In this document: in pieces, positions 1 through 64,000 of the stretch
How the letters are laid out: every line of letters starts with the position of its first letter
Numbering within the stretch: the first letter of the stretch is position 1
Assembly (NCBI RefSeq): GCF_037975245.1
Contig: NC_092569.1
Location: 29,474,168 to 29,538,167, forward strand
Length of the DNA stretch: 64,000 nucleotides
Direction: 5' to 3'
Source: Apostichopus japonicus
Taxonomy: Eukaryota; Echinodermata; Holothuroidea; Aspidochirotida; Stichopodidae
The notes under the pieces: model-generated
What the model was told of the DNA's origin: nothing
The model's input: the letters and a program-made list of their open reading frames with translations, nothing else
Database searches by the model: none
Made by a program: the position numbers and the translations under genes

Positions 1-989
1 ACAAAGACCAGACAAAACGTAAACAATTTCCTTTTCTTTGTTCGTGTCATACGTGTTGGACATATATCTCCTCACAGTATAGGATGTATGTGTTACGTTT
101 GTTATGGAGAATATGTTCGAAGTATCGCAGGTGACACTATGTAACTATAATCGATTCTTCTTTGGATTTATTCCGATTGCGTGAGAGTTTTCAAAGAATA
201 TGAACGGAAATGATCAGCTATTGTAATTTTACACTTAAGGTAAGATATTACAAACATTTAAAGTGTTTAACATTTTAAGATAGATCAGTGTAATACGGCG
301 CTCTGTTGTATACTTTGTTTTCAATCAGCTTCATATATAATATATTAGTTAAGCAAAATATCAAATATTAAATACATTGTTAGTATCGTACGTGGTCTTA
401 GCTATTAAGTAGCTATGGTCTGCTAGAGAAATGAAAATGGTGGTGAATTGACATTTTTTGCGTCATTTTCTGTTTCTTTTAATGAATATTAATGTAAGGT
501 GGATTTCAAAGAACATTAAAACAAAAGTTAACCTTTCTTTAAATTAAATATTCGGCAAATGGAATTGAATTTTGTACTCAGTTTTGTGATTTCAGTAAAA
601 CGGATTGTTTATAAAGCTATTATCAGTAAAGTTGCTTGGTAATTATTAACTGACATTTGAGTACATTGTCTGACGCTAAAAAAAACAATTAGAAAATACA
701 ATGATCTTTCCCAAAAAACCATGAATAATGTTACCAGCAAGCTACAGAGTTATTTAATTGAGCTATTAGATAGCTGACAGCTGGTCACCTTTTTACAAAA
801 AAAATCATAAAAGTGAATATACGAAGCTGCCAAACATTTTTCTCGGTAAATATTTAAGAGTGAATTAAAAGATTGATCATTATACTATACTGGAAGAAAA
901 TATAACTGGAGAACCTGCCTCCAACAGGTTGATTTAATGAACAAAACTCATTCCTTGGCAAAATATTTTATCTTAAAAATGTGCTGCTT

Positions 990-1440
990 TTGCGATGGGA
1001 AAAAAAACTATTGTTATTAATGAGAAATTGAAAGATTTCCTCATTTGTTCCAAATGATCTCGATGTATACATTGCTTTTACAGTCGTCTGCGACAAGCCA
1101 AATTTGCTGGTAACTTCAGACAACATTTAATTTTTCTCTGGCTTATATGTCAACAGTAAACTAAACATATTTGAGGGATAACCTTGCTAAAGATATGACG
1201 CTTTGGTAAAAAAAAACATAATATAATAATATAATAATTTTCTCTACTTGATTAAGCTTGAGAAACAAAATTAATAGTTTGGCTAAACTTTGTTTCTTGA
1301 CAATGTTTTCGTTTTTTCTATGAAAAGAAAATAGAAGAAGTCGAAACATTTCCTCCTTAGTTCCGAATAATCTCGAACGACTAATAGCATTCACAGTTGT
1401 CTAGGACAAGCCAAATTCGCTGGTAACTTGACACACATTA
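990..1440. repeat. diverged tandem repeat, about 310-bp period
   Basis: Two related segments lie in direct orientation. Both contain a run of the type 'atttcctc', then 'atctcga', then 'gacaagccaaatt.gctggtaact' (around 1093-1115 and 1407-1430). Substitutions and small indels separate them, so the duplication is old. No coding content is seen. Confidence 0.5.
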
Positions 1441-4400
1441 ACAAAGAATTTTTGTTTTGACAGTAATCGTGTGATAACCTGACCAAGGAAATAATGTTCT
1501 AGTATTTAAACTATAATAATGAAAATTTCTCGAAGCAGATGAGAGGAAATATCTGTTTGGTTCTTTTACAATTTGTCAGACGTAATCTCAATGTTGGGGC
1601 ATAATAAGTCTTACCCACAACATCTTCAGTTTGTGTTAAAACTCTTGATGACGTTATTTGTTTTTTAAATGGATTTTAAATCTGTTTCTAATGGCATAGT
1701 TCTGCGTGGCAGCGATTATAAATTTAAATATGGTATGGCATTTACATTTCTAGCGTAGTGTAACAGCAGAATGCATTATGTTTATTCTATTTTGACGAAA
1801 TACTTTTGAATAAGGTAACTTTTACTAAAAGACTTTTTCAACAAGTAGATTTCAAAATGAAACAAAACAGATTTATGATTACAATTGGACAATTGAACCT
1901 AAAATTCAGTTTTAATATAAATATTTGAACATTATACGTATTTGTTATATGAAACTGACAAAAAAATATGATGAAATGAGGTTATGAAAACAGGGAAAAT
2001 AGAAGGAATAAAAGGTTTAGTTTTTCCTTCTCATCCAGTGGGAAATGAAATACCGACAATCGTTTCCTAACATATCATAACTTTTTGTTATTTGTAACCT
2101 GTGCTTTATGAAAATGTACAAACAAAAACTTGGCAAAACTATGTATATATATATTTATATGTTATCGGGAAGTCGCAGCGAAGGAATTGGTGAAATGACG
2201 TTTGCATGGGTTCGCGTGACGTTAAGAATTGATATAGAAATACGTTTTGAAAATGGTTTCTTTAGGTGTTCTGTTAAAAATAAATGTCAGTGTCTGAATA
2301 AGGAAAACGTCACTTCGTATACGAACTCAATACAGTGAGCAAAGTGTTTCACACAAGTCAGAGAGAAACAGTGAATTCATATTGTCATCGTTACAGATTG
2401 TAGAGTCAATTTTAAAATTTGGGAAGTTAACACTTTAAAGTTCATATTCACCCAAAGTGTAATCAGTAAATGAATCGTTTTTAATCTAGAACTACATAAT
2501 TTATGCTTGGTTTCTTGGTATTATAAGCATGTCCTTCAAATGAAATAAATTTCGCTGAAACCATTACATCCCCTCTATCATCTATTGATACGATGTAAGT
2601 TTGAATTAGAAATTGGCTATCTAACAGTCAGATCGGTTTCTGTCGGATTGAATAGATCTAATTTAAAGGTGTGAAGAGGCATACCATTTATCTTGGCTGA
2701 GATATAGTAATAGTGTGCAAAATATCAAAAATGTGCTTTTCCTCAAAATAATTAACATTATATCAAAAACAATACCCTTGTGTAATTTAATAAGCAATAC
2801 TCTACTTGAAAGAAAGGAAAGAGACAAATAGGGAAAAATATCAAAACATTAACAAATTTTGAAATATTTTCAACTAGTGACTTTTGCAAGACCTTTTTTT
2901 TTAATAAGTGATTTTCCGAGCCTTCTTCAATTAAAGTAGCTACGTGTAAACTATTTTCCAGAGTCGACAAAACCTTTCTTAATATCATATCAAGTGAATA
3001 CTACTTCCTTATATACCTTGGTAAATTGTTTGAATTTGTTGGCAGATTTATGTCAAATGAACCGCACAGATGATTTCACGGATGGCAAAAATGTATTCAA
3101 AATCTAAGACACTCTGTACTTTATGTTTATTGAGCTCATCCATATCTATAAAAATATGAAATCATAAAACTTGGCAAGTGTTAAATATTTGTGTTAGAGT
3201 CTGGAATTGTTTTGCGAGAAACAGCAGAACGGGAAATTACTTTTGTACAGATAAGAGTCACATTACGGTGTAATATGAACTCAATAATTATACAGAATGC
3301 AATGAAAATATAATATTGTGTATGAAGAAATTAAGTTTATCTTAGAAAGACTGCGTTAATACATTATTCACAAAGCAGTAACAAGTGTACCGTGTGATCG
3401 CGAAGTAAAATAAAGTTAATTTTTTGTCTTTTTCTAGTCACAGAAACTACAGTTGCTCCTAAATTATGAGTCACATTTACCGATGTCAAGTTCTCTACAA
3501 GTTGTTGCTACACAATTAAACTTGCCTAAATTAAACTTTAAAATTGCTATGAATTATCAAAGACAAGTCAAACATTTGTCAAACTAGTCTACCCAACTGT
3601 GTCTTGCTAGTTTTCTAAGATGTGAGAAGTAAGATGTTGAATTCAAAATATATGAACATGAAATGGGATGGCGTACTTTGTTCCAAACAAAAAAACTTAG
3701 TATATCTTTGGTATACACAATTCATGATAATGAACTGAGGTATTTTTCCGGTTAGAGGCTTCCATAGATCGCAAATGCGCATAAGACGTAGTTGAAATTA
3801 CCTATGAAATTTCTGATATTTTAATTGCTTAAAGGACCCAATTGTGTAATAAAGTGATTCAAATAATTCGAGTATCAACCTGGTGGTGATTCAAATTATT
3901 GAGTTTCATGACTTTGCTATTACAAAGAGAATAAACTGATGTAGTCTAGATAAGTTTGAGGGGAAAAATATTAACTGCCATATACTATTCACAGCAGTGA
4001 CTTGTTAGTTTAATTTTAAAGTTGTTTACGCTTTAAATATCAAACAAATGCTCCAAATTTATGCTGATTAAGTTTTAGGAAATATGGTGAACGAATATAG
4101 ATTGATTAATTTAACTTAGTTTGAATTACAATTGAACTTCAGATTTTGAATATTTTTTTTAGTTTTAATAGTAGCGACATAATTTGTAGAACTATTGGGA
4201 ATAAGAGAGTATATCGTTTTCACTAAATTCTCGTTCGTTGCAGAAATGTTCATTTCTAAGCTTATATTACGCAAATAATGATAACTGTAAGAGACATACC
4301 GTGCACATTTGATTTATCAGGTAATTGCATTCAAAACGAATGAAACTCTGCGAGTATATTTTGAAGACGTGGACATTTGGAAAGAAACTGTTAAAATACA

Positions 4401-5672
4401 TTAAATCTTGCCGAGGGGCTAAACATCCATGTGGAATTCGGAGGTTACTAGAGGTTCTTAGGAAAGAAAGATAAACTATAATTACGACAAAGGAGAGTGC
4501 TGAAAATTGCAGTTGAATTTAAAATACAGTTTAAAACGTCACTGTATTAACTTATATTAATAACTAATATCAAAGTTTGTAACGAGTAAATTGTATTAGT
4601 TTTTATAGAGGTTGTTGTTTGATTTTATATTACATAATTCATGTATGCACGATAACGAATATCCACAACAGGTGTTTTGTCTAGAAAGAGTTAAGTAGTT
4701 GCAGCAATATTTGATACGACCACAAGTTGAAAGCGTTTCCCTTTTACGAAAGACATATTAAATTTTGTCACACATTGGAACATATTCATAGCTTTACACG
4801 TCAAAGTTACCCCCCAAAAATAGTTGAAATATATGAGATGAAACGCAAAGTTTTAAGACTTACCATTTCTGAACCAAGTGAATTCCATAGCGTCAACACT
4901 GCCAAGAAACTTTGGCAAACTTGTCTCCCTCGAAATTTTGCCATGATTGCAGCGAATAAATTCTAATGTAGAAAAGTTTAGGAGGACGATCGTCTCTGAA
5001 GCGTGAGATGGTTATGACATAGACGCTTGGGTGTGACCATCCAACGACTGAAATGGCAGGAATGGTACGGATGCTTATCCATACCATATGTACAAAAAAT
5101 ATCAATTTTGTTACTGCGCATGATCTAATCGGAAAAGTCGATAGGACCATTGTAGGCGTCCGTTAACGAGGCGTGTCAAGTGACAATTGAAAAGAAGTTG
5201 CTGTTTAACAGTAGTGGACAATTCCTGTAAAGGGTATTTAGTGCGTTTGTTCAATCCAAGTTTAGAATCGAGTGGTTGCTTTCGCTGTTTTATTCGTGGT
5301 ATATTCGATTTGTTGATTTAACACCTTAGCAGTATAGCCAATACAATAACTTCCATTGCCTCTTCGCGCTATTTACCTCTTTTGAATATATTAACTAAGT
5401 TTGGAACTAAATTGTAATCTAACCGCAATATACTTTCAGTCACCACATATTTTCCAACCTAGCCTTGCGCTAAACTATGATGAACAGGTCAATTTGGGTT
5501 TGGTACATATAAAATGATATATCCCTATCAATCTATATAAAATAAGGTCAATATCAGGTTAACATTAACGCTCAGGTGCTGTTTTTTCTGCATATCAGTA
5601 ACTAAGGAGCCGATTCACATAGAGATTACGGTAACTACTGCAAATTTTAAAGTTTTGTACTACAGTAACAAT

Positions 5673-5848
5673 TGGATCATGCTGATAAACCTGATACATC
5701 GGTAGCATGTGCTATTACGAATTCAGTAAGAACTGAGAATATGTGTAATCCAACAAAATGTGTCAAACTGGATTTGTTGGGATTAAACATATCCTCAGTT
5801 CTTACTGTAATCCTAATAGCACATGCTACCGATTGCTAGCACGATCCA
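5673..5848. repeat. long imperfect inverted repeat (hairpin)
   Basis: The left arm (about 5698-5757) and right arm (about 5774-5833) are nearly complementary over about 60 bp, with the short loop sequence 'atgtgtcaaactgga' between them. Weaker complementarity continues outward through 'tggatcatgct' on the left and 'agcacgatcca' on the right. This fits a foldback MITE, or a transcribable hairpin. No target-site duplication was identified. Confidence 0.75.
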
Positions 5849-6814
5849 GTTTTTACTGTGGTGAAAAACTTGAAGATTTAAAGTAGTTTCTGGGTTCTCT
5901 GTGTGTATCGGGTAAACTAAGAGAAGCACAATAATAAGGGTCAACTTCAGAAATAGTTCAAATACACTTAAGATACTTAAAATCCAGTATTCATACAACA
6001 TGGCTCTTGCACTAATAAGCGTGTTGCAGAATAGAGGGAGCTAGTAGTCCCATGTATGTATGGTAATATTTCAGATGAACAAATACACGATAGTATGAGA
6101 CCTCATAAACATTAGCTCTTCTTTGACTACATCTTTCCTGTAGAGCTCGATAATATATAATTGATATTTTTGTTGGAATAATTCCAAAGATTGATTCCAG
6201 GATGATTCCAGGGTATGTAAATGTAATCCGATGTTTTCTATTATTCATTATTCAGGAAAAGGTAGTGGGAGAAGGCTGTTCCTTTTAGGATTCAACACGC
6301 GAATATTTTCAATTTAGTGTTCATTTTTGACAATAGTGTCTAATAGTGTCCATATTGTCGATCCGAGTTGTCCATTCTCAGCTCCCAATTGGAAATTAGC
6401 ATATTTTCTCAGTCTACATTGTCCAAGTATTCCTGGTCTCATAAGAATGAATTAAACCAAACTATTTCTTGAATAGGTAAATATAGTCATCCACCCTGTA
6501 CTTTTGTTTTCCAATTGTCCTGACACAACACGTCGAGTCTTGTCTTTCCCGTTTCCGCTTTAGTACATTTAAGTTGTTTAATTGGAAATAATGATTTGTT
6601 AACCAGGTCATGTAACGTGATCTTGGAACACAAAATCACAGTAAAGCAGGATCTCTGACGTAGTATTGTAGTACAGCATTATTCGAAATAATACCAATAA
6701 AGTAATCGAAAATATAAAACGTCACGAGTAAATGCAGTATGTAGTTTTACTTTGAAAGAATATTCCAGAGGTGCTCATATGTATCGTTCATAAAACGAAA
6801 TATGCAAAACAGCA

Positions 6815-6815
<1 letters not shown>

Positions 6816-6869
<54 letters not shown>
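6816..6869. repeat. (TA)n microsatellite
   Basis: About 54 bp of uninterrupted TA dinucleotides. Confidence 0.95.
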
Positions 6870-6874
<5 letters not shown>

Positions 6875-7478
6875 TGCACAGAAGTGTTAGTCTATTACGT
6901 ACGGTCAAGTCCGAGGTGTGAGGGTTGAGGGGCAAAATCACATCCTTATTTTCAAGCAGATTCTCATTCATTAATTTGCCTTGTCACAACGACCCTCTAC
7001 ACCAACAGCCCGCCGTGCAAGGATTTTTTCCCCGTAATGTTAGTCCGTTAGCATCTTGTAGTAGACTACTGAAGTGACTTTAAACATTATCGAACATGTG
7101 TGTGGAATACTTGATGAACAACTATTTGAGTTGAAATACTTGTTTAAATTGTAAATCACTGACAGATTATTGTAAACTATCTAAATTCAAGAGGGATCGC
7201 TGGATCGATGAAATCATTTAAACTAGTAGGCCTAGATATTCCTCGTTTGGTCGTTTTATAATAGCTCCGAAAAAGTGAAACGACTGGAAGAAATAAATAA
7301 GATGAGCATTGCTTCTAATCGAACTTACATCGTTCATATGGTATTTCATCAAGACGACTAAATGTACATACTGTCAAATGAAAGTTACGCAATCATATTT
7401 GTAGTTTTTGTACTAATGACATGATTGACTCTTTAGTTCAATGGTTCCGATACTATAGAAGCCGGCTAGATTTGGTAG

Positions 7479-8520
7479 TGGTAATCCAAAACATATGTTG
7501 CTATAACATGTGCAACCCTTTCTTAAAGTAAGGTCTTATTCGCTCTCTTGAGGTGGAATTATGTGTGCTAAGAATGTTTCAAATTTTGTAAGTGGACCAC
7601 AGTGTCAATCACCCTTGCATCATTAACTCAATTCAGGTCACTACAATTGTGATAGTTTTTCATCTGTTCTTACACACAACACATAAATACGTCTAACGTA
7701 TACTTCTCTCGGAGCATGCAGTGGCGAATTGAGGTTTTTAATAAAAGAGGGGTTCCATCAGGCCGGTAGCCAGACTAAGAATTGATAGGGGATGATATTT
7801 TCCTGGGGGGGAGGGGGGAGAGTGTGATATTTTTGTGACAATATGTAAGCGGAGCGCCACCATCTGAACATGACATTATTTTGAGATTGTATGCCTATCG
7901 TAAGTAACGAGCTACGCTCTCCTTAGCCCGAAGAGAAAGAAAAGAGAAGACAGATTATTACAAAATTTTGGCTTCTTTTCATTCTACCCGTGATCCTTGG
8001 TAGGGTTCTCCTAAAATCATATGACTGACTGATGTTGCACGTTGGTAAGCTGTAACCTTACGTTTACCAAAACAATCCCTTGGCCAGCCAATTGGTTGGC
8101 TATGGTAAGATATTTGCTGACAGCATAGGGGAAGATTAAGGTGTTTTCGGAGTGATGGCTAAATTGAAGCAAAACTTGTCGAACTTGTTGTGGAAAGTTG
8201 GTTCTTGCGCTATGTCAGCACGCTACATCTAATGAATACGAAGAGAAACATGGACAGTCTTATTTCTGAACATATCGAGTTAGTTTCCTTCCGGAAAAAT
8301 ACAAAAGAAATTTCACTAATGAAAAATGTTCGCCTCAACCACACGTGATTTCTATAGTGTCCAAGTATTGAAATTTCATTAATGTGTTATTGTGTGGGAG
8401 TTTTCGGCTTTATCAGTATTCTAGTGTCCTTTACGACAGTATATGTATTTATTTAATGGTAATCCAAAATATATATTGCTAATATATGTACAAACCCTTT
8501 CTTAAAGTAAGGTCTTATTT
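7479..8520. repeat. pair of about 62-bp direct repeats
   Basis: The segments at 7479-7540 and 8458-8520 share 'ggtaatccaaaa.atat', 'aaccctttcttaaagtaagg' and 'tcttatt' with few differences. They are probably copies of a dispersed element that cannot be named from this sequence. Confidence 0.6.
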
Positions 8521-9378
8521 GCCCAGTCAAGGATGAAACCTGATTTGTACTGCTGATCTATGCAGGTTATATAATCATTGGATTGGAAGGTAATAGTTTA
8601 GGTGATGCGATGATGTCGACAGGAATGGGGGGGGGGTGCAATAAGTGGGTGCGAGTTTCGAAGGAGGAAATACTTACAGATAAGGACTATTTACAATCAG
8701 GCGGAATATAATAAATACATTCTTTATTTTCGAAACAGATTCATGACAATTCCTTTAGGTTCCCATAAGATTGGATATCTGCATGTATAACGTAAATGTA
8801 AATCAAGTGATGGATAAGTGTAGTACACATATATCAAAGGTGCGGGTTACAGGAATTTTCCATTTCTTTGACCGACTTAGATAGGGATATGGAACTTTAT
8901 GGTCACTGTAGTTGAATAAAGCATATTGTACACGATGGAGTATAAGACCCTGGTTTGGTTAAAGGCGACTACCACGATGGGGATTCTAGGGTCTTGCTAA
9001 TTAACACTCTTGTTTGTGGGTGAAAAGGGATGTGCACATTAAGTTGAGTGGTCTCATTCTTTCACCAATGAAAGTAAGAAAAAATATTTAAATAATCATC
9101 CGACTGAGCCACCCCTCTCTCCCCCCCCCACCGCCCCGACGGAGCGATAGAGTTGAGAGGGGATGTTCCCTTGCGAACGCAAACGTTATTGGACTACAAA
9201 TTGCTTATACAATCAGGAATATCAGTCAAATATTGGCCAATAAGTATCAAAAGTTAATTAGTTCATTACATGATAGTTTAGAGCGAAAGATGGTGGTAGT
9301 ATATTAATACCGGATTATTTTAATTCTTAAGCAATGAACGAAATGTCAATGAAAAGAAGAGGTCAACGTTACCGACGC

Positions 9379-9384
9379 TTTATT
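9379..9384 (-). promoter_or_regulatory. candidate polyadenylation signal, gene 1
   Basis: AATAAA on the minus strand about 315 nt past the gene 1 stop codon, the first canonical hexamer noticed downstream. Placement is by motif only. Confidence 0.35.
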
Positions 9385-9698
9385 GTAGTCTTTGTTCATT
9401 TTATACGGAAATAAGTTCACATTATCGCAATTCAATCATTATTGTTAATGAAATGACATATTGAAATGGCATTGTCACATAGATATATCTTAATGTTGTC
9501 GTATAACTGAGTCGATTCATTTCTGTCTGTTCTTTCGATTTTGGACAGAGTTTAGAGCCATATTCCTCGATTAAAGAAATATTACATTAGGACCCGTGCA
9601 ACATTCGGTGGAGAGGAGTTCAGTTGTTTTGAAATGCCTCAATGTTGTTTTTCTACACTCTGTTACATAGACCACTCCGCAAAGAGAATTGATTATCT

Positions 9699-10018
9699 CT
9701 ACACCGGCCGTATTTTCATATCTGTGTATTGTAGGCCGCAGTCGTATCCACTAAGATAACTCCAGAATATGTTCGTTCCTCGAGTGGAGCCGTCGTAGTC
9801 TCCGTTGAGGTGAGAATGCGCACAATAGGCACAGTAATTAATTCCGATAGGGAAATAATTACAATCATATTCATGAGTACCGCAATAATAATAATAATGA
9901 CTGTCGAACCACCAGGCTCCTTGATGCTTCTCGGCGCAGTCATAGGAACTCGACTCATCGTTATCCCGGTCACGTGTGCTGAATTGTTTGTTGTTGCTAC
10001 GCGACATAGCATCAAAAC
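9699..10018 (-). CDS. gene 1 last exon: FReD P-subdomain
   Basis: Enters in phase 1 (G|GT, Gly) and ends at TAG 9699-9701 after MKIRPV, the usual FReD C-terminus. It has the calcium-site-type motif DRDNDESSS, then DCAEKHQGAWWF and CAHSHLNG, which correspond to the conserved disulphide and the WW..C...LNG signature. Between WWF and CAHSHLNG sit 27 residues where most FReDs have about 3-5. This insertion contains four tyrosines in a row and three extra cysteines (pattern C-x6-C-x9-C-x2-C counting the signature cysteine). A further cysteine lies near the end (GYDCGLQY). Confidence 0.93.
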
Positions 10019-13000
10019 CTACGGATTCGAGAAAGAAAACAAACTTCAAATGCTACGTGGACTCCATCGTACCGTTATTTATATTACTAATTGTTAATAT
10101 GAGTGCTTTTCTAGTGATCTGTTATTTCTTAATAGCAATACAAAATGTTGTCATTTCAGATGTATTAATTGAAAGGTGATACCAAAACAGTTTATTATAT
10201 ACGATTTTACAGAGAAAATATCACCCGAAAATTGCGTTGCCGAAGTGTCCGTAAGGTTTTCAATAACAGGTTTGTCTACGTGTATTTGGTAAATTCCTCA
10301 ATTTTGTCCCCTGTAAACATATGCTTATTATGAATATAACCGATAACAATCAGTAAGGTGCTATTAATATTATTGTATTTGACACTCATTAGCAATGCCT
10401 ATATTGTTCTAAACTTCCAAATCTTTATTCAAAATTGGAAACGGCATATTGGGAATGCGTCTGTTTTGCTTGTTGTTTTCATCTGTTCATTAATTTGATA
10501 GTACTTTCATCATTCAGGGCTTAGTGCCCGATGGATTAAAATTTCTTACAACTCTTAAAAGTTAAATATATTTTCATTACTAAACAACGGAAAAATGAAA
10601 AATGCTGCATTCTGGATCTTTAGTTAAAACAATTCATTCATACAAAATCGATGAATCTACGTAGAATATTTCAAAGCTACATTCCATCAATATTTATGCA
10701 GGCTATGAAACTTCTTTCTGTCTACGTAGCTGTTTTCATACTGATCACGTAACTATCACACAGTAGGCTAAGTTGTGGTTTATAACCTTCTTGTTACGCT
10801 ATTGGCTATTTATGTTCATTTTGTTTTGTTTATATTATGCTTACTCATGTGTGTTAAAATATCATACTTTTTCATGTGTATTTGATAATGGTGTCCTCAG
10901 TACATCCACCATATTGTGTCTATGTCCACACAAATCATGGAGTTCAAATTTCAGAGAGGCAATGACCTTCATTTGTTAGCACTGTCAGTCAGACTGATCA
11001 CAAATGACTGTCTAAAGATCACAATGAAAAACTTTAGAAATAAAATGCCCAGTATAGCGTTTTTACTAGTTTGTCATGATTAGTAGGTAACGCAGCTAGA
11101 CATAAGTTACGAGAGAAATGGTTATTGGATAGGATGTGCAAATATGTAGATTAGGATATAAAGTATATTTCAGGTTCAATATGAAGTTTCATGGTTTAGT
11201 GACCAGATGCTAAGGACACAAGTGTAATGCTTTTACACTCATGGATGTACTAAGCTACCTGCCTTTTATTTTTACTTATCATGTTTCGTGAGTTATTTGC
11301 ATTTATCATTAATTTACTACTAAATATTTACGGGGAAATTCCTTCCACTATTTGAAACAATCGTGTGTCAACAAACATCTGTTAGATCTGGAGTTAAAAA
11401 CATGCAGATATGCTCTTAATGTAAAACAATGATGAACGTTGAGAAAGCATTGTTAATTAATTAGAATGCATTTAACTAGTAAATCACAAATAATGATACT
11501 AATAAAATACAGAGATTCTAACCTGTATTTCCACTATATGATCCAATTGATAGTCGGTATTTGTCCGCATCGTCACTGATGCTAAAGGAGGAATAGAGGG
11601 CGTAATACGACGACCTACTTGAATCGGTGAGGTCTATCCGGAGACTGTATGTTTTTTGATTGGTTATTGCGTGTATGTAATCATTACCGAGCCAATGATC
11701 ACGATTAGGATTTTCAAATCCGTTTTTATACTCAGCCCAGGTACGATAGAAATCAACAGAGGCCCTTGATCGTCGCTGAATGACCTATGAATATAAATAT
11801 AAAATTACATGTTACAGGAGTAAGTGATAAGTGACAAATGTAATGTGTCTTCCACACTCTCAAAGAACAAATGAATTCAGAAACAAGACACTTCACTGGT
11901 TTAAATATTCGTGCAAAACTCACCGTCCATCCTCCTCCGTTACTTTCCATCTCACAGTAAACCTGAATGCCGCTTGGCGAACCATCAGGGTAAATGGTGT
12001 AAACTCCATCACTGAGTGTACCGAATTCATAAAGATCGTAGCAATCTTTTGGGATCAATCGAATGCACGTCACTCCGTCTCCTTCGTAGCCATCATTACA
12101 GTAACATTTACGGACACCGTTCCTCGTATCACAGGTTGCGTGTTCACTACACTGGTAACTCTCATCTATAAGTCGGTTGTTCCTACAAGTTGATTTTCGT
12201 GTACATCTTGAATTAGCGTAAAACTGGCCTTCCTAATTTAAGATATTCAGTGGGAAATAAAAATGAATAACGAATTTACTGTTGTCACTATGAAATGTAC
12301 GGGATTTCAACGTTGGGTGACCAAAGCAAAATTCCCCTAGGTATGGGTATGAACCTTGAGGAAATTTTAATGAGGTATTGATACCAACTGCGATGGAGGG
12401 GGCTAGTTATTCGCCATAAAAAAGGTAGCTGCCAAATGTTGCATTCAAAGGTTTATTGCGACTTTACATGAGCCCGATAATTGTTTCTAACTGCAAGACT
12501 GTGATAAGAAGTATCCATAAAACTATGTATCGTTGATAAGGGAATGTACACCCGTATGGGAGTGGTCTTATGCTTCCAAGCTAAGTGTAATACATCCATC
12601 GACTGACAGCAGGCTAGACTGGTGACTGATGTGAGGTCGATGGCCCCTGCCCAACCGCCATGCCAGCGCTATTCATTCATCTCTAAATGTAATACGATAA
12701 TTAACAAGTTTTTTTTTTAATAACAGGTTTCCGTCTAAGTATATGGACAATGAAGTATGAAGAAAGTATTTGAAATGACATTACAGAACCGTACTGACCC
12801 TTAATACACTTCCTTTGTCAGCAACGAAGCAGTTGTGGGTGCACGTCTCTCCGTCCCCTTGATAGTTTTGATTGCAGTAACATTTACGGACACCGCTCCT
12901 CGTATCACAGGTTGCGTGAATACTACACCGGTAACTCTCATCTGTAAGACGGTTGTTTCTACAAGTTGATTTTCGTGTACATCCTGAATTAGCGTGAAAC

Positions 13001-16000
13001 TGGCCCTCCTAATTTAAGATATTCAGTAAAAAACACTAATAAATTAGTGATGGATTTGCAGGTGTCAAAGTGGAATGTTAGGGATTTTCAACGTTGCATG
13101 ACCAATGCAAAATTCCCCTCCATTGATCTAAGTAAAGGAATAAAATTTTAAAAAAGTTTTACGAGGTCTTGATACCGACTCCAAAGTACGGGGATAGGGA
13201 TTTGCTTTTAATTTAAATAACCGTCAAATGTCGCATTCAACAACTTATTTAGATATTTTTGATACATTATTCCTGCAATGATTTCTTACTGCAAGACTGT
13301 AGTAAGAACAATCTATGACTTCTTGTAAAAGGTTTTTAAAGAGGTTGCACACCCGTATAGGCGTGGTCTTATACTTTCCGAGTAAATGTAATACATCCAT
13401 CGACTGACAGTTTTGTCTGGACTGGCGACCGAAGGGCGGTCCATGTCCCCTGCCCAACCGCGATACGAGCCCATTCGGTTATATCTGAATGTGATGCGAT
13501 AATCAACAAATTTAAATAATAAATGTTTCCTTTTTATTATCTGGACAATAAAGTATGAGAAAAGTATCTAAAAATGTCATTAAAGAATAGTACTGACCCT
13601 TAATACACTTCCTTTGTCAGCAACGAAGCAGTTGTGGGTGCACGTCACTCCGTCCCCATTGTAGTTTTGATCGCAGTAACATTTACGGACACCGTTCCTC
13701 GTATCACAGGTTGCGTGTGTACTACAGCGGTAACTCTCATCTGCTAAACGGTTGTTTCTACAAGTTGATTTCCGTGTACATCCTGAATTAGCGTAAAATT
13801 GGCCCTCCTAAGTTAGATATTGAATAAAAATACTAATAAATGAATTATATATTTGCAGTTGTCACAATGAAATGTGTAGGGTTTCAACAGTTGGGTGACC
13901 AATGCAAAATTCCCCTTGACTGGTAAAGGTATACAGCTTGATGAAAGCTGTATGAGGTATTGATACCAAATCCGAAGTATGGGGCCTAGCTCTTCCCAAT
14001 AAAGGTAGCTGCCAAATATAGCATTCAAGGGTGTATTGAGACTATACATGAGCCCGATAATTGTTTCTAACTGCAAGACTGTGATAAGTAGTATCCATAA
14101 AATTATTTATCGTTAAATAAGTGAATGTACACCCGTATTGGAGTGGTCTGATATGCTTCCCAGCTAAGTGCAATACATCCATCGACTGACAGTTTTGTCT
14201 AGATTGGCGACCGAAGTGAGGTCCATGGCACCTACCCTACCGCAATGCGAGCGCGATTATTTATCTCTAAATGTAATGCGATTAACAACATGTTTAAATA
14301 TTAAAATGATTCCTTGTAACTAAATGGACAATGAAGTATATGAGAAAAGTATTAAAAATGTCATTAAAGAACCTTACTGACCCTTAATACACTTCCTTTG
14401 TCAGCAACGAAGCAGTTGTGGGTGCACGTCACTCCGTCCCCATTGTAGTTTTGATCGCAGTAACATTTACGGACACCGTTCCTCGTATCACAGGTTGCGT
14501 GATCACTACACCGGTAACTCTCATCTGCTAGACGGTTGTTTCTACAAGTTGATTTTCGCGTACATCCTGAATTAGCGTGAAACTGGCCCTCCTTAGTTAG
14601 ATATTGAATGAAAATACTAATAAATGAGTTATGAATTTGCAGGTGTCACAATGAATTGTACAGGATTTCAAAGCTCGGGTGACCAATGCAAAAATTCCCC
14701 CTGACTGATATAGGTAAAAGTATGAACCTTGATGAAAGTTTTATGAGGGCTTGATACCAACACTAAAGTAGGGGGCCTAGTAATTCGCCATCAAAATGTG
14801 GCTGACAAATGATGCATTCAAGGATTTATTGCGGCTATACATGAACCCGATAATTATTTCTAACTGCAAGACTGTGATAAGAAATATCCATGAAAGTTTG
14901 TGTATCGTTGATAAGGGAATATACACCCTTATAGGAGTCGTATTATGCCTCCCAGCTAAGTGTAATATATCCATCGACTGACAGTTTTGTCTGGACTGGC
15001 GACCGAAGGGAGGTCCAATGCCCCTGCCCAACTGCGATGCAAGCGCTATTCATTTATCTCTAAATGCAATGCGAAAATCAACAAGTTTAAGTAGTTAAAG
15101 TTTCCTTCTTAGAATATGGACAATGAATTATGAAAAAAGTATTTGAAATGCCATGACAGAACCGTACTGACCCGTAATACACTTCCTTTGTCAGCAACGA
15201 AGCAGTTGTGGGTGCACGTCACTCCGTCCCCTTGATAGTTTTGATTGCAGTAACATTTACGGACACCGCTCCTCGTATCACAGGTTGCGTGAATACTACA
15301 CCGGTAACTCTCATCTGTAAGACGGTTGTTTCTACAAGTTGATTTTCGAGTACATCCTGAATTAGCGTGAAACTGGCCCTCCTAAGTTAGATATTCAATG
15401 AAAATACAAATAAATGAATTATGAATTTGCAGTTGTCACAATTTAATGCACAGGGTTTTGACGGTGCATGACCAATGCAAAATTCCCCTTGACTGATAAA
15501 GGTAAAGGTATGAACCATGATGAAAGTTTTATGATGTCTTGATACCAACTCTGACGTATGGGCCTATTTAATCGCCATAAAATAGGTAGCTGCCAAATGA
15601 TGCATTCAAGGGTTTATTGTGACTATACATGAGCCCGAAAAATATTTTTTACTGCAAGACTGTGATAAGAAATATCCATGAAAGTTTGTGTATCGCTGAT
15701 AAAGGAATATACACCCGTATAGGAGTCGTATTATGCCTCCCAGCTAAGTGTAATATATCCATCGACTGACAGTTTTGTCTAGACTGGCGACCGAAGTGAG
15801 GTCCATGGCCCCTGCCCAACCGCGAAACGAGCGCTATTCATTTAAATATATATGTAATGCAATAGTCAACCATTTTTAACAGTAAAAGGTTTCCTTCTAA
15901 GAATATGGACAATGAATTTTCAGAAAAGTATTCAAAATGCCTTTACAGAACCGTACTGACCCTTAATACACTTCTCTTGTCAGCAACGAAGCAGTTGTGG

Positions 16001-19000
16001 GTGCACGTCACTCCGTCCCCATGGTAGTTTTGATTGCAGTAACATTTACGGTCATCGTTTCTCGTATCACAGGTTGCGTAAATACTACACTGGTAACTCT
16101 CATCTACAAGCCGGTTGTTCCTGCAAGTTGATTTTCGTGTACATCTTGAATTAGCGTAAAACTGGCCTTCCTAATTTATGATATTCAGCGGGAGAAAAAA
16201 ATTATGAATTTGCAGTTGTCACAATGAATTGTACAGGATGTCAACGCTCGGGTGACCAATGCAAAAATTCCCCTTGACTGATATAGGTAAAGGTATGAAC
16301 CTTGATGAAAGTTTTATGAGGGCGTGATACCAACACTAAAGTAGGGGACCTAGTAATTCGCCATCAAAAGGTGGCTGACAAATGATGCATTCAAGGATTT
16401 ATTGCGACTATACATGAACCCGATAATTATTTCTAACTGCAAGACAGCGGTAAGAAGTATCCATGAAATGTTATGTATCGTTGATAGGAAAAGTACACCC
16501 GTATAGGAGTGGTATTATGCTTCCCAGCCAAGTGTAATACATCCATCGACTGACAGTTTTGTCTGGACTGGCGACCGAAGTGAGGTCCATGGCCCCTGCC
16601 CAGCCGCGATGCCAGCGCTATTTATTTATCTTTAAATGTAATGCGATAATCAACAAGTTTAAATAATAAAAGGTTCCTTCTAAGTATATGGACAATGAAT
16701 TATGAAAAAAAAAGTATTTGAAATGCCATGACAGAACCGTACTGACCCGTAATACACTTCCTTTGTCAGCAACGAAGCAGTTGTGGGTGCACGTCACTCC
16801 GTCCCCATGATAGTTTTGATTGCAGTAACATTTACGGACACCGGTCCTCGTATCACAGGTTGCGTGAATACTACACCGGTAACTCTCATCTGTAAGACGG
16901 TTGTTTCTACAAGTTGATTTTCGAGTACATCCTGAATTAGCGTGAAACTGGCCCTCCTAAGTTAGATATTCAGTGAAAATACTAATAAATGAATTATGAA
17001 TTTGCAGTTGTCACAATTTAATGTACAGGGTTTCAACGTTGGGTCACCAATGCAAAATTCCCCTCGACTGATATAGGTAAAAGTATAAACCATGATGAAA
17101 GTTTTATGATGTCTTGATACCTTTTCCGAAGTAAGGTGCTTATTTATTCGCCATAAGATAGGTAGATGCCAAATGATGCATTCAAGGGTTTATTGTGACT
17201 ATACATGAGCCCGAAAAATATTTTTTACTGCAAGACTGTGATAAGAAATATCCATGAAAGTTTGTGTATCGTTGATAAAGGTATATACACCCGTATAGGA
17301 GTCGTAAAATGCCTCCCAGCTAAGTGTAATACATACATCGACTGACAGTTTTGTCTAGCCTGGCGACCAGGTAAGGTCCATGTCCTCTGCCCAACCGCGA
17401 TACGAGCGCTATTCATTTAAATATATATGTAATGCAACAATCAACAAGTTTTAACAGTTAAAGGTTTTCTTCTAAGTATATGGACAATGAAGTTTCAGAA
17501 CAGTATTCAGAATGCCATTACAGAACCGTACTGACCCTTAATACACTTCTTTTGTCAGCAACGAAGCAGTTGTGGGTGCACGTCACTCCGTCCCCATGGT
17601 AGTTTTGATTGCAGTAACATTTACGGTCATCGTTTCTTGTATCACAGGTTGCGTAACTACTACACTGGTAACTCTCATCTACAAGCCGGTTGTTCCTACA
17701 AGTTGATTTTCGTGTACATCTTGAATTAGCGTAAAACTGGCCTTCCTAATTTAAGATATTCAGCGGGGGAAAAAAATATGAATTTGCAGTTGTCGCAATG
17801 AATTGTCCAGAATTTCAACGCTTGGGTGACCAATGAAAAATTCCCCTTGACTGATATAGGTAAAGGTATGAACCTTCATGAAAGTTTTATTAGGGCTTGA
17901 TACCAACACTAAGGTAGGGGGCCTAGTAATTCGACATCAAAAGGTGGCTGATAAATGATGCATTCAAGGATTTATTGCGACTATACGTGAACCCGATAAT
18001 TATTTCTAACTGCAAGACTGTGGTAAGAAGTATCCATGAAATGTTATGTATCGTTGATATGGTAAGTGCACCCGTATAGGAGTGGTCTTATGTTTTCCCA
18101 GCTAAGTGTAATACATCCATCGACTGACAGTTTTGTCTGAACTGGCGACCGTAGTGAGGTCGATGGCCCCTGCGCTACCGCGAAGCCAGCGCTATTCATT
18201 TATCTTTAAATGTAATGCGATAATCAGCAAGTTCAAATAGTAAAAGGTTTCCTTTTTAAGTATATGGACAAAAAAGTAGAGGAAAGTATTTAAAATGCCA
18301 TAACAGAACCGTACTGACCCTCAATACACTTCCTTTTTCAGCAAAGAAGCAGCTGTGGGTGCACGTCACTCCGTCCCCATTGTAGTTTTGATCGCAGTAA
18401 CATTTACGGACACCGTTCCTCGTATCACAGGTTGCGTGTTCACTACACCGGTAACTCTCATCTATAAGCCGGTTGTTTCTACAGGTTGACTTTCGTGTAC
18501 ATCCTGAATTAGCATGAAACTGGCCCTCCTAAGTTAAGATATTCAGTGGAAACACTTATAAATTAGTGATGGATTTGCAGGAGTCAAAGTGGAATGTAAG
18601 GGATTTTCAACGGTGCTTGACCAATGCAAAATTCCCCTCCATTGATCTAAGTAAAGGTATTAAACTTTATAAAAGTCTAAGAGGTCTTGATACCGACTCC
18701 AAAGTAGGGGGATAGAGATTCGCCATTAATTTGAATAACCGTCAAATGTAACATTCAACAACTTATTTAGATATTTTTGATGCATTATTCCTGCAATGAT
18801 TTCTTACTGCAAGACTGTAGTAAGAACTATCTATGACTTTTTGTGAAAGGTTTATAAAGAGGTTGCACACCCGTATAGGCGTGGTCTTATGCTTTCCTAC
18901 AAAATGTAGTACATCCCTCGACTCACAGTTTTGTCTGGACTGGCGACCAAAGTGAGGTCGATGGCCCCTGCGCTACCGCGAAGCCAGCGCTATTCATTTA

Positions 19001-22000
19001 TCTTTAAATGTAATGCGATAATCAGCAAGTTCCAATAGTAAAATGATTCCCTGTAATTATATGGAAAATGAAGTATGCGAAAAGTATTAAAAATGCCATA
19101 ACAGAACCGTACTGACCCTTAATACACTTCCTTTGTTAGCAACGAAGCAGTTGTGGGTGCACGTCACTCCGTCCCCATTGTAGTTTTGATCGCAGTAACA
19201 TTTACGGACACCGTTCCTCGTATCACAGGTTGCGTGTGTACTACACCGGTAACTCTCATCTACTAGACGGTTGTTTCTACAAGTTGATTTTCGTGTACAT
19301 CCTGAGTTAGCGTGAAACTGGCCCTCCTAAGTTAGATATTGAATAAAAATACTAATAAATGAATTATGAATTTGCAGTTGTCACAATGAAATGTATAGGG
19401 TTTCAACTGTTGGGTGACCAATGCAAAATTCCCCTTGACTGGTAAAGGTATAAACCTTTACGAAAGCTTTATGAGGTCTTGATATCAACTCCGAAGTATG
19501 GGGCCTAGCTCTTCCCAACAAAGGTAGCTGCCAAATATTGCATTCAAGGGTTTATTGCGACTATACATGTGCCCGATAATTGTTTCTAACTGCAAGACTG
19601 TGGAAAGAAATATCCATAAAATTATGTATCGTTGATAAGGAAATGTACACCCGTATAGGAGTGGTCTTATGCTTCCCAGCTAAGTGCAATACATCCATCG
19701 ACTGACAGTTTTGGTAAGACTGGCGACCGAAGGGAGGTCAATGGCGCCTGCCCAACCGCGATGCCAGTGCTCTTAATTGAAAAATATATAACTAATGCAA
19801 TAATCGACAAGTTTTAACAGTAAATGGTTTCTTTTTAAGTATATGGACAAGGAAGTTTCAGAAAAGTATTCAAAATGCCATTACAGAACCGTACTGACCG
19901 ATAATACACTTCCTTTGTCAGCAACGAAGCAGCTGTGGGTGCACGTCGCTCCGTCCCCATTGTAGTTTTGATCGCAGTAACATTTACGGACACCGTTCCT
20001 CGTATCACAGGTTGCGTGTGTACTACACCGGTAACTCTCATCTACTAGACGGTTGTTTCTACAAGTTGATTTCCGTGTACATCCTGAGTAAGCGTGAAAC
20101 TGGCCCTCCTAAGTTAGATATTGAATAAAAATACTAATAAATGAATTATGAATTTGCAGTTGTCACAATGAAATGTATAGGGTTTCAACTGTTGGGTGAC
20201 CAATGCAAAATTCCCCTTGACTGGTAAAGGTATAAACCTTTACGAAAGCTTTATGAGGTCTTGATATCAACTCCGAAGTAGGGGGCCTAGCTCTTCCCAA
20301 CAAAGGTAGCTGCCAAATATTGCATTCAAGGGTTTATTGCGACTATACATGTGCCCGATAATTGTTTCTAACTGCAAGACTGTGGTAAGAAATATCCATA
20401 AAATTATGTATCGTTGATAAGGGAATGTACACCCGTATTGGAGTGGTCTTATGCTTCCCAGCTAAGTGCAATACATCCATCGACTGACAGTTTTGGTAAG
20501 ACTGGCGACCGAAGGGAGGTCCATGGCCCCTGCCCAACCGCGATGCCAGTGCTCTTAATTGAAAAATATATAACTAATGCAATAATCGACAAGTTTTAAC
20601 AGTAAATGGTTTCTTTTTAAGTATATGGACAAGGAAGTTTCAGAAAAGTATTCAAAATGCCAGAACAGAACCGTACTGACCGATAATACACTTCCTTTGT
20701 CAGCAACGAAGCAGCGGTGGGTGCACGTCGCTCCGTCCCCATTGTAGTTTTGATCGCAGTAACATTTACGGACACCGTTCCTCGTATCACAGGTTGCGTG
20801 TGTACTACACCGGTAACTCTCATCTACTAGACGGTTGTTTCTACAAGTTGATTTCCGTGTACATCCTGAGTTAGCGTGAAACTGGCCCTCCTAAGTTAGA
20901 TATTGAATAAAAATACTAATAAATGAATTATGAATTTGCAGTTGTCACAATGAAATGTATAGGGTTTCAACTATTGGGTGACCAATGCAAAATTCCCCTT
21001 GACTGGTAAAGGTATAAACCTTTACGAAAGCTTTATGAGGTCTTGATATCAACTCCGAAGTAGGGGCCTAGCTCTTCCCAATAAAGGTAGCTGCCAGATA
21101 TTGCATTCAAGGGTTTATTGCGACTATACATGTGCCCGATAATTGTTTCTAACTGCAAGACTGTGGTAAGAAATATCCATAAAATTATGTATCGTTGATA
21201 AGGGAATGTACACCCGTATAGGAGTGGTCTTATGCTTCCCAGCTAAGTGCAATACATCCATCGACTGACAGTTTTGGTAAGACTGGCGACCGTAGGGAGG
21301 TCCATGGCCCCTGCCCAACCGCGATGCCAGTGCTCTTAATTGAAAAATATATAACTAATGCAATAATCGACAAGTTTTAACAGTAAATGGTTTCTTTTTA
21401 AGTATATGGACAAGGAAGTTTCAGAAAAGTATTCAAAATGCCATTACAGAACCGTGCTGACCGATAATACACTTCCTTTGTCAGCAACAAAGCATCTGTG
21501 GGTGCACGTCGCTCCGTTCCCATTGTAGTTTTGATCGCAGTAACATTTACGGACACCGTTCCTCGTATCACAGGTTGCGTGTGTACTACACCGGTAACTC
21601 TCATCTACTAGACGGTTGTTTCTACATGTTGATTTCCGTGTACATCCTGAGTTAGCGTGAAACTGGCCCTCCTAAGTTAGATATTGAATAAAAATACTAA
21701 TAAATGAATTATGAATTTGCTGTTGTCACAATGAAATGTATAGGGTTCAACTGTTGGATGACCAATGCAAAATTCCCCTTGACTGGTAAAGGTATAAACC
21801 TTAATGAAAGCTTTATGAGGTCTTGATATCAACTCCGAAGTATGGAGTCTTGCTCTTCCCAATAAAGGTAGCTGCCAAATATTGCATTCAAGGATTTATT
21901 GCGACTATACATGTGCCCGATAATTGTTTCTAACTGCAAGACTGTGGTAAGAAATATCCATAAAATTATGTATCGTTGATAAGGGAATGTACACCCGTAT

Positions 22001-25000
22001 TGGAGTGGTCTTATACTTCCCAGCTAAGTGCAATACATCCATCGACTGACAGTTTTGGTAAGACTGGCGACCGAAGAGAGGTCCATGGCCCCTGCCCAAC
22101 CGCGATGCCAGTGCTCTTAATTGAAAAATATATAACTAGTGCAATAATCGACAAGTTTTAACAGTGAAAGGTTTCTTTTTAAGTATATGGACAAGGAAGT
22201 TTCAGAAAAGTATTCAAAATGTCATTACAGAACCGTACTGACCGATAATACACTTCCTTTATCAGCAACGAAGCAGCTGTGGGTGCACGTCGCTCCGTCC
22301 CCATTGTAGTTTTGATCGCAGTAACATTTACGGACACCGTTCCTCGTATCACAGGTTGCGTGTTCACTACACTGGTAACTCCTATCTATTAGACGGTTGT
22401 TCCTACAAGTTGATTTCCGTGTACATCTTGCATTAGCGTAAAACTCGCCATTCTATAAATATATTCAGAAAAAAATACTAATCAATGAATTATGAATTTG
22501 CTGTTGGTACAGTGAATTGTACAGAATTTCGACGGTGTGCTGCCAATTCAAAATTTCTCTTGACTGTAATTAGTTATGGGTATGAACATTAATGACAGTT
22601 TCATGAGGTCTTGATACCAACTTTGAAGTACGGAGCATATGGACGCAATACAATGGTAGATGCCAAGGGTTGCATTATACGGTTCATTGCGAGTATACAT
22701 GAGCCTGATAATTAGTTCTAAATGCAGGCCTGTGGTAAGAAGTATGTATGAAATGTTGTGTAATATTCACAAGAGAATATACACCCGTACATGAGTGGTA
22801 TTATGGTTCCCAGCTAAATGCAATACATCCATCGACTGACAGTTTTGTCTTGAGTGGCGATAGAAGGGCGGTCCATGGCCCCTGCCCAACCGCGATACGA
22901 GCGTTATTCGGTTTTATCTGAATGTAATGCGATAATCAACAAGTTTATATAGTTAAATTTTTCCTTTTTATTTCATGGACCATAAAGTATGAGAAAAGTA
23001 TCTAAAAATGCCTTTACAGAACAGTACTGACCTTTAATACACTTCCTTTGTCAGCGACGAAACAGTTGTGAGTGCACGTCACTCCGTCCCCATGGTATTT
23101 TGGATTGCAGTAACATTTACGGACACCGGTCCTCGTATCACAGGTTGCGTGATCACTACATTGGTAATGTTCATCTATAAGCCGGTTATTCCTACAAGTT
23201 GATTTTAGTGTACATCCTGAATTAGCGTAAAATTCGCCCTCCTAAGTTAGATATTGAATGAAAATACTAATAAATGAATTATAAATTTGCTGTCTTAAAA
23301 GTGAATTGTACAAGATTTCAACGATAGGTGGCCAATTCAAAATTTCCTCGACTTAATATTGGCATGGGTATGAAAATTTATGACAGTTTCATGAGGTATT
23401 GATACCGACTTTGAAGTACGGAGCATATGGACGCAATACAAAGGTTGCTGCCAAATGTTGCATTAAACGGTTTATTGCAAGTATACATGGGCCTGATAAT
23501 TAGTTCTAAATGCAGGACTGTGGTAAGAAGTATCTATGAATTGTTGTGTAATATTCACAAGGGAATGCACACCCGTAAAGGAGTGGTATTATGGTTCCCA
23601 GCTAAATGCAATACATCCATCGACTGACAGTTTTGTCTTGAGTGGCGATAGAAGGGCGGTCCATGTCCCCTGCCCAACCGCGAAACGAGCGCTATTTGGT
23701 TATATCTGAATGTAATGCGATAATCAACAAGTTTATATGGTTAAATTTTCCTTTTTATTTCATGGACCATAAAGTATGAGAAAAGTATCTAAAAATGCCA
23801 TTACAGAACAGTACTGACCCTTAATACACTTCCTTTGTCAGCAACGAAACAGTTGTGGGTGCAAATCACTCCGTCCCCGTGGTAGTTTTGATTGCAGTAA
23901 CATTTACGGACACCGATCCTCGTATCACAGGTTGCGTGATCACTACATTGGTAACTCTCATCTATAAGCCGGTTGTTCCTACAAGTTGATTTTAGTGTAC
24001 ATCCTGAATTAGCGTAAAACTCGCCCTCCTAAGTTAGATATTGAATTAAAATACTAATAAATGAATTATAAATTTGCGGTTTTAAAAGTGAATTGTACAA
24101 GATTTCAACGATGGGTGGCCAATTCAAAGTTTCCTCGACTTAAAATTGGTATGGGTATGAAAATTTATGACAGTTTCATGAGGTATTGATACCGACTTTG
24201 AAGTACGGAGCATATGGACGCAATACAAAGGTAGCTGCCAAATGTTGCATTAAACGGTTTATTGCAAGTATACATGAGCCTGATAATTATTTCTTAATGC
24301 AGGCCTGTGGTAAGAAGTATCTATGAAATGTTGTGTAATATTCACAAGGGAATGTACACCCGTAAAGGAGTGGTATTATGGTTCCCAGCTAAATGCAATA
24401 CATCCATCGACTGACAGTTTTGTCTTGAGTGGCGATAGAAGGGCGGTCCATGTCCCCTGCCCAACCGCGATACGAGCGCTATTTGGTTATATCTGAATGT
24501 AATGCGATAATCAACAAGTTTTTATGGTTAAATTTTTCCTTTTTATTTCATGGACCATAAAGTATGAGAAAAGTATCTAAAATGCCATTACAGATCAGTA
24601 CTGACCCTTAATACACTTCCTTTGTCAGCAACGAAACAGTTGTGGGTGCACGTCACTCCGTCCCCGTGGTAGTTTTGATTGCAGTAACATTTACGGACAC
24701 CGGTCCTCGTATCACAGGTTGCGTGATCACTACATTGGTAACTCTCATCTATAAGCCGGTTGTTCCTACAAGTTGATTTTAGTGTACATCCTGAATTAGC
24801 GTAAAACTCGCCCTCCTAAGTTAGATATTGAATTAAAATACTAATAAATGAATTATAAATTTGCGGTTTTAAAAGTGAATTGTACAAGATTTCAACGTTG
24901 GGTTGCCAATTCAAAATTTCTTATGACTTAATATTGGTATGGGTATGAAATTTTATGACAGTTTCATGAGGTATTGATACCGACTTTGAAGTACGAAGCC

Positions 25001-28000
25001 CAGGGACGCAATACAAAGGTAGCTGCCAAATGTTGCATTAAACGGTTTATTGCAAGTATACATGAGCCTGATAATTATTTCTAAATGCAGTTGTGGGTGC
25101 ACGTCACTCCGTCCCCATGGTAGTTTGGATTGCAGTAACATTAACGGGCACCGATCCTCGTATCACAGGTTGCGTGATCACTACATTGGTATTTCTCATC
25201 TATAAGCCGGTTGCTCCTACAAGTTGATTTTAGTGTACATCCTGAATCGACGTAAAACTCGCCATACTATTTTAAGACATTCAGTGACAATACCAATAAA
25301 TGATTTATGAATTTGCGGTTGTTGCAAAAAAATGTATGGGATTTCAACGGTGGATGACCAATGCAAAATCCCCACCCCCCGACTTAATTTAGGTATGGTT
25401 ATGCACATTTTTGACAGTTTCATGAGGTATTGCTACCAACTTCGAAGTAGGAGCCTGAGGATTCTAAATAAAACGGCAGGTGCCAAATGTTGCATTAAAC
25501 GGTTTATTGCGGCTTTACATGTGCCCGATGATTAGTTTAAAATGCAGGACTGTGATAAGAAGTACCTCTAACATTTTGTGAAATTTTTCAAAGGGATTGT
25601 CCACCCGTATAGGAGTGGTCTTATGCTTGCCAGCTAAGTGTAATACATCTCTCGACCGACAGTTTTGCCTTGACTGGCGACCGAAAGGCGGTCCATGTCT
25701 CGTGCCCATATGCGATGCGTGCGCTATTCTCTTAATATAATGCAATAATCAACAAGTCTAAATAGCAAAGGTTTCCTTCTTATTATATGGACAATTAAGT
25801 ATGAGAAAACCATATAAAACATGAAATAACAGAACAGTATTGACCTTTAATACACTTCCTTTGTCAGCAACGAAACAGTTGTGGGTGCACGTCACTCCGT
25901 CCCCTTCGTAGTTTGGATCGCAGTAACATTTACGAACACCGCTCTTCGTATCACAGGTTGCGTGTTCACTACACTGGTAACTCCTATCTATAAGACGGTT
26001 GTTCCTACAAGTTGATTTTCTTGTACATCTTGAATTAGCGTAAAACTCGCCATTCTATAAAGATATTCAGAAAAAAATACTAATAAATGAATTATGAATT
26101 TGCTGTTGGTACAGTGAATTGTACAGGATTTCGACGGTGTGTTGCCAATTCGAAATTCCCCTTGACTTTATTGAGTTATAGGTATGAACATTTATGACAG
26201 TTTCATGAGGTCTTGATACCAGCTCCGAAGTAGGGGGCTTAGCTATTTGCAACAAAAATGTAGCTGCCTAATGTTGCATTAAGCGGTTTATTGCGACTAT
26301 ACGTGAGCCAGATAATAAGTTATATATGCAGGACTGTGGTAAGAAGCATACATGAAATTTTGTGTAATGTTATTATGGAATGTACACCCGTATGAGAGTG
26401 GTCTGAGGCTTCTCAGCTAAGTGCAATTCATCCATCGACTGACAATTTTGTCTGGACTGGCGAGCGAAAAGCGGTCCATGTGTGAGCGCTTCTAGGTTAT
26501 ATCTTAATGCAATGCGATAATCAACAATTTTAAATAGTAAAAGGTTACCTTCTTATTATACGCCAATGAAGTATGTTAATGTATCTAGAAATACCATTAA
26601 AGAACAGTACTGACCCTTAATACACTTCCTTTATCAGCGATGAAGCAGTTGTGGGTACACTTCACTCCGTCCCCATGGTAGTTTGGATTGCAGTAACATT
26701 TACGGACACCGGTCCTCGTATCACAGGTTGCGTGTTCACTACACTGGTAACTCTCATCTATAAGTCGGTTGTTCATACAAGTTGATTTTTGTGTACATTC
26801 TGAATTAGCGTAAAACTGGTCCTCCTAATTTAAAATATTAAGTGAAAATACTAATAAATGAATTATGAATTTGCTGTTGTAACAGTGAATTGAACAGGAT
26901 TTCAACGGTGGATGACCAATGCATAATTCCCCTAGATTTAATATAGGTATGGGTATGAACATTTATGACAATATTATGAGGTCTTGATACCAACTTCGAA
27001 GTAGGAAACCTAGGGATTTGCAATAAAAAGGTAGCCCCCAAATGTTGCATTAAACGGTTCATTGCGACTATACATGAGCCCGATATTTAGTTCTAAGTTC
27101 AGGACTGTGGTAAGAAGTATCTATGGAATTTAACGTTATGTCTATAAGGTAATGCACAACCGTATACCATTGGTCTTATGCTTCCCAGCTTAGTGTAATA
27201 TATCCCTCGACTGACAGTTTTGTCTTGACTGGCGACCAAGGGGCGGTCCATGTTCCCTGATCAACCGCGATACGAGCGCTATTCGGTTATATCTAAATGT
27301 AGTGCGATAATCAACAAGTTTAAATAGTAAAATATTACCTTCTCATTATAAGCAAATGAAGTATGATAAAAGTATCTAAAAATGTCATTAAAAAACCGTA
27401 CTGACCATTAATACACTTCCTTTGTCAGCGATGAAACAGTTGTGGGTGCACGTCACTCCGTCCCCTTCGTAGTTTGGATTGCAGTAACATTTACGAACAC
27501 CGTTCCTCGTATCACAGGTTGCGTGATCACTACACTGGTAACTCTCATCTATAAGCCGGTTGTCCCTACAAGTTGATTTTTGTGTACATTCTGAGTTAGC
27601 GTAAAACTGGTCCTCCTAATTTAAAATATTAAGTGAAAATACTAATAAATGAATTATGAATTTGCTGTTGTAACAGTGAATTGAACAGGATTTCAACGGT
27701 GGATGACCAATGCATAATTCCCCTAGATTTAATATAGGTATGGGTATGAACATTTATGACAATATTATGAGGTCTTGATACCAACTTCGAAGTAGGAAAC
27801 CTAGGGATTTGCAATAAAAAGGTAGCCCCCAAATGTTGCATTAAACGGTTCATTGCGACTATACATGAGCCCGATATTTAGTTCTAAGTTCAGGACTGTG
27901 GTAAGAAGTATCTATGGAATTTAACGTTATGTCTATAAGGTAATGCACAACCGTATACCATTGGTCTTATGCTTCCCAGCTTAGTGTAATATATCCCTCG

Positions 28001-31000
28001 ACTGACAGTTTTGTCTTGACTGGCGACCAAGGGGCGGTCCATGTTCCCTGATCAACCGCGATACGAGCGCTATTCGGTTATATCTAAATGTAGTGCGATA
28101 ATCAACAAGTTTAAATAGTAAAATATTACCTTCTCATTATAAGCAAATGAAGTATGATAAAAGTATCTAAAAATGTCATTACAAAACCGTACTGACCATT
28201 AATACACTTCCTTTGTCAGCGATGAAACAGTTGTGGGTGCACGTCACTCCGTCCCCTTCGTAGTTTGGATTGCAGTAACATTTACGGACACCGTTCCTCG
28301 TATCACAGGTTGCGTGATCACTACACTGGTAACTCTCATCTATAAGCCGGTTGTCCCTACAAGTTGATTTTTGTGTACATTCTGAATTAGCGTAAAACTG
28401 GTCCTCCTAATTTAAAATATTAAGTGAAAATACTAATAAATGAATTATGAATTTGCTGTTGTAACAGTGAATTGAACAGGATTTCAACGGTGGATGACCA
28501 ATGCATAATTCCCCTAGATTTAATATAGGTATGGGTATGAACATTTATGACAATATTATGAGGTCTTGATACCAACTTCGAAGTAGGAAACCTAGGGATT
28601 TGCAATAAAAAGGTAGCCCCCAAATGTTGCATTAAACGGTTCATTGCGACTATACATGAGCCCGATATTTAGTTCTAAGTTCAGGACTGTGGTAAGAAGT
28701 ATCTATGGAATTTAACGTTATGTCTATAAGGTAATGCACAACCGTATACCATTGGTCTTATGCTTCCCAGCTTAGTGTAATATATCCCTCGACTGACAGT
28801 TTTGTCTTGACTGGCGACCAAGGGGCGGTCCATGTTCCCTGATCAACCGCGATACGAGCGCTATTCGGTTATATCTAAATGTAGTGCGATAATCAACAAG
28901 TTTAAATAGTAAAATATTACCTTCTCATTATAATCAAATGAAGTATGATAAAAGTATCTAAAAATGTCATTACAAAACCGTACTGACCATTAATACACTT
29001 CCTTTGTCAGCGATGAAACAGTTGTGGGTGCACGTCACTCCGTCCCCTTCGTAGTTTGGACTGCAGTAACATTTACGGACACCGGTCCTCGTATCACAGG
29101 TTGCGTGTTCACTACACTGGTAACTCTCATCTATAAGTCGGTTGTTCCTACAAGTTGATTTTAGTGTACATCCTGAATTAGCGTAAAACTCGCCCTCCTA
29201 AGTTAGATATTGAATTAAAATACTAATAAATGAATTATAAATTTGCGGTTTTAAAAGTGAATTGTACAAGATTTCAACGTTGGGTTGCCAATTCAAAATT
29301 TCCTCGACTTAATATTGGTATGGGTATGAAAATTTATGACAATTTCATGAGGTATTGATACCGACTTTGAAGTAGGAAGCCCAGGGACGCAATACAAAGG
29401 TAGCTGCCAAATGTTGCATTAAACGGTTTATTGCAAGTATACATGAGCCTGATAATTATTTCTAAATGCAGTTGTGGGTGCACGTCACTCCGTCCCCATG
29501 GTAGTTTGGATTGCAGTAACATTAACGGACACCGGTCCTCGTATCACAGGTTGCGTGATCACTACATTGGTATTTCTCATCTATAAGCCGGTTGCTCCTA
29601 CAAGTTGATTTTAGTGTACATCCTGGATCGACGTAAAACTCGCCATAGTATGTTAAGACATTCAGTGACAATACTAATAAATGATTTATGAATTTGCGGT
29701 TGGTGCAATGAAATGTATGGGATTTCAACGGTGGATGACCAATGCAAAATTCCCCCCGACTTAATATAGGTATGGTTATGCACATTTTTGACAGTTTCAT
29801 GAGGTATTGCTACCAACTTCGAAGTAAGGAGCCTGAGGATTCTAAATTAAACGGCAGGTGCCAAATGTTGCATTAAACGGTTTATTGCGGCTTTACATGT
29901 GCCCGATGATTAGTTTAAAATGCAAGACTGTGATAAGAAGTACCTCTAACATTTTGTGAAATGTTTCAAAGGGATTGTCCACCCGTATAGGAGTGGTCTT
30001 ATGCTTGCCAGCTAAGTGTAATACATCTCTCGACCGACAGTTTTGCCTTGACTGGCGACCGAAAGGCGGTCCATGTCTCGTGCCCATATGCGATGCGTGC
30101 GCTATTCTCTTAATATAATGCAATAATCAACAAGTCTAAATAGCAAAGGTTTCCTTCTTATTATATGGACAATTAAGTATGAGAAAACCATATAAAACAT
30201 GAAATAACAGAACAGTATTGACCTTTAATACACTTTCTTTGTCAACAACGAAACAGTTGTGGGTGCACGTCACTCCGTCCCCTTCGTAGTTTGGATCGCA
30301 GTAACATTTACGAACACCGCTCCTCGTATCACAGGTTGCGTGTTCACTACACTGGTAACTCCTATCTATAAGACGGTTGTTCCTACAAGTTGATTTTCTT
30401 GTACATCTTGAATTAGCGTAAAACTCGCCATTCTATAAAGATATTCAGAAAAAAATACTAATAAATGAATTATGAATTTGCTGTTGGTACAGTGAATTGT
30501 ACAGGATTTCGACGGTGTGTTGCCAATTCGAAATTCCCCTTGACTTTATTGAGTTATAGGTATGAACATTTATGACAGTTTCATGAGGTCTTGATACCAA
30601 CTCCGAAGTAGGGGGCCTAGCTATTTGCAACAAAAATGTAGCTGCCTAATGTTGCATTAAGCAGTTTATTGCGACTATACGTGAGCCAGATAATAAGTTA
30701 TATATGCAGGACTGTGGTAAGAAGGATACATGAAATTTTGTGTAATGTTTATTATGGAATGTACACCCGTATGAGAGTGGTCTTAGGCTTCTCAGCTAAG
30801 TGCAATTCATCCATCGACTGACAATTTTGTCTGGACTGGCGTGCGAAAAACGGTCCATGTGCGAGCGCTTCTAGGTTATATCTTAATGTATTGCGATAAT
30901 CAACAATTTTAAATAGTATAAGGTTACCTTCTTATTATACGCCAATGAAGTATGTTAATGTATCTAGAAATACCATTAAAGAACAGTACTGACCCTTAAT

Positions 31001-34000
31001 ACACTTCCTTTATCAGCGATGAAGCAGTTGTGGGTACACGTCACTCCATCCCCATGGTAGTTCGGATTGCAGTAACATTTACGGACACCGGTCCTCGTAT
31101 CACAGGTTGCGTGTTCACTACACTGGTAACTCTCATCTATAAGCCGGTTGTCCCTACAAGTTGATTTTTGTGTACATTCTGAATTAGCGTAAAACTGGTC
31201 CTCCTAATTCAAAATATTAAGTGAAAATACTAATAAATGAATTATGAATTTGCTGTTGTAACAGTGACTTGAACAGGATTTCAACGGTGGATGACCAATG
31301 CATAATTCCCCTAGATTTAATATAGGTATGGGTATGAACATTTATGACAATATTATGAGGTCTTGATACCAACTTCGAAGTAGGAAGCCTAGGGATTCGC
31401 AATAAAAAGGTAGCCCCCAAATGTTGCATTAAACGGTTCATTGCGACTATACATGAGTCCGATATTTAGTTCTAAGTTCAGGACTGTGGTAAGAAGTATC
31501 TATGGAATTTAACGTTATATCTATAAGGTAATGCACAACCGTATACCATTGGTCTTATGCTTCCCAGCTTAGTGTAATATATCCCTCGACTGACAGTTTT
31601 GTCTTGACTGGCGACCAAGGGGCGGTCCATGTTCCCTGATCAACCGCGATACGAGCGCTATTCGGTTATATCTAAATGTAGTGCGATAATCAACAAGTTT
31701 AAATAGTAAAATATTACCTTCTCATTATAAGCAAATGAAGTATGATAAAAGTATCTAAAAATGTCATTACAAAACCGTACTGACCATTAATACACTTCCT
31801 TTGTCAGCGATGAAACAGTTGTGGGTGCACGTCACTCCGTCCCCTTCGTAGTTTGGATTGCAGTAACATTTACGGACACCGGTCCTCGTATCACAGGTTG
31901 CGTGATCACTACATTGGTAACTCTCATCTATAAGCCGGTTGTTCCTACAAGTTGATTTTAGTGTACATCCTGAATTAGCGTAAAAGTCGCCCTCCTAAGT
32001 TAGATATTGAATTAAAATACTAATAAATGAATTATAAATTTGCGGTTTTAAAAGTGAATTGTACGGGATTTCAACGGTGCATGACTAATGCAAAATTTCC
32101 CTCCATTGATCTAACTAAAGGTATTAAACTTTAAAAAGGTTTTACGAGGTATTCATACCGACTCCAAAGTAGGGGGGTAGGGAATCGCCATAAATTTGAA
32201 AACCGTCCTCGTATCACAGGTTGCGTGATCATTACACTGGTAAGTCTCATCTATAAGTCGGTTGTTTTAGTGTACATCCTAAATTAGCGTAAAACTGACC
32301 CTCCTAATTAAAGATATTAACGGGATTTCAACGGTGGGTTGACAATATTCTGCCCAACCGCGATGCGCATACGTAAATGAAATGCAATTATATTGAAAAT
32401 TATGAAAAGCAAATCATTTAACTTGAAGTGACCGTACTGACCGTTAATACACTTCCTTTGTCAGCAACGAAACAGTTGCATTGGTTCCGAGGGATGCATT
32501 CTTCTTGCTGTCTCAGATAATCACCGACACAAACACATTGCTCTGTTTCTATGCGAGAGGTAGCCAAGATGCAAGTATCGGGATCTTCACAAGTCCTCTC
32601 ACATGTCTCATTGCTAAATATCTCATTGGTTGGACACCATTCAGGATTTAATGCTAGAGAACAGGAAAGAAAGAAAGACAATGTAAGTAAAAGTAACCTG
32701 ATACAGACACGAAGAATATGACATCTGACAAAGAATAGTTTCTGTCATTCCTTCAATACGGGGCTATCAGATCGTTACAGAAAAGAAAAAAAAAACCTTC
32801 TGAAGCAGTTCGAATTAATCTAGAATATTTTAAATCAGGTAGTGGTCGTTCGGTAGTCACATTAATGATGATATTTATTCAACATTACGAGATTTCAGCC
32901 CATTATTTGTTGCACAACTGGTGTGATACCAGAAAGTAATTGCTTATTTCTGTTTACAGTTTCCCTCGGTTTTAGTAAACTGCTTTCTGACAACAATGAT
33001 AATTAATAACAACATCGAATTTCTTTTGCGTTGGTTGTTCTGATCAAACTGGGAGACGTACCTGTTTTAAGTGTAAACGATCTGGTAGGTACAAACGTTA
33101 GATACGGATTCTCGTTCAGAGCCAAGATAAGTGTTAAGTACGAAGATGTCTTACAGTGAGTGCGTAATCACACTTGAGCTAATGGATGCATTTTGGAATC
33201 TAATCAAATGCAAGATTAAGTATTTTAACTCGCGCTAAGAGCTGGTACTTAAACTCGTATTCATATCATGTTGTATTCGCTACTGTATATTGTAGCTCCG
33301 TTGTCTCGCTGGTATACCATATGTATACTAGTTGTATATGTATTGTAGCAGTTTTTAAACTAAGAAAACATACGTGAGATATTTGAAACATTTAGTTCCA
33401 AAAGATCCATTCGTTCTCAGAATAAACCTTTCACTTTAAACACGTTTACATTTGACATTTAATAAACGATCACCATTTTTTTTTTATATTTCGGCTTTAA
33501 ATTTAAAAAGAATGTGTAAGACACTTACCATCTGATTTTATGAATGTACCTAAACTAGAGATATAATATTTCCCCCATTCATCTGAGATACGGAACTCGT
33601 CGTATGTTACATAGTAAGTTTCTCCAGCAACGTTCTCAAAGTCCATTCGCAGTAGGTACCGCTTTTGATTTGTTAAGACGGCAATTTTCTCATTTCCGAT
33701 CCAAAACTCACTTCCTAGAAAGCCAAAGCCGTTTCTGAAGTCTTTCCAACTTCTATTAAAATTGACAGAATCCGATCTTCGTCGCTGTAATACCTACAAC
33801 GAATATCAAAGAAGTCAAGCTTTAACTAGGACGTTATTAAATATTTATTATTCGTTCCCTTCTGCAATGCGATTGTTTGGGTAACAGTTATAACAGAGAA
33901 ATAAGAAATTTTATATCTAACTTTAATCGTAGAGTGCAGGCTAGAGGCCTACAGTTTTCTTAGAAAATGGACAACAATGTATTTAATTTCAAAATATATA

Positions 34001-35586
34001 AAATAATTAATTCAAATCTCTTTTCGATAAAGATATCAAATATTATGAAAAAACGATTTTGTATTACATTGCTAAATATTCGTCTATGCAAAATTGAGTA
34101 AATTTGTACAAAACTAGTGAAATTTGAAAAGGAGACATCAAGTAATTTGCCATACCGTCCATCCACCACTATCAAGATCGTTATTACAGTAAGCCTCAAA
34201 CGATTCCGGATAGCCATCTGGTTTAATAAGGTACACTCCAGATGTATTGAGGGTGGAGGAACAGGTATTCGATACTTCTTTGCAATCCCGTGGATACACT
34301 GGTTGTTGAAAAACAAAGTATGATATACCTTTATGGAGAGGAAAACAAAGTGAAAATGTTATTGCAATTGAAAAATCAGTTCAGTTAATAAAAAGATCGC
34401 TTTCGAATAAACGTCAATTGTTAAAGAAATGGATTAGAAACTATCAGAGTAAGGTAATAGGTCCGTCTTCATACCAATTAGTACTCAACTACCATATCTA
34501 TGAAGATATAGCAACTAAATCAAATACAGTAAACGTTATTGAATTCATATATGTAACTGTTTGAAGCATTGGTTCTTAGTCTGCAATGGAAATTGAATTT
34601 ATTTTGCGTCAAGTTTCAGTAGTTATCAATCACATCCAAGTTTGATCAAAAGACTCATGAAAAAAAGTTAAATTACATTTAACTTACCTGGAAACAAAAA
34701 TAGATGTAGCACGTAGAACATGACATGATCAAAAAATACGGCTCAGAGGAAATCAATTATATAATATATGTTAGGAAATGGTGACACGATTGAAAAACAA
34801 AATGTCTAGAGCGACCATTAAATAACCTTGAACATTCCCAGTCTTTCAATGTGTCCAACTGATGTGTTAACGTTTATAATACATAGGTGATATAACGTAC
34901 AGAGGCTGCTTCTTATTATAACGAAAATCATATAACATTGCAATTACACCTACCTGAAGATCTTCCCTCGGCACTGACGATTACCTGTGTAATAATAGAC
35001 AGTTTCTGAATACATTACAAGACACACAGAGTATTGAAGTCAACACTAAACTAAGCAGGACCAGATTAAATCTAATGTTAATGTATAATGAACCAGTTCG
35101 AGGGAAAAGAAGAGCATTTCGAGAATTTTTCCAAAAAAATGTTACATTAAAACAAGTAAAGTCGATTTAAACTTTGGTAAATTCTCCTGATCGCCACTTT
35201 ATATGATTTTTTTATTTTTTTCATTCCATATCTGATTTATAGGTCAATGATCACTCACAGAGAACAACTTTCTTCCAGGAAGCATTAGATTGGTATTTTT
35301 CCGCTTTTACAGCCACTCTCGTACATGATATGCAAGCTAACGCGAGAGAACAAAGGCAATAGACGGCTGCTTGAATAAACTGCTTTGTTGCTTAATGCAG
35401 ACAGATGTTCTTTGTTCATGTTATATTTTGACATAAGAACATTTCAGACATGAGTTGTAACGCATTTGTGTTTGACAGTCCATCGTAACGGGTATGGATC
35501 ATCAGCTAGCTATTCTTTGTGGAAAACAATTACTGTTTCTTGATACTTACCGTGCACGTGAAACACTGAGATTTAAAAGGTGTCAT
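9699..35586 (-). CDS. gene 1: partial FReD-TIL-(EGF module)25-FReD protein
   Basis: Predicted secreted multidomain protein. Exons in transcription order: 35551-35586, 34954-34984 (both tentative), 34156-34298, 33529-33793, 32442-32653, 24 exons of 210 bp from 31785-31994 to 12799-13008, then 11924-12232, 11523-11784 and 9699-10018. Summed, they give 6618 nt, exactly 2206 codons with the stop, and no internal stop was seen, which checks the splice phases. Domains: a FReD start and middle without the P-subdomain, a TIL domain, 25 eight-cysteine EGF modules and a complete C-terminal FReD ending MKIRPV. FReD families act as carbohydrate or acetyl-group binding lectins, so pattern recognition or extracellular adhesion is a reasonable inference, not shown here. 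Two broken module exons (25088-25266, 29469-29647) and one fragment (32203-32303) are left out. The start is the weakest part: the first exon carries no obvious signal peptide. Confidence 0.8.
11523..11784 (-). CDS. gene 1 exon: FReD middle part
   Basis: 262 bp, phase 0 in, phase 1 out. It starts VIQRR directly after the GGWT of the previous exon, then reads FYRTWAEYKNGF, HWLGNDYIHAIT and SLRIDL, the canonical fibrinogen C-terminal core. It ends SIGSYSGNT|G. Acceptor 'attcatag' and donor 'gttaga' are present. Confidence 0.95.
11924..12232 (-). CDS. gene 1 fused exon: last EGF module plus FReD start
   Basis: 309 bp, phase 0 on both sides. The first about 56 residues are a module (FYANSRC, ESYQCSEHATC, NDGYEGDGVTC). 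At the point where a 210-bp exon would continue into THNCFVADKG it instead reads IRLIPKDCYDLYE, the FReD N-terminus with its first cysteine, and runs to ESNGGGWT. The donor is a strong GTGAGT. The fusion ties the array covalently to the terminal FReD. The copy in gene 2 has the same length and layout. Confidence 0.93.
12799..13008 (-). CDS. gene 1 EGF module exon M24
   Basis: Module of 70 residues with cysteines at 10, 16, 28, 34, 43, 45, 56 and 60. Specific residues are LTDESYRCSIHATC and NQNYQGDGETC (Glu where most modules have Val). Donor GTCAGT; acceptor 'aaattag' with a poor pyrimidine tract. Confidence 0.9.
13598..13807 (-). CDS. gene 1 EGF module exon M23
   Basis: Reads FYANSGC, LADESYRCSTHATC and DQNYNGDGVTC. 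With M22 it forms the Ala-22 (LADE) subtype. All eight cysteines are present and there is no stop. Confidence 0.9.
14382..14591 (-). CDS. gene 1 EGF module exon M22
   Basis: Differs from M23 mainly at FHANSGC and CSDHATC. The acceptor is 'ctaag', one base different from the usual 'ttag'. Confidence 0.9.
15172..15381 (-). CDS. gene 1 EGF module exon M21
   Basis: LTDESYRCSIHATC, TRSGVRKC and NQNYQGDGVTC, closest to M19 and M24. It is the first half of a two-unit repeat (M21+M20) that recurs 1,575 bp away as M19+M18. Confidence 0.9.
15961..16170 (-). CDS. gene 1 EGF module exon M20
   Basis: Subtype with FYANSRC, LVDESYQCSIYATC, TRNDDRKC and a basic tail DKRSVLR. This RNDDR loop is found only here and in M18. 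Confidence 0.9.
16747..16956 (-). CDS. gene 1 EGF module exon M19
   Basis: M21-type sequence with TRTGVRKC and NQNYHGDGVTC. It starts the second copy of the 1,575-bp dimer. Confidence 0.9.
17536..17745 (-). CDS. gene 1 EGF module exon M18
   Basis: M20-type: FYANSRC, CSSYATC, TRNDDRKC, DKRSVLR. Second half of the second dimer. Confidence 0.9.
18319..18528 (-). CDS. gene 1 EGF module exon M17
   Basis: Has an altered tail THSCFFAEKGSVLR in place of THNCFVADKG, with LIDESYRCSEHATC. The following intron resembles the one after gene 2 module N5 more than its own neighbours. Confidence 0.9.
19117..19326 (-). CDS. gene 1 EGF module exon M16
   Basis: LVDESYRCSTHATC, DQNYNGDGVTC and tail FVANKGSVLR (Asp to Asn). 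Founder-like relative of the M12-M15 family. Confidence 0.9.
19899..20108 (-). CDS. gene 1 EGF module exon M15
   Basis: Member of the 781/782-bp family (M15-M12). HAYSGC (Asn to Tyr), GDGATCTHSC, and the family-specific end SVLS, caused by 'TTATCG' before the GTCAGT donor. Confidence 0.9.
20681..20890 (-). CDS. gene 1 EGF module exon M14
   Basis: 781/782-bp family. HANSGC and GDGATCTHRC, otherwise nearly identical to M15, with introns equally similar. Confidence 0.9.
21462..21671 (-). CDS. gene 1 EGF module exon M13
   Basis: 781-bp family. NGNGATCTHRC (Asp to Asn in the GDG turn). The donor is GTCAGC, one base weaker than the usual GTCAGT. Confidence 0.88.
22243..22452 (-). CDS. gene 1 EGF module exon M12
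   Basis: Mosaic: the 3' half is 781-bp-family type (GDGATCTHSC, SVLS), the 5' half is M8-type (NGEFYANARC, LIDRSYQC) with acceptor 'atttatag'. This suggests recombination inside the exon. Confidence 0.9.
23032..23241 (-). CDS. gene 1 EGF module exon M11
   Basis: EGEFYANSGCTLKSTC, LIDEHYQCSDHATC, NPKYHGDGVTC and end SVLK. The TLKST subtype is shared with M9, M10, M4 and M1. Confidence 0.9.
23819..24028 (-). CDS. gene 1 EGF module exon M10
   Basis: TLKST subtype with TRIGVRKC and NQNYHGDGVIC (Thr to Ile before cysteine 56). Confidence 0.9.
24606..24815 (-). CDS. gene 1 EGF module exon M9
   Basis: TLKST subtype with TRTGVRKC and NQNYHGDGVTC. Its acceptor side and upstream intron are the source-type sequence for the 5' halves of M4 and M1. 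It lies directly after the broken exon at 25088. Confidence 0.9.
25088..25266 (-). pseudogene. broken EGF module exon, no donor
   Basis: Matches the first about 179 bp of a module exon, including acceptor 'aaaatag', but homology stops at 'gcag' where it should continue to 'gcagttgtggg...' in reverse. Intron sequence is joined there. The last 31 bp of the exon (residues 60-70 region) and the splice donor are gone. Read through, it gives THNCI followed by a TAG. If spliced in, it would end the protein, so it acts as a poison or terminal exon if used, or is skipped. Confidence 0.8.
25845..26054 (-). CDS. gene 1 EGF module exon M8
   Basis: NGEFYANSRC, LIDRSYQCSEHATC, TKSGVRKC, DPNYEGDGVTC, end SVLK. 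Its duplicate 4,378 bp away is M3. Confidence 0.9.
26615..26824 (-). CDS. gene 1 EGF module exon M7
   Basis: EDQFYANSECTQKSTCMNNR, NPNYHGDGVKC, tail FIADKGSVLR. The TQKST subtype is shared with M2, M5 and M6. Duplicate of M2. Confidence 0.9.
27406..27615 (-). CDS. gene 1 EGF module exon M6
   Basis: TQKST subtype with STCRDNRLIDESYQCSDHATC split across the EGF loop, NPNYEGDGVTC and an unusual Met end (SVLM). Part of the 791-bp series, nearly identical to M5. Confidence 0.9.
28197..28406 (-). CDS. gene 1 EGF module exon M5
   Basis: Differs from M6 by only a few bases over exon and intron. Exactly 791 bp from M6 and from M4. Confidence 0.9.
28988..29197 (-). CDS. gene 1 EGF module exon M4 (mosaic)
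   Basis: The 3' half is M5/M6-type (SPNYEGDG, FIADKGSVLM) and the 5' half is M9-type (EGEFYANSGCTLKST). The acceptor and upstream intron are also M9-type. It marks the joint of the 4.38-kb block duplication. Confidence 0.9.
29469..29647 (-). pseudogene. broken EGF module exon, no donor and no acceptor
   Basis: The duplicate of the broken exon at 25088-25266, with the same truncation at 'gcag'. Here the acceptor 'aatag' has also changed to 'catac', so it should not be recognised as an exon at either end. Confidence 0.8.
30223..30432 (-). CDS. gene 1 EGF module exon M3
   Basis: Duplicate of M8 with TRSGVRKC and an altered tail CFVVDKESVLK. Confidence 0.9.
30994..31203 (-). CDS. gene 1 EGF module exon M2
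   Basis: Duplicate of M7 with STCRDNR and NPNYHGDGVTC. TQKST subtype, tail FIADKGSVLR. Confidence 0.9.
31785..31994 (-). CDS. gene 1 EGF module exon M1 (first in transcript, mosaic)
   Basis: EGDFYANSGCTLKST at the 5' end and FIADKGSVLM at the 3' end, the same mosaic as M4. It follows the TIL exon, completing the half-domain begun by CFVADKGSVLT. Confidence 0.9.
32203..32303 (-). pseudogene. EGF module exon fragment
   Basis: About 100 bp of a module exon: the stretch around the fourth and fifth cysteines plus the acceptor end, with an internal deletion before 'ttttagtgtacatcc'. Donor side missing. A decayed unit at the 5' edge of the array. Confidence 0.7.
32442..32653 (-). CDS. gene 1 exon: TIL (trypsin-inhibitor-like) domain
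   Basis: 212 bp, phase 1 in, phase 0 out. Reads ALNPEWCPTNEIFSNETC, ERTCEDPDTC, EQCVCVGDYL, EECIPRNQCNC and then FVADKGSVLT, the cysteine spacing of TIL domains (as in zonadhesin, mucins and small serine-protease inhibitors). The tail CFVADKGSVL and the first intron bases (GTCAGTACGG) are nearly identical in DNA to those of the module exons. TIL domains can inhibit proteases or be structural; nothing here decides between these. Confidence 0.9.
33529..33793 (-). CDS. gene 1 exon: 5' FReD, middle part
   Basis: 265 bp, phase 0 in, phase 1 out. VLQRRRSDSVNFNRSW, EFWIGNEKIAVLTNQ, LLRMDFENV and DEFRISDEWGKYY are the fibrinogen core. It ends SLGTFIKSD|G with a strong GTAAGT donor. Its phase joins exactly to the TIL exon (G|CA, Ala). 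No P-subdomain exon was found in the 880-bp intron that follows. Confidence 0.92.
34156..34298 (-). CDS. gene 1 exon: 5' FReD, N-terminal part
   Basis: 143 bp, phase 1 in, phase 0 out. YPRDCKEVSNTC, SGVYLIKPDGYP, AYCNNDLDSGGWT: the first FReD cysteine, the GVY.I.PDG signature and the GGWT end. Acceptor 'caaccag', donor GTATGG. Confidence 0.9.
34954..34984 (-). CDS. gene 1 candidate 31-nt micro-exon
   Basis: Bounded by 'ttacacag' and GTAGGT. In the frame set by the next exon it reads VIVSAEGRSS and then joins VYPRDC (or AYPRDC in gene 2). All 31 bases are identical in the two gene copies while the surrounding introns differ. The phase (0 in, 1 out) fits both neighbours. Confidence 0.55.
35551..35586 (-). 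CDS. gene 1 candidate first exon
   Basis: ATG followed by 11 codons (MTPFKSQCFTCT) and a consensus donor CACG|GTAAGT in phase 0, matching the micro-exon. Against it, no hydrophobic signal peptide is seen, although the rest of the protein is clearly extracellular. An alternative is the minus-strand stretch near 35.26-35.38 kb, which has a hydrophobic run (CLCSLALACISC) and a GTGAGT donor in phase 1 but no in-frame ATG; it is frameshifted in copy 2. The true 5' end is unresolved. Confidence 0.3.
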
Positions 35587-35694
35587 TTTACTTGTAAGGT
35601 AAGTGCATAGACATATACTAATATATCTTACTAAATAAACAAGTGAAGCAGCGCTGTAGAAGCTCAGCTAAGATTCTATTTGATAAGCTTCTTT

Positions 35695-37070
35695 CTAGTG
35701 TTGTGCAGATATCCTGAATATCGGTTTTGGCCGATATCCGATATTACAATCCCAATATCGGCCCATATACCGATATTTTAAACAGCAATAATGATGGTCA
35801 AAGTACAAGTTAAGTCTTGCTCTAATACATACAGTATCATAATTATAATCGACAGTCCTAAGTTATTGTCGTTTTCACAACTCAAACGCAGTAACAGCTA
35901 GTTTAACTCTCATTTGCAGAAAAAAAGGGCATACTCTATAACCTGTTTCCTATCCTAAATAAACGATTATATTTCCCACCAATTAGTTGATATGTATGAG
36001 ATTCTGTGCTTTCATTTTTGTGTGTAAAACACAAGCCTATCCTTCCTGTTTCTTCTGTTGCACTATTCATTACTCTGTTTGACCAACTATGTTCAACACT
36101 TAGGCTGCAAGTCTTATACAAACTGCCTTCAAATGCAGCCACGAATTTCTTAGCAAAAGTGACATCGTGTGATGAATAAGCTCATTTAATGTAGAAAAGA
36201 GATGAGCATATCCCGGCTTAGAACTTTAACTACTCCTTGTGTTTAACAGAACGAAAACGAAAACTTGTTCTTCGATTTTCTAATTTCCGTAGACAATTAT
36301 GTCCTTCCATTAGCCGGCTATACTAACAACTAAGCCTAGCAAAACTTAGCAGGTGCTTCGTGTTTTAAATATTTCGTAAACCAGTCGGCAACAAATTGTG
36401 ATAAGCAAACTTGATTCTCAAAATACAATCTTTTCATTAGCCATTGCTGTTTGACAAAATGCATACATGATATTCTTTGCAGCTTTTAAAAGGTACATAA
36501 TGATTTAGTAGGGGTTTTTCACGTGATATTACTTTTATTCTCAGCTGAGGGCTCAGAAGCACTGTGCAAGTTGGTGTGATAGACTACTACAAGTCATATA
36601 CATATAGTTCCATAAGTTACTTCTTACATTGTGTTTTACCCCGGAGCATTTTTTCGTAGGTCTGAATATGCTATATTTACAATTTTGCTTGTTTAAAATG
36701 TTTTTTGGGACTCTTGCCAAGAATATTTGCAAGGGCAAAACAGTGAAACTTATTTTAAAGCGCGACAAAGACTGCTTTGTAGGCTAAACGTAGCGTTAAG
36801 TGGCCTGACTGGTCCGTTTATATCAGTAAATATTAATCAGAACTGCTTGTTTGATAAGCTGATCGACATATTGGCCGCTGGCTATGAATCGAAATCGAAA
36901 CTGAGGCTAAAATTGTTGGGAACAAATTAATAAAACATTGCAAAAACAAGAAGTGGCTTTGTTATGGAAAAGGAAGTTCAATATCGGTTTGCCGTTATCG
37001 GCATTGGGCCTTAACTTTACCGATACCGATATGCCGCCGATATCACAAACTATTATCGGCGCAACACTAG
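35695..37070. mobile_element. non-autonomous DNA transposon with inverted ends
   Basis: The ends are CTAGTGTTGTGC and its near complement GCGCAACACTAG. Both subterminal regions are rich in GATATCGG/CCGATATC motifs in inverted orientation, a pattern common in hAT-like MITEs. No transposase frame is seen in the 1.38 kb. CTAG may be part of the inverted repeat or a 4-bp target duplication; no clear 8-bp duplication expected for hAT was found, so the superfamily is uncertain. Confidence 0.65.
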
Positions 37071-40000
37071 TTTTGATTGGAAATATGTTGAGCAGTTTTA
37101 TCCATATTTTTGTTCGTAAGGTATAAGTCATAGGCAAAATAATGATGTCAATCCCTTATGCCGTATGCTCCTTCTTAGCAGACATAAGCCTAGTTTGTTA
37201 CAACGTTAGAAATTTGTAATTCTTCAAATGGTGACACTTTCACAAACTAACTAGATATGTAAGACAACAATATCAAAAGCTAACTCAACAAATTTACTTG
37301 GTATAGAAAGAAGAATAAAGATTTAACATTAAAAGTGTTTCATCTATAACATGATGATAACATAACATAGTGTGACATTGCTCTCGTAACAGTAGAGAAG
37401 GGTCGGAAGCAGCTTAAACAAATACATTTTTCTTGTTTGCTAATTCCGAATAATACCAGTATAGACAGGTTAGAACAGCCTAGCATATTACGATTCAAAT
37501 TTTATGAAATGACGATAATATCTGTCAATACAAAAACATAATGTATAGCATTTCCAGTACCTAAAGTGAATTTAGACAATTCTCTGAATAACCAGAAAAA
37601 AAACAAGCTGTAAATCATTCCTGAAAGTTTAACAGTTTTCTGATGTTTTCTTCTCCATCAAATTTGTGAAAATTCTTGAAGACAATGTTTTCTTATGGGT
37701 CATCTTGTCAATAGTTTTAACACACGTCGAACAGGTCAAGGGTTACTTTTTGGCATAATTTAGTATCCTTCTAGAACAGTTTGGCCCTTAGATACAAGAC
37801 TATGGTATCATATTTACCTAAAGTTATAAATTATCAAATCTACAAAATCGAAATCATTACGTGGATTGATTTGAGCTATTTAGTAGTACATTTTATACTT
37901 TGCTGTTGCCAAAAGAGTAAAGTACACAATATCGTACAATCTCTACAAAGAGATTGAAGCGTAAAGGGGAGGGGTGGGGCCGGGGAGATATATTGTTATC
38001 GTCGAATATGTTATTCAGGAAGCAACGACTTACACTGTTTGAGACGTTACTGCTGTATCTGTACACAACATTGTATTTGTAATCACAGAATGCTAAATAT
38101 CACATGCCGTATTTTCCCTGTATTAAATGCTCGTGCGAACTATTACCAGAACATATCATTTGGAGCGATTAATTTTGATATCTTTCAACTTAATATCATA
38201 CATGGAGTAGTTTTATGTGTAACGACAATACTTTCCAGTTTTGCAACATGTTAGAAAAGAGACATTTAAATACAGTGTGATATATTTGATGTTTAATTTT
38301 TACAAGTCTATCATCAATGTCTATTTTAAGTATTGGGAGAGTTCACTTTTGTATACTGAACTACATTACAACTTACATGTTACTGTTAAACGAAAAATTA
38401 AGTTCTTTACTACACCGACCAGCCACATAAAGGGAAGGTGTGAGTCGTGTGGGAAGGAGGGAGTGATGGAGGACAGCGAAGAGGGAGAGCGTGGGTGGGG
38501 ATCGGTGACTACTCCCATCGTATACATGTTATAGAGATAGAGTACATTTTCAGTACTATATCTGGTCATTAACTATGAACGACGAAATACATGAGAATAT
38601 CTTCGCGTTAGTTTTACATTTAATTTCTGTATTCAAATTGAGGCTATGAAACGTTACCTAGTTTGACACTCACAAGGAAATTTACATGATTGGAACGACT
38701 TTATGGAGCATTTTATGTGAAAATCAATTAAACTACCCGTGATATGAGAGGTTTAAATAGAGGACCATGAATATCTGTCTTTCTCGTATCAGTTTATTTC
38801 CAGATTATACATTGCCACAAAATGAACTATTTCGCACAGTTGTAGTTAATATGTGCATCAATTATTAATCCTTTAGACGATGAATAGCCTGTAATATTCC
38901 AAAATTTGACAAAAACATCACTTTGAATTGTCATTAAAATGTTGGTAAATTGGATTATGTAAAAAAAAATGTATATAAAAATGAAATATAATTTACAGTT
39001 TAGAGATTTATCCTAACTTGAACTTCAAAAAAAAACTACTAAAGACAAAACAAGAAACTATGTTTTAAAGAGTTACTGATCAACATTACTTTGAAATTAA
39101 AATTGAAGAATATAATTATGTAAGTACAAACAACCAGCATAAGAATCATGTTAGCTTTAAGGTGTTAGAAATGTTCTCTGCATCTACACTGAGTTATTCC
39201 CCTAGGAATATGGCCTTTAGTGATTTTCTTATGATAGGGTGAAATTGTAGTTTTACTTTGTCCTAAATATGGCTTATACCTGACACTATAATGTAACAAA
39301 AGGGATTTAATGGAAGAAAACATACAAATCTTCCGTGAAATTTGATTAATTTGATAAGGCATTTCAAATTTTTCAAACAGTTTTCTTTTTCTTACTATTT
39401 GTCTGGATTGGTGGCACAAAGAATAAAGAAACATTCTACTACAAATTTTATTTTGACTATGATTGAAAAATTGTTTTTTTCAGTAAAAATGAAATGCAAT
39501 TTACATTTTGTTAAGAAAGCTCTCTATTAATTTAGCCTTTAGTGGTTTCTTATGATAGACTGAAGTTGTAGTTGTACTATGTCTTAGAATATGGCTTATT
39601 CTTGATACTATAATGTAACAAAAGGGATTTAATGGAAGAAAACATACAAATATGCCGTGATATTGATTTATTTGATAAGAAATTTACATAGTTTTTAAAC
39701 AGTTTTCTTTTTCTAACCTCATGTCGGTATTGATGGCACAAAGACTAAAGAAAACGATTTGTATTTAGACTATGACTTTAAACATATAACTATTATCCAC
39801 CTTTAAAATTCACATTGCACTGTAAAGATTGGTTTGAAACTTAAATAATTTAAACGACACAACCTAAACTAAATGTACAAAGCTAATGATTAGTTTTCAT
39901 CATTCAAATGACTCGAAAAGGTAAATCAAATGTTACAAAAATGGCAATTTAAAAGCTCTCATAAAAACCCTAAACGCAGAAGTAACGCCTATGACATTAA

Positions 40001-43000
40001 AAAGCGCCTTTGTGGGGTTTTTTTAAATTCTATTTTATTCAATTACAGATCGTGTAATAACAATACTATAAGAAAACAATGCTCTTACAATACTATTAGC
40101 TGTCATTACCATCACCAAATCGCTACTGCTTTCTAGACTTCAACGTTTTTGAAATTTAAAAGGCATGCGATAGAGATGTTTTTTTTTTTAAACTTTGTCG
40201 TTTCAAGTCAAATAAATGAACATGTCTTACATTTTTTTGCTCTTATGTCAATAATCTTTTAAAAAGTGCGGTTAACACAAGTGTATTTATCAAGATAAGA
40301 AAGCGGAATATTGGGATAATATTTCCTGGGAATTACTAACAATATAAAGCCTGAAGGAAAAAGAGAAACATAGAAAGAGAAAAATTGGAAGCTAGCCACT
40401 ACAATCGTTGTAGACATTTTTCATGATCGCGTACCATATAATTTTTGCGTGAAGGCAATTTAAAGCCACAACGTAGCATCTGAAAACAGCCGTTGCACTC
40501 ACAAAAATTGTTTTTGTACTTTTCTGGCTTTGTTGAAGTATATTTTTCTTTGATATTTCGTTCTGCTTAGTTTATTATTTTCAGCATTTAATTTCCTAAA
40601 TGTCACTTTTTTTTATTTTTAAATGAGATTGACGTGTTTACCAGTTAGTTTTAATGTTATTCAACCTTGTTTCATTGAACATGTACATGTACAAAATAGG
40701 GATCGTAAAATTTATGTCTTTAAAATACATTTCAAAACATCTTTACTTTTTGTTGTAGACTATTTGTCACATAATGCTACTTAAATAACGATATTATTAA
40801 CGTAATATGATGTAAGCATGTAAAGGAAGTAACATTTAGGTGCTCTTAAGAAATTGTAAAGCTGCAAATGTTAGGTTTGGATGATAGTTTATAGCAATAT
40901 TATCACACTTAAAACTGAGCATTGCTTTGAATGTGATTAAACCTGAATCGGTCTTGTCACTCTTTTAAAGTTATACATATCTTTTGTAAAAGGATGTTCC
41001 TTATCGTTCAAAATTTTGTTCACAGTAGTTATCCAACTGTTTGACTATTTGAAATGGAAGTTAATTAAACAGCTTTGTGGTTAGATTATTACATAGAAAT
41101 GTTTTGCTTTTAGATTAGCCAACGCACATTTTGCTTTAATGTATTCATAAGAATAATTTGAACAACAACAAGCAATACAGTGTCCGTTTTGGAAATCATA
41201 TCAAAATAACAGACCTGACAAAGGAAGTTGCCTCTTTACAGATGGATATCAAGTTATTCGTATGTAATTTATGTCAAATATTAAAAAAGAAGCAAGGCAT
41301 TTGATAAATAAAAACATTGGAAACGTTTTTACCGTACAGAGAGTACCGAGTATCACTGTATCGATAGAGAATATGATTATTGGATTTTTAACAGTGAGAA
41401 AAATGTTAACATATGAATCTACAAGTAAATGAATACAATACTTAAGTATTAAGTTTTTCCAAAAAAAAATATGGAGCATGAATTAATGAGCTAGAATAAT
41501 ACACATGTGAATTTAAACTCAGTAATTCATAATATAAAATGAAGGAGTGTTGTAACGTATTGGTATGTATCTGTGAAAGGTAGGGTTGGCTATTGGTGGT
41601 TTTTTAAAGGATATGTGGAGAAAGATATACTCACAGTTTGAAAAGAGACTGCTTTTTCCCGACCATATCACGAAACATGATTTACTTTAAAAAATTGGTG
41701 TGTAGCGAAAATCGATTGAGATGTTTGAGTTAGCTTTCTTAAGTATTTTACACGTAAGCAAAGTGAAGAGAATACAGTATTTAGGCATAAGAAAACCAGT
41801 TATGACTATTTTAGCCTTTTTTTTAACGCAATATGTGTGGTTAAATTAAAAGTCGAAACATTGTTGTCCTATCGCGAAGTTAAAAAATGTGAGTATATTT
41901 AATTGAAGGCCTTCTTATTGAATATTATCAGGTATTTTTATCGAAGTTTTCCTACTTCTTGGAAGATGTAAACACTTCAGTTTGTCACATCATTTAATAT
42001 TAACAGAGTTAGCTCAACAACACACTAACGCAACTTATGTAACTTTAGAAACAGTCAGAAGATATTCAGTGGTAAAATACAAAATATATTTAATAATGGA
42101 AAAACTTACCTTTTCTGTTCCAAACGAGTTCCAAATCGTCAAAACAGTCAAACAAACTTTGAAAAACTTCTCCATTATTTCGGGTTTGTATAAATGTACG
42201 CGAAAATATATTCGATGCAGTGCAAGATGACAAATGGCACAGAGTCTCTCTATAGGGGTGATCAACTCTCTATTGAAATGACCGCAGTAGTATGGATGTC
42301 GATAAATGCCATCATTTTTATTTGAAATATGATTTGGTGAACAGCTTATACAAATGTACTGCACATCTGTAGTATCCGTAGGCTTGTATGTAAAGATGAC
42401 TGACTATTCGACATGCGCAATCCAACTCAATATTATTCAGGGCTATTTATATCTTGAACATTCAGTATATAGTACAGTAAGCTTAGGTTGTATGATGTTC
42501 AATTGTCCTTGATCCGATAATTACAGCGTAACACCTAGTGTATACTTATTGACTATCGTGCATCTAGTTCCAAGGACAGCAAAGATATTGTAATTCAATA
42601 ATAGTAAAATGTATTTCGTTTTTAAAACGAATATCAATAACGGTGGTCACTTTTATTTTATGTTACATCTAGTGTGGTTCATATTAAAGTCTTTTGTAGT
42701 TGTGACGTCAATGCTACCAAGTCGATAATAAGAATAGGAATGATAATTTGCTTGTTCTGGTTAAGCTGCTATTATCGATATTTTTAAGAACCCTTTATGA
42801 GTGATTAATTTAAATAATTTACTTCACTTTTACTTGGAAGTCAAAATTAAAGCAGTATCGAAAGGACAGGAAGTGATACTACTAATCAGGACTTTATAAC
42901 ATGCATGAACTAGTACAATACATGTTATATACCGTTAAATGTACAGTTTGATCTATTATACACTATTGATATTTATGTAAAAATATCTAATTAACTTATT

Positions 43001-45400
43001 TTGGAAAAGGTCGATGATTTGAAGCGGTAAGCTCTATGAACAATACTTCCTTGTTTATGATACCTACGTCACACCCTGTTTGCGGAATCGAGTGTCCTCA
43101 CATCTGATTGAATAAACATGCCAGCTGTTTTGCTGGGCTTTGACTCAATTTTTTTAATTGACGGCAAGACTTACATCTACACTGACTGTAAATGATGAAG
43201 AAAAGCTTTTCGTCATATATATATAAGATATTGAATCGAAGAAGCTAGTTACGAATTTTGAATAGGTACTTTTATATCAGTTATTAACCTCTCTTTTAAT
43301 GAAAGTTATTTATATTAGTCAGCAGGGGAGTATCTAGAGCTTCCTTTTATGCGTAGAGCTACGTTATAGTTGTAGCTATAAGCGGTTCATGTAACAGTGG
43401 CCCACAGTAATCAGGGGGTCCTGAGCGTTGGTTCCCAACAGTTTTAGCCAACGGATGAAATCTGCCAGTCAGGTTTTTGGATGTATTATTAAATGAGTGC
43501 CAGCATGCCTACGACATTTTGGTATATCGCTGACAGGGGCGTAGCCAGAGGTAGAAGGATAGTTGCCCCCCCCCCCCACACACGCACAAAACATTTTTTT
43601 TAGGGACGACAACCGGGACGGCAAGGAAAATAGCCAAAAGAGAAATAAATAGCTCTCATATATAATACTGGATAGGCTACTTGATTTTACAGCACCGCGT
43701 GAAGGGCTTCTCAGGAGGTTTCCCTCTATAGCTATAGGCCTACGTAGCACAGAAAGAGGTTTCTCTTAACAAGTTGAGTCAGTAATTGATACTTCTAGTC
43801 AAAGTTCCGGGAGTCGTAAGACACTGGATTGTCTTAAATAAGAAAAAACACACATGTCCATTTGGATCACTGGGAAAGTATATAAATTCGTATACTTTCA
43901 CTCATTTACTATTTGGCATTTGTAACTGTATTAGATTTAATAAAGGCAAGGCCGTAGCCACTGGGACCACGGGAAAACAAACCTGACCTTTATTTTCTTG
44001 CAAATGGTTAGCATTTTATAACGCATTAACACAACTTTAAATGTTCTTAATATAATGGGAATGATGGCATTATTTTCTTCTAAGCACTGTAACCGAGACA
44101 ATATAATCTCAAAGGTGAGGGGACACTCCAACTTACGCCACACTCCACTCCTAACATCCCTCCACAGGACAGAAGTCAGCACATTTTTTTGCCCTTCCAC
44201 CTAACATTTGAATTTATTTTCGTAACAGAGGGTAGAGACTTTTAATTCCCATGCGAATGAATATCAGTACACGAGGCAAGTTAACTTAGTATTGCAGTTA
44301 TGCAGTAGTACACGCACAATCTGTGAACTGTCTGAAATAGTACAGTATTAGTTAAATCGAAACTTGTATTGCCAATGCCAGACATGCAAATACAAAAACA
44401 AAATTCATGCACTTCTCAACTATAGGGATGTATTCCACAACAGTACTAAACCTTTCAGCTAACTCTTTATATTATATCAGTAGAAAATTGGAACTTTTGG
44501 GATACGTTGGGTTTAAGAAATGAAACCTTTTATAACCGTCGAAATTTTGAAATAAAATGTCGTACTTTAAGGTTTTAGCATAAACAGTGGAAGTTATGAA
44601 ATAACGTACTTGAAGTTTTAGATAAGTCTTGATCCAATACGTCAAACTTTAGAAGTAATCCTTGCCATTTCCGGGGTGACAATAGTTGCACGAAAACTTA
44701 CTCTTAGATAAATTAATTTTCGAAGGCCTTGACTTTGAATACCATATCAGAATTTGACACCTAAAAGCTGAAATATATTTGGCAATATCTGTGGATGAAC
44801 ATGGCCCACATAATAAACCAATTGCTTCAAGTAAAACAAAAAAGGCAACTTAACAACCTTGGGAAATCGCAGAGTTGTCAGAAATTGTGTCGATCTCAGC
44901 TGGGCTATTCGGGCCCGAATTGGATCTACATTCCCATTGAAAAGGGAGTATTTAAGCCCCTGTACTTACATAGCACGTTTATATTCGTTGTGATGCATTA
45001 GGACTATTAAAATAATTCATGAATAAACTAACATTAAATCACATGCAGTGATAAATATTCAATCACATCTTTTATCCATAATTTGAGAGCGATGTAAATT
45101 TATATCATCTTCATATAAATGTATTAACTGCTAAAAGGTGTAAAACTTGTGGGTATAAACTATTTAAATCCCAACCAGTCAAAAGCAGAATAATTTAAAA
45201 ATCGAGGGATTTGCATTGGTATGATTATATTGATATGAACTATATCATTTATGTTACACTGCTATGTTTTCTTTAATATCATAAACAGCAATTTCCATCA
45301 TAGTATAGACGTGCAGTTAGATTTACCTTATCCATCTTTACGTTTCAGTAGTCAAACTCTTTGTTTGTTATTTACTTCTTGTTTTAATTTGTGTCTAATA
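37071..45400. other. intergenic region upstream of gene 1
   Basis: No coding exon is supported. From 37.1 to 41.85 kb it is homologous to 59.35-64.0 kb, and both copies carry many indels and no conserved open frame, which argues against a hidden gene. It includes a tandem repeat near 39.2-39.8 kb. At about 43.54 and 43.95 kb short 'cgtagcca' motifs beside C- or A-rich tracts suggest old repeat fragments that cannot be classified. Confidence 0.55.
39175..39785. repeat. tandem repeat, two units of about 320 bp
   Basis: Two direct units share 'cctttagtg.tttcttatga', 'gtaacaaaagggatttaatg' and 'gaagaaaacatacaaat'. In copy 2 the equivalents lie near 61.39-61.70 and 61.98-62.13 kb with different spacing and a deletion. 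Confidence 0.65.
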
Positions 45401-45401
45401 G

Positions 45402-45513
45402 AGGGCAGCAGATGTGGAAAGAGAAGCGGAAGAGGAAGCAAGGAAGGCTCAAGATGCTATAAAACAAGCCAAGAATGCGAAAGAGAGACGAGTGGCTGAG
45501 GAGGCTGAACAAG
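45402..45513 (+). CDS. possible coiled-coil exon of an unknown plus-strand gene
   Basis: Between acceptor 'tctaatag' and a weak donor G|GTGCAA lies a stop-free 112-nt frame reading RAADVEREAEEEARKAQ, DAIKQAKNAKERRVAEEAEQ. It is almost wholly Ala, Glu, Lys and Arg, as in charged helices of cytoskeletal or coiled-coil proteins. In phase it could splice to 45976-45998 (EVKHEKW then TGA). The codon composition differs sharply from the AT-rich surroundings. No partner exons were recognised, so it may be a relic or an isolated exon. Family unknown. Confidence 0.35.
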
Positions 45514-46217
45514 GTGCAATTTAAGCAAACCAAATGTAATCAAAGAAGAGGAATTAATTAGCATTTTAGTAATTTGTAAATAGTTTATATTTAAAATGTT
45601 GGTAAAAATATATAAAATATGCTATAAAACACACAAAACAACAAACAAACCCCACTCAAAGCGGAAAACAAAACGAGGAATAACATAGAAAAGCAAAGCA
45701 TGGGATTTTGTTTTAATTAAGAATATAGTTTCCTGAAATGAGGTTATCTTCAGACAATATTTTCATAGAAATAAATTTTGAAGGTGCAAGGAGGATATGT
45801 CCTTTTCCTTCTGTCAAAAGAACAAAACGTTGTTGAAGTCGTACCGGAGTGCTTCATAGCTACTAAACATTGTCACATAGTTAGAGAGCTGACCCTGAAG
45901 ACTGTACAAATAATAAGTGTAATTTGTGTGAAGATATATTATTCATAATTTTTTTTTCATGTTTCATTATTGCAGAAGTAAAACATGAAAAATGGTGACC
46001 TAGCTGAAGAAAGCTGAAACCATTCTGAAATGGTTCCCAGCGAGAGATGGTGAGTTGTTAATTTTCATGATAGTGAAGTAATATTTGATGCTGTGAGCAA
46101 TAGTTTGTTCATATGTTTGACCTGGGATCAGGGAACAAAGATAAATGAGAAAGAAAACCAAAAGCCAAAAGCTCCAAAGCATTGTTTGTCATCTCAGAGT
46201 TTCTTTAAATATTACTT

Positions 46218-46639
46218 ATTTGATTTTGTTAAAGTTGTGTAATTTTTATTTTTCATACATCAATCATGTTTAATTTCAGGGATTTCAAACGACAGATTTA
46301 GACTCTAATTTCTAATAAAAAAATTCTACAACATCAACTGGGAAATTTAAATTCATTCCTGTTTGCATTCTGTTCAAAGAAATGGTTGAAAGAAAATGTG
46401 CAACAGAAACTTACTTGAAAGTTATAAATAAATTTGATTAGAGTAAAACAATGAAAGTGTCTCATTTAGCTGTCTCATGTACTTTTTCCTAATTTGGTTC
46501 ATCTCTTTAATTTACTTTTTGCTGCATCTTAAGCTTTTTTATTAAGCATTCACTTTATATTTGATTTTGTTAAAGTTGTGTAATTTTTATTTTTCATACA
46601 TCAATCATGTTTAATTTCAGAGATTTCAAACGACAGATT
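46218..46639. repeat. 81-bp direct repeat, 341 bp apart
   Basis: 46218-46298 and 46559-46639 are nearly identical. Each contains 'tttaatttcag' followed by 'gatttcaaacgacagatt', an acceptor-like site plus a short open stretch. They could be duplicated terminal exons of the plus-strand candidate at 45402, or a simple local duplication. Confidence 0.75.
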
Positions 46640-46805
46640 GTTTTGTTGTTTTTTTTTCTGCTACTTTTTCCTCCATTTTATAGTTCCTTTGTTCTTTATT
46701 TATTAAGTTTTTGCTATTTGTTTAAACTTGTTTTACTTTAAGGACCTAGGGGGGGGGGGGAATTAGCACCTTTCCTAACCGAGTTTTACCCTAGTGTCAA
46801 ATGTT

Positions 46806-46880
46806 AAAAAGTAAAAGGGTGCTTAAACCTGTAACCTTTGAAGTACAGTCCTGTGCTCTGCTAACTGAGCTAGCCAGCTC
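46806..46880 (-). other. tRNA-like sequence (tRNA relic or SINE head)
   Basis: The minus strand has a perfect A-box-like TAGCTCAGTTAG and D-arm GCTC/GAGC, then a degenerate anticodon region and a weak B-box-like GGTTTAAGC. The anticodon stem does not pair, so a functional tRNA is unlikely. Confidence 0.5.
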
Positions 46881-47139
46881 TTAGTTGGATGTCAGTGCAG
46901 AGGCTACTGTATTCTTTGCTATTACAAAATGTAAGAAACCCTTTGGGAGGTCTTTGATATAAAATTTACGGTATTTGACAGGATGTTAGTCTTAAGAACC
47001 TCTACATTCCAGTTTACAGACTGGAGATGTTTAAAATTCATATTAATACAGTTGACAGTACAAAACATTACTGGTGTACATTGTTAGAGAGAGTGTCAAA
47101 GGGCAAATGATTGCAACTGTGGGTGGTATGGTGAAGTGT

Positions 47140-47175
47140 GGGGGTGAGGGTGAGGGTGAGTGGTTGGGGTTGGGG
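47140..47175 (+). other. G-rich run with quadruplex potential
   Basis: Five runs of three to five guanines separated by short loops (GGGGGTGAGGGTGAGGG, then two GGGG runs). Confidence 0.6.
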
Positions 47176-47222
47176 CAGATATTTAAAGGTGCGGGGTATC
47201 GGGTAGGAGGTTCTATACGCTT

Positions 47223-47860
47223 CTCCGATTGAGTTAGATAGGAAGGTTATTGCGGTGAATGAAAGATGTTATAGAGGAGGACCTGAGGCTCAAGGGGGAT
47301 TGAGAGCTACTTCTAAGTCGGGAGTTATAGGGTCTACCAAATCCTCCTCCTCGCAACAAAATTAGATGTTGACATTCTCCAGGTAAATTAAATGTATCAA
47401 TAACAGCGTTAGATTCCATCTAATCGCAAAATCGTGTTATATAGTATTTACTCTTGAATTTTTGTGAGAGGCTGAAAAGACACGGATAAGGGGTCTAATT
47501 CTTCCTCTCAACCTCCCTAACCTCAGTGAATGTAAAAGTACCCCAACTCACTGTACAAACTACCTCAACTTAATCTCCGACTGAGTTACATAGGAGCATA
47601 AACCTTTATGGAAAGTCATTGTGGTGAATGTAGGTGAGAAGGTGGACTCGGGGTGATTGAAAGCCACTTCCAAGCCAAGGGTTATGGGGTCTAAGAACTC
47701 CCCTTCCTCAACAAAGTTAGATGTTCAAACTGTTGCAATTTCAAATAACAGGTCCCAAATTCGGTGTAATCGTAAAATAAATACTCTCAAATTTTTGTGT
47801 GAGGTTGAAAGACACACACGGGTAAGGGTTCTAATTCGTGCCCCTCCCCTACCCCATATC
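47223..47860. repeat. tandem repeat, two units of about 352 bp
   Basis: Units starting at 47223 and 47575 share 'ctccga.tgagtta.atagga', 'gaaag..acttc.aag', 'ggtcta' and 'caa.gttagatgtt', and later 'tttttgtg.gagg.tgaaa.gacac'. They are GC-richer than the surroundings and diverged by perhaps a fifth. Function unknown. Confidence 0.6.
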
Positions 47861-48113
47861 ATGTAATGGTACTCAAATGAGCTATGAATGTTAGAGGGAG
47901 CCATACACTTTAAAAAGTGTTTTTCTAACAACTTACTGTTTAAATCAAGACTTTTTGGAACAAAACCTTTTTTAAAGAGTTTAACTATAAACATATAGAT
48001 GTTAACATAGCCATATGTGTATTTTTTTTGCCATATGTGTATAATTTAAAAAAAAACGACAAAGTAAAAGAAGACGTAAACGTTACCGAAATTTGATTGT
48101 ACATTTTGTATAA

Positions 48114-48119
48114 TTTATT
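48114..48119 (-). promoter_or_regulatory. candidate polyadenylation signal, gene 2
   Basis: AATAAA on the minus strand about 286 nt beyond the annotated gene 2 stop. Confidence 0.3.
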
Positions 48120-48404
48120 TGGAAATTAGTTGCACATTATTGCAATTTCTCAACATTTTAGTAAATTTTAATGACATGGTATCTTAAATGGCGTTGTCAC
48201 ATAAATGAGACATAATAAAGTTGACGAATTTCTTGGTCTGTTGACCTCGTTACGTTCTGCTGCTTCCAGACAGAGATGAGAGCCAAATAACCACGAAAAT
48301 AGAATGTCACGTTAGGACACATGCAGCAAAGCCTCAATGAGGGAATGTCTCAATTTTGGTGTCTACACAATGTAATTAAAGATCATTCCACCAATGAGAA
48401 TTGC

Positions 48405-48745
48405 TTATGTCTGCACTGGTCGTATTTTCATCTCTGTATATTGTAGGCCGCAGTCGTATCCACTAAGACTACTCCAGAATATGTTCGTTCCTGGAGTGGA
48501 TCCGTCGTAGCGTCCGTTGAGGTGAGAATTAGCACAACTAGCACACCTGTCGCTTCTGAAAGGGAAATTATCGCAATAATCTTCCCTAGTGCGACAATAA
48601 GGAAAACTAGACCTAAAGTAAGAACTCTAACCAAACCACCAGGCTCCTTGATGCTTCTCAGCGCAATCAAAAAAACTCCAATCATCATTGTCCTCGTCAC
48701 GTGTGCTGAATTTATTGTGGTTGCTAACCGGCATAGTATCAAAAC
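48405..48745 (-). pseudogene. gene 2 last exon: FReD P-subdomain with in-frame TAG
   Basis: Phase 1 in, end at TAA 48405-48407 after MKIRPVQT. TRDEDNDDWSFFDC and EKHQGAWWFG precede TAG 48627-48629. Beyond it the frame goes on through an insertion with the same cysteine spacing as gene 1 (C-x6-C-x9-C-x2-C) and CANSHLNG, then GYDCGLQYTEMKIRPV. The stop would remove the last 74 residues. Confidence 0.85.
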
Positions 48746-49538
48746 CTATGGATTCGAGAAAGAAAGCTTAAAATGTTACGTGCACTGTATCTTGCCGTAT
48801 TTAATATAACTTATTGTTAATATTAGCACTTTTCTAGTAACCTGTGGTGATACCACTTTAGTATATTATATGCAATTTCACAGAGACAAAAATCACCGTA
48901 AATTTTCGTGGCCAAATCTCCGTAAGGCTTTCAATGACAGGTTTTTCTTCGTGTATTTGGTAAATTTCTCAAGTTTGTACCTTGCAAACACTTCTGACGA
49001 ATATTACCGATAACTAGCAGAAGTTGTAATTACTATGATTGTATTTGACACTCATTAGCAATCACTATATTGTTCTAAATTTCCCAAAATTTTATTCAGA
49101 AATAGAAACGGCATTTTGTTTGTTTGCTTTTTTGCTTATTATTTTCATCTGCTCATTAATTAATAGTACTTTTATCATTCAGCGATTAGTGCCAGAAATA
49201 GTCAACTTTCTTACAAAATTATTTTCCAATGTCTTAAAAGTGATATACTTTTCCTTTAATAAACAAACGTAAAAATGATAATACACATTCGGGGTGTAAA
49301 CTTAAAACAATTTATTCATACAAAAGCGATGGATCTACCTGTAATGTTTCAAAGCTACAATCCAACAATATTTGTTCAAGCTATGAAACTTATTTCTGTC
49401 TACGTCGCTGTTTTCTTACTGATCATTTGGCTATCACACAGTAGGCTAAAATATGGTTCATAACCCCCCTGTTACGTAAACGGTAATTTTTGATTATGTT
49501 GTTTTGTTGAAATTATGCTTACTAATATGGTTAAAATA

Positions 49539-49542
<4 letters not shown>

Positions 49543-49592
<50 letters not shown>
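49543..49592. repeat. (AT)n microsatellite
   Basis: About 50 bp of AT dinucleotides. It forms the tail of the adjoining tRNA-like element. Confidence 0.9.
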
Positions 49593-49594
<2 letters not shown>

Positions 49595-49969
49595 CACTTC
49601 ACGAGCGTTTTCGTCCGTTTGGGACTCACCAGGCGAAGTAAGGAATCGGACCTCGGATCTTCGTGTCACGATTCGAAGTCCGTACCACAAGGCCACAGTG
49701 ATTCTACTGGTGTATTAAAGCGTACCTAACACTTGGGTAATACGCCTTTAATGACAGTTATTAAAAGCCAATTTATACGCTTTGATACACCAGTAGAAGC
49801 ACTTTGGTCGAGTGGAACGGATTTCGATTCGTGACACGAAGATTCCGACATTTGCCTGGGAATTGGATTCCCAAAAGGAAGAAACCGGTCGTGAAGGGGA
49901 TTTTTTTCTGGTGTGTTTAATTCTTTATTGAGTAACTATATATCTGCCATACCACTTGCTAGCTACACA

Positions 49970-49972
<3 letters not shown>
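49593..49972. mobile_element. head-to-head pair of tRNA-derived SINE-like elements
   Basis: On the minus strand GTGGCCTTGTGGTACGG (A-box-like, 49680-49696) is followed 40 nt on by GGTCCGATTCC (B-box-like, 49642-49652), then a body that runs into (AT)n. An inverted relative starts on the plus strand near 49800 ('ctttggtcgagtggaacgg') and runs to the second AT tract. The arms 49704-49724 and 49776-49796 are complementary. Located in the last intron of gene 2; absent from the matching intron of gene 1 (10019-11522), so it inserted after the duplication or was lost from copy 1. Confidence 0.55.

Positions 49973-50013
<41 letters not shown>
49973..50013. repeat. (AT)n microsatellite
   Basis: About 41 bp of AT dinucleotides on the other side of the SINE-like pair. 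Confidence 0.9.
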
Positions 50014-50016
<3 letters not shown>

Positions 50017-50274
50017 ATTATGTTTAATTACCATGTTTCGTGAGTTTTTGTATTATTTATTTCATAATTACTAAATATTTACGTGGATATCCCTTCCAAT
50101 ATTTTAATGAATTGTTTGTAAAAAAAAAGATATGTTAGATCAGGTGTTAAAACATGCAGATATGCTTTAACTGTAAAACAATGATGAACGTAGGGAACGC
50201 CATAGTTATTTTTTAGAATGCATGTAACTAGTAAATGGCAAATAATCATACTGATAAAATACAGAGATTCTAAC

Positions 50275-50536
50275 CTGCATTTCCACTATATGAGCTAATT
50301 GATAGTCGATATTTGTCCGCCTCGTCCCTTATGCTAAAGTAGGTATAGAGGGCGTAATACGACGACCCTCTTGAATCGGTCAGGTCTATCCGGAGACTAC
50401 ATGTTTTTTGGTTGGTAATTGCGTGTATGTAATCATTACCGAGCCAATGATCACCGATAGGATTTTCAAATCCGTTTTTATACTCAGCCCAGGTACGATA
50501 GAAATCAACAGTGGCGCTTGATCGTCGCTGAATGAC
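50275..50536 (-). CDS. gene 2 exon: FReD middle part
   Basis: 262 bp as in gene 1. VIQRRSSATVDFYRTW, HWLGNDYIHAITNQKTC and SLRIDLTDSRGSSYY. A Tyr-to-Cys change (KTCSLRI) gives an extra unpaired cysteine compared with gene 1. Confidence 0.93.
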
Positions 50537-50648
50537 CTATGAATATAAAGAGAAATTTATTTGCGACAGGAGTAAGTGAGAAGTGTAATTTGTCTTCCAC
50601 AATCTCGAAGAACAAATGAATTGGTTTAAATATTCGTGCACAACTCAC

Positions 50649-50957
50649 CGTCCATCCTCCTCCGTTACTTTCCATCTCACAGAAAACCTGAATCCCGCGT
50701 GGCCAACCATCAGGGTAAATGGTGTAAACTCCATCACTGAGTGTACCGGAAACATAAAGATCGTAGCAATCTTTTGGGATCAATGTGCACGTCACTCCGT
50801 CTCCTTCGTAGCCATCATTACAGTAACATTTACGGACACCTTCTCTGACATCACAAGTCGCGTCATCACTACAGTGGTAACTCTCTTCTTCTATGAGTTG
50901 GTTATTGCTACAGTGTGATCTTCTTGTACAGCCTGAATTGACGAAAGACTCGCCGTT
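50649..50957 (-). CDS. gene 2 fused exon: last EGF module plus FReD start
   Basis: 309 bp. NGESFVNSGCTRRSHC, EESYHCSDDATC, NDGYEGDGVTC, then LIPKDCYDLYVSGTLSDGVY and the GGGWT end. It is the most diverged module of the two genes in its first half, with several changes (RRSHC, IEEES) not seen elsewhere. Confidence 0.92.
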
Positions 50958-51230
50958 CTAAATTTAATTGGAAATATTTAAAAATAACGACTTGAAAAAG
51001 TAATTAAGTTATTCTGAATTCACCATTGGGACTCACCATACTATCAGACAAATTTACCATTCTTAATCAGAAAAAATATGATTAAAGTATGAATAAAGAG
51101 GAGGCCTAATTATTCGCCATGAAAAGGTAGCTGTGAAATATTGCATTTAAGGATTTATTGCGACTATACATGAGCCCGATAACTGTTTCTAACTGAAAGA
51201 CTGTGATAAGTAGTATCCATGAAAACTGGC

Positions 51231-51386
51231 GTCCCCATGGTAGTTTGGATTGCAGTAACATTTACGGACACCGGTCCTTGTATCACAGATTGCGTGATCA
51301 CTACACTGGTAGCTCCCATCTATAAGACGGTTGTTCCTACAAGTTGATTTTCGTGTACATCCCGAATAAGCGTGAAACTGGCCGTC
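51231..51386 (-). pseudogene. gene 2 truncated EGF module exon
   Basis: The acceptor-side about 156 bp of a module exon. Homology ends at 'gtccccatgg', so the last about 54 bp and the donor are missing. Equivalent in nature to the broken exons of gene 1 but with a different breakpoint. Confidence 0.75.
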
Positions 51387-51450
51387 CTAAGTTAAGATAT
51401 GCAGTGAAAATACTAATAAACGGATAATGAATGGATTATGATTATGACAG

Positions 51451-51507
51451 AAATTCCTACAAGTTGATTTTCGAGAACATCTTGTATTGATGTAATAATT
51501 GCCTTCC
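51451..51507 (-). pseudogene. gene 2 EGF module exon fragment
   Basis: About 57 bp matching only the acceptor end of a module exon ('ttcctacaagttgatttt', 'ttgccttcc'). Remnant of a deleted unit. Confidence 0.6.
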
Positions 51508-52069
51508 TAATTTAAGATATTCAAGTGGGGAAAAAATTACTTTACTGTTGTCACAATGTACGGGATTTCAACGTAAGGTGACCAATTCAAAATTCCCCTT
51601 GAGTGATATAGGTATGGGTATGAACCTTGATGAAAGTTTTATGAGGTCTTGATACCAACACCTAAGTAGGGAGCCTAGTTATTCGCCATCAGATGGTGGC
51701 TGACAAAGGATGCATTAAAGGATTTATTGCGACTATACATGAACCCGATAATAATTTCTTACTGCAAGACTGTGGTAAGAAGTAACCATGAAATATATGT
51801 ATCGTTGATAGGGAAAGTACACCAGTATAGGAGTGGTATTATGCTTCCCCAGCTAAGTATAATACATCCATCGACTGACAGTTTTGTCTGGACTGGCGAC
51901 CGAAGGGAGGTCAATGGCCCCTGCCCAACCGCGATGCCAGCGCTGTTCATTTATCTCTAAATGTAATGCGACAATCAACAAGTTGAAATAGTAAAAGGAT
52001 TCCTTTCAAGTATATGGACAATGAAGTAAGAGAAAAGTATTTAAAATGCCATTACAGAACCGTACTGAC

Positions 52070-52279
52070 CCTTAATACACTTCCCTTGTCAGCAACGAAG
52101 CAGTTGTGGGTGCACGTCACTCCGTCCCCATGGTAGTTTTGATTGCAGTAACATTTACGGACACCGTTCCTCGTATCACAGGTTGCGTGTTCACTACACT
52201 GGTAACTCTCATCTATAAGACGGTTGTTCCTACAAGTTGATTTTATGGTACATCCTGAATTAGCGTGGAACTGGCCCTC
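52070..52279 (-). CDS. gene 2 EGF module exon N5
   Basis: FHANSGCTIKSTC, LIDESYQCSEHATC, TRNGVRKC, NQNYHGDGVTC. The intron that follows in genomic order resembles those beside gene 1 M17 and M24. Confidence 0.9.
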
Positions 52280-52868
52280 CTAATGAAAGATATTCAGTGG
52301 AAACACTAATAAATTAGTGATGGATTTGCAGGTGTCAAAGTGGAATGTAAGGGATTTTTAACGGTGCATGACCAATGTAAAATTTCCCTCCATTGATCTA
52401 AATAAAGGTATTTAACTTTAAACAAGTTTTACGAGGTCTTGATACCGACTCCAAAGTAGGGGGATAGGGATTCGCCATTAATTTAAATAACCGTCAAATG
52501 AGACATTCAACAACTTATTTAGATATTTTTGATACATTATTCCTGCAATGATTTCTTACTGCAAGACTGTAGTAAGAACTATCTATGACTTTTTGATGAA
52601 ATGTTTATAAAGAGGTAGCACACCCTTATGGGCGTGGTCTTATGCTTTCCGATTAAATTTAATGCCTCCCTCGACTGACAGTTTTGTCTGGATTGATGAC
52701 CGAAGTGAGATCGACGGCACCTACCCTACCGCAATGCGAGCGCGATTACTTATCTCTAAATGTAATGAGCTCATCAACATGTTTAAATATTAAAAGGATT
52801 CCCTGTGATTATATGGACACTGAAGTATGAGAAAAGTAGTAAAACTGCCATTACAGAACCGTACTGAC

Positions 52869-53078
52869 CCTTAATGCACTTCCTTTGTTAGCAACGAAGC
52901 AGCTGTGGGTGCACGTCGCTCCGTCCCCATTGTAGTTTTGATCGCAGTAACATTTACGGACACCGTTCCTCGTATCACAGGTTGCGTGTTCACTACACCG
53001 GTAACTCACATCTATAAGACGGTTGTTTCTACAAGTTGATTTCCGTGTACATCCTGAATTAGCGTAATATTGGCCCTC
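52869..53078 (-). CDS. gene 2 EGF module exon N4
   Basis: QYYANSGC, LIDVSYRCSEHATC, DQNYNGDGATCTHSC, NKGSALR. Closest to the gene 1 M15-M16 types. Confidence 0.9.
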
Positions 53079-53645
53079 CTAAGATAGATATTTAGTGATA
53101 ATACTAATAAATGAATTATGAATTTGCAGTTGTCACAATGAAATGTATTGGGCTTCACCGGTTGGGTGACCAATGCAAAATTCTTAGACTGGCAAAGGAA
53201 TAACCTTTATGGAAGCTTTATAAGGTCTTGATACCAACTCCGAAGTATGCAGCCCAGCTCTTCCCAATAAAGGTAGCTGCCAAATATTGCATTTAAGGAT
53301 TTATTGCGACTATACATGAGCCCGATAATTGTTTCTAACTGAAAGACTGTGATAAGTAGTATCCATGAAATTATGTATCGTTGATAAGGGAATGTACACC
53401 CGTATAGGAGTGGTTTTATGCTTCCCAGCTAAGTGCAATACATCCATCGACTGACAGTTTTGGTTAAACTGGCGACCGAAGGGCGGTTAATGGCCCATGC
53501 CCAACTGCGATACGAGCGCTATTCATTTAAATATATATGTAATGCAATAATCAACAAGTTTGAATATTAAAAGGTTTCCTTTCAAGTATATGGATAATGA
53601 AGTTTCAGAAAAGTATTCAAAATGCAATTACATAACCGTACTGAC

Positions 53646-53855
53646 CGTTAATATACTTCCTTTGTCAGCAACGAAGCATCTGTGGGTGCACGTCACTCCG
53701 TTCCCATTGTAGTTTTGATCGCAGTAACATTTACGGACACCGCTCCTCGTATCACAGGTTGCGTGTTCACTACACTGGTAACTCTCATCTATTAGACGGT
53801 TGTTTCTACAGGTTGATTTTCGTGTACATCCTGAATTAGCGTAAAACTGGCCCTC
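53646..53855 (-). CDS. gene 2 EGF module exon N3
   Basis: FYANSGC, TRSGVRKC, DQNYNGNGVTCTHRC, end SILT. Shares the NGNG and THRC variants with gene 1 M13. Confidence 0.9.
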
Positions 53856-54427
53856 CTAACTTTAAGATATTCAGCGAAATAATAATATATAAATTATAAA
53901 TTTGCAGGTATCTAGGTGAATTTACGGTAATTCATCGGTGCATGACCAATGCAAAATTCCCCTCGATTGATCTAGCTAAAGGTATAAAACTTTTAGAAAA
54001 TTGCTGTCTTGAATCGGGTTCTAAACAAGGTTGGATAGGGATTCGTAATTTATAAAAATAGCCGTCAAATGTTGCATTCAACGAATTATTTGGATATTTA
54101 TTATCTTTAGGCCTACAATTACTTTTTACCGTACGACTGGTAAGAAATATCTATTAATTTGCGTGTAAGGTTTAAAAAGGGGTTGCACACCCATGGGAGT
54201 GGTCTTATGCTTCCCGACTAAATAAAGTGCATCCCTCGACTGACAGTTTTGTCTGGACTGGCGACCGAATGGCGGTCCATGTCCCCTGCCCAACGCGATA
54301 CGAGCGCAATTCTCTTAATATAATGCGATAATCGGCAAGTCCAAGTAGTAAACGATATCCTTCTTATGATATGAACAATTAAATATAAGAGAACTATATA
54401 AACATGCAATGACAGAACTGTACTGAC

Positions 54428-54637
54428 CCTTAATACACTTCCTTTGTCAGCAACGAAACAGTTGTGGGTGCACGTCACTCCGTCTCCATAGTAGTTTGGA
54501 TTGCAGTAACATTTACGGACACCGGTCCTCGTATCACAGGTTGCATGATCACTACACTGGTAACTCTCATCTATAAGACGGTCGTTCCTACAAGTTGATT
54601 TTTGTGTACATCCTGAATTAGCGTAAAACTCGCCCTC
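54428..54637 (-). CDS. gene 2 EGF module exon N2
   Basis: EGEFYANSGCTQKSTC, RNDRLIDESYQCSDHATC, NPNYYGDGVTC, end SVLR. TQKST subtype as in gene 1 M2 and M5-M7. Confidence 0.9.
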
Positions 54638-55223
54638 CTAATTAACGATATTCCATGAAAAAACGAATATATGAATTGTGAATTACTGGGTGTCAAAGTG
54701 AAATGTATGGGATTTCAACGATAGGTGACCAATGCAAAATTCCCTTTCGGTTGATCTAGGTAAAGGTATCAAACTTTAAGAAAGTTTCATAAGGTCTTGA
54801 TTCGGACAATAAACTAAACGGCATAGGGATTCGTCATTAATACAAAATAGCCTTCAAATGTTGCATTCAACGAATTATTTCGATATTTTTCGATCATTAG
54901 GCCTACAATTAGTTTTAACCGCAAGAATGTTGCAAGAAGTGTCTATGATTTTTTTCTAAGATTTTAAAAGTGGTTGCACACCCGTGGGAGGGGTCTTATG
55001 CTTCCCAAATAAATGAAGTGCATCCCTCGAGGACAGTTTTGTAAGGACTGGCGTCGAATGTGGGATTCATGGACCTTGTTCAAACGCGATGCGAACGCTA
55101 CTTGGTTATTTGTAAATGTAACTCGATACTCAACAACCTTATATAGTGAAAGGTTTCCTTCTAATTATATGTAAAAGAATTAAAAGCGAATAATTAAAAG
55201 AGACCTGAAAGAACCTCACTGAC

Positions 55224-55433
55224 CCTTATTACACTTCCTTTGTCAGCAACAAAACAGTTGTGGGTGCACGTCACTCCGTCTCCATGGTAGTTTGGATTGC
55301 AGTAACATTTACGGACACCGGTCCTCGTATCACAGGTCGCGTGTTCACTACACTGGTAACTCTCGTCTCTAAGTCGGTTGTTTCTACAAGTTGATTTTCG
55401 GGTACATCCTGGATTAGCGTAAAACTGACCCTC
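55224..55433 (-). CDS. gene 2 EGF module exon N1 (first in transcript)
   Basis: EGQFYANPGCTRKSTC, LRDESYQCSEHATC, NPNYHGDGVTC, end SVIR. It directly follows the TIL exon. Confidence 0.9.
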
Positions 55434-55628
55434 CTAATTTGAGATATTCAGCGAAAAAAACTAATAAATAAATTATGAATTTGCGGTTGTCACAGTAACA
55501 TGTACGGGATTTCAACGGTGGGTGGCCAATATTCTGCCCAACCGCGATGCGCATACTACTCGGTTATATGTAAATGTAATGCAATTATATTAAAAGCAAA
55601 TCATTTAAATTGAGGGAACCGTACTGAC

Positions 55629-55840
55629 CGTTAATACACTTCCTTTGTCAGCAACGAAGCAGTTGCAATGGTTCCGAGGGATGCATTGTTTTTGCAGTCT
55701 CAGATGATCGCCGACGCAAACACATTGCCCTGTTTCTGTGCGAGAGGTAGCCAAGATGCAAGTTTCGGGGTCTTCACAAGTCCTCTCACATGTCTCATTG
55801 CTAAATATCTCATTGGTTGGACACCATTCAGGATTTAATT
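55629..55840 (-). CDS. gene 2 exon: TIL domain
   Basis: 212 bp, phase 1 in, phase 0 out. ELNPEWCPTNEIFSNETC, EDPETC, GQCVCVGDHL, KQCIPRNHCNCFVADKG. All TIL cysteines match gene 1. Confidence 0.9.
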
Positions 55841-56716
55841 CTAGAGAACAGGAAAGAAAAAAGAAAATGTAAGTAATAGCATCCTGATACAGACACGAAG
55901 AATATGACATCAGACAAAGAATAGTTTTGCCATTCCTTCAATACGTGGCTATCAGAACGTCACAGAAAAGAAAACACCTTCAGAAGCAGTTCGAGTTAAT
56001 CTAGAATATTTTAAATCATGTAGTGGTCGTTCCGTAGTCTTATTAATGATAATATTTATTTAACATCACGAGATTTCACCCCATTATTTGTTGCACAACT
56101 GGTCTGATACCAGTTAGTCATAGCTTATTTCTGTTTCACAGTTTCCCTTCATGTTCAGTAAACTGCTTTCTGACAACAATGATATTTAATAACCAAATTG
56201 AATTTCTTCAGAGTTGGTTGTTCTGATCAAACTGGGAGACGTAACTGTTTTAGTGTAAACGTTCTGTTTTCCAAACGTTAAATACTGTTTCTTGTTCAGA
56301 GCCAAGATAAGAGTTAAGTAAGAAGCAGTCTTACAGTGAGGGTGTTATCACACTTCAGCTAACGGATGCATTTTGGAATCAAGTATAAATACTAATGCAA
56401 GATTAAGCATTTTAACTCGTGCTAAGTGCCGGTACTCAAACTCGTATTTATATCATGTTGTAATTGCTTCTATATATTGTAGCGCCGTTGTCTCGCTGGT
56501 ATACTTTATGTCTCGTTGTATATGTAATGTACCAGTTTTTTTTTTAAACTAAGAAAACATACTTGACATACTTGAAAAAATTTAGTTCCAAAAGATCTAT
56601 TCGTTCTCAAAATAAACTTTTCACTTTAAACACGTTTTCATTTGTCATTTAATGTACGATCACGATTTTTTTTAAATTTTGGCTTTATATTTACTAAGAA
56701 TGTAAAAGACACTTAC

Positions 56717-56981
56717 CATCTGATTTTACGAATGTACCTAAACTAGAGATATAATATTTCCCCCATTCATCTGAGATTCGAAACTCGTCGTATGTTACAA
56801 AGTAAGTATCTCCAGCAACGTTCTCAAAGTCCATTCGCAGTTGGTACCGCTTTTGATTTGTTAAGACGGCAATTTTCTCATTTCCGATCCAAAACTCACT
56901 TCCTAGAAAGCCAAAGCCATTTCTGAAGTCTTTCCAATTTCTATTAAAATTTACAGAATCCGATCTTCGTCGCTGTAATAC
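56717..56981 (-). CDS. gene 2 exon: 5' FReD, middle part
   Basis: 265 bp; differs from gene 1 at few sites (NRNW, KRYQLRM, GDTYF, TFVKSD). Donor GTAAGT, phase 1 out, joining to the TIL exon as G|AA (Glu). Confidence 0.92.
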
Positions 56982-57343
56982 CTACAACGAATATCAAAGA
57001 AGTCAAGCTTTGACTAGGACGTTATTAAATATTTATTATTCTTTCCTTCCTGCAATGCGATTAGTTGCTAACAGTTATAACAGAGAAAAAAAGAACTTAT
57101 AATTTCCAATTTTGCTTCGTAGTGTGGGCTAGAGGTTTACAGTTTTCTTAGAAGATGAACCACAGTGTACTTAATTTCAAAATATATAAAATAATTGATT
57201 CAAATTTCGTTTCGATAAAAATATCAAAATTATGAAATAACGATTTTGTATGAAATCGCTATATATTCGTCTATGCAAAATTGAATTCCTTTTGTACAAA
57301 ACTAGTTAAAGTTGAAAAGGAGAAATCAAGTAAACACCCATAC

Positions 57344-57486
57344 CGTCCATCCACCACTATCAAGATCATTATCACAGTAAGCCTCAAACGGTTCCGGATA
57401 GCCATCTGGTTTAATAAGGTACACTCCAGATGTATTGTGGGTAGAGGAACAGGTATTCGATACTTCTTTGCAATCCCTCGGATACG
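57344..57486 (-). CDS. gene 2 exon: 5' FReD, N-terminal part
   Basis: 143 bp; AYPRDCKEVSNTC, SGVYLIKPDGYPEPF, AYCDNDLDSGGWT. Confidence 0.9.
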
Positions 57487-58116
57487 CTGGTTGTTGAAAA
57501 ACAAAGTATGATATACCTTTATGGAAAGGAAAACAAAGTAAATATATTATTGCAATTGAAAAATCAGTTCAATTAATTAAAATATGGCCTTTGATTATAC
57601 GTCAATTGTTATAGAAATGGATTAGTTACTATGAGAGTAAGATAAAAGATCAGAGGAAGATATAGCGACTAAATTAAATACAGTAATCGTTATTTAATTC
57701 ATATATGTAACTGTTTTGAAGCATTGGTTCTTAGTCTGCAATAGAAATTTAGAGACCATGTTAATTGATTTTATATTTCATCAAGTTTCCGTAGTTATCG
57801 ATCGTATCCAAGTTTGATCAAAAGACTCATGAGAGAAAGTCAAATTCTATTTAACTTACCTAAAAAAATAGATGTAGCACGTAGGACTTGATCAAAATAT
57901 ACGACTCAGAGGAAATCAATGTTATAATATATGTTAGGAAATGGTGACACGATTGAAAAACAAAAAGTCTAGAGCGACCATTAAATAACCTTGAACATTC
58001 CCAGCCTTTCAATGTGTCCAACTGATGTGTTAATGTTTATAATACATAGGTGATATAACTTACAGAGGTTGCTTCTTATTATAACGTAAATCATATAACA
58101 TTACAATTACACCTAC

Positions 58117-58147
58117 CTGAAGATCTTCCCTCGGCACTGACGATTAC
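58117..58147 (-). CDS. gene 2 candidate 31-nt micro-exon
   Basis: Identical base for base to 34954-34984, with the same flanking splice dinucleotides. Confidence 0.5.
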
Positions 58148-58708
58148 CTGTGTAATAATAGACATTTTCTGAATACATTACAAGACATACAGAATATTGC
58201 AGTCAACACTAAGCAGGATCAGATTAAATCTAATGTTAATGTATAATGAACCAGTTCGAGGGAAAGGAAGAGCATTTCGGGAACTTGTCCAAGAAAATGT
58301 TACATTAAAACAAGTAAAGTCGATTTAAACTTTGGTAAATTCTCCTGATCGCCACTTTATATGATTTTTTTTTTTTTTTATATTCCATATCTGATTTATA
58401 GGTCAATGATCACTCACAGAGTACAACTTTCTTAAAGGAAGCATTAGATTTGCATTTTCCGCTTTTTACAGCCACTCTAACTCGTACATGATATGCAAGC
58501 TAACGCAAGAGAACAAAGGCAATAGCCGGCTGCTTGAATAAACTGCTTTGTTGCTTAATGCAGACAGATGTTCTTTGTTCATGTTATATTTTGACATAAG
58601 AACATTTCAGACTTGAGTTTTAACGCATTTGTGTTTGACAGTCCATCGTAACGGGTATGGAAACAAGCTCTTCTTTGTGGAATACAATTACTGTTTCTTG
58701 ATACTTAC

Positions 58709-58744
58709 CGTGCACGTGGAAGACTGAGATTTAAAAGGTGTCAT
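58709..58744 (-). CDS. gene 2 candidate first exon
   Basis: ATG plus 11 codons (MTPFKSQSSTCT) and donor GTAAGT. A TAA lies in frame just upstream of the ATG, so translation could not start further 5' in this exon. Lacks a visible signal peptide. Confidence 0.3.
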
Positions 58745-58769
58745 TTTACTTGTAAGTTAAGTGCATAGA

Positions 58770-59346
58770 CATATGATGATTGAGTCTGGGGTTTCCACGT
58801 GATATAACTTTTATTCTCAGCTGAGTGCTCAGAAGCACTTTGCAAGTTAGTGTGATAGGCTACTACAAGTCATATACATATAGTTCCATAAGTTACTTCT
58901 TAAATTGTGTTTTACCCCGGTGCATTTTTCAGAAACTATTTGAATATGCCATATTTACAACTTTGCTTGTGCAAAATGTTTCTTGGACTCTTGCCAAGAA
59001 TATTTGCAAGGGCAAAACAGTGAAATTTAATTTAAAGCCCGACAAAGACTGCTTTGTAGGCTATACGTAGCGTTAAGTGGCCTGACTGGTTCGTTTATAT
59101 CAGTAAATATTAACCAGAACTGCTTGTTTGACAAGCTGGTCGGCATATTGGCCGCTGGCTACGAATCGAAATTGAAACTGAGGCTAAAATAGTTGAGAAC
59201 AAATTAATAAAACATTGCAAAAACAAGAAGTGGCTTTGTTATGGAAAAAGAAGTTCAATATCGGTTGCCGTTATCGACATTGGGCCTTAATTTTACCGAT
59301 ACCGATATGCCGCCGATATCACAAACTATTATCGGCGCAACACTAG
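58770..59346. mobile_element. truncated copy of the inverted-end DNA transposon
   Basis: Corresponds to the right part of the element at 35695-37070 and ends with the same GCGCAACACTAG. The left end and some flanking DNA (about 0.89 kb) are deleted, the break lying after 'gtgcatagacatat'. Confidence 0.7.
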
Positions 59347-62300
59347 TTTTGATTGGAAATATTTTGAGCAGTTTTATCCATATTTTTGTTCGTAAGGTAA
59401 AAGTCACAGGCAAAATAACGATGTCAATCCCTTATGCCTTATGCTCCTTCTTAGCAGACATAGGCCTAGTTTGTTACAACGTTAGAAATTTGTAATTCTT
59501 CAAATGGTGACACTTTCACAAACTAACTAGATATTTAAGACAACAATATCAAAAGCTAACTCAACAAATCCACCTGGTATAGAAAGAAGAATAAAGATTT
59601 AACATTAAAATTGTATCATCTATAACATGATGATAACATTACATAGTGTGACATTGCTCTCGTAACAGAAGAGAAGGGTCGGAAGCAGCTTAAACAAATT
59701 CATTTTTCTTGTATGCTAATTCCGAATAATACTAATATAGACAGGTTAGAACAGCCGAGCATATTACAATTCAAATTTTATGAAATGACGATGTTATCTG
59801 TCAAGACAAAAACATAATGTATAGCATTTCCAGTACATGAAGTGAATTTAGACAATTCTCTGAATAACCAGAAAAAACAAGCTGTAAATCATTCGTGAAA
59901 GTGAAACAGTTCTCTGATGTTTTCTTCTCCATCAAATTTGTGAAAATTCTTGAAAACAATGCTTCACATGGGTCATCTTGTCAATAGTTTTAACACGTCG
60001 AACAGGCCAAGGGTTACTTTTTGGCACAATTTAGTATCCTTCTAGAAGAACATGGCTCTTAGATACAAGACTATGGTATCATATTTACCTAAAGTTATAA
60101 ATTATCAAATCTACATAATCGAAATTATTACGTGGATTGATTTGAGCTATTTAGTAGTACATTTTATACTTTGCTGTTGCCCAAAGAGTAAAGCACACAA
60201 TATAATACAATCTCTACAAAGAGATTGAAGCGTAAAGGGGAGGGGGTGGGTCCCGGGAGATATGTTTTTATCGTCGAATATGTTATGCAGGAAGCAACGA
60301 CTTACACTGTTTGAGACGTTACTGTTGTATCTGTACACAACATTGTATTTATAATCACAGAATGCTAAATACCACATGCCGTATTTTCCCTGTATAAAAT
60401 GCAGCCTCTTGCGAACTATTGCCAGAACATATCATTTGGAGGGATTAATTTTCAATTGATATCTTTCAACTTATTACCATACATGGAGTAGTTATAGGTG
60501 TTACGACAATACTTTCCAGTTTTTGCAACATGTTAGAAAAGAGACATTTAAATACAGTGTGATATATTTGATGTTTAATTTTACAAGTCTATCATCAATG
60601 TCTATTTTAAGTATTTGGGAGAGTTCACTTTTGTATACTGAACTACATTACAACTTACATGCTACTGTTAAACGAAAAATTAAGTTCTTTACTACACCGA
60701 CCAGCCACATAAAGGGAAGGTGTGATACGTGTGGGAAGGAGGGAGTGATGGAGGACAGCGAAAAGGGAGAATGTGATGGGGATCGGTGACTACTCCCATC
60801 GTTTACATGTTATAGAGATAGAGTACATTTTCAGTAGTAAATCTGGTCATTAACTATGAACGACGACATACATGAGAATATCTTCAAATTGAGATTATTA
60901 GACATTACCTAGTTAGTCAGTCACAAGGAAGTTTTCATGATTGGCACGACTTCATGGAGCATTTTATGTGAAAATGGAGTAAACTACGGCATTTTGTGAA
61001 ATGAGAGGTTTAAATAGAGGACATTAATATATGTCTTTATCGTAGCAGTTTATTTCCAGATTATACATTGCCACCAAATAGCCAAATAACTATTTTGCAC
61101 AGTTGTAGTTAATATATATATATATAACAAAAATATCACTTAAAAAAAGTCATTAAAATGTTGGGGAATTGGATTATGTCAAAAAAGTATTTTTTTCTAT
61201 AAAAATGAAATTTAATTTACAGTTTACAGATTTATCCTAACTTGAACTTAAAAAAAAAACTAAAGACAGAACAAGAAACCATGTTTTAAAGAATTCCTGA
61301 TCAACATAACTTTGCAATTAAAATAATAGAGTATAATTATTTAAGTACAAGAAACCAGAAAAAAACAATCATGTTAGTTTTAAAGTGTTAGAAATGTTCT
61401 CTGCATCTACACTGAGTTATTCCGCTAGGAATATGGCCTTTTAGTAATTTTCTTATGATAGGGTGAAATTGTAGTTTTGCTTTGTCCAGAATATGGCTTA
61501 TTCCTGACACTATAATGCAACAAAAGGGATTTAATGGAAGAAAACATTCAAATCTTCCGTGAAATTGATTTATTTGATAAAACATTACATTGTTTTTAAA
61601 CAGTTTTCTTTTCTTACTTTTTTCTGGATTGGTGTCACAACGAATAAAGATACATTCTACTACAAATTTTATTTTGACTATGATTGAACAACATAAATGT
61701 CAATAAAAATCAAACGCAATTTACATTTTGTTGAGAAAGCTCTCGCTCCAATTATGTTGTATTACTTATTCTCTACGTTGTTTTAACTGTTATAGATTAA
61801 TCCTTATTGGAAGTAAAAAAACAAAAACAAAACAATAACAAAACTAAAGCCAGAACAAGAAAACATGTTTTAAAGAATTCCTGATCAACATAACTTTGCA
61901 TTTAAAATTGAAGAGAGCAATTATTTAAAAACAAGCAGCCAGAATAAGAATCAGGTTAATTTTAAAGTGTTAAAATGTTCTCGGCATGTTCACTGAATTA
62001 TTACCCTAGTAATATGGCCTTTAGTGGTTTTCTTATGATAGGGTGAAGTTGTAGTTTTACTATGTCTAGACCTCAATCGGGATTGATGGCACAAAGACTA
62101 AAGAAAAAGATTTTTATTTTGACTATGGCTTTATACATATAACTATTATCCACCTTTAAAATTCACATTGCACTGTGAAGAAGTAACGCCTATGACATTA
62201 AAAAGCGCCTTTTTTTTTAATTCTAGTTTATTTGATTAAAGATCGTGTAAAAACAATACTATAAGAAAACAATGCTCTTACAATACTATTAGTTGTCACT

Positions 62301-64000
62301 ACCATCACCAAATCGCTACCGCTTACTAGACTTCAACGTTTTTGAAATTTAAAAGGCATGCGATAGAGATGTTTTTTTAAAACTTTGTCATTTCAAATCA
62401 AATAAATGAACATGTCTTACATTTTTCTGCTCTTATGTCAATCATCTTTTAAAAAGTGCGGTTAACATTGGTGTATTTATCAATATAAGAAAGCTGAGTA
62501 TTAGGATAATATTTCTTGAGAATTTTTAACAATATAAAGCCTGAAGGACTAAAGGAAAAAGAGAAACACGGAAAGAGAAAAATTGGAAGCTAGCCACTAA
62601 AATCGGCGTAGACATTTTTCATGATCGCGTACCATATCATTTTGCGTGGAGCAATGTAAAGCCATAACGTAGCACCTAATGAGAGCCATAGCACTCAAAA
62701 AATAGCACTTGTAATTTTAATTGGTATTAATCCGTGTAACTATTTTTTTTTTTCAGCATTTAATTTCCAAAATGTCACTTTTTTTATTTTCATAAATTAG
62801 TTTTAAATTACATTGACGTGTATACCAGTAAGTTTCAATGTTATTCAACCTTGTTTCCTTGAACATGTACATGAACACAAATATGAATCTAAATGTTTAT
62901 GTTTTAAAAATACATTTCGAAACATCTTTACTTTTTGTTGTAGACTATTTGTCACATAATGATACTTAAATAACGATATTATTAACGTGATATGATGTAA
63001 GCATGTGAAGGAAGTAACATTTAGGTGCTCTTAAGAAATTGTAACGCTGCAAATGTTGGGTTTGGATGATAGTTTACAGCAATATTATCACACTTAAAAC
63101 TGAGCATTGATACAAATATGATTAAACCTGAATCTGTCTTGCCACACTTTTAAAGTTATAAATACCTTTTTTAAAATGATGTATCTTATTGTTCAAAATT
63201 GTATTCACAGTAGTTACCCAACTGTTTGACTATTTGAAATGGAAGTTTATTAAGCATCTTTGTGGTTAAACTAATACATAGTTTTGCTTTTAGATTAGCC
63301 AACGCCAATGTTGCTTTAATGTATTCATAAGAATAATTTGAACAACGACAAGTAATAAAGTCTCCGTTTTGGAAATCATATCAAAATAAGAGAGATGACA
63401 AAGGAAGTTGACTTTATACAGATGGGAATCAAGTTAAGCGTATGGAATTTATGTCAAATAATAAAAGAGAAGCAAGGCATTAAATAACATTGGAAATGTT
63501 TTCACCGTACAGAGAGTACCGAGTATCGCTCTGTATCGATAGAGAATATGATTATTGGATTTTTAAAAGGGAGACAAATTTTAACATATGAATCTAGAAG
63601 TAGCAAAATACTATAGTTAAGTATTAAGTTTCCCCCCCCCCCCAAAAAAAAATAATGGATCATGAATTTATGAGCTAGAATAATATGCATGTGAATTTAA
63701 ACTCAGTAATTCATAATATGAAATGAAGGAGTGTTGTAACGTATTGGTATGTATCTGTGAAAGGTAGGGTTAGCTATTGGAGGTTCTTTAAAGGATATGT
63801 GGAAAAATATATACTCACAATTTGAAAAGAAACTGCTTTTTCCCTAGCATATCACGAAACGCGATTGACTTTTAAAAAGTGGTGTGTAACGAAAACCGAT
63901 TGAGATGTTTGAATTAGCTTTTCTTCTAAGTATTTTACACGTAAGCAAAGTTTAGATAATACAGTATTAAGGCATAGGAAAACCAGTTAAAACTATTTCA
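59347..64000. other. upstream flank of gene 2, gene-free
   Basis: Colinear with 37071-41850. Substitutions and many small indels separate the copies with no sign of codon-level conservation, and no exon is supported. Confidence 0.6.

Follow-up and report, generated by a model that had tools for sequence, protein, structure and literature searches.

A FReD lectin gene of Apostichopus japonicus with an array of 24 duplicated TILa-EGF module exons

Introduction

A stretch of sea cucumber DNA contains a long series of similar exons ahead of a FReD, and this raises the question of what kind of gene it is, how the series grew and what its product may do. The window analysed here is a 64,000-nucleotide stretch of Apostichopus japonicus contig NC_092569.1 (assembly GCF_037975245.1, positions 29,474,168 to 29,538,167). 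We describe the anatomy of the gene (gene A), its open frame, splice phases, constraint, block-wise copying and loop variability, and the genome-wide spread of its relatives. Gene A is likely a coding gene within a very large echinoderm family of FReD lectins, and this family would form a secreted, stalked recognition repertoire that binds through a loop and is probably immune.

Results

Gene A is located on the minus strand, as is a second gene in the window (gene B), which corrects the initial annotation. The 30-exon model of gene A is open over 2,193 residues, contains 219 cysteines and ends in a single terminal stop; splicing as modelled is predicted from the sequence. The order of domains in this exon model is a half FReD, a TIL domain, 25 TILa-EGF modules and a complete FReD. 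The 5′ limit of the gene, as far as found, is at least 34328, past the TIL exon and two FReD exons. An upstream scan for a phase-1 signal-peptide exon gave weak candidates, none of them convincing.

The 5′ half FReD, missed by the initial annotation, consists of FReD exons 1 and 2 only and is joined in phase to the TIL exon. Exon 1 (34156..34328; phase 1 in, as inferred, and 0 out) matches Fibrinogen_C with an E-value of 7e-8 over its main part, and exon 2 (33529..33793; phase 0 in, 1 out) with 4.2e-22. The TIL exon (32442..32653; phase 1 in, 0 out) ends with the first residues of TILa. Its Pfam TIL match (7.5e-4) covers the whole profile (1-55), though with 20 bits it stays below the cut-off of 24.5, and it was absent at E 0.01 when a longer joined sequence was the query. 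A homologue of N-FReD exon 1 is present in 22 of 22 regions, and phase is kept at the N-FReD2 donor (phase 1 in 21/22 genes), the TIL acceptor (21/22) and the TIL donor (22/22). The dN/dS values are 0.31 for N-FReD1 (153 pairs), 0.27 for N-FReD2 (136 pairs) and 0.36 for the TIL exon (153 pairs). A FReD exon 3 following the half FReD was sought in the 22 regions at E 1, and none was found. With this absence, the conserved TIL phase and the constraint, we rejected the half FReD as a separate upstream gene. Most likely, it originated when recombination in intron 2 joined a three-exon FReD gene of the plain kind to the TIL-TILa-EGF-FReD gene beside it.

The array (12799..31994) comprises 24 intact TILa-EGF module exons with homologous introns. 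All 24 exons are bordered by AG and GT and, as first described, are 210 bp long and open in phase 0 without stops; their starts are 770-799 bp apart, with exceptions of 1,239 and 1,235 bp. The attribution of these two gaps to broken exons is also borne out, as each contains one broken module that has a stop and lacks GT at the donor site. Copy 1 (29468..29644) has stop codons and AC as acceptor, and the long intron of copy 2 (25087..25263) is 1.9% off that of copy 1. A degenerate module fragment (32202..32303; blastn 77.8%, translation with stops) lies between the TIL exon and the first intact module. The introns, taken as homologous in the initial annotation, differ by 19.5% on average (210 pairs among 21 of the 23 introns, those of ordinary length), against 62.6% for eight introns that were shuffled and aligned identically, so their homology is not due to chance. 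The module exons differ by 9.7% on average, with a dN/dS of 0.48 (276 pairs each) and a dS of 0.18, near the intron divergence of 0.195.

Each repeat contains an EGF_3 domain and most of a TILa domain. The EGF part of the original description as phase-0 EGF modules is thus correct, but the exon is not a single domain, since TILa is cut by the intron. EGF_3 passes the Pfam cut-off in one module exon (38 bits against 28.5). TILa passes it when modules 1-3 are joined (42.2 bits against 27, with the best stretch spanning an exon junction), and remains under it in single exons (20.8 and 23.1 bits) and in the TIL exon plus module 1 (20 bits). AlphaFold2 gave a mean pLDDT of 38.8 for a single module exon with a 29-row alignment, perhaps because one exon by itself is a permuted piece of TILa-EGF.

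The 25th module and C-terminal FReD exon 1 form a single exon (11924..12232; EGF_3 1.7e-9, Fibrinogen_C 3.2e-9, TILa 7.9e-5), followed by FReD exon 2 (11523..11784; phase 0 in, 1 out; Fibrinogen_C 7.6e-27) and FReD exon 3 with the stop codon (9699..10018; Fibrinogen_C 4.3e-11). The joined C-terminal FReD matches Fibrinogen_C with 3.6e-58 (best stretch 1-191 of 221), in agreement with the FReD that had been noted after the modules, and aligns to ficolin-1 on either side of a loop (phmmer 8.3e-51). The ficolin-like DxDND stretch, which we take to be the calcium site of the FReD, is kept (FSTRDRDND in gene A, FSTKDQDND in ficolin). The loop is a Tyr/Cys-rich segment (9810..9908) of 33 residues between GAWW and LNG, where ficolin-1 has 8 residues, and it varies strongly from gene to gene.

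Across the family, this segment is Tyr/Cys-rich and 30-49 residues long and, judged from the sequence, would lie next to the expected ligand pocket. Among 81 genes sampled, 73 fitted the pattern, and these contain 68 distinct versions. In the first set of 56 loops, which took at most one exon from pairs with equal scores, 56 of 56 differ; the five exact repeats of another loop (5/73, five identical pairs) all come from 20 exons added later. Four or six cysteines are found in 66 of the 73 loops, and most flanking columns are nearly fixed. The dN/dS of the loop (0.54) exceeds that of the flanks (0.22 and 0.37); as it stays below 1, it does not demonstrate positive selection. The 56 loops contain 478 TAT codons, in runs.

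The proposal that the array grew by unequal exchange of whole exon-intron units is supported as regards duplication of whole units, and block-wise copying fits it. Units A02/A07, A03/A08 and A04/A09 form pairs at an offset of five units (1.6-3.2% apart), A18/A20 and A19/A21 form pairs at an offset of two, and A13-A16 are copies of single units. Nearest neighbours among the 24 units differ by 0.4% (the closest pair) to 33%, many by several percent. Among 155 intact internal modules in 14 arrays, the nearest neighbour lies within the same gene for 122, whereas 500 shuffles gave a mean of 13.8 and a maximum of 32. It is likely that the gene A array grew in many rounds of unequal exchange, with its homologous introns as partners. 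Every unit begins and ends in phase 0 and has an exon of 210 bp; with this symmetry, gain or loss of any unit preserves the frame, which leaves stalk length free to evolve.

All 150 scored TIL exons are on one contig (C9). On the same strand, 132 of them are preceded by an N-FReD2 exon within 3 kb (5.9 on average over 200 shifts), and 18 have no scored N-FReD2 nearby. A downstream last-module exon was found for 122, in 54 cases less than 1 kb away, and 28 have no scored one. Among the 122 distances, the three above 21 kb are probably mis-assigned, as are probably those of 16.7 and 17.9 kb at two TIL exons without a scored N-FReD2. One other gene among the 14 arrays read also has 24 internal modules, and we therefore rejected gene A as a record array. 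The architecture of a FReD on a 25-module stalk, initially noted as unfamiliar, stands as anatomy but is not unique, since it belongs to this family.

Gene B contains a second, shorter array (~48.4-57.5 kb) with five modules and a damaged FReD. Its N-terminal FReD exon 1 (about 57344-57516) and exon 2 (56717..56981) have ends placed by comparison with gene A, and they are followed by a TIL exon (55629..55840), five intact module exons (52070..55433) and a truncated module (51230..51386). The last module, one codon above the usual length, is fused to FReD exon 1 (50649..50957); FReD exon 2 (50275..50536) and FReD exon 3 (48414..48743), with an in-frame stop, complete the gene. The arrays in the window contain four damaged modules, and in 12 fetched arrays none was found, not counting terminal modules and one module cut by the border of two fetched pieces. 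A stop is also present inside 11 of the 150 FReD3 matches. Together with the stop in the last exon of gene B, this suggests that part of the family is decaying.

Discussion

The sequence of gene A suggests a secreted product, with a stalk formed of the cysteine-rich modules and a FReD tip that would bind a ligand via the variable Tyr/Cys-rich segment. The family would then serve as a repertoire of recognition lectins encoded in the germline, probably with an immune role. A fuller version of this reading is possible, although we consider it less likely than not: a germline lectin repertoire in which, much as in an antibody tip set on a stalk, a constant FReD frame presents a loop rich in disulfides and Tyr, 30-49 residues long, different in nearly all genes save recent copies and partly renewed in length by triplet slippage. 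Stalk length would be renewed separately, through unequal exchange of units in phase 0. A cassette of matching phase at both ends would give each gene two products with the same loop, one long and stalked, the other short and stalkless. If so, an invertebrate without antibodies would hold a chromosome-scale lectin set whose variable, disulfide-rich contact loop is separate from a freely evolving stalk, and germline repertoire diversity would have a testable case. This may also help to explain why, in Apostichopus japonicus, no reported gene family is more expanded than the FREP genes, and symmetric exons would be seen to change the reach of a protein by whole modules.

The idea of two products can also be considered by itself, and it is compatible with the recognition reading, although we lean against it. 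The cassette from TIL to C-FReD2 has phase 1 at both ends; if it were skipped, N-FReD exons 1-2 would be followed directly by FReD exon 3, and the product would be a short lectin that lacks the stalk but keeps the same loop. Skipping preserves the frame and leaves 252 residues with a single continuous match to Fibrinogen_C (positions 2-220), FReD3 acceptors permit phase 1 in 56 of 56 cases with a recognised motif (61 exons examined), and such a product would account for the lasting constraint on the half FReD. However, the phase compatibility may be no more than a trace of the fusion by which the gene arose, and Pfam scores the joined C-terminal FReD at 197.4 bits, above the 165.1 bits of the form that lacks the cassette. 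The array may instead be coding but encode a structural or adhesive matrix product, such as a tenascin-like rod, mucus or glue, with loop variation being drift by triplet slippage in a tolerant surface segment. We regard this as rather unlikely. Series of TIL, TILa and EGF domains are found among adhesive and matrix proteins. An adhesive protein described from Macrostomum has a series of TIL and EGF domains (PMC6410801), and we count this for the matrix explanation, along with the TAT runs in the loops and the loop dN/dS below 1. The position of the loop at the expected ligand pocket, its four or six cysteines in most genes and its mostly nearly fixed flanks speak against it, and a large family with divergent tips would fit recognition better than a structural role.

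It is improbable that the array is mostly a non-functional, pseudogene-like expansion of which few modules are used. The two broken modules within the array, the fragment ahead of it and the stop in FReD3 of gene B would fit such decay, but the 24 other exons are all intact with dN about half of dS, and the 155 modules counted in 14 arrays are intact as well. An assembly artefact that multiplied units or blocks is very improbable. Some units and both long introns are just 0.4-2% apart, the duplicated gene sets on C9 (about 678 kb and 807 kb apart) could be false duplications, and four of the five identical loop pairs lie in the 678-kb set. Against this, nearest-neighbour units cover the wide range given above, and the differences of several percent exceed HiFi read error. 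The matching assembly, as described in its report, is a HiFi assembly with a contig N50 of 17.2 Mb (PMC10344927).

Expansion and clustering of FREP genes are already published for Apostichopus japonicus (PMC5638244). Those genes resemble the present family in being very numerous, tandem FReD genes mainly on one linkage group, but in the main text of that account 'EGF' occurs 0 times, and its passages on these genes make no mention of modules with TIL, TILa or EGF, of a half FReD or of a variable loop. No description of the half FReD-TIL-TILa-EGF-FReD architecture was found in the open-access literature, including by a query for TILa with fibrinogen; as the search covered open-access papers only, this does not show that the architecture is unpublished. 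Ficolins, FIBCD1 and tachylectin-5, which are among the best solved-structure matches, share the FReD globe with DxDND. In place of the collagen-like stalk of ficolins, gene A has a TILa-EGF module in the exon where the FReD starts, and no collagen match was found in the exons scanned.

Tenascins combine an EGF series with a C-terminal FReD. Gene A has both in common with them, but its module is TILa-EGF and is preceded by a half FReD and TIL; where tenascins have FN3 between EGF and FReD, it has the last module and the FReD in one exon, and no FN3 match was found in the exons scanned. The FREPs of the snail Biomphalaria are an expanded FReD gene family linked to immunity. Both families are expanded, and here the diversity is in the FReD loop and the stalk length. 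Snail FREPs combine an IgSF domain with the FReD; in the gene A exons scanned, which reach up to 34328, Pfam gave no Ig family match. VWF, zonadhesin and FCGBP also have TIL followed by TILa. No VWD or C8 match was found in the gene A exons scanned, and in gene A, EGF is fused to TILa and the fused unit is iterated.

Structure of the module array

A blastn scan with the first exon-intron unit as query recovered 24 full or nearly full copies plus fragments in gene A, the minus-strand gene that holds the array, and bore out the extent of 12799-31994 proposed in the initial annotation. All 24 module exons have the claimed length of 210 bp, with phase 0 on both sides, one open frame, and AG and GT flanks. 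The start-to-start distances are 770-799 bp, as described earlier, apart from 1,239 and 1,235 bp at the two gaps that had been ascribed to broken exons. Each gap does hold a broken module, interrupted by a stop and lacking GT at the donor position. The two long introns differ by only 1.9%, and the broken copy must therefore have been duplicated as part of a block. A degenerate module fragment lies at 32202-32303, 5' of the first intact unit. The proposed homology of the introns also holds: the mean difference among the 21 ordinary-length introns is 19.5%, versus 62.6% for a shuffled control of eight introns aligned in the same way.

The modules had been described as EGF modules, which is partly right: EGF_3 is present, but the exon encodes a permuted TILa-EGF unit, not one EGF domain alone. 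In Pfam searches, one module exon matches EGF_3 (2e-9) and TILa (4.1e-4), modules 1-3 of gene A joined together match TILa at 9.1e-11 (42.2 bits, cut-off 27), and an artificial triple of a consensus-like module does so at 3.9e-14. The best TILa stretch in the joined modules, residues 135-183, spans the exon junction after residue 140, and therefore the intron cuts TILa. All 29 modules of the window share eight invariant cysteines. Almost all of 150 scored TILa matches, found on several contigs, start at profile positions 5-14 of 55, which suggests that the cut within TILa may be old. TILa exon clusters are also seen outside contig C9, at C15 15.83-15.94 Mb, C1 4.4-4.7 Mb, and C10 5.9-7.0 Mb, and some of these exons outscore those of the FReD (fibrinogen-related domain) family.

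Growth of the arrays

Units of gene A (A01-A24, A01 lying next to the TIL exon) were compared, each taken as its exon and the 540 bp before it. Close pairs occur at an offset of five units (A02/A07, A03/A08, and A04/A09, 1.6%, 1.9%, and 3.2% apart), of two (A18/A20 and A19/A21, 6-7%), and of seven (A17/A24, 10.7%), while A13-A16 form a series of single-unit copies 0.9-3.9% apart. A01 is an outlier, with its nearest unit 33% apart. Mixed block sizes are the expected product of unequal exchange, and the earlier proposal that the array grew by unequal exchange of whole units fits them. We conclude that the array is real, and that its mechanism is ordinary and its architecture unusual.

Fourteen arrays, 12 fetched and two in the window, contain 24, 24, 18, 12, 12, 10, 9, 8, 8, 8, 7, 6, 5, and 4 intact internal modules, and the 18-module array has one more, split between two fetched pieces. 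The other 24-module array (C9 34.564-34.581 Mb) shows a three-module period of 549, 543, and 791 bp over much of its repeat. The nearest neighbor of a module lies in the same gene for 122 of 155 modules (500 shuffles: mean 13.8, maximum 32), indicating that arrays mostly expand and homogenize gene by gene. The exceptions are a 4-module gene (0/4) and the neighboring gene B (0/5). Gene B (48414-57516) has five modules, a further truncated one, and a last FReD exon interrupted by an in-frame stop; it is probably decaying.

Architecture of gene A

The FReD on a 25-module series, noted earlier as an unfamiliar architecture, is confirmed: one exon 3' of the array encodes both the 25th module and the first part of the FReD, followed by two more FReD exons (C-FReD2 and FReD3) and the stop. 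A TIL exon lies 5' of the array and ends in the CFVADKGSVL motif, as most modules do. Two further FReD exons, N-FReD1 and N-FReD2, lie 5' of the TIL exon and cover positions 2-129 of the 221 of the Pfam model. The phases are 1 into N-FReD1 (inferred), 0 into N-FReD2, 1 into TIL, 0 throughout the modules, 0 into C-FReD2, and 1 into FReD3. The reading frame of this 30-exon model runs through 2,193 residues, including 219 cysteines, to a sole stop at its end. A search upstream for a signal-peptide exon gave no convincing one.

To place the half FReD, we took the region from TIL to N-FReD1 from 20 further genes in addition to genes A and B. All 22 contain N-FReD1, N-FReD2, and TIL. Phase 1 is kept at the N-FReD2 donor in 21, the exception being L009 with a frameshift; all but L018 have AG at the TIL acceptor, and all 22 have GT at the TIL donor. 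A tblastn search with the gene A exon (E up to 1) detected no FReD exon 3 in any of the 22 intervals from N-FReD2 to TIL. With four divergent genes set aside, and also L009 for N-FReD2, dN/dS is 0.31 for N-FReD1, 0.27 for N-FReD2, and 0.36 for TIL. Of the 150 TIL exons scored across the genome, 132 are preceded on their own strand by an N-FReD2 exon no more than 3 kb away; the mean over 200 shifts of the N-FReD2 positions is 5.9. From these sequence comparisons we conclude that the half FReD is part of the gene. In gene A, N-FReD2 shares 42% identity (36/86) with C-FReD2, so the half FReD did not arise by recent copying of the C-terminal one. Exactly this layout would result if a plain FReD gene and a TIL-TILa-EGF-FReD gene had recombined within FReD intron 2.

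The exons from TIL to C-FReD2 form a block bounded by phase 1 on both sides. Skipping this block would join N-FReD1-2 to FReD3 in frame, giving a 252-residue protein that matches Fibrinogen_C over positions 2-220 with 165.1 bits, versus 197.4 for the joined C-terminal FReD. Among 61 FReD3 exons examined, phase 1 is allowed by the acceptor in all 56 with a recognized motif. These features are compatible with a possible second, short product.

A family concentrated on one contig

The array of gene A belongs to a family much larger and more interesting than the initial annotation suggested. Family counts here are lower bounds from the best-scoring candidates. All module matches (best 150 of 1,062 candidates) and all TIL matches (best 150 of 484) are on C9, as are 146 of 150 scored N-FReD2 matches, the rest being on C20; 122 of the 150 TIL exons fall within 29.3-35.8 Mb. 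Stops are rare in the scored matches (module 1/150, TIL 1/150, N-FReD2 2/150, last-module 4/150, FReD3 11/150, leaving aside matches cut short by frameshift). A scored last-module exon lies downstream of 122 of the 150 TIL exons, at <1 kb in 54, 1-2.6 kb in 37, 2.6-6 kb in 13, 6-21 kb in 15, and >21 kb in 3. A gap below 1 kb is too short for an intervening ordinary unit of ~790 bp; one-module genes, the simple form, are therefore frequent, and long arrays probably represent a derived state. The earlier A. japonicus genome paper (PMC5638244) describes FREPs as the most expanded family in this species, mainly clustered on one linkage group.

The same exon sets recur on C9 at offsets of ~678 kb (34.65-34.72 and 35.33-35.40 Mb) and ~807 kb (30.47-30.49 and 31.28-31.30 Mb), reflecting either segmental duplication on a large scale or falsely duplicated assembly sequence.

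The variable tip and its possible role

Similarity between the joined gene A FReD and ficolin-1 is good up to GAWW and resumes weakly past a loop (9810-9908). The gene A domain has DRDND where ficolin has DQDND, a DxDND motif that we take to be the calcium site. From WW to LNG there are 33 residues in gene A, in contrast to eight in ficolin-1, and this loop presumably borders the acetyl-binding pocket of tachylectin-5, FIBCD1, and ficolins. The search pattern was matched by 73 of 81 genes (80 fetched plus gene A); the 73 loops are 30-49 residues long in 68 distinct versions, with 26% Tyr, 14% Cys, and 12% Ser, and four or six cysteines in 66 of 73. The five identical pairs, four from the ~678-kb sets and one near 19.1-19.2 Mb, indicate recent copies. 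Most columns flanking the loop are nearly fixed (first 56 loops). The dN/dS is 0.54 in the loop (152 equal-length pairs, equal length being no guarantee of correct alignment) versus 0.22 in the 5' flank and 0.37 in the 3' flank (99 pairs); with a loop value below 1, this is at most a hint of diversifying selection. Loop length probably changes in part by triplet slippage, as runs of TAT codons indicate.

The product would be a putative secreted protein in which a long cysteine-rich stalk of TILa-EGF modules holds the FReD, and the variable loop may contact a ligand. Symmetric phase-0 units would allow stalk length to change without harm, and gene duplication would multiply tips with different loops. 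Immune recognition seems the most likely role, as the family is large and the tip variable. The main rival is a matrix or adhesive role, and the up-regulation in visceral regeneration of 21 tandem FREP genes in one A. japonicus cluster, as given in PMC5638244, fits both roles alike.

Further dense series of FReD exons (Fibrinogen_C) are present at C9 15.3-16.7 Mb, C7 1.2-1.3 Mb, and C8 7.66-7.77 Mb. The mitochondrial-like contig C35 carries a cox1 whose translation makes sense only if AAA is read as asparagine (code 9), with a probable nad4L after it, an arrangement that points to an echinoderm. In addition to C35, cox1-like pieces occur on C29 at 14.7-31.2 kb, perhaps further mitochondrial or nuclear mitochondrial DNA.
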